DNA from: Ceratodon purpureus
Taxonomy: Eukaryota > Streptophyta > Bryopsida > Pseudoditrichales > Ditrichaceae
Assembly (NCBI GenBank): GCA_014871385.1
Contig: CM026426.1
Span: 22,581,474 to 22,645,473 of the forward strand
Direction: 5' to 3'
Length of the DNA stretch: 64,000 bases
The notes below the pieces were generated by a model. The model was given only the letters and a program-made list of their open reading frames with translations, did no database searches and was not told where the DNA came from. The stretch's first letter is position 1; each line of letters begins with the position of its first letter. Shown one piece after another: positions 1 to 64,000 of this stretch. The translations under genes were made by a program, and so were the position numbers.

Positions 1-741
1 TACGAAATCCGCGAATGGAACTGTGCCATAAATTATGAGATAGATTTCATGTGCATTTGGAAACATCCAAATGCTCGTCTTATGCGACACGAATATGCAA
101 ATTTCAACGATGACAATTGTCCTATCTGTGAACAAGGTCCCAGCCCTGATACATATTTGTGTCGATGGAATATTGAACGAGATGGTCTGTATGTTTCTCA
201 GTTCCATCCTTTTAGCGGTAGACATCAGTACAAGCTTTTTAAGCAATGGAAGGAGGACGAGGACCACCATGAACATCTGTCAGAGTACAGAGTGTCTATT
301 TTCAATGATCTGGATGATGAATTAATGCTTACATTTGGAGTTATGGATGCCCCAAGGAATACTGTGAAAATTCCAGGACGACTTCGTGTACACATTTCCG
401 AACGATTTTTTCGAATATCCTTAAATCGACGCACCAATGAACATTTACTGAGTTCCACTTGGATATGCAGTTTTAAAGACCTAGGGAGTATGACTTATTG
501 TAGAAATGTCAAGATATGGACACCTCCTCTGGTAAACCACGTTTCAATGCCTATCGACTGTATAGATTGCGCATGGAAAGCAGATAATGAAGGGATTTGG
601 CTTGATCGAGTTGGATGTGGACAAACCGGATCAATCTGGGAGAAAAGATTTGATTGGGTTTCAATACGGAAGCAAACAAGAGAACCTGACGATCAAGATC
701 AACTAGCCAAGCGACCAAAACTAGAGCACATGGAACTTTGA
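1..741 (+). CDS. unrecognised protein, 5' end outside window
   Basis: The frame is open from the first base of the window to a TGA at 739-741, so the ATG at 49 is probably internal and this is the C-terminal part (about 246 residues) of a longer protein or its last exon. It holds a CPIC-type cysteine pair near residue 42, many Trp and Cys residues, and a charged tail ending KRPKLEHMEL that looks like a basic nuclear-localisation stretch. I do not recognise a family. Being on the left flank of element A's methyltransferase gene, it could be cargo of that transposon or host sequence. The clean 246-codon frame supports coding; function is unknown. Confidence 0.5.
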   Translation, partial: YEIREWNCAINYEIDFMCIWKHPNARLMRHEYANFNDDNCPICEQGPSPDTYLCRWNIERDGLYVSQFHPFSGRHQYKLFKQWKEDEDHHEHLSEYRVSIFNDLDDELMLTFGVMDAPRNTVKIPGRLRVHISERFFRISLNRRTNEHLLSSTWICSFKDLGSMTYCRNVKIWTPPLVNHVSMPIDCIDCAWKADNEGIWLDRVGCGQTGSIWEKRFDWVSIRKQTREPDDQDQLAKRPKLEHMEL

Positions 742-1352
742 AATTTTATGAGAAAGAGGCATTTCTAATATTTTGATTGAACTTTTAAAAATCCGTGATC
801 CATTCCTTATCCTTTTAAATCATCTTATTTTATAATTGTACTCAAACACTATTAGATCGAGTATTCAGACGGAAGCTTTCAAATTTTTTGCTGAGCAACA
901 AAGGAAACTTTAAGTTGATAACAACGTGTTGGCACCTCTGCAATGTATATTACTGCGATTTTTTTGTAAGTATTTCATAGATTCGAGAAGATGATTTACC
1001 ATGTCTGAGCAATGATAATAAATACAGTGCAAATGAAATATTTGGATGAAAGGATGCAGACAAGTGCTGTTTCAGTTAACGCTTTGAGGTTCACGGCTTA
1101 GAGGTGTTCACTTATTCATGATGGTAATTGTGACGTCTTAAGGGGCTTCAATGCGTTTCCTTAAGTAGGACACACAGACCATGTGATGTCATAAATATCA
1201 AGTAACGGTTCTGTTCAGAACCATAATATACGAAGGGTTCACTAAACTTGGACAGTGAGCATTGTTGGGAGTTACCGTGTGTTTGAAGGATAACAGTAGC
1301 ACAGAGTAGGAAAGAGCGTAAGATTTGCTGATTTTCTTGCCGTTTGTTAAGT
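742..1352. other. intergenic, AT-rich
   Basis: This stretch lies between the unrecognised frame ending at 741 and the broken RING gene starting at 1353. I see no gene, repeat or terminator in it. It probably holds the 3' end of the first gene and the promoter of the second. Confidence 0.5.
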
Positions 1353-2824
1353 ATGACAGGGAAGAGAAGAAGAGAAGGTTGCTCGCATAGACCAAGAAAT
1401 GCTGGTCCTTCTATGGTTGTCAGTGATGCGCTCGATAGTGGTAGTGGGGAAGACAATGTAACCAACCAGGGTGATGTAGGACAAAGTGAGATACTCTTCT
1501 CTGCAGAGGAGTTTGATCAGCCGTTTGACTTAGACGGAATAGAGGAAACTTTGCGACAAAGGATGGTGCTGGCCGCCCCCATGCTAATGGGTCGATTTGC
1601 TGTTCATGGTTGTGAGTTCTTCACACTTGTCGTGGGGCTGTGCAATCAGGGTCCACTCATACGAGACGTCTCCAAAGTCTACGGCTTCATCAAGGACGAG
1701 GAAGTAACAGTGGTTTGGAAAGAGGGAGCCTCGAAAGGACGATACAAATTGGGGAGGTGCGAAAATCTGGAGCAGCTGAAGTGTTTAGGCATCACTTTTT
1801 CGAGGTGTATGGTAACAAACCTGATAACAACAAATTTCCATTTAGATTCTTGAAGGCCTGTTTTGCAACCTTCGTTTATAGTAAGCCTGTGAATTGGTGT
1901 GAGGAGGCACTTGATCGACACAAGGCTCGGCTGAAGAACGCAAAGCGCAATCCTTCGAAGTTAGGACCAATCGCAACCCACTGCCAAGTTGAAGGCCTGT
2001 GCAAGATAATCGAAGAACTGTCAGTGCGAAAAAAGGGTGCAAGGGGAGAGGACTCGGGTCTGGTGTCACTTTTAGCAACGCAGGCTGAAGAGTAGGCCCG
2101 CACTGAGGATGCTAGACGAGCTACTCTGGAGCTGAACGTTTCTCATGAGAAACTCGCAAAAGCTGTGAAGAAGATGGAAGATATGGATGCGGATGCAGAG
2201 GAAGATGCGCTGAATTCTAAACTTAGTGCTTTGCAAAGAGAGAAACGGCGGACACTTTTACAGGGATCTGGAGCGCAAGGTTACAAAGACTTGACCAAAG
2301 AGATGGAGGTCATTTCTATGCAGTTGCAAAGCATACTGGATGCTGACGCGGAGATCCAGAGTGAAATTGTCAAACTCAATGCTGACGTCCAGCAGAACTC
2401 CACTGCTCACGATGCAGCTATGGCAGCTTTGAAGTTGGCCGAGGAAGGTGTTGAGAAGGCGAGAGGGAGCATGCTAGCATTAAAGACGCCTCGAGTGTTC
2501 TCATACCCAGAGGCTTCATCCATTCCACCTTTAGGATTTGCAAGTAGAGATACCTGTGCGTACTGTAAACTAGGTTTTATATGGAAAGCTGCAATACTGT
2601 CCTCTTGCGGATGTTTTTTGCATCTTCCTTGTGCAGCTGAGTTAATTGCAGGAGGGAATTACAGATGTAGGGTATGTAAGGATGAGCTTTTAGCCATGTC
2701 TCCCATACATCTTACAGGTGAATGGGTTGCTCAATTCGGCGGAGAGCTTGATCGGCAGCAACTGAACGACTGTAGTGGCTTTTCTGATGTACTAAGGGAA
2801 GTTCGTGGGAAAGAGAAGCAGTAG
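1353..2824 (+). pseudogene. broken gene with C-terminal RING-like zinc finger
   Basis: The first part starts at ATG 1353 (MTGKRRREG...) and runs to about residue 115. The frame then shifts between roughly 1690 and 1770, and the coding pattern continues in the +2 frame from about 1700. An in-frame TAG at 2093-2095 breaks it again, and the rest runs to TAG at 2822-2824. The middle (about 2165-2500) is Glu/Lys/Ala-rich and helical, consistent with a coiled coil. The C-terminal part has CAYC, then CGCFLHLPC, then CRVC, which is the spacing of a cross-brace RING finger with Cys in the fourth ligand position and His in the fifth. A ubiquitin-ligase-like role is possible for the intact ancestor, but the rest of the protein is not recognised. 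The frameshift and stop make this copy unlikely to work. Confidence 0.55.
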
Positions 2825-3214
2825 GGACATGTCATGAAAAGTTTCAATTTGCTTTTTTGACAAACAATGGGACCAGGAGAGGATTTTACGTAGCCTCATC
2901 TCATGATACCATATTATTGGAGGTGTTATTACAAAGTCAATCGGATGTTAAGGTCAGAAGGGAAAAAAATACCAATGTTTCTAAAATGACATTTATTTAG
3001 TCATTCTATCATATGGAGTATGTTTAAGCCGCGGCAATATAAACAACTGAATTGAACTGAATCATCCATTACAAGTCTGAAATGAAAAAAGAGTGCTTGC
3101 ACTTCAATGAAATGTTATCAATCATTCAGCAAAGGTAATTGCCGCGAAAATGTAATAAAACATGAGAGGTAATATAAGCTGCTTAAAAAAAAACGATTCC
3201 CATGTCAAAGATGT
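2825..3214. other. convergent intergenic region
   Basis: This lies between the 3' ends of the RING pseudogene (plus) and gene A (minus, stop at 3215-3217). It is AT-rich with AATAAA-like sequences such as the one near 3150, suitable as polyadenylation signals. I searched it by eye for a terminal repeat like the GAGCGGAGAGC-type ends of the MULEs and found none, so the left end of element A is not here. Confidence 0.4.
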
Positions 3215-4260
3215 TCAAGGAATAAACTCGTCCTCACTTTCAACTGCACTGTGATCTATAAAACGACATCGTGTAGGATCGTATTTTGAACGAGGACTAG
3301 GAGATGCACTAGAACTATGCGATGAGTATTCAGCTAAGGCTTGAGCTTGGTCCTTGATGTAACATGGAAGTCGCATGTCTGATGAGGTAGGGCACCGATA
3401 ATATCTCCAATCCTTTGTATTGGTCAGTCATCGACTGCATAAAAAATCAACTTGTTAAAAATTGAATGACGAGTTTTTGCATCAACTTACCGTAAAAGTA
3501 TCAAGACATACAAAGACATGCAGATAAAGAAATACAACTTACTCACATAGACTAACGGTTCCTTGTTCAGGTGGAAGGTCATCGTCGTCGTATGAAAGTT
3601 CTTGAGTCTGAGGCACCTCCTTCCCCACTGCTTTCGATGACGACGCCATGAGCGGCTGAAGCACCTGTTTGAAGATTTCCTTGTCGCCTTCCAAGGCCAA
3701 GATGGCCCGGTTGTATGCCTGGGCTGCCAATATCGAAGCACCTGCGTACAGTCATCTCAGCACGTTAATAAAGGAGATGAGAAAAATGAATCGGTTTACA
3801 ATAAAACAACACAAGGAATACTCCTCTGACCTGTACTAACTGTTAGGTCACAAACGTGACCATCCACTGGACTCAAGCCCCCTATGAAAAGCTTCATAAG
3901 CGACACTGCCTTTTCTTTTGGACCCCTCCAGTATATGTTTCCCTGTCGCTTGAGTGCCGTGTCTTCTGTAAGAATATTTGGAATGACGTCGTCTATGGCC
4001 AAGTTTATTTTTTTAAACTCTGGCGGAGTTGCAATTACGAAATCCCTGGGCTTGCGGTCCATTGCCGTAGCATAAGAACGCACGAGCAGAAGGGCCTTGG
4101 ACTTGAGAGTCTGCACAGGGGCAATAAAATTAAATTATCAGTTCTTAACAAGGGGTTTGGAGGCCTCGTAGGTTCCGCCGGTCCGCGGCTTGCTTTTGAT
4201 GTCCTCGGCTTGCTTATGATCGGCCTCCGATCAGAAGCTGAGTGGTTCTCCAAGGGCATT

Positions 4261-4463
4261 GCCGGTACCGGCGGTGCCCTTCATGCACCTTCTTTGTAAC
4301 TGCTGGTGCAATTCGCAAGCACGAAGAAATTGCATGAAAGGCAACGCCGGTACCGGCGATGCCTTTGCGGCCTCGGCCTGGCCATAGCAATGGTTGTCGA
4401 GGTAGTTCAGTTCAACCACTGCCATGTCCACGAAAGGGCAGTAAAGGCATCGCTGGTACCGGC
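4261..4463. repeat. GCCGGTACCGGC palindromes in a gene A intron
   Basis: Exact or one-mismatch copies of the 12-bp palindrome lie at 4261-4272, 4346-4357 and 4452-4463, with decayed relatives near 4170 and 4535. Flanks are usually GGCNNT on the left and GGTGCCTTTNAAGCACC-like on the right, making the symmetry longer than the core. They lie in the intron between the exons at about 4677 and 4116 of gene A. Confidence 0.85.
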
Positions 4464-6082
4464 GGTGCCTTTCAAGCACCATATCTCCAAGGCACATGCA
4501 GCCATGCTGCATTGGAGAATATAGGGCTAGAAAAGCACCTCTGTAACCGGCGATGCCTCTGCGCCGCCTCGAGGCTTGGCGAATGGAGTTGGGCGAGCCT
4601 AGCTTAGCCACAAGCACATACTGTAGAATAAAGCAAACAATACGATCTTAGAGTAATGAAAAGTATGGTACCATCTTAGAGGCGTCCGATGGGTGTGTCA
4701 TATGTAGCGAATTGTAGATGAGCCACTCGGTCTTCACTTGCAGATTGTAGTTATTCAAAAAAGCACACACTTCTTTTCTGATCTTGCTGCACTCAGGGTA
4801 GAAGAGAAGTAGAGCACCGTCATCGTGTAGGTACTGTCCGCAGAATCCAATCGCACACTTCAGGAAGTCTGGAACCTTACTGTTCCAATCGGGGACTTCT
4901 CCGGGGCGGGATGAAACACCCGGAACAACTAACCCGTCGGGGTAATCAGCGATAAAAGGTCCACTGCTGGCTTGTCTTTCAGCTTCCCAGCGAAGTAAAA
5001 TTTCCTACTGGATCTAACTTGAAATTACAAGAATAGCATTAAGAAGAAGAATAAGTACAAGAAAAATATTTAAAATACAAAGATAATTCAAAAGGTGTCT
5101 CACCCTCTTGAGGAACAACACCATGGCTTCGAATGAGGGAGGGAACTGGCCGGTCTTGTCTCTGACTTGAACCATGGAATGAAACGATTCGTCAAGAATC
5201 AGAACTTGAGAATGTGGCACTGCTGCGGTGACAGCCTGGCTTGCTGACATTGCTTTAACTGATGGAGGTGTCAACTCCTTAGAGTCATCTTTTGAAGATG
5301 GTCCGAGCAGCAATTTCTTCCTTGGTCTGTCGAGGGTGCCGGCACTCGGATGTGACTCTGCCGGTCCCGTCTTGACCTTCTTATTGGCTGCAGCTGTAGT
5401 CGCTGGAATGTCCTCCTCCTCTTCGGCTTGGTCCTTTACCTCATCCTCGGCCTTCCTCTTACAATTCCTTCTTGCTTTCGCTCCGCCCTTTCCCCTTGAA
5501 GATCCAACTGCCGAAGGAGTTGGAGAAGCTTGAGAAGCAGCAACTGGAGGTGCCTTTATTATCTTGGCAAGTTCGGGCTGAATGGAGTCCCTCAGTGCAA
5601 TGTCAAAAGCCGGACATTTCTTTGGAGGGCAATCCATGTACCACCCACATCTTTCATAATGTTGTAGTTCCCATGCCTTCAGAATGGCAGCTGTATACAT
5701 GCATTCGGCGCTGTCAACATCCAAGTAATTCGGGAAGAAGGGGGGAACCTTCGATATCGCCTTTCTAGGCAGATGAAGGTACTTGAAGTACCGATACAAG
5801 ATCCTTCGAACCGCGGGTTGAAAATTCGGCTGCTGGTATGACTTCTTGTTCTTATCGACAAGGTCTCCATTCAACTCTCTAAAAAAAGCAATATCCCAAA
5901 GCTGACATCTCATTGCCTCAACGTAGTCAAAGATGTTGTCGATTGGGTCTCCATTATCCGGTGCGTAGTCGACCTCAACCCCGAGATCCGTAATCACTCC
6001 CTTGAAAAGCTCCTCGGCCTCAAACGCCAACTGCAACACATGTACCATCTCTTTTATGTCAACAAACCATGCCAAATCCAAT

Positions 6083-7134
6083 GCCGGTACCGGCGGTGCT
6101 TGTGAGCACCTTTATAGTCACACAGAAGTCTGTCAAATTAGGTTGCTCCAAACGAACCGCCGGTACCGGCGATGCCCTCTGAGTACCCGGGCAGTCAACA
6201 AGCAGTTTCCTAAAAAGACCAGCTCGTCGACTGCAATGGAGCCCTGAAAGCACCGCCGGTACCGGCGATGCCTTTGAAGACCCTACTAGTCAATGAGAAG
6301 GCAAAGTGTACTGCCTTCTGTTTGACTGTAAGGGTCCTTCAAAGGCACCGCCGGTACCGGCGGTGCTTTCAGACCACCCGCCAGTCAACGAGCTAGTCTT
6401 CGAAGGTACTTGCTTGTTGACTGCCCGGGTGCTCTGAGAACAACGCCGGTACCGGCGGTGCATCCGAAGCACCTTTAAAGTCACAAAGAAGGCCTTTTCT
6501 TAGCCTTCTGTTACAATCGAGGTGCTTCGGATACACCGCCGGTATCGGCGGTGCATTCAGAGCAACCATGGTGTCGACAAGCAGGTTGCAACGTCAACCT
6601 GCTCGTAACTGCCTGGGTGCTCTGAGCGCACCGCCGGTACCGGCGGTGCCTTCGAAGGACCCTTACAGTCTCAGAGTAGGCTAACAGGACAGCCTTCTCT
6701 GAGACTGTGGAGGTGCTTCCGAGGCACCGCCGGTACCGGCGGTGCTTTCAGAGGACCCGGGCAGTCAACGAGGAGGTTAAAAAATAGCCTGCTCGTTGAC
6801 TGCTCGAATGCTCTGATAGCATCGCCGGTACCAGCGGTGCCTTTGAAGCACCTCCACAGTCTCAGAGTAGGCTTAGTGGACATCCTTCTCAATGAATGTG
6901 AAGGTGCTCTAAATTCACCGCCGGTACCCGCTGTGCTTTCAGAGCACCCGAGCAGTCAACGAGAAGGTCGTCGAAGCAACCTGCTTCTTCACAGCTTGGG
7001 TGCTCTGACTGTACCGCCGGTACCGGCGGTGTATTCGAAGCTCCTTAATAGCAGTCACGCAGATGGAAAAAACAAGATATGAACAAACAGAAAACATAAG
7101 AAAAGGGCGTACAAATAGTAACGCCAGTACCGGC
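6083..7134. repeat. regular array of 12 GCCGGTACCGGC palindromes, ~95-bp spacing
   Basis: Cores start at 6083, 6159, 6255, 6350, 6445, 6538, 6633, 6729, 6824, 6920, 7016 and 7123, giving spacings of 76, 96, 95, 95, 93, 95, 96, 95, 96, 96 and 107 bp. Most are exact; a few carry one change (GGTATC at 6538, CCAGC at 6824, CCCGC at 6920, CCAGT at 7123). Each interval is itself an imperfect inverted repeat, alternating between stems containing CAGTCAACGAG and stems containing CAGTCTCAGAG or CAGTCACAAAGAAGG. The array fills the gene A intron between about 7177 and 6080. Confidence 0.9.
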
Positions 7135-8157
7135 GGATGCTAAAGAGCCAGAAACAGTAAGTTGAAAGATGCTCACTTGAGCCCACCAAGTAGCCTTATG
7201 TAGCCAAGGCAGAAATACCGCGTCCAAGAATCCACCTTTCGGAAACTTGTGGGCAACCCTGATTGCCTCCGAGGAGTTCCATCTCTGGAGCCACTTCACC
7301 ATCATTGATGCTGGCATGGCAGAGGTCGCCAACATCCACAGCTTCTCCTGCTGCATCTCAGGCTTATCATCTGCCTTCTGATAGTGTAGCTTAATTTCTT
7401 CAAGAAATTTGGAGGAGTGCTTCGGGTCTGCGATTGGTAACATCTTCCTCAATTCCCCCGCTCGTTTATCCTCCACCCTCTGAACCGCCTTTGTGACCCA
7501 TTCATCTGCTGAGCGTTTGGTCCACTGCCTGGGTTGGGATTAGCCAACTGATAACGCTGTTGGGCTGCGTGAGCTGCCTCCCCGATCTCGTGCTGCAGGC
7601 AAAATTGAAACAAAAAATAATATCAATTTTAAAGTCATAATAAGGGTCTGGTTTAAAACTAGGTCAAAACAGGGTTATAAATCTTCGCACCTGATGCAAG
7701 ACCGCGTTCAGGGCTTCAACAGACAGTGTATACCCGGTCCGATTCTTTCCAGGCTGCTTTTTCTTTGCAGCATCGATGACAGACCGAGAAACAAGCCCTT
7801 CGAAATACTCCACAGGCTGAGGAGCTATGCCTGTGCACAAGGTTGGTAGAGACATGCGATTTTTGGTTTCTCCTGCAGGTTCACATCAATCAATTTCATG
7901 AAAAATCATATCGCGATAAATTGTGTACTAACAATTGAAGAAAAAATCAAATCGCTCCTTACCAGTTCACTTTGCGAAGGGCTGTGAGCACCGATGGAAT
8001 TTCACCCTTCGGGTCGAGGACAACGCTCTCAACTCGGTAATCCCAATTAATGTCACCAGCATGAAATTGCTCAATAATCGGCAACCAAGCCTGCAACCTG
8101 TGGTTTCCATCCCATACCATAAACATCTTCTTCGAAAAGACCTTGAGATCATCGTCT

Positions 8158-8162
8158 GCAAG
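8158..8162. other. 5-bp target-site duplication of the LTR element (left copy)
   Basis: GCAAG here precedes the TGTGG end of the LTR element. The second copy is at 11240-11244, immediately after the ...CTACA end, and is copied again at 25736-25740 as part of element 1's own duplication. Confidence 0.8.
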
Positions 8163-8541
8163 TGTGGAAAGTGATTTCCACGGTTGACACACCGGAATAC
8201 TAATTCCGGTAGGAAAAGGATAAAAATTTAAAAATTTTGTGTTAGGAATACGGAAGTACTACTTAGATAAGTGAAACAACCGGTTAAGACGGTTGGCCGA
8301 ATAAATAAGAGAACCGGAAGGTCAGCCGGGCGAGATCCGGTCGTCTGTGGTGAAGGAGAGGAAGCACCGTCCATGTGACAGAACCCTGACACCGCAGACT
8401 TAAGGGTAACCACCAAAAGGTACGATGCACGCGGGAAGAATGGCTGCGACCATTAAAGCGCCGCCGGTTGCGACCGTCCAATGATGAAAGGCTACGACCG
8501 TCCGTCATGATGAGCTACGAACGGGCGGGAGTGAGGACAGG

Positions 8542-8549
8542 TATAAAAG
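8542..8549 (+). promoter_or_regulatory. TATA box of the LTR element
   Basis: TATAAAAG lies about 170 bases upstream of the ATG at 8714, and the following C/T-rich stretch would suit transcription initiation near 8575. This fits the U3/R border of an LTR. Confidence 0.55.
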
Positions 8550-8713
8550 GAGGAAGAGCAGCCGGGCTCCTCCTTTCTTTTGTCATTTTGTGGCGCGCTG
8601 GATCCTTGTGTTCCACGGCGAAGGGCGCAGTTAGGGTTGGACGGTAGGAGAGAGACAGTGAGACGGACCTGGATGACATCAAGGATCCGGAGGCCCGGAG
8701 GGTAGTAGGGTTT

Positions 8714-10120
8714 ATGAACCCTATTTTCCATCCGGAAAAGCCCAAACGGATAACCATCAAGTGGGCGTCCATTTTCATTAAGGCCATGATCGGTGAGTTC
8801 TCAGTAGACTGGGGCCTCATGATAAAGACGATAGTCGACCGGCAGGAAGCCAATCTCCGGAAGACCAAGAAACAGGCCACCTGCCTTCCTTCTTTCCTCA
8901 TTCACCTCTACCGTCATCGGGGGCTGTTGAACCCTAAGGAGATCCTGGAGTACGATGAAATCAAGAGCCTGCAGCAATACGCCGAACCGGAAGAGGTGTC
9001 CGATCAGGACGATGATGAGGATTGTATCGAGGTCTCTCCCACGCCGGCTAAGAGACCCCGTCCTAGCCCGGAGAAGGGGCAGCCGTCCGGATCACCTCGG
9101 ACTCCCACCCCGACCAAGCGAACCCTGAACACGGAAGTCCAAAAACCCACCGGACCACCGGAGCACACCGGCGACCCGTGCCAGGACTTAGTTAACCTTT
9201 CGGAGCATGTGTCGGCGTATGCTCGGTTCCTACAGTCAACTAGGCAGACGGAGGGCCGGTTGGCTAAGGAGGTAATTGCCCTTACGGGCTCGGACCGGTT
9301 GGAGGAGTGCCTGGGTATTCTTCGCAAGCACCGGGACTTGGCCAGTGTCCAGACCAAGCACATGGACCGGATAGAGCAGTACCGGGAGAGGATTCACAAG
9401 CTCGAGCAGGAGGTGCGTGATGCCCAGAAGGATTACAATGACGCCCGTGACCGGGCAGCCTATGCCATCTAGTCGGTCGTCGAGGTCAAAGCCACTTTAG
9501 CCCTTCCGGTGGATGTGGCAAATCAGTGCGTCGTTTACCAAGCCTTCTTGACCCGTCAACCGGATCCGGTAACCTCAAAGATCGTGCAATTCATGCACGA
9601 TCGGACGCAGGTGATGAGGGACACTTGGGTGCAGATGAAGAACCTTGTGGAGATCATCAGTGCCGCGAAGGCTGGGCCGTCAAGACCACCAGAGCCACCG
9701 GCAGATCGGGAGGAGCCCAGACCAGCGGCCCCAACCAGGGAACCGGCGCCGGTGCCACTTCCAGCCTCTCCGGTACGGTCGACCATCCGGTCAGTCCAAC
9801 AGGATATAGGACAGCCACTGGAGGATCCTATCCCGGATACCTTGAGCAGTTTGCACACTCTGCCCAATTTGGCTGGAATCGAGACTGTTAACCCCGGAAG
9901 CATCCCTTTGGAACCGGACCAAGGCCCACCACCGGAAGACTTTGAGCCGGAACAGGGATCTCCGGAACATCTCCAGGTGGATCTCAGCGCAGTTCCGCTG
10001 GCGGCACGATCTCCATCCCCGGCAGTTCAAGCTAGACGATCCCGGAAGGCCAGCGACCCGTCGGCAGCTGATGCTCCGGAAGAAGGGCCCTCGCTGAAGA
10101 GGCTGAAGAAGGGATTATAG
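8714..10120 (+). pseudogene. LTR-located ORF, gag-like in character, one in-frame stop
   Basis: Two frames in the same register (8714-9472 and 9509-10120) are separated only by a TAG at 9470-9472, giving about 468 codons. The N-terminal 80 residues (IKWASIFIKAMIGEF..., LPSFLIHLYRHRGLL) are globular. The middle is acidic then Pro/Ser-rich, followed by a coiled coil (about residues 195-250: EQYRERIHKLEQEVRDA), and the C-terminal half is Pro/Glu-rich, ending in basic KRLKKGL. No zinc knuckle or enzyme motif is visible. A structural (gag-like) or accessory role is inferred from location and composition only. Confidence 0.45.
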
Positions 10121-11239
10121 AAGAAGGAACGGATGGATGGAACCCGGCACAGTCCCCGGTTCGATAAGAACAAGGAGTAGAAGTTAGGATAAGGACCGGA
10201 TAAAATGGCAGCGACTAACGATGGGGCTCAAGTGCACCCGGCTGCCAATCCGGATAGATAGCGGCAGTAACTAGGAATAGAAGGCGGCCACCGGTCCGGG
10301 ATTCCTAGATCCAAGATCCGGAAATTCTGGATCTCGGTGGGCCACTTGGTCACTTTAGGATCAATAGGTTTTAGTATTTAAGCTGGACGTTTTTCAAAGG
10401 CCGGGGCCTTGTTTTGTACGCCGTTTTGTTGTTGCAATTGAGAATATACTTTTCGGATTTGTTGTGTCGACTGGCTGCTGACGGGTCCGTTGCCGTATGG
10501 TTTGTTGGTACTATTGTCCCCAGTAGTGTTCCGGAGGAGTGTTGAACAGTAGGATAATCTGGAGAGCGCCCGGAGAGACTGGGGAGGTGTCAAGCGTCGA
10601 GTGTTGACGGTTTCGAGTTCCGGAAGGAGTCCGGAGGGAAGGATAGACGTACTGCAGCAAGGCTGGTAGTCTCAAGGACACGGAGGGCCGTGTGTACACC
10701 GGGATCCGGAAACGGACCGGTCGCTTCCTGTAGATGGGATAAAAGCCGGATGTCCTACTGCGAACCAATCCGGAAGGGAGATAATATAGTTAGAATACCG
10801 TGCAGCCGTAAGGTGATGTCATTGTAGTATGATTTCCGTATCCATAACCGGCACTGAGTAGCTATCCGGACCGGTACCTAGCCATAGGGAAGGATTATTA
10901 CTCCACTCTCCGGGTGGTAGATAGGAACAGTGGGGTGTCCAGCCACTTTAAGTCACGGGACGGTGGAGAATCCAGCCACTTGAAAGGATAGACGGATTAG
11001 TGGGAACCAGCCACTAGTCTAAGAAGCCGGAAAAATAGGAACGAGGCAAAAACTACTGGATGAGGCCAACCGGTCGAGAGACGAAATACGGTTGGATCCG
11101 GGTGGTGACTTTCGTTATGATCTAAAAGGAGGAAAACTATAGGTCTTCGTGGGAACGAACACGGAGTGATTTACTTTGGAGGGTATTTAGTGTGAATTAA
11201 GTGCCTTCCGGAGGAATACGGATACCACGTCGTGCTACA
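10121..11239 (+). other. non-coding 3' part of the LTR element
   Basis: No open frame of note lies on the plus strand. The stretch is rich in CCGG tetranucleotides, as is the whole element. Confidence 0.5.
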
Positions 11240-11244
11240 GCAAG
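11235..11244. other. 10-bp target-site duplication of element 1 (left copy)
   Basis: CTACAGCAAG here is repeated exactly at 25731-25740. It spans the last five bases of the LTR element (CTACA) and the LTR's own GCAAG duplication, so element 1 inserted across the LTR/host junction. A 9-10 bp duplication is typical of MULEs. Confidence 0.85.
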
Positions 11245-11255
11245 GGACGTAGCTT

Positions 11256-11298
11256 GTACGTGAGCGGAGAGCGTAGAGCGGAGAGCGGTGAGCGCAGA
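11256..11298 (+). repeat. left terminal inverted repeat of element 1
   Basis: It matches the complement of 25677-25719 over all 43 bases. It is built from short GAGCGGAGAGCG-like repeats, and related GGAGAGCGGAGAGC units continue to about 11321. Confidence 0.9.
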
Positions 11299-11739
11299 TT
11301 TGGAGAGCGGAGAGCACAGAGTGGGGGACAGAACCTAAAAATAGCACTTTTTTTACTAAAAATAAAATATAAAATTAGAAGATTCGAATATTCTCAGTAT
11401 ATTTTTGGAAAAATACTAATTTTAGTAATTGTATTGATCCTATAACCGTGGAATAATTACAGTGTTTTCATTGAATTTGTAGTTCGTTTTCTCTTTTTTT
11501 TTATGATTAATTTTTTAACGTGCACCAATTACTATGCTCCAGCTCCTTCTAACTAGTTTAGGCATACATTAATTCCCTTTATCTCCTCAAATTTATATGC
11601 AAATTACCGCATAAAATGTATTGGTATTAAAGCTCTTAAGAGGGATAAAGTAACATTTAATATCGTAACAATTTCTTAACATTGTTAGAAATCATCCGCC
11701 ATGGTCTACATGGTTTATTTCTTTTATTCTTCATATTAA

Positions 11740-12190
11740 CTTCCATTACTCTATCTATCTTTCCTTTCCTTTAATTCTCTTTCATTTTCTTTTCTCTTTC
11801 ATTTTATTCTCTCTTTCATTTTATTTTTTCTTTCATTCTATTTTCTAGTTCCTTATATTTTCTCTTTCATTTTATTCGCTCTTTCATTTTTTTTTCTCTT
11901 TCATTTTATTTTCTCTTTCATTTTATTCTCTCTTTCATTTTCTTGTCTCCTTCATTATAATTTCTCTTTCATTTTATTTTCCTTTTCATTTTATTTTCTC
12001 TTTCATTTTATTTTGTCTTTCATTTTATTCTCTCTTTCATTTTATTTTGTCTTTCATTTTATTCTCTCTTTCATTTTATTGTCTCATTCATTTTATTTTC
12101 TCATTCATTTTATTTTCTCATTCATTTTATTTTGTCATTCATTTTATTTTGTCTTTCATTTTATTTTCTCTTTCATTTTCTTAGTCGCCT
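11740..12190 (+). repeat. pyrimidine-rich minisatellite (CTTTCATTTTATTYT)n
   Basis: A 15-17 bp unit of the CTTTCATTTTATTTTCT type repeats more than twenty times with point variants. The 88-codon frame over 12013-12279 is only the repeat read in one register. A purine-rich counterpart lies at the equivalent, mirrored place in element A (31100-31900). Confidence 0.85.
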
Positions 12191-12484
12191 TCATATTATT
12201 TTCAACCTTATTATTTATTTTTGCTTTTTTTCCTTTTTGCTTTTATAATTTTTTTTTTAATTTTTTTTATTATTTTTAAATTTTAAAAGCTAAATGACTT
12301 CTGCTCAACCCTCATCCTTTTCCATTCAGTTGAGGAAGATGCAACTTTCAAATGAATGAATAGCCGATTTTCAAGGGCGCCAAGCATCTCCTTCACGGAT
12401 ATTTAAGTTAGGATTATGGAATGTCTCTTCCTCTTTTCTGTTGGTGTTTTGTGAAGCTCTTTTCCGTACTGCGGGACAGCAGTT

Positions 12485-12937
12485 ATGGAAGACGTCAGAG
12501 ATATTGTTGTTTCACTTGCTGACGATGTTTGTCCATTTCAACCATATGTTGAGGTGGAGGACGAAGAAGAGGTGATGGCCAGCAGCCAAGGGCGTCCTTT
12601 AACAACGGATGTTGACGTGCAACCGGATGTTAGAGCTGACCCTCCACGTTCAGAAAATTCGGATGATATCAGAGTGCTGGAGGAGGACGCAGATGTGCCT
12701 TTGCAACCTCATGCATACTCCAAGGTTGGAAAGATCCCAAGGGGAACCTATTCCAGGGAATCAGTGAATCGGAGGCGGGGAGGTGGGCCATTGCTGAAAC
12801 GATCATACCAAGGACACGCTCCAAGTGTGGGAACGAAAGTGAATGCGAATGTAGTTTGTCCTGTAGTACAGTCAGAGGTTCGGAGCCCTGCTGATACTGT
12901 AGTGGGCAACCCTAAACGTGTTAGGTTCGAAGATTAG
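12485..12937 (+). CDS. MULE accessory protein, 150 aa, conserved between elements
   Basis: It starts at ATG 12485 and ends at TAG 12935-12937. I do not recognise a known domain. A homologue of the same length lies at the mirrored place in element A (30391-30843). Shared parts are an acidic N-terminus with VEVE(D/G)EEE, a core PHAYSKVGKIP-GTYSRE, then NANVVCPVVQ/NVNVACPVVQ, and a basic-aromatic end PKRVRFED/PKRIKFKE. The C-terminal KRVRF/KRIKF fits the RVxF docking consensus of protein phosphatase 1, though so short a motif may be chance. Conservation in two elements that otherwise differ greatly argues that it serves the transposon. It is convergent with the transposase. Confidence 0.7.
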   Translation: MEDVRDIVVSLADDVCPFQPYVEVEDEEEVMASSQGRPLTTDVDVQPDVRADPPRSENSDDIRVLEEDADVPLQPHAYSKVGKIPRGTYSRESVNRRRGGGPLLKRSYQGHAPSVGTKVNANVVCPVVQSEVRSPADTVVGNPKRVRFED

Positions 12938-13191
12938 GACATCTAATAACAAGTATATGTTTGCTGTAATAAAGGGTACATGTCAGAGGATACGAGGTAT
13001 ATAGTGCACTTCTTCAAGATAGAATGTATTGAAATAGAATGCAATCAATGTGAACGACAAAGCCTTTAATATAATGAAAAAGTCAATACAGCTTCTGAAT
13101 AGCTGACTTAGTACATGGTATATTACTAAAATCATTCACTACGTGACAAATGGCCATTGTGGAAATGGCAGTTCTAAAGTAGGAGGGCTAC

Positions 13192-16100
13192 CTACTTCTT
13201 CGCCAAGGGGTGACGCAAGATTCCACTCTCTAGGAGAAGCTTGACCTCGTTGAAGCTAAAGGTAGGCGCATGGATGAAAAGCTCGGCTTCGGGATCGCGG
13301 TTGCAGACCTTCAAGAGTATGTAGTAAAGGTGCTTACAATACGTGAACTGAGTCCTGCCTTTGAACGAAGTCATCGTCTTCTTGAATGCTGGGCAAGTGC
13401 AACCAGGGTAAGAACTGATGGTAATCTGGTAACGTGTGATGTGAGGAGCGACGCCCGAATCCAGCCCAATGATGCAACCGTGGCCCGGCTCAGGTATCAT
13501 GGTGACGGAACGGAGGCGCGCTTTGAGAGACTCGGAGGAGCCCATGGATAGTCGCTGCGCCGGATTGGGACGAGTGGCAGTGCGCTTCACCATCTTGCCG
13601 TCTCTCTTGCCTGGGTAGCGGTCAGCGTCTGCAGGGACTGGCACCGAGTTGAGATTCGCAGGGGGCGGGGCAGAGGAGAAGAGGCGTCTTGGGGAGACCG
13701 GCTTTTTAGGCGGAAGTTGAAAGCCTGCTGCTTCGAGGGCAAGAATCTCAGTCAGTTTTAGATTAGTACCTAGTTTCACTGGCCAGACCTCTGGAATGGA
13801 GGGGAATTTCTGGTCCTTTGAGTAGTGCGCTACCCACTTGCGCTTAGAGCCTTTCACGCAGCGCTCAATATCGTCGGAGCAGAAGAAAAACTCTGTCTTC
13901 TCAACAGTGTTCCTGCGATAGTTAGTCCACAGCCCAGTGTAGGTCGGTGCAGCTGTGCAATGGGGCCCTCTGACGATTCTCTCAGTGCACTTCTTCTTCG
14001 TTTCAGCTCTTTGGGCCCAGCAGCACTTTGCAGAAAGTTTGTGAAGTCTCGAAATGTGCCACTCCTTTACGTCCACCTTGGTTTCTTCAACGGCGTTGAC
14101 ATGGCGAATGCCGCCCTTGTTCACAGGTGAAGGTAAAGGGGAATGAACTTCCCGGGCAGGAGGTTGCGTACATTGTACCTCGGTGTCGTGTTCGGAGTCG
14201 TCTTCCTCAATGACGGGCATCTGCATAGGGCGAGCCCTGACGGCACGTCTTGGGCCTCTTGGGCGTGAGAAGTTTGTCTTGTCCGGGCGATGAGACTCCT
14301 CGTCAGCTCCGATAAGGACGTCGGCTTTTCGCTTCTGTGAACCGAACACTTCCGCTCCAGGCATGATAGGCTGACGAGTGCAGAACTCATCCGCGCCTGG
14401 CATATCGAGCATGGGCTTGTCGAGCACTGTAGGATTTCCCCATTTCTTCGCGTTGCGTTCAGCCATCCGGAGCCTGAGTTCCTTCTTGGATGGTCCTGTT
14501 CCGCCGACGTCACCTTTGAGGAACTGGTAGTAGTTGACAACCTGTAGAAAAGCCCGAACGAAATCGTCCACGGTAGCAACGTACAGGTCGTTCCCATTGT
14601 TTCCTGAAGCTTGGAGCCACTTGTTGTGAACTGTTTCGGCGAGGTTACAGGTGGGCATCTCTGTGAGTTCTTCTTTCGTGAATTTCTGCAGATTTGACAG
14701 TAGGTGCCGTTAGATTCACGGATTACAGGTTTCTAGGTTAGGGCGAGGAAACCAGTATCAAAAACATCAAAACAGAGTGCAGAGATAATACCTCGGTCAT
14801 GAATCCCCCCCACTGGCGGAAGCGGTGGTGCCAGAATGACAGCCACTGATCGAGTTTTATGAGCCCGCTCTCGCCAACGACCCCGGTGGATGCCCACCAT
14901 GCTCGCAACGCGTGGTACAGAGTTTCCGCCTCTGCCATGCTGGTCGCATTCTTGTACTGAGTGCACATCTTCTTGTGCTGTTCCCAGAGTTCTTCGGGGA
15001 AGTGCTTCTGCGTATACGCCACCATGTTTTGAGTCCAGTGGAACAAGCACGACCTCTCCCGGTCCTCCATTGGGTCTTCTTTGTTGCCATTGCCGTAAAG
15101 GATTCGCACTGCATTCCAATTCGCCTGTGCGTTATCCGCCATGAACCCCTTGAAGTTCGGCGCTGCAACGCCATTGATCTCCATGACCAGGTTCAGGTTT
15201 TTCCAGAAGACGAGCTGGGCGTCCGTGTCCTCGGACTGCATGTCGCAAGTGGCGATTGTCATCACGCGGCAGTAGGTGGCGTCGTACACATGGCACGCCA
15301 TGGTCGACCAGTCTTTGACGCGTTTGACATGGTCGAACATGATCCATGCGTTCTCCAAGTCGCCACCAGCTTGCATACGGCTGACCAAGTCGACACCACT
15401 TCCCGGCCCGACCTCCGACATCTTGAAGACGAAGACTTTGTCACGCATAGCTCCCTGACCAGGAAACCTATTCTCCTGGACATACGCCCAGAGACTGTTA
15501 CCACGGAGCTTGGTGATACCGTCCATGATTCCGTACCTGTTGAATTTTTTGAAGGTGGCGACTTTGTTGCGGATGTTGGGCGACGCCATGTCTTTGCATC
15601 GATCCAGAACAGGAACCAGCTCCTCCATCGTCAGCTTCCTCGGTGGTGCATCCTCGGGCTGTAGGAGGTAGCTCCCGATGAGGAGTTTGCTCGCCTCCAG
15701 GACAACGGCGCTCTTTGTTGCTTTGTTGTTCATCTCTACCTGCTCTTCTATTAAGCTACTAATCTCTGCTTTAGAGTCTCTGTAGTCTCCTACTTTCACT
15801 GGATGATGATGTGTTCCTATGTGAATACACGCTCTAGTCTGATTCGGTTTGCCCACAACGTAATAAATCTTAGCCTCGCATGTAGCTACACATGATGGAG
15901 GTTCTTTACATACCTTGCACACTAGCGTCGAGTCAGATGGAGGAGGCTGGTCCATGACAAAAGCTTGCAGGGTACAGCCTTCAAACTCAGTCTCGTTAAC
16001 CTCGAAGATCTTGGGAACACGCTTGAGGAAGTCACACTCCACTTTCGTGCAACGCAACCATCCGACGCAGGTGGAACTTCGGAAAGAGAGTCCGAAGTCG

Positions 16101-16883
16101 TTTTTGATGTTTGTTGTGATGGTCTTGGTCCACAAGTGTCCGTCGTATCGTTTATCCATTCCCTGCATAGACTTGGCGGCGAGCTTAGAGGATCCTGCAG
16201 CAGCTGGAGGCAACTCAAATAGAACCGGACCATCAAACTTCGCAGGCAAGTACTCTACTCTCTCGTGTCTAATAGTGGAATAGTCTATCTTCTTCAAAAT
16301 GTTTTTGGACCCACGCGTCTTAGCAATCTCTTTAAGGAGCGGAACAATGCTAATTGTGACCTGGGACAATGGAGGTGAGACATTGGAAGGAGGAGCATCA
16401 GCGTGGACCTTGGGCACCAACTTGACGGGACTGACTTCGTCGTCAGAAGAGAGAGATATGACGGTCGGAGGAGGTTTCTCTACATCTGAAGTCTCAGTAC
16501 CAGGCTCGACTTTGACTTTGACATCACGAGGTAAGGGAGTCTGAATTGTGCATGTAGAAGAGCGACGGGGGGGTGAGGATCTCAGTGGATGCAGCCATAA
16601 GAGAATCAGTAAGACCATAGACTCTATAGGATCCAGGGAGGAGTCTCCACTGCAACATGTTGTTCTCATCTCTCACTGAAGGTTGCCCGAGAGTGTGGGT
16701 AACCTCGGCAGTAACGTCATCAAAGATCTCCTCCTCTATACTGATGGAATCCTCACGAAAGTGGAATCTGAGACTGAGGCGAAGAGAGGACACCGTAGCT
16801 AGACCATCGTCATCTACGCGAAACCTAAGAGGGATGCCCATGCCTTGGGCGTACAGACAGACCATCCCCATATTCGCAGGCAA
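13192..16883 (-). pseudogene. MULE transposase with N-terminal Cys/His zinc finger and C-terminal SWIM domain
   Basis: There are two exons on the minus strand: 16883-14792 (ends ...GGFMTE, donor GTATTATC) and 14685-13192 (acceptor CTGCAG), joined in phase. A Cys/His cluster (WLRCTKVECDF ... ACIHIGTHHHP) around 16060-15800 resembles the WRKY/GCM-type DNA-binding fingers of MULEs. The DDE catalytic core follows (WSTMACHVYDATYCRVMTIA, then FKGFMADNAQANWNAVR). The second exon has TCNLAETVHNKW and the SWIM motif CTCPAF...YCKH. The N-terminal frame (MPANMGMVCLY...) joins the rest only after a 1-base shift at a C7/G7 run near 16568-16574, so it is annotated as broken unless that is a sequencing error. 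Its partner, the methyltransferase gene, is divergently transcribed. Confidence 0.8.
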
Positions 16884-17668
16884 CTCAAATATACTAGAGG
16901 AAGAAGGAAGAAGAGTGAGTGTACTAGCAAAGCAGTATCGCGAGAGCGAAGTGAGAGGAATGATGCATCGCTGTTGATCATTTTATTCAAATTGGAATGT
17001 CCATGTGGACGACTAGGTAATGATTCATTCTGCTACGTAACGAATGTATGATTAAAGAGAGACGGCGCTAACTAATTATGATGTTGCTTTTTGCAGGCCC
17101 ATAAATATGTAGGAAGATTTTTAGAATATTGCTTCGCGTATTTGAATGGTGGAGCAGATTCTTTATTTTATGGGGTGTGATTGGATTAAAAAGAGCCGTC
17201 TACTCTTTCTGCATTTAAAACAATAAATATATAGAATTTGAATTAATCAAATTCATGCATTAGTTATATATTTATAGGACTAATGCAAGCATATGATTTA
17301 TTCAAATTCTATATTTTATTCAGTGTTAGAGTTCCTCAATATTCATAATAAATTGCTGGACAGACAGACTGTGAGTGAGATTAGAGTGAGCCGTCACTTG
17401 CATCCATATTTAATACAAGTATTCCTATGCTTAATTCAAATCTTTTAATATTATGTGGGCTTGGTTTATTCTCTTCAAATATAGATTGATCTCATCAGCT
17501 TTAATTCAAGTTGCAATTTATTTTTAGTTTTCATTAATTCAAGTAGGTTTAGAATATGGAAAGTATTTAGGGCTGAGTCAGGGGGGTTGCAGGTTTGGGA
17601 TACATAAGTTAGAGGGAAGTTAGGAGGAGAGCTATATTGTGAGGAGACTTCTCTCGTTAGTTAGACAT
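16884..17668. promoter_or_regulatory. divergent promoter / 5' UTR between transposase and ParB-methyltransferase gene
   Basis: This 785-bp spacer separates two divergent genes. Blocks are conserved in element C at 32255-32500: GTGAGTGTACTA, GTGAGAGGAATGATGCATCG, TGTTGATCAT, AAAGAGAGACGGCGCTAAC and TTGCTTTTTGCAGGCC. The last looks like a 5'-UTR intron acceptor for the plus-strand gene (at about 17096). TTAATTCAA-type motifs recur between 17220 and 17545. Confidence 0.6.
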
Positions 17669-20600
17669 ATGAAGGAAAGTGGAGGGTCAGCTCCATCCAC
17701 TTATGTCACTCCTAGGCGTAGAAGAAAACCAGGTGGTACAGATTTTACTAACAGGAGATCGAGGAAGAGGAGAGAATTAAGTAGGAAGTCAAAGTCGAAA
17801 GGCAACCTCTTGAGTGTACCTCTGAAGGTTCGAGGAGCTGGGCTGCCTGTGGCAATTAAATTTTGTAGCATCCGTAAACTCATTCTAGAGTCCATAGTAG
17901 AGGCGGAAGATGAGGTTTTAGAGGATACCGCAGTTGAGCATGAGGAGCATGAAGTAATAAGTAGCGGAGAGAAACATCTGGAGATGACGGAAGAGCTAGG
18001 ATTGAATTGTAGTCCGACTTTGGAGACACCGCAACCTTCTTTCGGATTCAAGGAGTGTTCGACAGGAGGGACGGATTCTCAGTCGGGCGACCATGTTAAT
18101 ATAGATGTGGTAAGTTTCAGAATCCATCAATAAAAAGATATTAAATGTAAATTATAGTTCGTTTGAAGTAATGTCTTTGCTGCGGGTTCGTTGTTTTACT
18201 GTTTAGAATAGTGAAGCTGCATGAATCTGAACGGTTGTTCAAAATAAAAGTGGAGTAGCAAATTTCATCATAGTCCTAAACATTTGCGCAGATTGGCGAC
18301 TTGTTTAGGATTGAGCAAGACGTTGAAGAGGAGAAGACGCCAGAAGTGGGTACGGGCGAGGAGTCAGATCATGAGACCTTGAGAAAAGTCGCTAGGAGAG
18401 CGAGACGGCAAATTATGGAGGCGGGCGAAGGTGGGGAACTACTTGCTGCTACACGAGCGGGGCGAGGGCACCCTGGAAGTCCTACTGAAACTAGTGGGGA
18501 GGATGATCATTCGCTTGACATTGCGGGAAGTCCAGGTCCAGAAGTGGACATGGATAAGGGGTCGGCCCGAGGGAGAGGTCGAAAGTCCGAGGTGAGGGGT
18601 CGAGGGAGGGTTAAGGGTCGAGTTGGGAGAGGGAAGGCCTCTTTGCAAGCCCCATCGCAACAAACACCCGCGCCTACCTTACAGGAGAGAAGAGCTGAGG
18701 AGATGGCGGATCGTGGAGAGGAGCATGGAGAGGAGCGTCTGGAGGAGGCCACTGCGAGTGAGCAAGGCACATCGGACCGCGGCCCTGCCACCGAGGAGGT
18801 AAGGATTGGAGTTCGGGTTATGGGTTTTATTAAAATGTGGGTGTTGAGATTTGTTGGGCTTGTGTTTTTGGGTCATGAATGAGAGAGGGCTCGAGGCGCG
18901 AGTGCTTTAGAAGCATTGACCGCGAGGAAGATTGTGGTGGAGGAGAGGGAGATTGCGGTGCCAGCAGCCACTGCTGCAGAGAGCAAGGTGGCGGAGGCCA
19001 TGGCCGCGGCCCTCGAGGTCGGGCCTGAAGCATTGGAGGGAGATTGGGCGGAGGTTGCCCCGGGGGGAGCTGGCTGCGCCAAGGCGCATTCGGAGCCGAC
19101 ACTCCCCCTGGAGGAGAGGGAGATTGCGGTGCCAGCAGCCACTGCTGCAGAGAGCAAGGTGGCGGAGGCCATGGCCGCGGCCCTCGAGGTCGGGCCTGAA
19201 GCATTGGAGGGAGATTGGGCGGAGGTTGCCCCGGGGGGAGCTGGCTGCGCCAAGGCGCATTCGGAGCCGACACTCCCCCTGGAGGAGAGGGAGATTGCGG
19301 TGCCAGCACCCACTGCTGCAGAGAGCAAGGTGGCGGAGGCCATGGCCGCGGCCCTTGAGGTCGGGCCTGAGGCATTGGAGGGAGATTGGGCGGAGGTTGC
19401 CCCGGGGGGAGCTGGCTGCGCCAAGGCGCATTCGGAGCCGACACTCCCCCTGGAGGAGAGGGAGATTGCGGTGCCAGCAGCCACTGCTGCAGAGAGCAAG
19501 GTGGCGGAGGCCATGGCCGCGGCCCTCGAGGTCGGGCCTGAAGCATTGGTGGGAGATTGGGCGGAGGTTGCCCCGGGGGGAGCTGGCTGCGCCAAGGCGC
19601 ATTCGGAGCCGACACTCCCCCTGGAGGAGAGGGAGATTGCGGTGCCAGCAGCCACTGCTGCAGAGAGCAAGGTGGCGGAGGCCATGGCCGCGGCCCTCGA
19701 GGTCGGGCCTGAAGCATTGGTGGGAGATTGGGCGGAGGTTGCCCCGGGGGGAGCTGGCTGCGCCAAGGCGCATTCGGAGCCGACACTCCCCCTGGAGGAG
19801 AGGGAGATTGCGGTGCCAGCACCCACTGCTGCAGAGAGCAAGGTGGCGGAGGCCATGGCCGCGGCCCTTGAGGTCGGGCCTGAGGCATTGGAGGGAGATT
19901 GGGCGGAGGTTGCCCCGGGGGGAGCTGGCTGCGCCAAGGCGCATTCGGAGCCGACACTCCCCCTGGAGGAGAGGGAGATTGCGGTGCCAGCAGCCACTGC
20001 TGCAGAGAGCAAGGTGGCGGAGGCCATGGCCGCGGCCCTTGAGGTCGGGCCTGAGGCATTGGAGGGAGATTGGGCGGAGGTTGCCCCGGGGGGAGCTGGC
20101 TGCGCCAAGGCGCATTCGGAGCCGACACCCCCCCTGGAGGAGAGGGAGATTGCGGTGCCAGCAGCCACTGCTGCAGAGAGCAAGGTGGCGGAGGCCATGG
20201 CCGCGGCCCTCGAGGTCGGGCCTCAAGCATTGGTGGGAGATTGGGCGGAGGTTGTGGGGGAGGAGGAGGGGGAGGATGTGGGGGAGGAGGAGGGGGAGAA
20301 GGGGGCTTATTTTAAAAACAAGAAGAACTATATCCGGGGAATGAATATATTTAAATGTCAACTGTTGCTTTCTTCTTGTTGTTTGGTGTTTTCTGTTGAT
20401 TTCTTATTATTTGTTTTCCCCTTGTATTGTAGGAGGTCACAGAGCAATTCACTGCAAGTGACTTTGATGGCCCAACTCCAGCTGAAACTGAGGTAAGTTG
20501 TTGGATTTTGTCTTCTCAATTAAGAATAGCATAGAATTTTCAACCTCCATAGTCCTTTCTAATTTTCTTTTGAAAGCTTAGTTGGGAATCTGACAATGTC

Positions 20601-23600
20601 TTTGTTCTTTTTCTCTAGGTATTCTCAGATGCACCCTTGTCCATCAGTTCGCCGATCTCAGTGATCAATGTCTCCGACCTCTCGGATTCTTTTGATCAGC
20701 CTTATTTATGTAGATGTGATTTGGGCAGCCCTGTAGCTTTAGGTAGTGGACCTTTCGAGGTCCACTCTCCTCAGTACATGCCTACGTCTCCTGTCTACGA
20801 GCCTACATCCCCGGGCTACATGCCTACCTCTCCAAGACTTGGGACCCCGCCTATGTCTCCACCTTCTCCATCCTCGCCTATTAGAGTGAGGAGGCCAGCC
20901 CATGTTGTCTTCGCCCTCCCGGCGATACTGCCATGCCCTGTCCAGCAGACTAGGCGATTTTGAAAGAGGCACCGTCACTGGAACTGTAGACAGGCTAGGG
21001 AGTATTATAGTCGTGCACGACGCACATAGTGGCCTTAGCTCTACTTATTTCTGCTGCAGTCTGAGATGTACCAGTCTGCGAAGTAATTCTTATATTCTAC
21101 ATTATTGTTTTTGATTTGCTTACGTTCATTATCTTTGAATCAATTCTAAATACGTATGACGTTTGACAGGTAACTCAGACACAAACACAGGATCAGTTGC
21201 CAGCGCCATCTTGTCCGACTGAATTGACGAATGCAGTGGACAGTGAGTTGGAACACAGAAAACAATTCAAATTGGACTCTACAACCGTCATCAATGACCT
21301 CCGAATACTCCCAAAGACGAAGTCCCGTATGCTTGTACCCCTCTGCAGGATGCAGTCAATGGCAAGAGTGCGACCTGTAGGAGAAGTGGGAGTTCAACAT
21401 TTGGAGCGAGAGTTTGTCAATGGATATAGAGATGGTGACCGGGTCATGTACATTTCCATGTACAACCACGAGGAGATGACAGCGGAAGTCACGCCTGAGA
21501 TCAAGGCTGACTGGAGCCCTTGTTGGCAGAAAGTCAACGATGCTTTTGAGGATGAGCTCTTGGCCGATCCGGACTTGAAGGAGTTCTCCGGGAAGATGTT
21601 CTATGTCTGGGAAGGTAACCATCGCCTTGCCGCATGGTACAGACATATCAACAACCATCACTATGACGATCCAGCTTGGCACATCTCCGTGCATTGCATT
21701 GTTCTTGACCCCCGCGGTCATGTGGGAAACCTTCTTCATGTCATGCACGACATCAACTGGTAAGAATTTTTTCCCTACTTCTTGTCCCCACTTCTTGAAA
21801 GCTGGTTGTACTTCAAGGCTTTAACTAACTACCATATCTTCGAGCAGGTCTACAGAAAATGATCATGTGAAGAGTAATCTTCCTGCAAAACTCTTTCGTA
21901 TTCGCTCTTTTGGTGTGATGAAATTGGAGGAATTCAAGGATCTGCTCTCACCAGCGGAGTATCAAATATGTTTGAATCACAAACCATCAATTCCAGGATG
22001 GTTTACTTTGCCAACCAAAATCTTCATCGCATTTCTTTATCGTGTAAGCACTTCTTCCCCACCCCCCCTTACGATTCTAAATGTCATCAATTGCCGTGCT
22101 CTGTACACTCAGAAGTTGATATTGTTTATTTTCCAGAGAGAAATCGTGGCTGCTTCAGACGAAGCAGCGAGGATCTACAAGGAGAAGACACCCATTACAG
22201 AGCAAACTGCCGCAGGGGTTTGGGATGCTATGTCTGCTGCTTCGTCGGACATGATCAACTACATTAAGAAGAAGGACTTCACCAAGTACCTCGCCATTGC
22301 CAATCCCAAAAACGGTGATGACTTCCTCGCGGAGGTTAGTTTCTTCACATCTCTACTTTACTTTTGAATAAGTAATCTAAACACTAACCTTCCCGTTCAT
22401 GTAATGTTTACTTCCCAGATCAATCGGCATTACAGTGAATTCTCCAAGCCGGAGATGACAGTGGAGAAGCTTCAAAAGATTGTACCTGCAGCTGTTGATG
22501 CAAAGTTCAAGGCGCGTTGGCTGAGGTGGTGGAACTCTTCAGCAAGTGCACGACAATCTTACAGATTTTTGCCCCAGGACTTTAAGGAGGCCGACTTCGA
22601 CCCTTGGTTGAACAAGGCAACATTCTGGGCTGGGGTATAGTACCTTCGAACTTCGAAATAATTACAGATACTACTTCTTCTTTGTCCCATGTCAATATTT
22701 ACCTCAATGACTTTACCTTTCAATCGCAGATAGAGGATGCTGTTTCCCGAGAGTTTGATGACATCTGCAAGACCGAGAACGTTGTCATCAAGTGGAAGTC
22801 CTTCCCGGGACTGTTGCGGCCAGACGCATATGTGGAGAGTTGGCGTATTCTCCTTTGGGAAAAGGCTTTCCCCGCATTTATAAGTACCCGCGCAGAAAAG
22901 CCTTTTGATAAGAAGTCTGATTTTTCCACTTATCCGGGAGCAGCAGATGTTGTTAAGCGTGTGACATACCGGTATGACTTTTATGCACTTCGAATTTTTA
23001 TCTTTTTTTCTTTTTCGCTTTTATTTACTGTCAATACTATGATTCTGATTAATATGGCACATGATTTTCATTAGGTACTTCACGAGAGAGCTGCTTCCAA
23101 AAGGTGCAATTGACCCTGAGAAGTTGCCTTCATACTTCGCCTCGTGGATTCAGAGAGGCTCTGATCAGTGTATCTATACTCCTCTGCAGCTGAAGAGGTT
23201 CAGCTCTCCGCACCTAGCCGCTGGTTGTTGGTACCTCGATTGCATTCGAGGATTCGTTGTTGAGTCTGAAGCGGAGCTCAAAGCTGAGCTTGACGCGGGA
23301 TCAATAGCCATCGACGATTCTGGAGACGGTTCTGATGAGGCCGAAGGCCTCCAGGATCAATCATCTGCACCTCCACCGAAGAAAGGGCGGGGGCGGCGAC
23401 TGCGAAAGCTGGGTGCTACGTCCCAGGGCTCTCAGGAGACTGGTGCAGAGTCCTCCGCACCGGAGAAGGGCGTTGCCGTTCCATCTCCTGTGATTGTCGT
23501 TCCCAATCCGTCCCCTACTCCTGCCCCTTCATCGATCAGTGCATCCGCTATCACCAGAGGTCTTCTGGAACAAAGGAAGGCCAGACTTCTCCCGGCAAGC

Positions 23601-25186
23601 ACCTCCTCGGCTGGAACTCTCCATTCCACTGGTGTTTCTGTCATCAAGTCATCCGTGACCCCGTTACTGGTTCGTAACATGGAGCTCAAAGATAAGGGTG
23701 GCCATCCGGATTGGATGAAAACTCTAGAGTTCGTGCGCAAGGTATGAATCTCTTCTTACATAATTCGATATTACATACACATTCAATTAATTTCATATAG
23801 TCTAACCCTATAGCGTTGTTTCTCCAGTTTGGACGTGGCCGCCAGAACGAAGTTCCTGAGCGGTGCCAGGATGAGAATCATCTGGGAGTCGACTTGATCA
23901 TCGTTGACATCCCAGAGAATCTTCCTGTCCCTCTCGTTTCCGATCCTCCTACCGTGATTCCTCCTTGGAACTCTCGTGAAAAGGATTATGTGTACGACAT
24001 TTTCTATTTCGCAAGTCTTTACTTGCAAAATGATGGCGCTCTGTGCATCATCTACAACAATGATCAAGCGTTGGCTACGGAGATTCTTGAAGAAGCTAGC
24101 GCCACTAAGTTCGTCCTTTACAAAGACTGGTGGGGCTTCAATGAGCTCGGCCTGACTTCTCCTACGAACCCCGGAAACCTGGTAATTTCATCCTTTCCTT
24201 TCCTTCAGTTTACTTAGTACTATCCCTTCCGTTTATCCATTCTGACATAATTTGGTTGATTGCAGACTAATCGGTTCTGGATCCGGGTCTTCGTTCGTGG
24301 TGGCGAGCCGCCATCTAAGTTCTCCTTTCAAACGAAGAAATCCGATGTCATACATGGCGACCTCAACATTACCGAGAGTGATGCGATTTTCAACTTTATC
24401 GACGTTGATTCTCAGCAAATGAATGGGGATGTTCCATGGAGAGGGCCAAGGGAAAAATCCCCTGGGATGATGCAGAGCATAATTGGAGAGCTCTCGAAGC
24501 CCGGCGACATAGTCCTGGATTGGAAGGCAGGAACAGGTAACCGTTCTTACATGTCTCTACAGAATTATTTCTCTGATTCCTTCCTCAGTTTCTCACGTCT
24601 TCACCTTGCTTTGAGTTGCAGGGGCCTCTGTCAAGGCTTGCCAGGCTATTGGTCGTCATATTATAGCTTTTGAGGATGACGAAGCCATATTCAACGCCCT
24701 TCTCAAACCGTATATGGCAGCAAAATCTCCCATGGGCCCCGCTAAACATCCTAGACCGGCAGCAGCAGAGGAAGCACCAGCAAAGAAACAAAGACCCACT
24801 AAGTATTGTAAGTCTTAGTCTATGCTTTGTAGGTTTCGTGCAATACATCTAGTATTATTTCTGTACGCAAATTTACCTATTCGTTCTAACCACTTCTGGC
24901 TTTCTATTGCAGAGTAGTTGTGACAACACCGCCAAGTGGGCATAGAGCCGTGTTCACTCCATCGTGGCGTCTTAATTCCAGCCCGGTTCAGCCTTTTATT
25001 CTTCCGGACTATGCAGAGGGCTTAGCACAAGCGCTTCAATGTGGTGCACTTAGATATGTTCCTAGTCGGCCCACTAATTTTGATCCCAGGGCCCTTCTAT
25101 TTGTCGATGAAGAGGCTGTAGAAGGAGAGTCTGAGTCATCGGGTTCTGAGAGTGGAAGTAGCGACTGTAGCATCTTCGAAGTTTGA
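17669..25186 (+). CDS. ParB/Srx-like domain fused to N4/N6 methyltransferase-like domain, multi-exon
   Basis: Exons: 17669-18109, 18292-18798, about 18903-20260 (tandem repeats; edges unsure), 20433-20492, 20619-20960 (alternative, CTD-like), 21170-21759, 21848-22043, 22137-22334, 22419-22634, 22730-22971, 23075-23741, 23828-24181, 24266-24536, 24622-about 24807, and perhaps 24913-25186. From 21170 to 24818 every splice keeps phase with no stop, about 970 codons. The ParB-like part has LPKTKSRMLVPLCRM and MFYVWEGNHRLAAW. The C-terminal part has VDLIIVDIPENL where DPPY would be, and IVLDWKAGTG + ASVKACQAIGRHIIAFEDD, the motif I/GR pattern of N4/N6 DNA methyltransferases. Between them are about 450 residues I do not recognise. 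The N-terminus is basic, suggesting nuclear action. DNA binding or methylation at transposon sites is inferred. Confidence 0.75.
18951..20260 (+). repeat. eight tandem 171-bp (57-codon) repeats
   Basis: Units start at 18951, 19122, 19293, 19464, 19635, 19806, 19977 and 20148; the last is partial. They differ by only a few bases. Units 3 and 6 share CACCC and CTTGAGG variants, so a three-unit (513-bp) block seems to have duplicated. In the likely frame they encode REIAVPAATAAESKVAEA..., Ala/Glu-rich like the non-repetitive counterpart in element C. Since 171 is a multiple of 3, the repeat is open in five of six frames; the overlapping minus-strand frames of 440-480 codons are by-products. Confidence 0.9.
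20619..20960 (+). CDS. alternative exon with RNA polymerase II CTD-like heptads
   Basis: Following TCTAG, the exon encodes VFSDAPLSISSPISVINV and, at 20775-20837, three heptads YMPTSPV, YEPTSPG and YMPTSPR, then LGTPPMSPPSPSSP. This is the YSPTSPS pattern of the Pol II CTD. It ends at TGA 20961. The element C copy has TGG there and runs on about 21 more residues, rich in Arg, to a natural stop. The previous exon (20433-20492) and the next (21170) are both phase 0, so the exon can be skipped in frame. Used, it gives a short protein ending in heptads; skipped, it gives the ParB-methyltransferase protein. Gene A shows no such exon in the equivalent intron. Confidence 0.7.
24913..25186 (+). CDS. 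acidic C-terminal tail of the methyltransferase gene (frame link unclear)
   Basis: The frame from 24914 encodes VVVTTPPSGHRAV...YAEGLAQALQCGALRYVPS..., FDPRALLFVDEEAVEGES and a Ser/Glu tail ending at TGA 25184-25186. Similar tails exist in element C (39311-39526) and gene A (YDPTRCRFIDHSAVESEDE, ending at 3215), so it is probably translated. With the obvious donor (24808) and acceptor (after 24912) the joined codon becomes TAG, and gene A shows a comparable stop at its acceptor. A different splice, a separate start or stop readthrough is needed. Confidence 0.5.
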
Positions 25187-25676
25187 AAGAGGCCTTGCTC
25201 TATCATTGTTTCCATTTAATTTGATTTTATTTCAGTGGAGTTCATTACATACTGCATCGTCTACTCTATTGCAAAGCACTAGAATATTCATGATTCTCAT
25301 TTCCAGTTTATACTCGTGTATACCTTGCCTCCTTCATGTTCTGTGAAAGTTGTTTTTTTCCTTGTGCATTTACATAATTCTAGGGAAGAATTATTTGTTT
25401 GATCTAAAACTAAACGCCTGATCATTGTATCTTGCCTAAACCCATGATAAATCTACCGGAATGTATGCATGACGTCATCATGACATCAGCCCTAATTTGT
25501 ATCTTTGGTTACAAACGTAATAAATTCTTACCAGAGATAACCCTGATTTTCCACGGTAATATACTCTTTTCCTAAAAAAAGTGTCAAAATCAAGCCTTAA
25601 TTTAGTAATTTTCCACGGTCATAGGGTCTACTTTGCTTTTGAAAATTTTCCTAATTGTCAATTCTGTGCTCTCCAT

Positions 25677-25719
25677 TCTGCGCTCACCGCTCTCCGCTCT
25701 ACGCTCTCCGCTCACGTAC
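25677..25719 (-). repeat. right terminal inverted repeat of element 1
   Basis: This is the mate of 11256-11298. The eleven bases from here to the duplication (GAACTTTCCCC) differ from the left end (GGACGTAGCTT reversed). Confidence 0.9.
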
Positions 25720-26262
25720 GAACTTTCCCCCTACAGCAAGCAGGGTCGCTTCGAAATCCTCATTCACCTCTTTCCACTCTTTTGACCAAGATTCTTTGAT
25801 AGCAGGTGTGACCTCAGATGTGTGTCCGTGGTTATCCTCCAGTGCCACGTAAAAGTACCCATTGCCCTCCATGTAACCATCTCTTACGAAATGAACCTGC
25901 TGAGTCGATACATCATTCTTCAAGTACGGCCTTACTATGGGCAACAAAATCATACGGCAGAGAGGAATGAAGAGCCGGCCTTTGTTCTTCAGTTGCCATC
26001 GCAATCTCTCCAACCTCGACGCGGTGTTGACCGTCTGGTTCACAACTAACTCATGCAGCACTTGGTTTACCTCGCGCTCGGTCAAAGGTACTGCACAAGG
26101 TAAGAATTATTGTTAGTCCTTTGCGGAGCAATCACAGAATGACCATGTGCACCATCATAAACCCAACCCGACATCGCTCTTAACATCTGAATACGAAAGC
26201 CGACCAGTTAGGCATTAGGCCGGGGCCAAGGAGATTGACACAGTAGACTGCCCAAAAGCGAC

Positions 26263-26635
26263 GCCGGTATCGGCGTCAGGATCCAAGGGCCCCTTTAGTT
26301 ATGCGGAAGTCAACGACCCGAGATCCCAACCGCACATGTGGAACCCCGGCAAGCAGAATGTGCCTAGAATGGTGCCGCCGGTACCGGCATTGCATTCCGG
26401 ACTCAAACTGAAGTCTTCCTTGATGAGCGACGCCGGTACCGGCGACACCCTTCAGGACACACCGCGAGGTGATGCCGATACCGGCACCGCCATAGAGGGC
26501 GGAACCAATTTGGGCACGAAAGCCGATGCCGGTACCGGCGTCGCTTTTTAGGGTTCCCCTCGCGCATTGGATACTCTTGACAGAGCGCTTACGCTCAGGC
26601 GCGAGGGAACCCTGAAAGGCGACGCCGGTACCGGC
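26263..26635. repeat. second cluster of GCCGGTACCGGC-type palindromes
   Basis: Six cores start at 26263, 26377, 26432, 26474, 26528 and 26624; two have single changes (GGTATC at 26263, GCCGATACC at 26474). They lie in the gene A intron between exons ending at 26719 and starting at 26090. Flanks differ from the 6-7 kb array (GACGCC...GGCGTCG rather than CACCGCC...GGCGGTG), and spacing is irregular (42-114 bp). Confidence 0.85.
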
Positions 26636-27089
26636 ATCGGCTTCGCGGCTCAAATGGAGCAGCCAACCAAGGCGGTGTGAGCAAAAACGACTACAAAAAA
26701 GGAGGCAGAAAATCGAACCTTCGGGTGTTGGATCCTCCTTCTCACCCTCCTCGGCTTCATCGTCTTCGCCGTCTCCTTGCTCTTCGAGATCCTCCATCTC
26801 AACCTCGTCGTCGTCCTGAGGGTTGCGGTAAATAGCTCCACCACTTCCCGACTGTCGCTCCTTAGAGCCGCGGCTAGCATCATCCTCTTCTTCCATACCC
26901 TGCGACGTTGGGGTTTTCTGTTCAGACTGGGTCTCCATCTCCTGCATCGTCAAGATAAATAATTAGGACTTAATCGAATAACCCAAAGAACTTCACGAAT
27001 AACCTAATCGACCCCAATTAAACAATACTCATTGACTGTAGATTACCTTATTGCCCGCAGAGAGGAAAGAGCAATAGACGAGGAGAGAA

Positions 27090-27205
27090 GTAGGACAATG
27101 AGACCGCGAAGGGAGAAGAAGTAGAAGAAAACCGCGAGGGCAGAAGAAGTAGAAGAAAACCGCGAGGGCAGAAGAAGTAGAAGAAAACCGCGAGGGGAGA
27201 CGAAG
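27090..27205. repeat. 28-bp purine-rich tandem repeat
   Basis: GAGGGCAGAAGAAGTAGAAG with AAAACCGC follows itself three times, with partial copies on each side. It lies in or next to a gene A intron. Confidence 0.8.
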
Positions 27206-27392
27206 AACTTGAAGACCGCGAAGGGAGAAAAAACAGGGAGACGGCGAGTAGAGAAGAAGAACAACTTAGGTTAACTAAGAGAAAGACGATGGCTCGGCTA
27301 GAGCTTTGGGTAGAGTAGCCTTATCGTGGCCGCTATGGTAGAGATAATAACCAAACCATTGCGCAACTCAAGCAATCATACATATGTAAAAC

Positions 27393-28131
27393 GGGAGGAA
27401 GCATGGTAAAGTGGACCACAAAGTGCAAAATGTGATCACTAAGAACTGAATATGAAGGGTGCTGTTTTTTAAAGCTCAAAGTTGATTTTGAGCATTTTGG
27501 TGTAGTTTTTGAGCATTTTAGTCACTTTCTAGGGTATCATAAGGTATATTACACACATCTTCATAAATAGAACATCCTCAATTGAAACTAAATTTGACCA
27601 CTACTTCTAAATCATGAAAATGAACTTTTCCAAAGTCTTGGTTTCTTCATTTGGTGCCCTCTATTGTCTTTAGAGGATGTTTTTCCAATTTAAAAAACAA
27701 TGTTCAGTGATAAAAATCTCACAAAAAGTACCGCCAAAGTGACCCTCCTAAAAAACATCCCGGCGGTACTTTAGGAACCCTAAACTAATTAATGAGTATA
27801 TGAATTGACTATTTTAGAATACCTCTTAAACATAGAGAGGGCACCACTTCATCAAAAGCGATTTTTAGATAGTTATTGATTCTTTTAAAGCCACTTTTTC
27901 AAATGACTGCATTCACTTTGCTTGGGTTTGAAGCCCTCATACAATAACTCTAAAGTGTTTTCTTTGCATGAAACTTTTTCAAATTGTACAAAAACAAGTC
28001 GAGAATCTATATTTGCAAAAAAAATTGACTTCAATTACATCTTTCCATCACTTTTGTGCAATCTTTGCAAAAGGGCTGAAATTGACAATGAGCTAAGCAC
28101 TTTTGTGGTCCACTTTACCTTGCTTCCCCCC
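27393..28131. mobile_element. 739-bp non-autonomous DNA element with ~35-bp TIRs
   Basis: The left end GGGAGGAAGCATGGTAAAGT...GACCACAAAGTGC matches the complement of the right end GGGGGGAAGCAAGGTAAAGT...GACCACAAAAGTGC. The flanks share AAAC (27389-27392 and 28132-28135), a possible 4-bp duplication. It has no coding capacity. A central inverted pair AAAGTACCGCC / GGCGGTACTTT is at 27724-27775. It lies inside an intron of gene A. Confidence 0.65.
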
Positions 28132-29133
28132 AAACGTCAAATCAACTGAAAGGACCTCTGTACCAAGAACTCATTGAATTATCATTTTAGGCTTGGCCTG
28201 AATCACCAACTTCATGAGTCTTTAGGCGATTGCTAAGAGTGTTGTAAAATTGTTCAAATAAATACCAGAAAGGAAAGGGACTCACCTGCAATCCCGCAAC
28301 AAATAAATTAAAATTTCTATAACATACCTCTGGCGAGTCCTTCTGGGTTTCTTGAACTTCAGTTGTTTTCTTCGCGTGTTTTCCAGCACCCCTCTTGTAC
28401 TGCTTGGTAATATCCTCTGGTACAACAACTAAAGGTGTCTCTGCAGCAGACGAGTAATCTAAAACCTTTGCCAGCCCTACAATTTCTAAAGTCTCGGTTC
28501 TCTTCTTCTTCTCTCTTGCCATCCGACTAGCCATCAACGCTCTTTTAGTACTAAAATGACTTCCTCTTCTTCGTTTCTTGGCCTTCAATGGGGCCTGCAT
28601 ATCAAGAACCTCTATATGAAAGCATCCTACTATCCTAACACAATAAGGGCTCACCTGTCTTGATACAATTGCTTACTTGTTCCTGAGACGAGGAAGATGT
28701 CTATGCCACTGCACTATGGTAGTAGTAGGGCCCATGCCAATTCAATGCAGTATTGATCGTGTTGATCGTGGGCAGAGGTAGCATAAGTCTAATTCTATTT
28801 GTGAAACAAAAAAACAAAAGACAGTACAAGAACTAGATTTTAGTAATCTCCTTGACGACCCATTTCTTAAAATAAAACAGTCTTTATTAAATAGAATGTC
28901 CACCATGAATTATAACGACTTATAAAAGATCTGTTAGCATCTGGCAGCTTCATATCTATTTACAGCTAAAATTGGTCTTGCTTTACATCTATGAATGAGA
29001 AATTAGCGTCGTTTAGGAGTAATGAATGGTTAGAGTCTCCTGGATAAATAGAGCTACAACAATGAACTATTCCTCTCAAGTTATACATCTACCTCTAGTG
29101 GCATTGTTGTAACATCAACACCTACTGCAAAGA

Positions 29134-30131
29134 ATGGCTCATCTCCGTGCAGACAGAGTGTTAGGCATGGCCATGCTCAGAGCACATGGTGTTGGTATTC
29201 CACTTATAGTACGTGTAGATGAGGATGGCTTGGCACTTCTGACGGCACAACGCCTTAGCCTCAGATTTCACTTCAGATAGGAGACTGTTTGTTTAGAGGA
29301 ATAGATTTATGATGATGAGACAAATGAGATAATACATACGCTAGATCAGGTTTCGGAGAAAGATGATGATGATAACAGGTTCTGGAACCTTTGTTCTGGA
29401 ACTATCGCAGGAATATGGTTGAGAGGACAGAGTTCTTCTTCTGCTCCGATGATATTGAGCGCTGCGTGAAAGGCACAAGGCGCAAGTGGGTTGCACACTA
29501 CTCCAAGGACCAGAAAGTGCCGCTGATTCCAGAGGTGTGGCCCGTAAAACTAGGTACTAACGTGAAGCTCACTGAGATCCTCGCCCTTGAAGCTGCAGGG
29601 TTCCAACTCCCGCCAAAGAAGCCAGTCTCCCCAAGACGTCTCTTCTCGTCTGCTCCGCCTCTTGCAAACCTCGCTTCGTTGCGGATTCCAGCAGAAGCTG
29701 ACCGCTACCTTGGTAAGCGAGATGGGAAGATGGTCAAACGCACAGCAACTCGACCTAACCCGGCGTAGCGACTCTCCATGGGCTCCTCTCAGTCCCTCAA
29801 GGCTCGCCTCCGTTCCATCACTATGATACTTCATCCAGGCCACGGTTGCATCATCGGGCTAGATTCGGGCGTTGCTCCAAACATCACACAGTATCACATC
29901 ACCATCACCTCTTACCCGAGTTGCACTTGTCCAGCATTCAGGAAGACGATGACTAAGTTTCGAGGTAAGATACAGTTTTCATACTGTAAACATATTTATT
30001 ACATCCTTTTAAAGGTCTGCAATCGTAATCCGGAGGCCGAGCTTTTCATCCATGCGCCTACCTTTAGTTTCAATGAAGTCAAGCTAGTCCTAGAGAACGG
30101 AATCTTGGCACACCCCTTGGCCAAAAAATAG
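29134..30131 (+). pseudogene. deleted MULE transposase of element A (N-terminal scrap plus C-terminal SWIM part)
   Basis: 29134-29280 encodes GMAMLRAHGVGIPLIVRVDED...LSLRFHFR, aligning to the element 1 transposase N-terminus, then stops at TAG. After a gap that lacks the Cys/His finger and the DDE core, 29391-29768 and 29778-30131 encode the C-terminal region (RRNMVERTEFFFCSDDIERC...; SWIM motif CTCPAF...YCKH; end LAHPLAKK), broken by a TAG at 29766-29768. The internal deletion removes all catalytic residues, so this copy cannot transpose. Confidence 0.85.
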
Positions 30132-30390
30132 GAGGCACTATACTATTATGGGTTCGAGTATGCATAGTGGACAGTGGTTCATGCGGATACTTAGCCTGAG
30201 GTGATTGAATTTTTCCTTGTACTGAGTCAGCAATACAAATCTCGTATTGCCTATTTATATATAAAGGTTTTGACATTCACATTTATTACATTGTGTTACA
30301 ATAGCATTCATTTCAATAAGTGGCATTCGTTATTTATATCAACGCACAATTAGACTGTACGAATTCCATGAATACATTTAAATATAGATT

Positions 30391-30843
30391 TTATTCCTTG
30401 AACTTAATGCGTTTAGGTATCCCCTTCGCATTTTCAGCACAATTACGAACTACATCCTGCACTACAGGACAAGCTACATTGACATTCATTGTTCGTTCTC
30501 CAATTTGCACTTGTTGTAGGCGGGGACGTTTCAACAATGGAATAGCTTCACTCTTTCCACGTAATGCCTCCCTAGAATAAGTCCCCGGTGGAATCTTCCC
30601 GACCTTGGAGTATGCATGAGGTGCCAAAGGGACAACCGGTTCCTCCAGGGGAACTACGAAAACACCTGGCTCTTCTATAGCCACTAGGTCTGTTATCACA
30701 TCTACTTTTACTTCCATGGCATCATTTCCAGAATGCCCTTCACTGCACCCATTCAACTCCTCTTCCCCCTCGACCTCCACATACGGATGAAATGGGCCAA
30801 CGACATCACCAAGTGAGATAGTGGTTTCCCCGGCAACTTCCAT
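30391..30843 (-). CDS. MULE accessory protein of element A, 150 aa
   Basis: It starts at ATG 30843 (MEVAGETTISLG), chosen over the upstream Met at 30891 because it gives the same 150-residue length as the element 1 homologue at 12485-12937. The shared core PHAYSKVGKIPPGTYSRE and C-terminal PKRIKFKE are intact and there are no internal stops, although the neighbouring transposase is destroyed. Function is unknown. Confidence 0.7.
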   Translation of the reverse strand: MEVAGETTISLGDVVGPFHPYVEVEGEEELNGCSEGHSGNDAMEVKVDVITDLVAIEEPGVFVVPLEEPVVPLAPHAYSKVGKIPPGTYSREALRGKSEAIPLLKRPRLQQVQIGERTMNVNVACPVVQDVVRNCAENAKGIPKRIKFKE

Positions 30844-31099
30844 ATCACAACACGCTCTTCTTGGAACTTGATTCAAGAAGAGCAGGAACAAAAAGGATGA
30901 GAGCTTCTACTGCCACTACTTAAATATCGAGGAGGTAGATGCTCGGCGCCCTTGAATAGTGGGATATATAAGAATGATTAAATATTGTACCACTCCATGG
31001 CGTGAATAGGTTTGTTATCACTGTTTTGATTAATTTGTAGACAAAATACCCTAAACCAAAAATTTAGAGTGAACTAGAAGCTCTTTCAAAAGATAGAAA

Positions 31100-31352
31100 A
31101 AATAGAAGACGAATGAATAAATTAGGATATTAAAAGATAAAAGATAAAAGATAAAAGAATAAGAAAATAAATAAATAAATTGATTAAAAAAACAAGAAAT
31201 AAAAACACATAAATGAAAAAATATACATATATAAAGAATGCAAAAATAGAAAAAAGTATAAAAAAAACAAAAAAGATAAATGATGGAATTAAACTAAAAG
31301 AAAAAAAGAATTAATCATTTAAAAAATCAAAAATCAAATAAGATAAAAGATG

Positions 31353-31441
<89 letters not shown>

Positions 31442-31930
31442 GAAAAAAAAAAAAACAGTGTAAAATAAAATTAAATTAATGAAGATACAAAATAAAAACA
31501 ATAAAAAGATAAAAGGTATGAAAATTAAAAGTAAATAGAAAACGATTAAAGATCAAAAAAATAAATGATAAAAAAGAGTTAAATGATAAAAGGTAAAAAA
31601 AAATATAATAAATAAATAGATAAAAGATAAGAAATGCAACTTAAAGATGATGCGTTAATACAAACGGTATATAGTATTAAAAAATAAAAATTAGAAGGGA
31701 ATAATTAAAATGAAAAAACAATAAAAAAAAATATATCCATTAGAAAAAATTGAACACCCAAAAATGGAAGATTAAATGGCAATTAACATCAACGTTGTAA
31801 CACATTTACTAGAGATGAAAAAACAATTGTTAGAATTGGAATTGAAAAGATGGGTAGAATTGAAGAATGTCGAAAGAGAAGTTAATTCAAATAATTAAAA
31901 AAAAAAAACAAAAAGACATGAAGAGAACGG
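31100..31930. repeat. A-rich low-complexity region with (TA)n
   Basis: The stretch is rich in AAAAGATAAAAGAT-like purine runs and includes an uninterrupted TA dinucleotide tract at about 31354-31434. It is the mirrored counterpart of the minisatellite next to the left end of element 1. Confidence 0.85.
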
Positions 31931-32194
31931 TAGAAATGTAGTAATGTGAAGAAAAATGACCTATGATTCGAAATTCAGTTATTCAGTCATTTCAACATTA
32001 AATAAAAGGACAGAGGACCTAGATTGAAAATTATCAGAAATAGTGAATTTTAGTCCTCGGTTATAGGGTCATTATTATTACCAAAAATAGTAATATTCTT
32101 AGAATATTCTAAAAATATTCTGAGAATATTTGGATCTGCTAATAATAGTTTTTATATTTAGTAATAATATTACTGTTTTTAGATTATGACCTTC

Positions 32195-32249
32195 ATTTTC
32201 TGCTCGTCGCTCTCCAAATCTCCGCTCGCCGCACGCATATAAGCTACCC
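32195..32249 (-). repeat. right terminal repeat of element A
   Basis: Read on the minus strand it starts GGGTAGCTTATATGCGTG, then GCGAGCGGAGATTTGGAGAG. It aligns with the left end of element 1 (GTAGCTTGTACGTGAGCGG, then GCAGATTTGGAGAGCGG). The sequence directly outside (TCCAGACAGA) belongs to element C and is the candidate target duplication. Confidence 0.7.
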
Positions 32250-32904
32250 TCCAGACAGAGCATACCCATGTTCGCAAGGAACTCAGTCATAGTGGAAAGA
32301 GGAGAGTAGTGAGTGTACTAAGGAAGCGGTATAGTGAGAGCAAAGTGAGAGGAATGATGCATCGTTGTTGATCATGTTATTCAAGTTCGAAGGTCCGTCT
32401 GGACGAGTGAAGAATGATCCATTCTGTTAGATAAAGGATGTACGATTAAAGAGAGACGGCGCTAACCAATTAGAGTGTTGCTTTTTGCAGGCCTAAGTAT
32501 ACAAGGTAAGTATTTTTGGAACTGTACTTTAATTATTTGAATCGTGGAGCAGATTCTATTTGTTATGAAGTTATATAAGATTAGAACAAGCCATCATTTG
32601 CTTCTTCATTTAAAACATTCAATATTTATAGGATTATGAATGCAATTCTTTGATTCAAATCTTTTATTTTATTAAGTGCTTGGATTTTTCCCTTCCAATA
32701 TAGTTCGGTCTCATCAGCTTTAATTCAAAATGCATTTATATTTTGTTTTACTTAATTTAAGTACTTTAAGCTTCATGTTAGTGATTATTATTATGGATCT
32801 AGTTAGGGTTGAGTCTAAAGGGTTGGAGGTTTGGGGTATATAAGCTGAAGAGAAGTGCTAGAGAGAGCTATATTGTGAGGAGAGTTCTCCCATTAGTTAG
32901 ACAC

Positions 32905-35900
32905 ATGAAGGAGAGTGGAGGGTCATCTCCCTCCACTTATGTCACTCCTAAACCTAGAAGAAAACCAGGTGGTACAAATTATACGAACAGGAGAGCGAGG
33001 AAGAGGAGAGAATCACGTAGAAATGTGGAGTCGAAAGGTAACCTTCTGATTGCACCTCTAAAGGTTTGGGGAGGTGGTTTGCCTTTGGCTCATAAATTTT
33101 GTAGCATTCGTAAACTCATTTTAGAGTCTATAGTAGAGATAAAAGAGGAGGTTTTAGAGGACACCATAGTTGAGCATTGGGAGCATGAGGTTATAAGTAG
33201 CTCGGATAAACAGAAAGAGTTGACGGAAGAACTAGGGTGCAACTCCAGTCGGACTCTGGAGACACCACAACCTTCTTTCGGTTTTAAGGACTATTCGACA
33301 AGAGGGACGGATTTACAATCGAGTGGCCATACTAACTCGGATGTGGTAAGTTTCCTTCACAACTGATTTGAATATGCCAAATGTAGATTATGTCTTCTCT
33401 TGGGGTGTAACATAATAAATTTTATTTAATGTCCTCGTTGCGGGAATACTTTTTACTGCTTAAAAATGAGATGCCACATTAGCCCGAATGGTTTTTTAGG
33501 ATGATAGAACCATAAGTACTAATACTCGTCATCTTTCTTAAATCTTTGTGAAGATAGCCGATTGGTTTAGGGTTGAAAAAGAAGTCGAAGGTGAGAAAAA
33601 AGCACTAGTGGATGCAGGCAACGAGTCCGAAACTGAGACATTGAGGATAGTGGCTTGGAGAGCAAGACGCGAAATTATGGAGGCGGGCAAAGGTGGGGAG
33701 GCTATGGTTGCAAGACGGGCGAGGGGACCCAGGAAGTACATCTCAGAAGAGTGTGGAGGAGGACCAATCGCAGGGGAGTATTGAGGGCCCCGTAGACGAC
33801 AACGAGTGTGAACAGAGTGAGTTTGCCAATGGAGGCCGCGGTCAAGGTAGAGGGCGAGGTAGAGCGAGGCTAGGAGGGCATGGAGAGCGCCGGAGGCGAC
33901 TCGGATCGCAACGCAGCAAGGAGGGCAACTGAGGAGGTGAGAGATTGGGTGGGGGGAATTCGGATTTTTGTTGATAAAGGTTTGGTGATTGTTGCGAGAG
34001 TGGAAGTGGGGAATGCGAGGGTACAAGCAGTGAGAGCCGCGAGGTGTGAGGGTGTAGCTGCGAAGGAAAATGGTGCAAATTGTGAGTTGGGGTGTGCGAT
34101 GCTTGAAGAAGCCCGGGCCGCAAATTTTCAATTTTGGTTTGACGCCACGTCGGCTGCTATGGAGGAGGCCGCTGCGCCATTCGAGGAGGCCTCCATTGTC
34201 GAAGACAGGGAGTTGGATACACCCGTACTCGAGGCACCAGGTGTTGAGGACGCCGGAGCTCCAGTTGTGGAAGAGGAAACTGCTCAAACGGAGCAGGCTC
34301 CGGTTGTCGAGGAGCTGGAGCTTGCTGCTCCGGTCGAGGATGCTCGTGCAGCTGAGGAGGTGGCAGCTGCTTCAGACGTGGAGGCCCTTGCACTGGAAGA
34401 GAAGGAGGTGGCCGCCCCTATAGAGGAGGCACCTGCAAGTGAGGAGGAGGCACCCGCTGTTATTGAGGAGGCAGCTGGGCTATCGGAGGAGGCAGCTGCA
34501 GTATTGGAGGAGAGGCGTGTGGAGGCAGCCATGGCCGCAAAGGAGGAGGGGGATCCCTACAGGCTTTCAAAGCCGACACCCACTCAAGTGGTGGGTGTCA
34601 ATGTGGGGGGAGCGGATTCCATGGAGAGATTGGAGGAACCAATAGAAGGAGCCGCAAACATTGGAGGATTGGATGTTTGGTTTGCAACCCTTGCTTTCTA
34701 CTTGTTGCTTGGTGATTTTTGTTTAATTCTCATATGATGTACATTGTCTATGTTGCAGGAGTTCACAGAGCAATTCACTGCAAGTGAAGCTGATGGGCCA
34801 ACTTTGGCAGAAACTGAGGTACTTCAATTTAATTTGTATTTTGTATTGAGCTGAGCATTGTTCATCAAACTTCCTTAATTCTTTTTAATGTTGTTTTGTA
34901 AACTTAAATGGTAAATTGACATTGTCTTTGTTCCTCTCCTTCTAGGTATTCTCAGATGCACCCTTGTCGATCAGTTCCCCGATCACAGTGATCAATGTTT
35001 TTGATCTCTCGGATTCATTTGATCAGCCTTATTGTAGGTGTGATTTAGGAAACCCTGTAGGTTTAGGTAGTGGACCTCTCGAGGTCCACTCTCTTCATTA
35101 CATGCCTACGTCTCTTGTCTATGAGCCTACCTCCCCGGGCTACATGCCTACTTCTCCACGACTTGGTACCCCCCCGATGTCTCCACCTTCTCCTTCCTTG
35201 CCTATTAGAAATAGGAGGCGAGCCCATGTTGTCTTCGCCCTCCCGGCGATACTGCCATGCTTTGTCCAACAGACCAGGCAATTTTGGAGGAGGCGCCGTC
35301 ATTGGAACTGTAGACAGGCTAGGGAGTATTATAGTCGTGCACCACATACATAGTGGCCTCTGTACTACTTATTACTGCTGCTCATGATTGGGTTTTCAAA
35401 AGAGATGTATTAGTACGAGAAGCAATTGTTCTATTCTTCTTTATAACTGTTTATTTTCTTACGATCCTTGTCTTAAAATCAAGTCTAAAAATGTATGACT
35501 TTTGACAGGTAACTCAAACGCAGGATCTGATGCCAGCGCCATCTTGTCCTACTGATTTGACAAATGCAGTAGAAAGTGAATTGGTACATCGGAAATAGCA
35601 CAAAGTGGACTCCATAGGCGTCATTAACAACGTCCAAATACTCCCAAAGAGAAAGTCGCGAATCCTAGTTCCCCTGTACAGGATGCTCTCAATGGCAAAA
35701 GTGAGAACTGTTGGAGAAATGGGAGGTCTTTATTTGGAGCGAGAGTTTGTCAAAGGCTATAGAGATAGAGACCGGGTCATGTACATTTCCATGTACAACC
35801 ACGAAGAAAAGACAGCCGTTGTAATTGAAGAGATCAAGGCTGAGTAGAGCCCTTATTGGCTAGAAGCAAACAATGCTTTCAAAGATGAGCTATTGGCCGA

Positions 35901-38900
35901 CTTAGATTGGAAGGAGTTCTCTGGGAAGATGTTCTTTGTCTGGGAAGGTAACCATCGCCTTGCTGTATGGTTCAGACATATCAACAACCATCACAACAAA
36001 GATCCATCGTGCACATCTCTGTGCATTGCATTGTTCTACAACCACGCGGTCATGTGGGAAACCTTCTTCATGCCATGCACAATATCAACTAGTAAGAATT
36101 TACTCCCTCTATTTTGTCCACACTTCTTGCAAGCTGCTTGAAATTGTACTTTATGCATTTTATTGACTAACGTCTATTCGTACAGGTCTACAGAAAATGA
36201 TCACGTGAAGAGTAATCTTCGAGCAAAACTATTTTGTATTCGCTCCTTTGGTGTGATGAAATTGGAGGAATTCAAGGATCTGCTCACACCAGAGGAGTAT
36301 CAATTACCTTTGAATCACAAACCAGCTACTCCATCATGGTTTACCTTGCCAACCAAAGTCTTCATCGCGTTGCTTTATCGTGTAAGCACTTGTTCCTCCC
36401 TCCCTCACGCTTCCATTTGACAATTGATTTGCGCTGGTTTGTAAACTCACAAAATAATAACTCTGTTTCCCAGCGAGAAATCGTGGCTGCTTCTGACAAA
36501 GCTGCAAGGATCTACAAGGAGAAAACAACCACTAAAGACCAAACTGCGACTAGTGTTTGGGATGCCATGACTGCGGCTTCAAACAACATGGTCGATACCA
36601 TTAAGAAGAAGGACTTCACGAAGTACTTGGCCATTGCGAATCCCAAAAACAGTGATGACTTCCTTGCGGTGGTGAGTTGGTTAACATTCCTACTTTAATT
36701 GATCCATAAGTATTGCAATTTCAAAAAATTCATCTTATTCTGTATGTGATGTTTCATTCCTAGATCAATCGGCATTACAGTGATTTTGCCAAACCGGAGA
36801 TGACAGTGGACAAGCTTCAAAAGATTGTTCGTGCAGCTGTGGATGCCAAATTCAAAGCGCGTTGGCTGAGGTGGTGGAACTTTTCACCTAGTTCACGACT
36901 TTCTTACAGATTTCTGCCCCCAGAATTTAAGGAGGCCGACCTCGACCATTGGTTGGACAAGGCAGCATTTTGGACTGGGGTATAGTACCTTCAAACTTTG
37001 TAGTGAACACTATATGTACTCTTTCTTTGTCGCATATCTTTCTGGATCTTAACAACTTTACCTTTGTGTTGCAGTTGGAAAAAGCTGTTTCCCGGGAGTT
37101 TGATGACATCTGTAAGACCGAGAACCTTGTCATCAAGTGGAAGTCTTTCCCGGGAGTGTTGCGGCCCGACGCATATGTGGAGAGTTGGCGTATTCTCCTT
37201 TGGGAGAAAGCATTCCCCACATTCCTTAGTACCCGCGCAGATAAGGCTTTCGATAAGAAGTCTGATTTTTCCAAATTTTCGGTGGCTGCACATGTTGTCA
37301 AGCGTGTGACATACCGGTATGATTATCATGATTTACCTCTCTGTATTCCATTTACTTCTCCCTTTAATTCAACTTAACCAGTACGATTCTGATCTCTGAC
37401 ATTTGAACTTGATTAGGTAATTCAAGATAGAGCTGCTTGAAAAAGATGCAATTGACCTTGAGAAGCTCCCAAAGTACTTCGCTGCGTGGATTCAGAGAGG
37501 CTCTGACCAGTGTATCTATACTCCTCAGCAGTTCAAGAGGTACAAATCGCAGCACCTAGAAGCTCGATGTTGGTACCTCGATTGCATTTGTGGTTTCGTG
37601 ATTGAGTCAGAAGCGAAGCTTAAATCAGAACTTGATGGAGGATCGGCAGTTATCGAGGATTCTGGGACAGTTCAAATGAAGTTGAAGGTCTGCAGGATCA
37701 ATCATCGGCACCTCAACCGAAGAAAGGGAGAGCGCGGCGACTGCAAACTCTGGGTTGAAGTCCCAGGCCTCACAGGATACTCGGGCGGAGTCTTCCACAC
37801 CAGGGAAGGAGACACCCAACGCTTCTCCAACTACAAACGTCCCCAAGCCATCTTTGACCATTGCGAATGCGCCTTCATCCATAAGTGCTTCCAAGATCAC
37901 CAGAAGTCTCATTGAGCAGAGGAAGGCCAAACAGTTTCCTCAAACCACCTCGCGCGTTGAAACTTCACTTTCCACACATGTTTTTGTCATCAACTCATCT
38001 GTGGATTCGTTATTGCAACGAAATAAAAAGCTCTTTGCCAAGGGTGACGACTCAGAATGGAACAAGACTCAAGACTTCATTCGCAAGGTATGTTCCGTTC
38101 CTTAGACATTTCTTGGATACATACACTTCTATTAATTTTATAGTGTCTAACTCTACTTTCTTGTTTCCTTAAGTTTGGAGCAGGCCGCCAAAACGAAGTT
38201 CCAAACCGATGCAAAATGAGAACCATTTGGGAGTCGACTTGATCATTGCCGACATCCTTGAGAATCTTCATGTCCCTTTCATTTCTGATCCCCCCACCAG
38301 TATTCCACCTTGGAACTCTCGTGATAAGGATTATGTATACGACATCTTCCATTTTGCAAATCTTTACTTGCAGAATGATGGTGCTCTCAGCATCATCTAC
38401 AACAATGATCAAAAGTTGGCTACGGAGATTCTCGAAGAAGCTAAGGCTAGTGACTTCGTGCTTTACAAGGACTGGTGGGGCTTCAATGTACTCGGCCTGA
38501 CTTCTCCTACGAACCCCGACAACTTGGTAATTTCATCGTAACCATTCCTTCTCTTTACTTAGTGATAACCCTTCTGCTTATTTACACTCACATGTTTTGC
38601 TTGACTGCAGACTATTTGGTTCTGGATTCGCGTCTACGTTTGTGGTGGCGAGCCACCATCTAATTTCTCCTTCCAAACGAAGAAATTGCAGATGATACAT
38701 GGCGACCTCAACATTACCGAGAGTGATGCCATTTTCAAGTTCACCGATGTGGATTCGCAGCTTAGGAATGGGGATGTTCTGTGGAGAGGGCCAAGGGAGA
38801 AAGCATCTGAGATGATGCAGAGCATAATTGAAGAGCTGTCCAAGCCCGGCAGCATAGTCCTCGATTGGAAGGCAGGAACATGTATCCATTCATTACATGT

Positions 38901-39526
38901 GTCTGCATATTCATTCCTCTCATTTTTTCCTCAGGTTCTCATTTCTTCGCTACGCTATGAGTTTCAGGGGCCTCCATCAAGGCTTGTCAGGCTATTGGTC
39001 GTCATATTATAGCTTTTGAGGATGACGAAGCCATATTCAACGCCATTCTCAAACCGTATATGGCTACAGCATCCGCCATGGGCCCTCCTAAACATCCTAG
39101 GCCGGTAGCAGTTGAGGAAGTACCAGCGAAGAAAGCAACACGCTCTAAGTGGTGTAAGTCTTACTCTAGATTTTCTATCTTTTGTGCTATTTATCTTAGC
39201 AATGCTATTGTTTGCAACTCTACCTTCTCGATCTAACCACTGTCGATTTTCTATTGCAGAGTAGTTGCGGCAACACCGCCACGTAGGCCAAGAGCCGTGT
39301 CCACTCCATTGTGGCGTTTGAACTCCAACCCGATTCAGCCTCATATACTTTCGGTTATGCAGAGGACTTAGCACAAGCGCTTCAATTAGGTGCCCTTAGA
39401 TATGTTCCTAGTCGACCAACTAGTTTTGATCCCAGGGCCCTTCTATTCGTCGATGCAGAGGCTGCAGAAGGAGATTCAGAGTCATCGAGTTTTGAGAGTG
39501 GAAGTAGCGATTGTAGCATGTCGTGA
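32905..39526 (+). pseudogene. ParB-methyltransferase gene of element C, decayed
   Basis: This is the orthologue of the element 1 gene, exon by exon: about 32905-33348, about 33553-33932, a non-repetitive Ala/Glu-rich exon (about 34150-34670), 34759-34818, about 34947-35353 (CTD-like), about 35509-36089, 36187-36380, and onward to about 39526. The ParB motif MFFVWEGNHRLAVW and motif I region (ASIKACQAIGRHIIAFEDD) remain. Inactivating changes include CAA to TAG (35596-35598), TGG to TAG (35845-35847), a TGG codon split by the intron after 36089 becoming TAG, frameshifts near 33760 and 37670, and loss of Pro in the motif-IV-like DIPEN (here DILEN). It lacks the 171-bp repeats. Confidence 0.8.
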
Positions 39527-39659
39527 GTTTGAAAGACGATTCAGTCTATCATTGTTTTCATCTGATTTGATTTGATTTCATTGTAGTTGATTACATATTC
39601 CTTCGTCTATTCTATTGCAAACCTCTTATAGTATTTATGATTCTCATTTCCATTTTATA

Positions 39660-40750
39660 TTTGTGTATGTAAAGGACTATAGCTGCAAGACTTTTTGGCT
39701 CCCAATTCTCATGTGTTCAAAGGAAAAAGCACTTCAGTCCTGAAGTTGTTTCTTTGAGCTAATTATATCCAGAACACTAGAAAACACTAACGTGAACAAT
39801 GAATTGTTACAACTGAAATGCTCAAAATATATAGAATACTCTAATTACTTTCTTCATCAATCAACAACATTTCACATTACCATAGCCATGTTATCTATTC
39901 TTGGAAGAGATCCTGATACCATCTCTCGGAGAAATTTTCTCTCCTTCCGGCACATCCAAGACCTGATTCCCATTGGCCCATAGCAATGTCCTCAACTAAT
40001 CTAACTCAAGGCATCTAATTTCTCCAAGGGATGTTGTCTCTAACCTCTCGTTGTTAATTGGATTTGCAAGTGTTCAAGAACTTCTAAAAACATTCCAGTT
40101 GATGTTGAACCTATTCGCTTCATATTCGTCCTTTGGACTCCAATGGCGACCCCTATGTGTAACGTAATCCCACCTCGCTAGCCAAAGGCATGCGTATTCA
40201 GGACTGCTGTCAATCTCACGCTTCCACAGCTTCAACACAGCACGAGTGTTCTCGACGTCTTCAAACGTGATTACCGTCGGAGGAGTCCAAGCCTGCGTTG
40301 TACTACTACCTATAGGATCCCAGGGGTTAGGCCCATCCGCCATCCGCTTAAGCAAATCCTGTAAAATTGTTTTACAAGCAACGACCTTAAATGAATCGCC
40401 TATACCTTCAAACAACTGTTAGCAAGTACAAGGTTAATTTCTACAGAAATCATTGAGCTAATACAACGTCAAAGACGTGTGCTAAGGTTTATATAGATCG
40501 TTGCTTGACACTCAAGCTAGTAGTGCTCTTATCTAAAGACCGAAAAATCTAGGATGAGGACAAGCACTTTGACATGGTATACATCTTGGTTTCCGCAGCT
40601 CCATTATTGTACACGAACTTTGAAATATTCCACGAAGATATTGGACCTTCATTTTTACATTTTCTGAAATTCGTTTCTCCTACAATTATTTAAATTATTC
40701 TATGGAATATTTACTGTTGTGATCTAAAAACATGAGCCCATGGAATACTC
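39660..40750. other. ~1.1-kb insert in element C absent from element 1, with a captured-looking ORF
   Basis: Element 1 and C match again at GCATGACGTCATC (25466 and about 40792), but C has about 1 kb more before this. The insert holds a minus-strand frame 40074-40415 (113 codons; ...PNPWDPIGSSTTQAW..., LKLWKREIDSSPEYACLWLARWD) that I do not recognise. A CCTGCA/GT junction near 40360 could be a splice site. MULEs are known to capture host gene fragments; this is a candidate. Confidence 0.4.
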
Positions 40751-40984
40751 ATATCTACATCCAATAAGGGACCAAATCTAAAGGATTGTATGCATGACGT
40801 CATCTTAACATCAACCCTAATTTGTACCTCAAATAACAAACTTAAGAAGTTTTTACTAGTGATAACCCAGAATTCTACGGAATTACAATCCTTTACTTAA
40901 AAAAAATAACAAAACCATGCTTTTCTTTAGTATTTTTCCACGGTTACAGGGTCTACTTTACTTTTGAAAATTTGGCTAAATGTC

Positions 40985-41040
40985 AATTCTCTGCTCTCCA
41001 TTCTCTGCTCTCTGCTCTCCGCTCACATACGAACTATCCT
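40985..41040 (-). repeat. right terminal repeat of element C
   Basis: TCTCTGCTCTCCATTCTCTG and TCTCCGCTCACATACGAAC mirror the right end of element 1 with scattered substitutions. Confidence 0.75.
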
Positions 41041-43945
41041 CATTATTGGTGTGGTTACGGGGAAGATCCCTGATTTTTTGGAGCACTTTAGTAAGTTACG
41101 GGTTATAACCCACTGCCTCTAGGCCAATCGGAAGCGGACACATCACACAACCTTGGTTACGAGGAGGGTGGTGTTATTTTTCTAACCCATGATGTAGGCT
41201 CATTGCTTTTTTTAACCCCCAAATGCTCAGCCTATGACCACGGAAATAGACTTTGACTTTGGATGCTCTATTTTTGTACTATAATTATTTTCAAATATGG
41301 ATTTTTATTTTTTCTTACCTAGATACACATGTTATATACAAGCAATAATTTTATCAAAATTAGTGGTTTCATTATGTAATTTATTTAAATTTTCTAATCA
41401 AAACAAACAAATAAAATTATATCAAATATAGGTTATACTAAAAAATTACGGACTATTTACCATAGATGTATATGACAACCACAAACATTATATTGGTTAC
41501 CGTGCTCAAAAATTATGTTTTAATTCAAAACTATGATGAAAAAACCTAAATCCGTGGAAAATCAATTAGTAGCCCGGTTATACCCTTTCATCTTATACCA
41601 GCTATACATCACTCAATTTTACGTATTTTTCAAAATTTTAATTTGGACTAGATAATAGATTTGCCAAACTACATTTCATTAGTTTACCACAACTACAAAA
41701 AAATTATCATGATAGTCAAAATTGTATTTCAGCTGTCTGTATTAAGGAGTTTTTGAATACTCACGGTATTGATGTTTTGGACATTAAGGAAGCACCAAAA
41801 TTCATGAAATTATTATTTTAAGAATTCATCAATGAGATTAGATAAATTTTTCACAACTTTACAACATGAAAAAAAAATGGATGAAAAGTTTTCATTTGGA
41901 TGACAGTTATGGAACTTGGAAAAATTTGGTATATCAATTTTTGGTCGTTTAGGCATTTAGGGGTTAAGGGCTTACCACCTCATGTGGGTGCTTCAAGATA
42001 CTTTGATAAGTGAAGATGGTACTAATCATTTGAAATTAAGTCTATTTATAAGTTTTTAAGATGAATTAATAATAATAACCAAGAAGGACTAATAGGACTC
42101 TTGCTAAAAGGAACAACTATCTTTTCTAAATGCTCAAAGATGGAGAGAGCTAGTGAAGTCATAAGTGACCTTCATTGGCAAAAAATTACCTAGTTAAAAG
42201 AAGAAAGAAAAAAAGAAAATGAAACACAATCATCAATATCATAGAAGAAAATTTATCAAAGGGAAAAAAATAATTTAGAATAATAAAGTAGAAGATATAA
42301 ATAAAAAACTAACCAAAAACTTCAAAAAAAGTCACAATTAAATGAAAAAAGACAAGTTATGACACATTTTACACTATTATTTGAAGGCCTCATTGATTGG
42401 AAAGGGAAGAACCCAAAGGTTGTTGCCATATTAAACTATTTAGATTGCAAGGTTTTATTGTGGTTGGGGGTCTTCATTTTCCTTAACTAGTGCACCTCTA
42501 GTTTTAACAATGCATTGGCTTCGCTCCTTTGAACAGTAAGAGAGCTTTTGGTCCTCATCAAAACAATACAAGCATAGGCCTTCCTCCGTACGATACTTCT
42601 TTTCTTCAAGGGTAAGACATTTAATAATTATTGTAGCAATCTCCTTTTTTTTTACTTTTGAATGCAAACTCTAACTACTTCCTGATATAGATGTTTTGGA
42701 CAGAGTCTTTATAGTCTTGATAGAATCTTTGAGCTTTAATCTTAATAACTTCGGAAGGGTTAGCTCTGACATTTAAAGGCCATAGTGTGAAATTATCTTC
42801 AACGTCATCAAAAATCCATCAAATCTTCTTATTCTTGGCCTTTCTTAATTATTGGAGCATAGTCTATCTATAGATTGGAGGCTACAAAAAATGACTTTTC
42901 CATAAAACATCGTGAAGCTAAAGTAGTTAAAAAGAACCTATTAGAAAACGTATTAAAAAAACTCAAATGAAGAAATCCCTATTTGTTGACATAAGGGCAG
43001 CTGTAAGATTGTTTTAACAAAGCAAATCATTTGTCATCTATGTGGTTCAACCTAGCAAAAAGAGGCATTGCATGCTTGCTAAAAGGTAGCCGCCTAATAT
43101 GGATGTTAAAAGGTTTTAAAGGCCGTTAATCTAATCAATTGTTGTATATAAGAAGGCCCGCTATGACAAGTTGCTTGCCACTACTTCTAGGATTTTGGTA
43201 TGTAATTGTACAAATTTAATCCACATAGAAAAATTTCTATCTTTTTGTCCAAGATCTAACATAGTAGATTGTGGTGTGGCAAGTGTATAAGGTGTGGTTT
43301 AGCACAAGGCTCTTTACAATGGATATGGGGATTTGATTGTGTGAACTCACGATATTTGAAGAGCTTTGAGCTAAATTACATAAAATACCACTTATAGTGA
43401 ACCAACTTTGTCTAACTTAATTGCTTATATATACATTCCAATTCCTTTTGTATCCATACTGCAAGAACCTCTAACTTCTCCTTTCCTTCTTGTATTTGTT
43501 GCAATGAGCAAAAAATCACCACTTTTATATAAATGTTGAATCTACTCTATCAATGGTATATGCATGATGTGCAATTTAACTCTTTTTAAAAATAAATTAT
43601 ATTACAATTAATATTTAAAAACTTTAAATCATAACAATAATGTGCCACTGTACTTGTTGAAGCAGAAATGTATCATGAGAAATTCATCACAATCCATAAC
43701 AAAGTCTTTCTAGGTGAACAATGTTTTAAAACCATTCCAAATTTCTGTACCACATCATGCAAATTTGATGTTAAAACTGATGAACCCTCTAAACTATTTA
43801 AAGATGGTGACTGAGTAGTTGGGATGTGTTTTGGAAAAACAGTTAGCAGTCCTCTTTAAAATGAAGTTATAGAGCACCCCTGCCACATTAATGTCTTCAA
43901 AAGGCTGCCTTTAAACGTGTAACCGGGCCAATCGTGTGCGGACTG
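41041..43945. other. AT-rich intergenic region with old TE debris
   Basis: No intact gene is seen. The region is strongly AT-rich, with only a short gag-like fragment at 42455-42667. Confidence 0.5.
42455..42667 (-). pseudogene. gag-like fragment with decayed zinc knuckle
   Basis: The 70-residue frame has CLTLEEKKYRTEEGLCLYC followed by DEDQKLSYC. It resembles the 'L-x-EE-x-x-RR-x-x-G-LC-x-x-C-x-x-x-GH' zinc-knuckle neighbourhood of Ty3-type gag, with the His lost. No other retrotransposon domain is nearby. The assignment is by pattern only. Confidence 0.35.
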
Positions 43946-46106
43946 TCAAAACAGTGGATGACCGTTTTTTTGGAGGGCTTGTTTCTCTTGGAGACTTGAG
44001 ACAGCCCTTCTCAATGTTTGCTCTAAAGAAGTGAACTGGAGGCCAAGTTGTTCTACCTTCTTACTGCAGAAACACAGTGGGCCTTTCCGTGGCTGTCCAT
44101 CATCCTTGCACCTACAGTAAATACTTTCTTTAGTGTCTGAGTGCTTTCTTCCGACTAAAGAACTAGAAAATGAATTCTGCAACTTGCACTTGAGGGAGGT
44201 AATTCCTGTCGACTCACCTCGTTGGAATTGGATAATGCGGATACATGCGAGTAAGGGCATCAATTATATCGCCCCGATGTCGAGACCACTTGCAGCAAAT
44301 GTATCTTCCAGAAGCATTCGGTGCCTCGAATGCTAAAATGTGCGCTTCAGCAGCGTCCTCGACGTCGACATAAGCTTGGGAAAGATTTGCAAATTTCTTT
44401 GCCGAACCTGAAGCACATTAAGAATGAGGTTAATAGTGGATGTGGTTAATATTCAAAACCTCAATCGCCTTACAACCAGAGTGTGACAACAGGAACATTC
44501 ACACTCAATTTTGCCGTCGAGTGCACAGTGTGTAGCACCTTATAAGGAGCGGTTTCCAGAATAGAAGTAATAAATCAAATCAAATTTGAGAGAGCATTTA
44601 AACCTAATGTCGTAGAGAACAAGTTAGTCAGTCAGCCAGGCAGTCATACGTAATTGAGTTCCAAAAGAGTCAGTAGTTAAGGTCCAAAGCTCCAATGGCT
44701 CGCGTACCATTGAGGTATTTGAGAATATGAGTTGAACTCTGGTTGACACGTGGCTGCAACATTGTTCCCAACGTAATACCTGGGCATATCGTTACTAGAT
44801 TCAAATTATGTGTTTCTGCATATTCCCATGCCATTTTTTCAGCGATGAGTTTTGCCAAGCAGTACCACTCCTGCAAGTCAACACGCCTGACATGATTAAC
44901 AAACAATCTTAACTTGCCTTTTGGCAGCAAGTTATGCGAAAGAAAAGCAATCGGGACAATTCTGAAGAGTCTGGTTGAATCAGGAGGAACTTCGGATGTG
45001 CCTAGAGGTTCTATATCCCGTTCAGATTTCAGTCGTAGTCAAACTTTACAAGTGAACATGTAGCGGGCTCACTAGTAGAGAACCTGACGTTTTCCATTTC
45101 AAAAGTGTCGCTTCTCACTTGCGAGAACGCGGAAAAGCGCTCTTTTTCTTGTCCTATGTGACCAACTCTACTCAACAGTGTTCATAATCCTGAAAATAGT
45201 AAATGGAAAACGTCAGGTTCTCTACTAGTGGCTTATTGTACCTTGGCATCTCTCAGGTAGTTTTCATCTGACCAGCAGTTCTCATCATAAACCTTTTCTG
45301 GTGGAAGGTTGGGGTTCATGTACACAGCTCCAATTGACGAAGTTAGGACTATCCTTTGCACACGAGCTTGGTTACAAGCTCTCAAGACGTTTAGTGTTCC
45401 CTCCACTGCTGGTCTCAGCATCTGCACCTGAGTGATCAACGTATTTAGTGTTGTATTTTATGTTATTAATAAACCAAAAGACAGCTGAAAGTGATTGAAA
45501 TGGTCACCTCAGGATCTGTGACTGCCGGAATAACGGGGCAGGCTGTATGGAACACCCCTTCACAACCTTCCAAAACTCCCAACAGACTTGACTGTTGTAG
45601 AATGTCGGCTCTCCTAAGCTCCAGTCTCTCGTTGGCATCTTCTAGGCATTTAAGGTGCGATGTATTTACATCGTCTGCTGCATAATTTGACTTGTGTGAC
45701 TAGTCAGGAATTTGTGAAGTATAAGGATTATCTAGCTCAAAAAACAAAATTGGAATATCAATGCAGGAAGAGTAGAATGATGTAAAATAAACAAGTGTAT
45801 TCCTGTAATGATATGGAATGATATTCTCTTTTACTTTTCATCGGCACGTGTCTGACATGACAGACCACCTATGTTTCGAAGAATTCCCCGCACATAGAAG
45901 CCTCGCCGCAGGAGCAACTTAACAATCCAAGAAGCAATAAATCCTCCAGCACCCGTGACCGCCACGCGTCGCTTCGACAACGATGCATGAAGTCCATAGT
46001 CATCGTGTTTCTTTTGTGTCCTCCAATTGTTTGCTTCCCATTCACAATGGTGTACCCCTTTTCCTGCTTCCCATTGTTTGCTGACGGTGTCAGATTCAAC
46101 CACCAA
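43946..46106 (-). CDS. cinnamoyl-CoA reductase-like / DFR-superfamily NADPH reductase
   Basis: Six exons on the minus strand: 46106-45869, 45677-45508, 45427-45242, 44870-44708, 44407-44218 and 44111-43946. All junctions are GT-AG and in phase, and together they give 370 residues with no stop. The N-terminal part has the NADP-binding [19 protein letters not shown], then [10 protein letters not shown], the catalytic-site Ser stretch [15 protein letters not shown], and the YxxxK active site [11 protein letters not shown]. CCRs proper have NWYCYGK there, so this is CCR-like rather than a confirmed CCR. Later parts include [24 protein letters not shown] and a typical C-terminus. The family reduces hydroxycinnamoyl-CoA or dihydroflavonol-type carbonyls in cytosolic phenylpropanoid metabolism. 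The first ~45 residues extend beyond the usual start. This is the clearest host gene in the window. Confidence 0.85.
45070..45230. mobile_element. 161-bp CACTA-type MITE in a CCR-like intron
   Basis: Perfect ~30-bp inverted ends begin CACTAGTAGAGAACCTGACG and continue TTTTCCATTT. They are flanked by the 3-bp duplication GCT (45067-45069 and 45231-45233). The CACTA start and 3-bp duplication match the CACTA superfamily. It lies in the third intron of the CCR-like gene, eleven bases from the donor side of the exon ending at 45242, and does not disturb the splice sites. Confidence 0.9.
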
Positions 46107-47757
46107 TTCTGGAAGAACAGCCTCGATCTCGTCATGGTTAGAATACTTAAAAGGCCAGTTCGGCTTAAAGAGAATGAATTAAAGTCATGGTTAGAATACT
46201 AAACCTGCAAAACGTTTAACCTACTAGGAAGATTGCTTTGCCTTTGCTCAATTCTGAAAGTGGAATACACGGATTTCAGATTTCCTAACTGAGGGGGATT
46301 TCGTGCTGTAAAATCTCATTCCATCTCTTAAATGCCTCACTTGACTGTTCATAATTCAAACCTTCTGGGCTCGCAGCATGTGGTCGGTTCAAGCTCCCGA
46401 ATGGTAGCACGACTGGAGCTTTACTAGGGGTATGATCCAGTTCGCAGACGTCATCAAACTGCAAGGAGTCAGAAAGTAGACCCAAACTTCTAACCTTAGG
46501 GACCAGAGTTCTCGACATGGCTGTTAGTATGATTCCTCCAACTTCAGTTATTACCTATAATTGACACTTCATGCTTCTATTGTATGATTTAGATTGGTGG
46601 CCTCCACGAGTATTTGCAGGAATATGCTCATCAAGGCACGATTAAGGACCATGCTTGTGTTAAAACTGTACATAAGTTTGTTGACTCTGTGAGAAGGTCA
46701 AATCCCATCTGGTGATTGCGAGAGCTATAACAATACTCAGGTGATCGAAATTCGAACCCTGCGCAGATGGAGGGTAAGCTTTGCTGTACCAGGAAGTGAT
46801 TGACAATGACATGTACTTCACCAGAGATGAGGCCTGAGGTCAAAACAGTGGTTGAATATGACCTGGGATTAGAGCTCCCAAATCCGGTTGTTGAACTGAG
46901 TCACCAAATGTGGGAACAGCAATCAGTACTGGACGGCAGAGCTGGTGGATTACTTGATGAAGTGATTCACTCGAGGTAGAATGCTCTAAAACCGATCACC
47001 CCCAAAACCAACTAGTAGACCACCAGCGACCCCAGAACGATTTTTGGGTTTGAGCACTGTTGGCTATGTCTATTAGGCATGGCAGCAGAATTTGCGAAAC
47101 CTTGGGGTAATTGTATTTTTGTTTTTTTCCCTTAGGATTTAAAATGTAGTAATTTTGCGATTTTTTTTTTTTTTTTTTTTTTTTTTCTGAGTAAAACAAC
47201 ATTTGCTACTCAGCATGAAAGCAACTAAACTCAACAATGCTACTCATGATTTTATTTCTACATTCATAATGCAACGTGGTGACTGAAATGATGGAAAGTT
47301 GCGAATTTTTTCAAATTGTTTTTAGTTCTTATTTTCGGTTATGTTTAGAAAAGATAAGTGAAAGGAACTTGTTTATTTCTTTGTAACAAATTCGTGGCGC
47401 AAGAGATTAGAATACAATTCCGAAACTAAGTGCAAACTACAAAGTAATACTTGGAATTCTAACTGAAAAACCCTGTCATTGATGAGGGAATTGAACCCTT
47501 TAAACTGCCCATTGCAGCATCAATGTTCTGCAAACAACACAAACAAGCCACGTTAAAATCACAAATTAGTACAAATCCAAGGCTGCTCGGTGGAGCTCCT
47601 CAACCATCCAGCTCCCGCCATTGCCTTCGATTCGAAGTTAAGTCCAATCTCCAGTTCTGATGAAGAATGAGCTTCAAAGTCGGCCTAACGTCATGGAAAC
47701 TAAGAGAACCAAATCACAAGTTCACAACACCTCAATGGAGGATACTGCCTAAGAGTT
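46107..47757. other. intergenic region upstream of the CCR-like gene
   Basis: It contains a 77-codon minus-strand frame (46285-46518, MSRTLVPKVRSLGLLSDSLQ...) of unknown nature, a 17-base direct duplication GTCATGGTTAGAATACT (about 46133 and 46184), and a poly(T) run at about 47160-47187. No gene is confidently identified. It probably includes the CCR-like promoter and the 3' flank of the hAT element. Confidence 0.4.
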
Positions 47758-50700
47758 TCAAGTATCTCCTTGCCGGCCAACTTTCACAGCACTTCGCCAG
47801 GAATCTATTGCTTCCTGAAATGGGAAGTTTTCAAGCGTGGAGTACTTTTGGCCAAACATCCGAACAACTAGAGGAAGATGCTTCCCCAACCTATTCCTCT
47901 GGCACGATTTCAAGAACTTTAAGGTGGAGAAACACCTCTCGTCCACAGTGGAGCCTAATACGAGCACACTTCCCATCTCTGCAAGTTTCAAATATTCAGG
48001 AATGAGCTTGCACAGGGGCCTTGACGCCGAGAGGGTCCTCCACACCTTCACAACTGGATTGACATTAAACGGAGGGGCACATGCGGCTTCGGCATTCGCC
48101 TTCATGGTGAGTTTGAACAGAGACTGCTCAACTTCCAGCTTCGACGCCGAAAGCATCTCAGGGACAGCCAAAGCCACACCATCAAGCGTGACTGTTTTCG
48201 ACTTGCAATAGAAGTTTTTCAGCACTAACAAATGCTGGACAAAACTCTCATCGGCCCCATCTTGCATCCAGTATTGAGGGTAAATGATCCCGAAGGCATC
48301 AAGCACCTCAACGTGAGGAAAACGGCGATCCAACTCATCTGATAAGGCTTGAGCCGCCTCTGCACAGGACCAGAAAACCACAGTCAGAAGCAACGAACCG
48401 CAAAGAAACCACTGAGTCTACAAAGACACCAACAATGCACCCTGACTAGCAACAATCCAACAAAGACACCAGCGAGCCAGCAAAAGCACACACAGATCCA
48501 GCGAGCACGAGCTCAGAAACAGAGAAGCAAAACTGAAAGAAAAAAAAAAATGATTGAAAAAAACAAAAATAAAAAAGAATGGAACGACGTCGACGTTCAG
48601 GGGGAAGCAGGAACCAGATACCTGCAAGCAGCAAACCACAGCATCAGTCAAACAAGACGAACCCCAAAGAAGCCAAGAAAAAAATAAAATACCAACGATC
48701 CAGCCTGCCTAGCAACGATACAGCAATTGGAGTCGTGGACACAACGCTCAGTGGCTCACAAAGCAAAAACCCGCAGAATCCAGCAAGCCTAAGCTGCAAA
48801 AGAAGCAAAATATAAAAAATTAAAAAAATTTAAAAAAATTTAAAAAAATTTAAAAAAATTTAAAAAAATTTAAAAAAAAAAGAATCAAAAAGAATGCAAG
48901 AACCTGTTACCTGCAAATTGACGCTGAACGTTGTCAATGCAACGATTGAATTCTTCGTGGGTTACAAAGAGGCATTGGCCGCTGGATTTATCATGGCAGC
49001 GAAGGTAGATGTATCTACTTTTAAAATCAAAGTAAAGATATTGAACGCCACTGCCGCCATTAGACTCCTTCCACTTCATACACAGAGAAGGATGCCAAAG
49101 TTCCAGCAAATCGTGGTACTCCTTGAAGTCCTCTTCGCCAAAGGCAGTTTGGGGGTCAATATACTTGCGGGCCAGCTCATCCTGAACACATTTCACGGAT
49201 TGTAAAAAATCGCATATGAAAACATCTCGAGCCTGGGCAAATTTGATGAGGCAGTGGACAGTGGTCAGCAAGGGCTGAAAGCATGCTAGGGACAGCAACA
49301 ACTCAATGTCTACAAGGTAATCAAAGTTGTCACAGGCCGCACCAACATCCTTACTTTTCTCACCAGGAACATGAGTCATCTCCGTGCCCATCTTAACGAT
49401 AAGAGTCTTGTATTCTTCAAGAACTCTTCTTGCTGGACTCCTCATGGATATCCAGCGAGTAGTGTTATTTCAGAGAATCTTGTTCCCCTTACTTTCCATG
49501 AGGCTAGCTAACTTTTGAAGCTCAACAATTTTTTTGTTGCTTCTGCAGAAGTATGCGTACAAGGATTGCAGGAAAGCTTCAAGCCGAGACACCATAGGAA
49601 AGTTAGACAAAGTCTGAACGCACAAATTAACCCTATGTCCACAGCACTTCATTCCCAAAGAAAAAGGCGCCCACTTCTCCCGAATCTGGGAGGCTACCCC
49701 AGTTTTCGATCCCTGAAGGGCCGCAACACTATCTGAACCGAAAGCTAGAAGCTTTCCTGCAAGCTCTACCTGAGACAGGCCGCCTTCACACATCAACGAG
49801 TGCATTATTACATTGGTCAAGTGATCAGCTTTGCCTGGCTCGGTGACATGCGACAGGTGCAGCAAGTGGGGTATTATGTCCCAATTGTCCATCGTGTAGA
49901 CATGAACCCCAATCCACGACGTGTGATCAATTGCTGTAACCTCATCTGCACCAATCGAAATGACTCGAGCAGACTTAACAATCGACTTGAGAGACTTCAT
50001 AACTGACAAATGCAAGTGCTCGCTCATCTCCCAGCCAGTATTCTGAGACCAGTGTTTTCGAGGCAAATTATTAAGCTCAAGGTATTTGAACAAATTCTCA
50101 GATCTTTCATAATCAATCATCGGACGACCATGACTGAGGATTTCATAGAAGGTTGAGAATTGAACTCCCTTTCTCTTTAGGTCTGGCTCCAAACCCGCCA
50201 TCACTTGATCCGCAACAGTCCTAGGCTTTCGGCTGGCCCAAGTCTTACAATGCTGTAAGTGGTGGCACTTGTGGGCAATGTAGGTGTCGCCGGCCTTGAG
50301 ATGAGCCTCGGGGTGGCCATTGGCAAAACAAGTCCGCTTGCCCTGGTGCTTGGCCAGGTTATCATTCTTTGGCACAATTGATTTCTTGCGGCCCTCCACA
50401 CCAGTGCAGATCTTACAGATTACAGCTACCAAGACGCCATCCACGAACTCGCCGTCACCCCAAGTGTACTTGCACGACCATGACTCTTGCCACATTTTGG
50501 TAACATCAGGGGTCTTCCTCTTCTTTGGCGATCCCCCTCCCTTCACCGAGCCCCTCCTCTTCCTCTTCTTTCCTCCAACCTCAGGGACGACTTGATCCTC
50601 CCCATAATCGGTGCCTTCGCCAAGCTCTCCATCGGATCTCTCCTCGCTGGCCACAGACACTTCAGACCGGCTGCACTGAACACGCCAAATCGCAGGGTAC

Positions 50701-50885
50701 ACGGAGTCAGAAGCTTGAGTCTCCGAGACATGCGTGAGGGACTTCTCGTTGCCAAGAACAATCGCAGCAGTTGGAGCGCCGAACTCTAGAGCAGGGGGCA
50801 AGTATTTGCCAAGACCATTCACATTTCGGCTTGAACCGAAGTATCGCACCCGGAAGTTCTCCGGCACCTTCAACCGCGGAGCCAT
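47758..50885 (-). pseudogene. hAT-type transposase (ZNF862/DUF4371-like) with one premature stop
   Basis: The frame starts at ATG 50885 (MAPRLKVPENFRVRYFG). A BED-type Cys/His region lies at about 50480-50260 (WSCKYTWGDGEFV...VICKIC...KHQG...H). The RNase-H-like core has VISIGADEVTAIDHTSWIG and FGSDSVAALQGSKTGVA followed by MKCCGHRVNLCV. A TGA at 49470-49472, just before NNTTRWISMRSPARRVLEEY (the conserved TRWxSM region), is the only break; both sides share one frame. An intron from about 48908 to 48363 (GTAACAGG...TGTGCAG) leads to the C-terminal exon with VLGSTVDERCFSTLKFLK, the hAT dimerisation signature. One base change would explain the stop. Confidence 0.8.
48810..48884. repeat. (TAAAAAAATT)n microsatellite
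   Basis: A 10-bp unit repeats about six times in the intron of the hAT transposase gene. Confidence 0.85.
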
Positions 50886-53880
50886 TCCCGAATCCAGTCT
50901 AAACCTGCGCCCCTTCAAGACAGACACAAAGCCCCCTCAATGCGCACAAAGCACTCGGCAGATCGTGACACCGAAAGCAAATCAAAGACACAAAGCTCAC
51001 AAAGCAGATCGATCGAAGCAGACACAAAGCTCACAAAGCAGCTCACAAAGCGGATCGCAACCAAGAGCAAGCAGTAAAGACAGCAAGAGACTTCCACAAT
51101 TTCGGATGCAAGAACCCACAGATCCCAACCCCAATTTATACACACAAAAGAAATGGAACGAGGTCACCTGGCCAAGACGTTTGCACTCGGAAATGAATGC
51201 CAGCCTCCACTTCGCCATCGCCGTGAATGCGGGAGAATCCCAAATCTTCCAAAATTCACAGCAATCGCCAAGAGCAGGGAAACACCTCTGAAAACGGCGC
51301 TCCCCGAGTCCCCCTCTACTTCAAGCAATTACAGCAGCTCCTCCATTACAGCAATTACAGATCAAAGACCCAAATGCACAAAGACAATGGACAAAGACAC
51401 AAATCTCAAGGGGGGGGAGGAGCAAAGCAAAGGCAGGGATTGCTACACGGTGTGCACAGAGTTCGAAACCCCTCGCTAAGTACCCCAGCCGAAGGTGGGA
51501 GAGAGAGAAAACCTAATGATTAGGGTTCGCTAAATGGACGGTTGAGATGCAGCCGCCAAGCTACATCTGAACGGCTGCCGTCGTATCCACGCTACTCATC
51601 ACATTTCAGATGAATACAGAGATGCTCATCACCATCCTGCCACTTCGCAATTATTACATCCCGAATCCTGCTGTGTAGTAGATTTGCGAAATGTACAAAA
51701 ATCGAACACCCTTTTCACACTGTACTTGTGGCACACAATGTTTTTTTGTAGTAATTGAGCTAATTTTAGTCAATTTTAATTTCGCTGTAGACCACCCTTT
51801 CAACCGCCCATGCCCTGAATCTTTTATTGCTCATCATGTCTGATATTTGGAGCTACAAAATGTTATTTTTATTCCACTAGTAGAAAAGGGCAACGAATAC
51901 ACCAGGGAGAACACCGAGATACTAACTATATCAGGCGGTAGGGAAATGGTATACTCAAAAAAAATTCGATGTAGTTGGACATCTCCAATTGCTATTACAG
52001 TTGCAGCTAAATTTGGTTGCACATGTAGGTCCGGCCCTACTAGCCTGACATAAATCGGCGTCCCCCATGATCTCGCGAGGATGCTTTACCATGCGCTGAT
52101 TGGAGGTAATTTCAATGGTGGGTGGGATGAATGTCGAAATCCCATGTTGTCCATGAACGGTTTTTGGACTCCATTGATGGAACAGTTTTGGGACTCCATT
52201 AATGAAGTTAATAGGACTCCATTGATGGATGTTGATGTAGAGTGACTTCTGCATTCCTAGATTGCTCTTAGCTGATAGACATCCATGCGTGTATGAGAGT
52301 TGAAATGAGTGACAGGCTTTATACCCAAGGGCTCATGTTTGCTATACAACACTTATAGGACATCTAAATACTGAGCTAAATCCCAGCGGATGGATGAACA
52401 TTGCAAGGTTGGTTATTCCAATTCACCAATCTCATTTACACTTCCTAGAGGCCTAGCATCAGTTTTCTAAATGTAGTTTGAGTTGATAGGGCCGGTTAGT
52501 GTGGCGAGCAAGCAGGAAGCCCCTCCGCTCATGTTGAATTGAGTTAGCAGACATAGCACCTGCCAACATAGGACAAGAAACTCAAGAAACTTTATGGTAA
52601 ATTAATTGATTTGATTAATTCTGAGCTTGTGGGAATAGTATGTGGGCCTGCGGCAGGCTACAAGGTCCCTGCTGCCAGGCCTCTAGGAAGTGTAAACGAG
52701 CTCACCACCTCCCGGTCCCACGTCATGTGCACAGTTAATAAGAACTTCAGTCGGAGATGGCCTCAAGTCTGATTGGGCGAGATCGTCGTTGAACAGTTCT
52801 TTCCAAATTCAAAATATCAATCAAGAGCAATGGTTGGTGAGCACACCGAAAGAGGCTTCCAACCAATCAGAGCATTGGACCTGAAATAACTCTACACCAA
52901 AGTCAAATTTTGGTGTTTTGGCTTGGTGTAGTAGTCACATGTTTCCATTAGTGTTCTATTTTAAGAGAGTTAATTAGATTAATTGGGTAGATTCCCTGAC
53001 TCATTGATTCACGGTTTAAGATTCAACCATAACCAACAACTAGTAAAGGCTTGGTGGTCACTAAGAAGAGCCTATTGATTGCTTACAGGTTATAGGACAC
53101 TTTTTGCTTGGGAAATTCATAGTTAATTGGGATTTTGTGATTTAATTTTGGAAAATTTAGCATCATCCTCATTCTTATTGCGGCATACATGAAATATTTC
53201 AAATATTACCTTTGATTACTAAAAAATTCAAAAACTCCTTATTCGAGCGGTTTAAAGGCATTCTACTTTAACCCTTTGAAGATGTTGACGCCAGGAATGG
53301 CCTCAAATTGGGGTATTCTTCAATTTAGTGTATGAAGATTGGAGAATTTGCAGATGTCGTTAACTGAAATCTTGATGGCATGGTTTTGGGGAAAATTATC
53401 ATGTTTTTTGCGGATATAGTAGAGCAATGGTGGAGGATCTATTGCTTTCTGAAGTGTGCAATCTTTGTTTTTGTTGCACATGCTGGAATTACAATGATCA
53501 CCGTACTCATAGGAATACCTATCAAAGACGGTCCGCATTGATCATATGACCTGACCTGTCCAGCTAGTATATGGCAGTTAGGGTTTATTGACGCTAAAAG
53601 AGACACTACAACTCCTTGGATTCTTGTTGCAAGGATTTTGGTGCTTGAGTGCGAGGGTCTCTTCGGATTTTTAAGTGTTTCTCAACCAATGCCATACGAT
53701 CAACTAACGCCGTATTTGTACAATAGGGCAACCTCAGATGATTATGACATTTGTCTACCGGAGAATACTGGATTTGTAGAGCAATTTTTGTGGGTTGGGG
53801 GGGGGGGAGAAGGATCTTTGTTGATAGTGAAGCAAGGTTGCAAGTCTACGCACAATAGAAGACAAAGCAATTCATGTAAA
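50886..53880. other. hAT 5' flank and unannotated DNA
   Basis: 50886-51530 is probably the 5' UTR and promoter side of the hAT gene and is rich in CACAAAG-like repeats (50930-51060). GGACTCCATTRATGGA-type short repeats occur at about 52160-52235. I see no gene in 51540-53880. Confidence 0.4.
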
Positions 53881-54014
53881 GGGTGAGCCCCTCCTAGGAG
53901 GGGCTTACACAATCATGATGGGAGCCACCCCGAGCCATAAGGCATACGCGAAGCCCGGCCCGAGGCTACGGAGTGGCTCCCATCACGTGAGCTCCTCCCG
54001 GGAGAGACTCACCC
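53881..54014. mobile_element. 134-bp foldback element
   Basis: GGGTGAGCCCCTCCTAGGAG...ATGGGAGCCACCCC pairs with the complement of GAGTGGCTCCCAT...CTCCCGGGAGAGACTCACCC. The arms are about 50 bases and nearly meet in the middle, so the whole can fold on itself. No exact target duplication was found. Confidence 0.65.
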
Positions 54015-55049
54015 TTCATAACCCCCGAGGGGAACATTAGTTTTCAAGCAACCTCCTCTCTCAGTACTTGGGTTGCTACTCTCGAAGAGGATGATTATGG
54101 CGAGCTCCCAAGCGTTGTGGGTGCATTGAGTCGAATGACAGAGGTCCTCGGTTCGATACCCCGCTGTTGCTCACCTCTTCGGGCTGCTCAATGGCGGAGC
54201 GGGCGTTCCTCGACGAAAGGTGCGTCGGGGGAGAATGCCAAATCTTTCCGTAAGGGGTTAGCTTCATGGAAGCTTGTAGCAAATGTTAGGAGCTTCGATA
54301 TAGTGGGACGGATTCTAGGTTCGGAGAACGCTAAATGTCATGTAAGGAAGGGTAGGGTTCAAATGGCGCGCCTCGGCGTCCGCCATGGCTCGCCACGCTG
54401 GACGCCTGTTTTTCCCCGCGACCCGGCAGCGACAGTAACTTCCATACGCGGTAACTACGCACCGTCACGTAACACTACCACCTGCGATGGCAACCTTCGT
54501 AACACTAAACACTGGGTCCATGTGACACTGCTTGGTAACCCTAACCCTGCCGTAAAAATTGCTGACGTTAGCGTAACGTCATGTAGATCCATCGTCCTCG
54601 TTGTTGCTTCTAGGGTTTTGGTTGGATCAGGGTTTTCCAGTGTTTTCGACATCTGGGCGCATTGGTTTAGGTTTGTGGAATAAATCTACATGTTCTGATG
54701 TGGCCCCCGTATCGGATTGAGAGGAATGGCATGCAGTTTTCGCTGAGATCCGCGCGTTTATGTCGGCAATTGAAGAGAAGAACGATGTGATTGTTGAGAA
54801 CCAATGTCACTATAAGAAATAGTCTGTCTTCTAGGGTTTCTGGTTAACGATGTTGCACAGCCTGACAATTCCTTCATGTCTCCTGAAATCGATCAGGCAT
54901 TACGGTGTACATTTGAGGAAGGGGAATCGGTTTAGGGTTTAGACAGACAAGTGAGATATCCTCGCATTTTCCTACAATGGAAGGAGACGAGCTATGCGTA
55001 GATATAGATCTTGGTTAGTTCGATATTCTCCGCCTGCAACTACAGTCCA
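54015..55049. other. no recognised gene; 188-codon frame present
   Basis: A plus-strand frame at 54117-54683 has no recognisable domain and an unbiased composition, and I do not call it a gene. A GGTTCGATACC string at about 54152 resembles a Pol III B box, but no tRNA fold is convincing. Confidence 0.35.
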
Positions 55050-58000
55050 TTGAGGAGCGCGTGTAAAATCCCCCCGCTGGCATCATTGGTCCACGTGATT
55101 TGGAATGGGAGCTCCAGTATTGACCGCCTCGGGGAGAACACAAGAAATCCTATGTCGTTCACCAATGTTATGTTCCCACGGTGCAAGTGCAGGATTTTAT
55201 CGACGGGATGCAGTGTGGGAGAGAGGGAGCCCAATGCAAATTTTGGCCTTGTAAGGAGAATCGTCGTCCCAATCAGAGCCGCGATGGGCACAAGACGGCT
55301 ATGGATTTCACGAGGTAAGACAATCACTGTCACGGAGTATCGTACCTGGTTATGCTGTCCGCTCTCCAATGTTTTTGGTATACTCTAATATTTGGCAAAC
55401 GAGCCTGAATTTGTAGGTATCAATGCGAGTACGGTCCCAAGGACTTCTCACACTTGGTGAAGCCAATTATAAAAGACCTCCTCCCAAAGCCAAAGAAAAA
55501 TCAGCCTGTCCCTTATGCGGTCCCTGAAGGTCCTTGGCTTGCGCCAACTAGGAAAGCCAGACCAAGACGATCAAAGGATGGACAGGGAAGGAAGCCCGCT
55601 CGGAGGTTCAAGTCCAAAATCCCTGGTTGCGGGATGGATGCTATGGACTGGATGGTGCAGGCTTCCACTACCGAGGTCAAGAAGCGTGCTCCTAGGAAGA
55701 AGTGTTCAAAAGACGCAGGACAACCTCAGCCAGCGAGCGCAGACGGTGTACCATCGTCGCTAATTCCCGATCTTAATGAAGTTCCCTTTGTTGACCAGTG
55801 TCACATAAGTCCTCCTCGCCAGGTTGCGAAGAGAGGTCCAAGGAAGAAGAAAATCGTTGACGAGACTGCGAATGTCAGTATCACAACCATTTCGCGCACA
55901 TCCAAACCAGCGAAGAAAAGGAATTCCAAGGCTAAGATTCCATCCCCAGTCTCACTAACTGCTTCGAAGTCCCCACTGGAGTCGATTTCCCAGCCTACAG
56001 AAACTGACCCTGGTTCCGTGGTCGATGCTCCGGCACCTAAGAAATGCCTACTAGGAAAAATGCCCCGCGAAAGAAAAAGGGCGTCGCTGCTTCTAAAGAT
56101 TAGTGTCACATGGACTGCGATAATGTCCTTCCCGCTCCACATGTTGTTGAAGATGACCCTGTTGCGACCAGTTGTGAACAGGGTTTATCAATTTCGACAA
56201 ATTCAGCGACAGTTGCTGAGGACGTCTATATGGATGTTATCTCCCGATTTGACCGCACTGTGCGAGCACGGTGACACAACCTGCTTTGTGTCACATACTG
56301 CGGAAATCAACACTGGTCAGGACAAAGCAATGGGTTCTGTGAAGGAGGTCGTCGATGCCCCCAATATGGAGGTCCAGACTGACCAAGATGGTATGAAGGT
56401 AGAGGCTCCCGAAGCACTTTTACGGCAGAAGATGAAGCGGGACTCTAAGAAGAAGTGGGGGGGGGGGGGGGGTCAATCAAAAGGGGTTGTTTAGCGCAAT
56501 TCACTGTGAAGACTTTGCTTCATCTTCCGCACGTCTCGGAGATTTGTATAATCCAGGGGAAGCACGTTAATCGAGACGGACTTATTGTACACGGCGGAAT
56601 GAAGTCAGAAGATCGAAGTGCCTTTTCAACACACTTGTCCGCCGAGATAAGATCATTCGTAGAGGACTGCCTACGTTGGAAGGATTCGTCCAATCAAATA
56701 ATGAAGAAACACCTTGAACTACTGAAGCAGTACCAGACTGAAGGAAAAGAAATCACTAGGGACTTGCTGCTTACTGCTAAAGACACTCGGAACATATCCG
56801 GAAAACTCGCTCAGGACACATACATGTTGCACAAGAACGACACGCAGAGTGTTTGGATGCGGGTATCTGTGCCTGGGGAACTTAACGGAACTAACATGCC
56901 ATTCACAATTGAAATTCAGATTGAATGGCAGCGTCAAATGATGTTGAAGCATGCGCACCGAGGTGGTATTTCAATGGACGCTACTTTCGGGACTAATGAA
57001 AAGAAGGTAACCCAAGACTTCACCCTCTTTCTTACACTTTGGAGTCGATAGTTAAGTACTTCATGAACTGATATTGTACCCACTATGCCTACCACAAAGT
57101 TTCCTTTGTATACTTTGATGGTGTTTGATGAGTGGCACAACGGTGTGCCAGTAGCTTTCATACTCACTTCGAAATGCGCCGAAGCCAATCTCAAACCATG
57201 GATGAAGGCTCTCAATGACCGGATGGTAGCAGAGCAGCCTGATTGGGAGCCTGCGGCATTTATTGTTGATTGCGCCCAGGGAGAGATTAATGCCATTAGG
57301 TAACTGTCACCTTCCAGTCGATCTATTTTGGTTCTGTAGTCGCTAGTGTCACAGTGTCACATAATTCGATTACGCACGATTATAATTCTCATCTTGATCT
57401 TCGTGCAGTGCCACTGGACTATTGCGGTCAAGATACAAATGCAGCCATAGAAGGATACCACGGATTTGCCAAGTCTATTCTGAAGTCTAAAAGAAGCAGG
57501 ATGACTAGGCGACGAGTAGACAAGTGCATTGCTGCACTCACTGAGGATGTCCTTGACCATTATTGATATAAAGACCTTCGGAAGGAAAAGGGATTTGTTG
57601 ATAACAAAAAAATGCAGGATACAGTTGTCGGCTCAATCCTCAAAGCGAGAAAAATACCGGATACCGACGTCACTTTGCCAAGAAGGACGGTGACACTGCG
57701 CTTGTTACATCTACCAAACATCGACATTTACGGTATACGGTTCACAATCCGGGATCAGAGTGGGGAGTATGTAACTGTGTCTGGGCACAACATGATAATA
57801 TGTGCAAGCATCACGCGAAGGTGGTCATGATGATGCATCCTGATATCGTAGAAGGGACAATTGCGAGGTACTGTGGGAGGATGGCAAGTAATGTCAATGG
57901 CGGGCTTAAGTAGTTACTAACTCCTCGGAGAATCCCTATCCCTCGGATGGAGGATTATGGTACACCAATATCTCAGTCGTCTTCTGTTCCTATGACACCA

Positions 58001-58078
58001 AATCACACACCTCAACGGAGTAATGCACCGGATGTGGAAGACGCTTTGAACATCATATTCATTAAAATGGGACATTAA
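55050..58078 (+). pseudogene. second MULE transposase (FAR1/MULE type) with SWIM domain, decayed
   Basis: The N-terminal exon (to about 55314) has DFIDGMQCGREGAQCKFWPC followed by a short intron to 55417 and YQCEYGPKDFSHLVKPII. A long basic linker follows to about 56060, where the frame is lost. From 56500 the core resumes: HGGMKSEDRSAFSTHLSAE, GGISMDATFGTNEKK, then 57100-57300 FPLYTLMVFDEWHNGVPVAF and FIVDCAQGEINAIR, matching the MULE DDE blocks. After an intron come AIEGYHGFAKSILKS and, past a TGA at 57564-57566, YKDLRKEKGFV. The SWIM motif CNCVWAQHDNMCKHH is near 57770 after a frame change, and the protein would end at TAA 58076-58078 past a TAG at 57911. Several breaks make it inactive. 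Confidence 0.75.
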
Positions 58079-58152
58079 CGCATTTGTGGGACTAAGATCC
58101 CTAGTTTCTAGGATGTCCCTTACTATGAGCTAAATCTCTTTCCTAGTCAACA

Positions 58153-58262
58153 ATGAGCTAAATAATTGCTAACATTGAGCTAAGTTGATATTGCTAGCAT
58201 TGAACTAAGTTAATATTGCTAGCATTGAACTAAGTTAATATTGCTAGCATTGAACTAATTGA
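58153..58262. repeat. 25-bp tandem repeat, about four copies
   Basis: The unit TGAACTAAGTTAATATTGCT + AGCAT repeats, the first copies reading TGAGCTAA. The unit contains the half-site of the TTAGCTCA palindrome that is spread through the neighbouring region. Confidence 0.85.
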
Positions 58263-58673
58263 GTTGGTGTAATCATTATTGTGAATTTTTTTCTTTTTTT
58301 CTTTTTTTTGAAGCAAAATTATTGTGAAGTTTTCAAAAAATTTGAGAAAAGACTAAGTGGCGTTTGTTAGTGTCTCACTTTCCACCAACTTACACAAGTA
58401 ATGAAAAATAGGATCATGGATACAGTAGATCAAAATTCCATATTCATATTGAGCTCATTGTGAGCTAAAAGGACTGAAGAGACAATTTCCACCATAGTAA
58501 ATGAGGTAGACAAACCCAGTGACAGTCAGGTTAAGTAAAAGGCAATCATTCCAACCATTACTATGAAAAAAAAAAATATATCGAAACGATACAGTACAGT
58601 ATCAGTATTTTTATTGGAAATATTAATAATAAATGAGCAATGACATGGTATAATTGAGTTCGGTACTAGAAAT

Positions 58674-59473
58674 CTAAACTATAGATTTCTTCCCTTCCTT
58701 TGCTTTCAGGTCCTCCAAGGCCTTCATTATGTCGCCTCTCCGCGAAACGGTCGTAGGGTATGATTCAGCGAAAACTGAAGTCTTTGTTTGTAGCCGAAGA
58801 ATAGGATGAGCTAAGGAATCTCTCATTTGTCGCTTAAGTGTTGCTAGATCTGGACCTGTAGAAGAACAAGAACGGGTAGGCTGGAATCTAGATAATCGCG
58901 GGGGTTTGGGAGCAACAGTTGGCACTGTTGGTATTCCCAAGCGTGAAACATCACGTTCTCCTATATTTGGCTCACGGTTAGGCATGGTTCTAGAAATATT
59001 TCTACCTACCGATCTAGTCTCCAGAATTTGCTCACTGTGAACAAAAGGCTTATTGGCAATTTCTACCCTAAGAGGTAATATTTCAGGTGCAACAACCTCG
59101 TACAGTTGTCTTTGAGGGATCATAGACTTCTGAGGTGCGGGAGAAGTAGAACGTTCCCGCCTAGGTGTAAACCTCCCAACCGATTTCAAAGGGGAAGGTG
59201 ACGACACTGTGATTCGTCCACCTACACTGCTAGGAGGACTGTTTACTACGTCTTGCTCCACATCTCCCCTTGAAAAATCTATAGCTGCAGAAGCAGCGTC
59301 TGTGGCAGAAAACAACAAGAAGGGCTTCGAATACTGTTGAACTCCGAGAGCCTCCCCTTCAGATATAGAGCACGTACCAACGAACTGCCCACTTGAAACA
59401 TTCGACGTTAGGCCGAAAGAATCACCGAACCTGCAATCAGACCCACCAGAAATAGAGTGCAGTGGCTGAACCT
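58674..59473 (-). CDS. Ser/Pro-rich exon of unknown function
   Basis: It runs from an acceptor (TTCTTCAG) at 59474 to TAG/TAA at 58674 in one open frame of about 266 codons. It is Ser/Pro/Arg-rich with a C-terminal helical stretch (DIMKALEDLKAKEGKKS). It starts in phase 0, as would be needed to follow the exon ending at 60911, so it could be the last exon of the methyltransferase-like gene with the FCP1-like gene lying in the intron, or part of a separate gene. No domain is recognised. Confidence 0.5.
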
Positions 59474-59653
59474 GAAGAACAATTACACATCGGTAAGACA
59501 GGCAAATTAGTATTACGACAAATTGCAAACCTTACAAAATCCGTTTTCAACCGGTAGAGAAAAACAATAACATTTACATAAACATTTACAAAAACATTTA
59601 CAAGTTTGTCCATAGTTTAGCTCACTGTGAGCCACCGTCTTCTCAATCATTGT

Positions 59654-60627
59654 TCAATTTTGCCGAGGATTGCTAACCCCGCAAACATCATAAACAGTAC
59701 CCACATTCCTTGTAGAAACGGCCATTCCTTCTAAAATATGGTTGAATAGTGGATCATCGTCGGACATTGGGGGGACTCCTATTCTGTTTGACTCAACATA
59801 ATTTCGAAGATTTCCATTAGCAACCACCTTGACCAAATTGGACAACCATAGAGCCAAAACTGACATTAGGTAGTCATCTTTGTCATCCTTTTCGATCCAG
59901 GACTTTAGGAAAACAGCATTGCCAGTCTCATTACAGATGCTTTTCTCCGGACTATCATCAATTAGAATCGTGTTGTTCACGTTGTAGATACTACCCGCTC
60001 CAAAAAGGGTTGAAGAGAACGTTTTCAAAAATATAGGCTTATCTCCGTCAGGGTATTTCAAGTAGGTACGGCGAGAAGTTTGAATTCGTTCGCAATCTTC
60101 CTGACTAAGAACAACCGAAGGCATGGGCAGCCCAGTGAAAAGATATTTGACAACATCCATCGCTGTCGAATTCTTCATTGAACTCCAGACCAAAATATTT
60201 GCGAAATCGTTCACAAATGCTATGAAATCCGAGAATCGGGGCCGAACATACACTGCCTTCGGTCCAACAATAGTGGCGAACTTCGGACTATGAACAGAAA
60301 GGTTTATGTGGTTTGTCACTGAGTCCTTCAACCCAAGACGCCTCTCGACGCATTTACATAGTATACCATTAATGTCCAAAACAATGTTCAGCCACTTCTT
60401 GGATGTTACACCCTTAAGACCTCGTGGAAACTGTGTAGAAGCTTCAGCCTGGAAAATCAATAAAACAAAACAAATGGCGTTACCTGTTGAAATGCAGATG
60501 GACGAAAAGGCGAGGAGAATTTGAACTTTTGATTTTGACAATTGGAACGCAATTCCACGTCGCTAACCACATATTTAACAGCAACCGGGCGGTGAACATG
60601 GTCAGTTGCTTTCAGCTGACCATCCAT
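59654..60627 (-). CDS. FCP1/SCP-like (NIF-fold) phosphatase-domain protein
   Basis: Two exons, 60627-60484 and 60448-59654, join in phase (CAG|GTAACG ... TTTCCAG) to give 312 residues from ATG 60627. The HAD/FCP1 homology domain occupies about residues 65-260: WLNIVLDINGILC at the catalytic DxDxT position, YVRPRFSDFIAFVNDFANIL + VWSS, and NNTILIDDSPEKS. This family dephosphorylates the Pol II CTD or other Ser-phosphoproteins. Here the motif reads D-I-N-G-I: the nucleophilic Asp is kept, but the general-acid Asp is Asn and the Thr is Ile, so activity is doubtful. The start was chosen as the first Met giving an open first exon. Its location among methyltransferase-like exons suggests it is transposon cargo. 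Confidence 0.7.
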
Positions 60628-60910
60628 TGAAGCACACCAATTTAAACAAGTCAAATTCAGCAGATATTCAAATTCTTCTACTAATCAATGAAATTAACAT
60701 CTTCACTTTGCTCACTGTGAGGTAAATAAAATGCCACGATAGATTAACTTAAAATAATGAATATTAAAATTTTATAAAATGTGTATAGTCACACTTACAT
60801 ATATGTAAATACAGTCACTTATCATTCGGCTAAGACCTCTACTTTAGAATAAGACAGTGGGGAAGTAATACTCAGAGCTTTAAGTTGATATATATCTCAG
60901 AGGTGCATAC

Positions 60911-63900
60911 CTCGGGACAATCATCACTTTGCTGACTCTCCAGGTGAATCCTCTGAGCGTCTGGGAGAGAGAGACTTGCCCCTGGAGACTCCTCGTAGTC
61001 CACCAACTCTTCATCAACCGGATCGACAAGTGCTTCGGGTTCCACCAAACAGTCTGAGGGCCCTGAAGTCTCTTTTGGTGTAGGGTTGGCCGACAGGTTA
61101 CCTCCTCCCTCCAGGTCCACCGTGGGGCTCGTTGCAGGTGTGACTGGGTTAACGGAGAATCCATCACCGCCACTACCAATGTCATCATCGTCATTTTTCG
61201 GCCCTGATGACATTGGAGTCATCGGTTTGCAAGGGCTCGTAATGACTGCGTCCGGAATCTCCTCTTCGACCACAACGGCATTCTCCACCGTAGTATCCGC
61301 AGTGGCCAAAGCATCACAACCTGGATAATTAGAAATACAAGCGTCAGCTACTTCTTTACGATTTTGCTCAGTGTGAGCTAAATCATTTAATACAGGCCTA
61401 GATGATCACCAAATGCAATTCATAGTGTGTTCAGTCCTTGAGCACGTTGATATTTCTTTACTGTTACAATCAGTTATGAAGTTCAAATAAGTTGATCCAG
61501 ATTTCTAACATTCTGAATGACATTAAAAACTAATGTGCCTAGTTCTAATATTTCGTCGATTTGTACGAATGTGAGAACTTAGAAGATCCCACACACTGCT
61601 TCAAAATGGGACAAAATCTGAGCTACTGCCTCCTAGCTATTGCAACAGGATCGTACATCAAAGTAATGTAATCAGAGGCGTAATATTTTGTGCCTTTGAT
61701 GGTGAAACCAGTACTGTCAACTGGAATAAATGGAAATCTCCAAAAATATGAAAAACGTAAACAACTACGTATCTGGTAGCGTTCAGAAACGACAGTCATA
61801 CCAAATCTATAACAAATACAGTGAGACACTTAGAGAACCATACATCCAGGTTTTTCATACTCGATAATGCCATACTATCCATGTTTTCTAGATTAAATTT
61901 GTTACTATTTAGTCTTTACCTTTAGGACTTTCAACTGCATCACTACAGGGCATCACAGTGGGCTTCACGATGGCGGTCTCCTGGATTGGAGCAATGATTT
62001 GACCTCGCATCTGCAACAACATCAGACGCATTTCCTGCATCTCTTTATCCCTCTCCCGCATCTCTCTGTCCCTCTCCCGATCCTTCTCCTCCTGAATCTT
62101 GAGGAGACTCTCTGCCCTCTCCTTGGCCAAACGAGCCTCTTCAACAATAAGCCGAGTTGCCTCGGCTTCCCTTTCCCTCTTCTCCTCCTTCTTCTTTCTC
62201 TTCTCCTGGTTATACTCGAACCAGTCCACGTCCCTCTTCGAAACCGGTGCTGCCGGATGAGGTGCCTTCCCCGCAGCATTGAAGACTTCCTCCCCGTCAT
62301 CTGGTACCAACTCCTGCCGGACAACTACAGGATGGACCACTGCTGTAGAGACGACAACAGGATGTACCACCGGTGCCCTCGCTACAACTCTGGCCTCTGA
62401 ATTACTTGGGTCTTCATCGCTGCCATCATCATCGGAGTCGCTGAGCAAAACCAACGGAGTCTCCGTAACGGTCTTCACACTGCTCTCCCCGCCTCTATTG
62501 CCCTCTACAACATCGTCGGGAACTCCTTCATCCGCTCCCCCCTCCACGTTCTCCTCCTCTTCCATGTCAACATCTTTCGAAGTTGACCCACCGACTCTGA
62601 TTTGAGCCTGCTGCTCTGACCCGAACTCCTGAACGAGGCGCCGACCTAGTATAGAGTTCTGTTGGCGAAACCTAGTCTCACGTGGTGAAGAATGACGGCT
62701 TAGTGGTGAGGAATTTAGCTCACTGTGAGCTAAACTTGATGACCGAGTATCTGGCTGAGGTGTGGTGGGCAAAGTCTCGATTCCAAGAGTCTCTTCGTCA
62801 AATCCTGCCCCAAGAGTCTCTTCGTCAAATCCTGCCCCAAGAGTCCCTTCAATCGGTTCCTCCTCCAGAGTATCGTCTTCTTCCTCTTCGACTATCTCAT
62901 CTGCCTCATCATCCGAACCCGATTCTACAGTGACGTTCCTTTCAAATTCATCACTCTCAAGAAACTGCTGCCTCTCTGGCATTGGCTCGTCCTCCTTCGG
63001 TAAGTCATAGATTGAATCCTCATGAATGAAGTCATTCATATCGAGGTGGGGCACTAGCTTAGCCATATCCTTGTAGCAGTTTTCGAAGTTGTGATCAATA
63101 ATCCCGTAATAAAACATACCGTAGATCTGGACAGAACTAACATACTTCATTAGACTGAAAATATAATGAAACATATAGCTCACAATGAGCTAAAATTCAT
63201 GCTGACTCTACAATGACAAATGTATATGGGATATACAGATTCAGTAACTATACAAAACCGAATATCATTCAAACTAGAGAGTAACCTAAATTTATGCTTG
63301 CTGTCTCAGACCTGAATTTAGCTCACTATGAGCTAATACAGTCACTACTAACTATGACAAAATTTAGACATAAGAAGAATAAAGTAGATACTACTTACCC
63401 GAGCAGCTAACATGCATTTTGTTCCACTGAACACCCCCCAGAAGTTCTCGCCAGGTAAGCAAAATGTCTTCAACAGTTCGATGTAGAATTCCATCCGCAG
63501 CTCCCGAGCATTCAGTCGTAGGTGAGCTTCCTTGTACAATCCGTACACTGTGTAATAGTTTGTATTAGGAGCTTTATAGACTGACTTCACCTTCTTTCTG
63601 TCGTCGCTCCTACCTGCACGCACCAGAAATACTAGGTACAACTCATCCTTCCCTGAGTTTCGAGTAGTATGATCATTAAGGCGTTCGTTCTTCGCAGGGA
63701 TGTATCTAGATGGAATCACCTCGTATTGTTTCATGTACTTCTCTCCGTATGCTATTGCTTGGGCATTTCTATGCTGTGAAGCACTAATCCAAACCCAGAC
63801 TTCTGGATCGGAGACAGCTGGAGATTTCAGAAGAAGAAGCTTCTTCATAAACGGCTTAAAGAATGGGTTCTCGACAGTGTCATCCTTGGTGGAATGGCCC

Positions 63901-64000
63901 GGGGTATCTCGCAAATCCAGTAATGCCAAACCAAGTCTCGGTTCACTCTCATAGCGCCACTGCTGCCCGAACTCCATTTTAACAGCATTGAATAACCGCG
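60911..64000 (-). CDS. divergent methyltransferase-like gene, 5' end outside window
   Basis: Exons on the minus strand: from beyond the window to 63394, then about 63150-61921, then about 61321-60911. The first ends FSGTKCMLAAR, and the next begins SVQIYGMFYYGIIDHNFENC after the TTAG acceptor. Together they form motif I plus the strand-2 acidic region of the N4/N6 methyltransferase fold (compare FxGSGT..AA..GR..IGIE). Upstream LGLALLDLRDTPG and VWVWISASQHRNAQ correspond to VDLIIVDIPENLP and ALCIIYNNDQ in the element 1 protein. The long middle exon is acidic, with a 10-residue repeat (TLGAGFDEE) and a coiled coil (about 62020-62220: EEKREREAEATRL). The catalytic DPPY-type motif is again absent. 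The N-terminal ParB part, if any, lies off the window. Confidence 0.6.

Follow-up and report, generated by a model that had tools for sequence, protein, structure and literature searches.

The window, meaning the whole stretch of 64,000 nucleotides of Ceratodon purpureus that we analysed (contig CM026426.1, positions 22,581,474 to 22,645,473), contains a complete Mutator-type element of 14,487 bp, here called element 1, which carries a transposase gene, a small third gene and a large accessory gene. The element, its ends and the first two of these genes are placed as follows.

11235..11243, no strand: left target site duplication, CTACAGCAA
11244..25730, plus strand: element 1, with inverted repeats and a 9-bp target duplication
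11244..11320, plus strand: left terminal inverted repeat
12485..12937, plus strand: third small gene, without a Pfam match (tested from 12482)
13192..16672, minus strand: transposase, 1,124 codons joined over two exons, start codon not settled
25661..25730, minus strand: right terminal inverted repeat
25731..25739, no strand: right target site duplication, CTACAGCAA

The terminal inverted repeats of element 1 are imperfect and ~70 bp long, and a second copy, on C13, is flanked by the 9-bp target duplication CTCGTAGCT, so that at both loci the duplication falls within the 8–11 bp given for Mutator-like elements (PMC6446971, excerpt). The right end, TTTCCCC, was the same with differing flanks in all four other copies examined, and in three other copies no left end was found within the stretches fetched. 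The preliminary description had named the element a MULE, with which the inverted repeats and the duplications at two loci agree; the transposase, however, showed just a SWIM-like zinc finger near its C-terminus (PF04434, E 0.15, under its cut-off) and matched no Pfam transposase family up to E 10, and the label should be read as resting on element anatomy together with the weak SWIM match. A 120-amino acid core of the transposase was 100% identical in all 150 scored places (1,893 candidates). The third small gene has a homologue at 30391-30906 on the minus strand, and an Rfam scan of the window gave nothing at gathering score.

The accessory gene is divergent from the transposase (exons 16672-14792 and 14685-13192), as had been described, and comprises the following parts.

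17669..18109, plus strand: N-terminal exon N1, basic, dN/dS 0.36 against copy C
18292..18798, plus strand: N-terminal exon N2, weakly conserved in copy C (dN/dS 0.51, four stops)
18938..20263, plus strand: 171-bp tandem repeat, open in frame, which may or may not be retained in the mRNA
20433..20492, plus strand: small exon N4, starting and ending in phase 0
20619..21029, plus strand: exon with RNA polymerase II CTD-like heptads, YMPTSPVYEPTSPGYMPTSP (PF05001, E 6.4e-4, at its cut-off)
21170-21759, 21848-22043, 22137-22334, 22419-22634, 22730-22971, 23075-23741, 23828-24181, 24266-24536, 24622-24802 and 24913-25186, plus strand: exons e1 to e10
21170..21759, plus strand: ParB-like exon e1, with GNHR at 21614-21625
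21848..23741, plus strand: e2-e6, middle region and linker
23828..24802, plus strand: methyltransferase-fold exons e7-e9
23906-23917, plus strand: motif IV position, DIPE, within the e7-e9 domain
24518 onwards, plus strand: motif I, DWKAGTG, across the e8/e9 junction
24913..25186, plus strand: last exon e10, tail and stop

In element 1 the ten exons join in phase through GT donors and AG acceptors to give 1,062 codons and a stop. The frame is thus open, as first proposed, but the earlier model of nine exons and about 970 codons ending at 24818 was too short, the gene ending at 25186. A Pfam search with the middle region and linker (e2-e6) gave no match. Upstream, the stop at 21027-21029 that ends the CTD-like exon was present in 10/10 copies in an alignment of 10 copies, element 1 alone having an additional, earlier stop at 20961-20963, and dN/dS in this exon was 0.08–0.13 in four copies.

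Three copies of the accessory gene with both the GNHR motif and the methyltransferase block lie in the window, the other two being placed as follows.

3216..8162, minus strand: copy A/B, second part, from the rest of the ParB-like exon through the tail
25736..26106, minus strand: copy A/B, first part of the ParB-like exon
32905..39532, plus strand: copy C, broken, with a right inverted repeat at 40983-41039

The earlier count of three therefore stands, but the "element A" of that count is only one part of a split minus-strand copy; we rejected it as a separate copy, as the piece at 25736-26106 completes its ParB-like exon. The interruption in that exon is an insert spanning 8163-25735, which has the 5-bp duplication GCAAG, and the N-terminal exon of this copy reaches up to 28602, traced by eye only. 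The outer insert is a 3-kb TG..CA element with the duplication GCAAG and element 1 at its edge; a pair of LTRs for it was considered and rejected, no direct repeat being found in a self-comparison or in 8000-12600. Copy C keeps both halves of the gene, with five in-frame stops and several 1-base gaps. Its identity to element 1 is 0.74–0.90 over exons e1-e10, 0.63–0.76 over the nine intervening introns and 0.80 between the 20619 exon and e1, and it retains GT/AG at the splice sites of e1-e10. Against copy C, dN/dS was 0.28 for the ParB-like part and 0.23 and 0.32 for the two methyltransferase halves, with less constraint in the linker (0.36) and tail (0.81), and the overall dS of 0.40 equals the intron divergence of 0.40.

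The methyltransferase-type domain that had been proposed for this gene was recovered by PF01555 (E 1.8e-7; 31.7 bits in element 1 against a curated cut-off of 26.7) and PHROG 3008 (4e-11), and the best PDB sequence matches were the adenine methyltransferases DpnA (6.1e-5) and CcrM (0.005). One paralogous place, with one stop, covers positions 2-218 of the 221 in PF01555. From these profile matches, the C-terminal domain is assigned to the DNA N6/N4 methyltransferase fold. A phage search with this part matched 433 of 50,697 records at E≤1, each below 60% identity; five matched phage genes annotated as methyltransferases (L001, L002, L054-L056) appear short and stand-alone-like, judged by length alone, and a further match, L003, is unannotated.

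The motif block, previously called typical of N4/N6 enzymes, departs from them at the catalytic position, where in place of motif IV, (D/N/S)PP(Y/F/W), we found DIPE in element 1, DILE in copy C and DYPD in copy A. The D-I-P-E codon pattern occurs at 667 exact places in the genome (control, 0) and is spelled by several synonymous codon sets among the 100 places listed, while a D-x-P-F/Y form (DQPF, DTPF, DLPF or DQPY, none of them DPP) occurs at 32; as both patterns fix neighbouring residues, 667 and 32 are lower bounds, and one locus, L149, has a DQPF that the second pattern does not cover. A DPPT at 23942-23953 was rejected as the catalytic motif, copy A having SRPG there. In a rotifer enzyme, changing SPPY to APPA abolished activity (PMC8885841, excerpt). 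Because the catalytic DPPY is DIPE in the dominant group, this group is probably a pseudo-enzyme, as read from the sequence, and since motif I of element 1 retains D-x-x-x-G-x-G and a later E, S-adenosylmethionine binding may survive.

A G-x-H-R or G-x-R-R box is a hallmark of the ParB/Srx superfamily. Exon e1 has such a box: all six rows of the alignment read VW[ED]GNHRL, with V-W-x-G-N-H-R-L invariant in 6/6. Support for ParB/Srx identity, as claimed before, came from a weak DndB profile match covering the GNHR region (E 0.014, in one of seven paralogue proteins or pieces tested) and from partial similarity to a viral fusion, but the PF02195 (ParB_N) profile gave 0 matches in the whole genome at E≤1, and none in P0001 or paralogues. 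A PDB profile search with the ParB-like part returned unrelated matches only (best 0.027, eL24), and PHROG, NCBIfam and PADLOC searches returned nothing of known relevance. The prokaryotic comparison set was picked by a DGNHR motif, leaving only the stretch before the motif independent; because of this choice the high score around the motif is circular and was not counted. Over the 46 columns of the pre-motif stretch that aligned with two prokaryotic-type fusions, identity was 28% and 0/40 shuffles were as good; for the sets fam5 and mix, 0/40 and 1/40 shuffles were as good, with just 11 and 13 columns aligned. Beyond the motif there was no profile similarity, with 34, 25 and 11 of 40 shuffles scoring equal or higher. 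No relatives of the ParB-like and middle regions were found in viral contigs, and the ParB-like exon matched only 6 phage records, at E 3–9. We regard e1 as a probable ParB/Srx-superfamily domain, an assignment that is plausible and unproven.

Among the closest known systems are prokaryotic and phage ParB-N6_N4 methyltransferase fusions, compared here through an ORF at a viral contig locus (L136) and its bacterial relative (L141), in which a W-D-G-N/G-H-R box precedes a PF01555-family methyltransferase (2.9e-35 in L136), as in the moss protein. L136 and L141 keep DPPY, whereas the moss protein has DIPE, and L136 has an HTH region; in the moss protein the part preceding GNHR is longer and the middle region is long, and its gene has ten exons and lies in a eukaryotic transposon. 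Such fusions are described as frequent in phages (PMC12704722, excerpt of section 7). A search for L136 relatives returned one viral locus (L136 itself) and two bacterial loci, and the L136 N-terminal part matched one phage record.

Hundreds of copies of the family are present in the 362-Mb genome, near-identical ones among them genome-wide, which agrees with recent spread; on these copies, the family is large and recently active. The proposed fusion of the GNHR and methyltransferase exons in one gene was supported by genome-wide linkage: among the first 100 rows taken from each 150-row list, 65/100 methyltransferase-exon rows lay downstream of a ParB-like row with order and strand both correct, while none was in the wrong order and one was on the wrong strand. 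Using all 150 rows of each list, 48/150 ParB-like rows had a divergent transposase row 3–13 kb upstream, with one on the wrong side and none on the same strand. At least one stop was present in 7/10 other copies fetched, the whole frames being open in 3/10, and the architecture was common to copies only about 40% identical. In four of the ten fetched copies, the near-identical L042-L046 (five) and L050 being left out, dN/dS was 0.08–0.30 across the four regions tested and 0.23–0.30 in the methyltransferase region. Together with the values against copy C, these ratios indicate purifying selection on four parts of the gene, the ParB-like part, the middle region, the methyltransferase part and the CTD-like exon.

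By analogy, we give an even chance to the reading that the accessory protein is a non-catalytic DNA-binding factor with a role like that of VANC or MURB. The gene belongs to a large, recently active moss family of Mutator-type DNA transposons. Its protein would recognise and grip element DNA through the methyltransferase fold, and would be loaded or spread along the element by the ParB-like domain, should this bind a nucleotide. The element would thereby stay competent for transcription or transposition, through anti-silencing or transposition-complex assembly, which is the role that VANC has for VANDAL and MURB for MuDR. Exon phases suggest that the same promoter may also give a second message that stops at the CTD-like exon and encodes a short partner protein.

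Like element 1, maize MuDR combines a transposase gene with an accessory gene, mudrA and mudrB, but the element 1 genes are divergent, and to our knowledge mudrB differs from the moss gene in having no methyltransferase domain. VANC is likened here by role, not by sequence, and we know of no ParB or methyltransferase fold in it. VANDAL elements of Arabidopsis are a Mutator group (PMC6446971, excerpt), and their anti-silencing protein VANC is, like the protein proposed here, a transposon-encoded accessory protein acting on element DNA (PMC5735166, excerpt). Transposable elements with a DNA methyltransferase domain are also found in dinoflagellates and charophytes, although these are active C5 cytosine enzymes in retrotransposons (PMC5890265, excerpt). 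The bdelloid rotifer N4CMT is likewise a bacterial-type amino-methyltransferase in a eukaryote, but it is encoded by a host gene, has SPPY together with a chromodomain, and acts against transposons (PMC8885841, excerpt). Among the literature matches listed, judged by titles and abstract openings, there was no work on such a moss element.

It is fairly unlikely that the protein is instead an active amino-methyltransferase that marks element DNA with N6-methyladenine or N4-methylcytosine, either for transposition or against silencing. The DpnA and CcrM matches would fit such an enzyme, as would the aromatic residue kept in the minority group (the 32 places and L149), the dN/dS of 0.20 and 0.14 in the C-terminal half of that group (2/5 pairs, the other three saturated, and one of the two including L010, in which the motif was unseen) and the precedent of transposon-encoded C5 methyltransferases (PMC5890265, excerpt). 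Against it, none of the 32 places is DPPY or DPPF, in a pattern that fixes preceding residues and may miss forms, and the amplified dominant group has DIPE. It is also unlikely that e1 is not ParB, its GNHR having arisen by chance in an unrelated domain of plant type, with the methyltransferase part alone being bacterial-type. The absence of PF02195 matches, the PHROG, NCBIfam and PADLOC searches with nothing of known relevance, the unrelated PDB matches and the DndB match in just one of seven pieces favour this, and the viral fusion L136 itself lacks PF02195 at E≤1, showing only HTH_ParB (0.0014); yet that single match spans the GNHR region of what is termed a ParB-superfamily protein (PMC10853773, excerpt), and the 46 pre-motif columns and the invariant box also argue for ParB.

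Mutator-like elements tend to take up host gene fragments (PMC6446971, excerpt), but a captured passenger gene that does nothing for the element is very improbable and already disfavoured, given purifying selection in four parts, frames that are open throughout in element 1 and 3/10 copies, and the shared architecture of ~40%-identical copies. A more elaborate reading, which we hold as improbable, is that a eukaryotic DNA transposon family took over a phage-type ParB-methyltransferase as a self-loading, element-specific DNA clamp. Its minority D-x-P-F/Y branch would still methylate DNA at N6 or N4, the dominant branch, having given up catalysis, would have spread as a pure reader, and the CTD-like exon would draw in host Pol II machinery.

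The usual view of plant transposons is that DNA methylation is directed at them. The DNA transposon family described here, present in hundreds of copies, carries its own bacterial-type amino-methyltransferase fold, which is under selection with a catalytic motif altered in a fixed way, and 6mA or 4mC signals on moss transposons should be compared against this ParB-like/methyltransferase MULE family. If the ParB assignment is true, a possible nucleotide-switched DNA clamp would enter eukaryotic transposon biology, and, as the family has copies that are nearly identical and seemingly intact, two groups to compare by catalytic motif, and a moss host, roles in anti-silencing, self-marking and transposition can be told apart experimentally.

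The genome searched comprised 362,488,568 bases in 151 contigs, with the window lying at G000:C6:22581474-22645473 on a 110.5 Mb contig (C6). Two features of the transposon and its accessory gene are:

11244-25730: element 1, with inverted repeats at its ends and a 9-bp duplication, CTACAGCAA
20619-21029 (copy C, 34946-35353): CTD-like exon, which encodes three heptads like those of the Pol II CTD and closes with a conserved stop

A TG..CA element of about 3 kb (8163-11239), with a 5-bp duplication, GCAAG, has element 1 at its right edge and is itself inserted into copy A/B, an older copy of the accessory gene, which it splits. An ORF lies inside the 3-kb element (8648-10120), and no LTR pair was seen. 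A further copy of element 1 on contig C13 has another perfect 9-bp duplication, CTCGTAGCT, and 4 of 4 other copies examined share the right end and have different flanks, with the left ends of three lying outside the fetched stretches. Copy A/B also carries an imperfect repeat array with a GCCGGTACCGGC core at 6140-7060 and, by eye, at 26230-26620. A stretch at 29391-32249 holds a transposase C-terminal part and the element's third gene in reverse orientation; it ends beside copy C, this end resembles the left inverted repeat by eye, and the stretch may represent the left portion of copy A/B. Elsewhere in the window are ORFs resembling a hAT-type transposase by eye (47758-50936; the single ORF tested matched CCDC71L alone, at 0.16), an NLI/FCP1-like phosphatase domain (59654-60562; PF03031, 3.3e-13) and an ORF resembling a cinnamoyl-CoA reductase-type reductase by eye (44670-45038).

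In-phase joining of ten exons (e1-e10, 21170-25186) gives 1,062 codons in element 1, with exons and splice sites backed by comparison with copy C; the open frame of the preliminary description thus stands, but its nine exons and ~970 codons do not. Among ten further moss loci fetched, the whole frame is open in L043, L045 and L046, with one stop each in L042 and L049, two each in L047 and L048, four in L051, and 11 and 15 in L044 and L050, respectively, in a pattern as by frameshift. The same strand carries three exons upstream of e1 (N1, N2 and N4), as well as a tandem repeat of 171 bp that stays in frame. The CTD-like exon hits PF05001, the heptad family of Rpb1, at E 6.4e-4, exactly at the family cut-off, and its terminal stop is kept in 10/10 copies compared, with an additional, earlier stop in element 1. 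Because the end of N4 and the starts of both the CTD-like exon and e1 are in phase 0, this is likely one gene with two alternative ends, with the CTD-like exon possibly its alternative 3' end.

First-look candidates numbered 1,896 for the ParB-like exon e1, 1,706 for the methyltransferase-fold exon e7 and 1,893 for the transposase core, with identities among the 150 scored of each of 84-100%, 73-100% and, over 120 residues, 100% in every case. The identity of the transposase (13192-16672) core, against ParB-like exons down to 84%, points to a very strongly constrained core, a recent spread or gene conversion. When the top 100 rows of each list were compared, 65/100 e7 rows followed a same-strand ParB-like row located 1-6 kb upstream; for 64 of these its start was ~2.4-2.7 kb away (controls: wrong order 0, wrong strand 1). 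Likewise, a transposase row lay divergently 3-13 kb upstream of 48/150 ParB-like rows (wrong side 1, same strand 0; chance expectation ~0.2% per row), and element 1 has the divergent arrangement first described. Unlinked rows may come from the limit of 150 scored rows in each list, from broken copies or from genuine separation.

The ParB name was invited by a VW[ED]GNHRL box, the same across six aligned rows. A PF02195 profile search of the genome gave no matches, however, and searches of PDB, PHROG, NCBIfam and PADLOC returned nothing of known relevance. A DndB match at 0.014 (0.010 when trimmed) came from one of the seven paralogue proteins or pieces examined; PMC10853773 calls DndB a member of the ParB superfamily. 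Pattern searching of viral contigs for WDGNHR yielded an ORF (L136) with this box, HTH_ParB at 0.0014 and PF01555 at 2.9e-35, and no match to PF02195 at E<=1. Pre-motif segments of L136 and its bacterial relative L141 were 28% identical to the moss profile across 46 aligned columns (0/40 shuffles scored as well), while the post-motif segment aligned no better than shuffles. We consider it fairly probable that e1 encodes a ParB-type domain, as initially proposed.

The methyltransferase-like domain is matched by PF01555 (E 1.8e-7, over the family cut-off), PHROG DNA methyltransferases (4e-11) and the PDB entries DpnA (6.1e-5) and CcrM (0.005), as anticipated; its catalytic motif, however, is altered to DIPE in element 1, DILE in copy C and DYPD in copy A. 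The D-L/F-I-I-x-D-I-P-E codon pattern occurs at 667 genome places (control 0), with several synonymous spellings among the 100 listed. A second pattern, D-L/F-x-I-x-D-x-P-F/Y, occurs at 32 places (control 0), none of them DPP. A ParB-like exon lies upstream in 5/5 loci of this group (L004, L005, L008, L009, with its motif read in L149, and L011, where the exon is broken and lies in L148), so the fusion is old, the two catalytic-motif groups being ~40% identical in the ParB-like part.

Between element 1 and copy C, dN/dS was 0.28 for the ParB-like part, 0.31 for the middle, 0.23 and 0.32 for the methyltransferase halves, 0.36 for the linker, 0.81 for the tail and 0.35 for the whole protein, with the same value, 0.40, for dS and for intron divergence. 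Against L047, L048, L049 and L051, values were 0.11-0.25 (ParB-like), 0.15-0.22 (middle) and 0.23-0.30 (methyltransferase), with the CTD-like exon the lowest of the accessory-gene parts measured (0.08-0.13). From the 667 places, synonymous spellings and dN/dS values, we infer that the DIPE change is fixed and does not reflect decay.

ParB-N6_N4 fusions occur in phages according to a ParB-fold survey (PMC12704722), in whose main text neither 'plant' nor 'transpos' occurs. No ParB or methyltransferase accessory is named in the rows examined of a Mutator-group table (PMC6446971), nor does the word methyltransferase appear in that paper's text, and the result listings of literature searches included no earlier report of the moss gene.

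A 17-bp tandem array (11673-12284) lies close to the left end of element 1. Tandem repeats are common among VANC targets and, by this comparison, the array may be a candidate binding site. VANC illustrates that a transposon can benefit from its own sequence-specific anti-silencing protein (PMC5735166), and in a rotifer amino-methyltransferase an SPPY to APPA change abolished activity (PMC8885841). Because the catalytic aromatic residue has been lost in a fixed way and the fold kept, the accessory protein would recognise DNA without methylating it. That it is under selection indicates that it does something for the element, and candidate roles, unranked, would be anti-silencing, assembly of the transposition complex or copy control.
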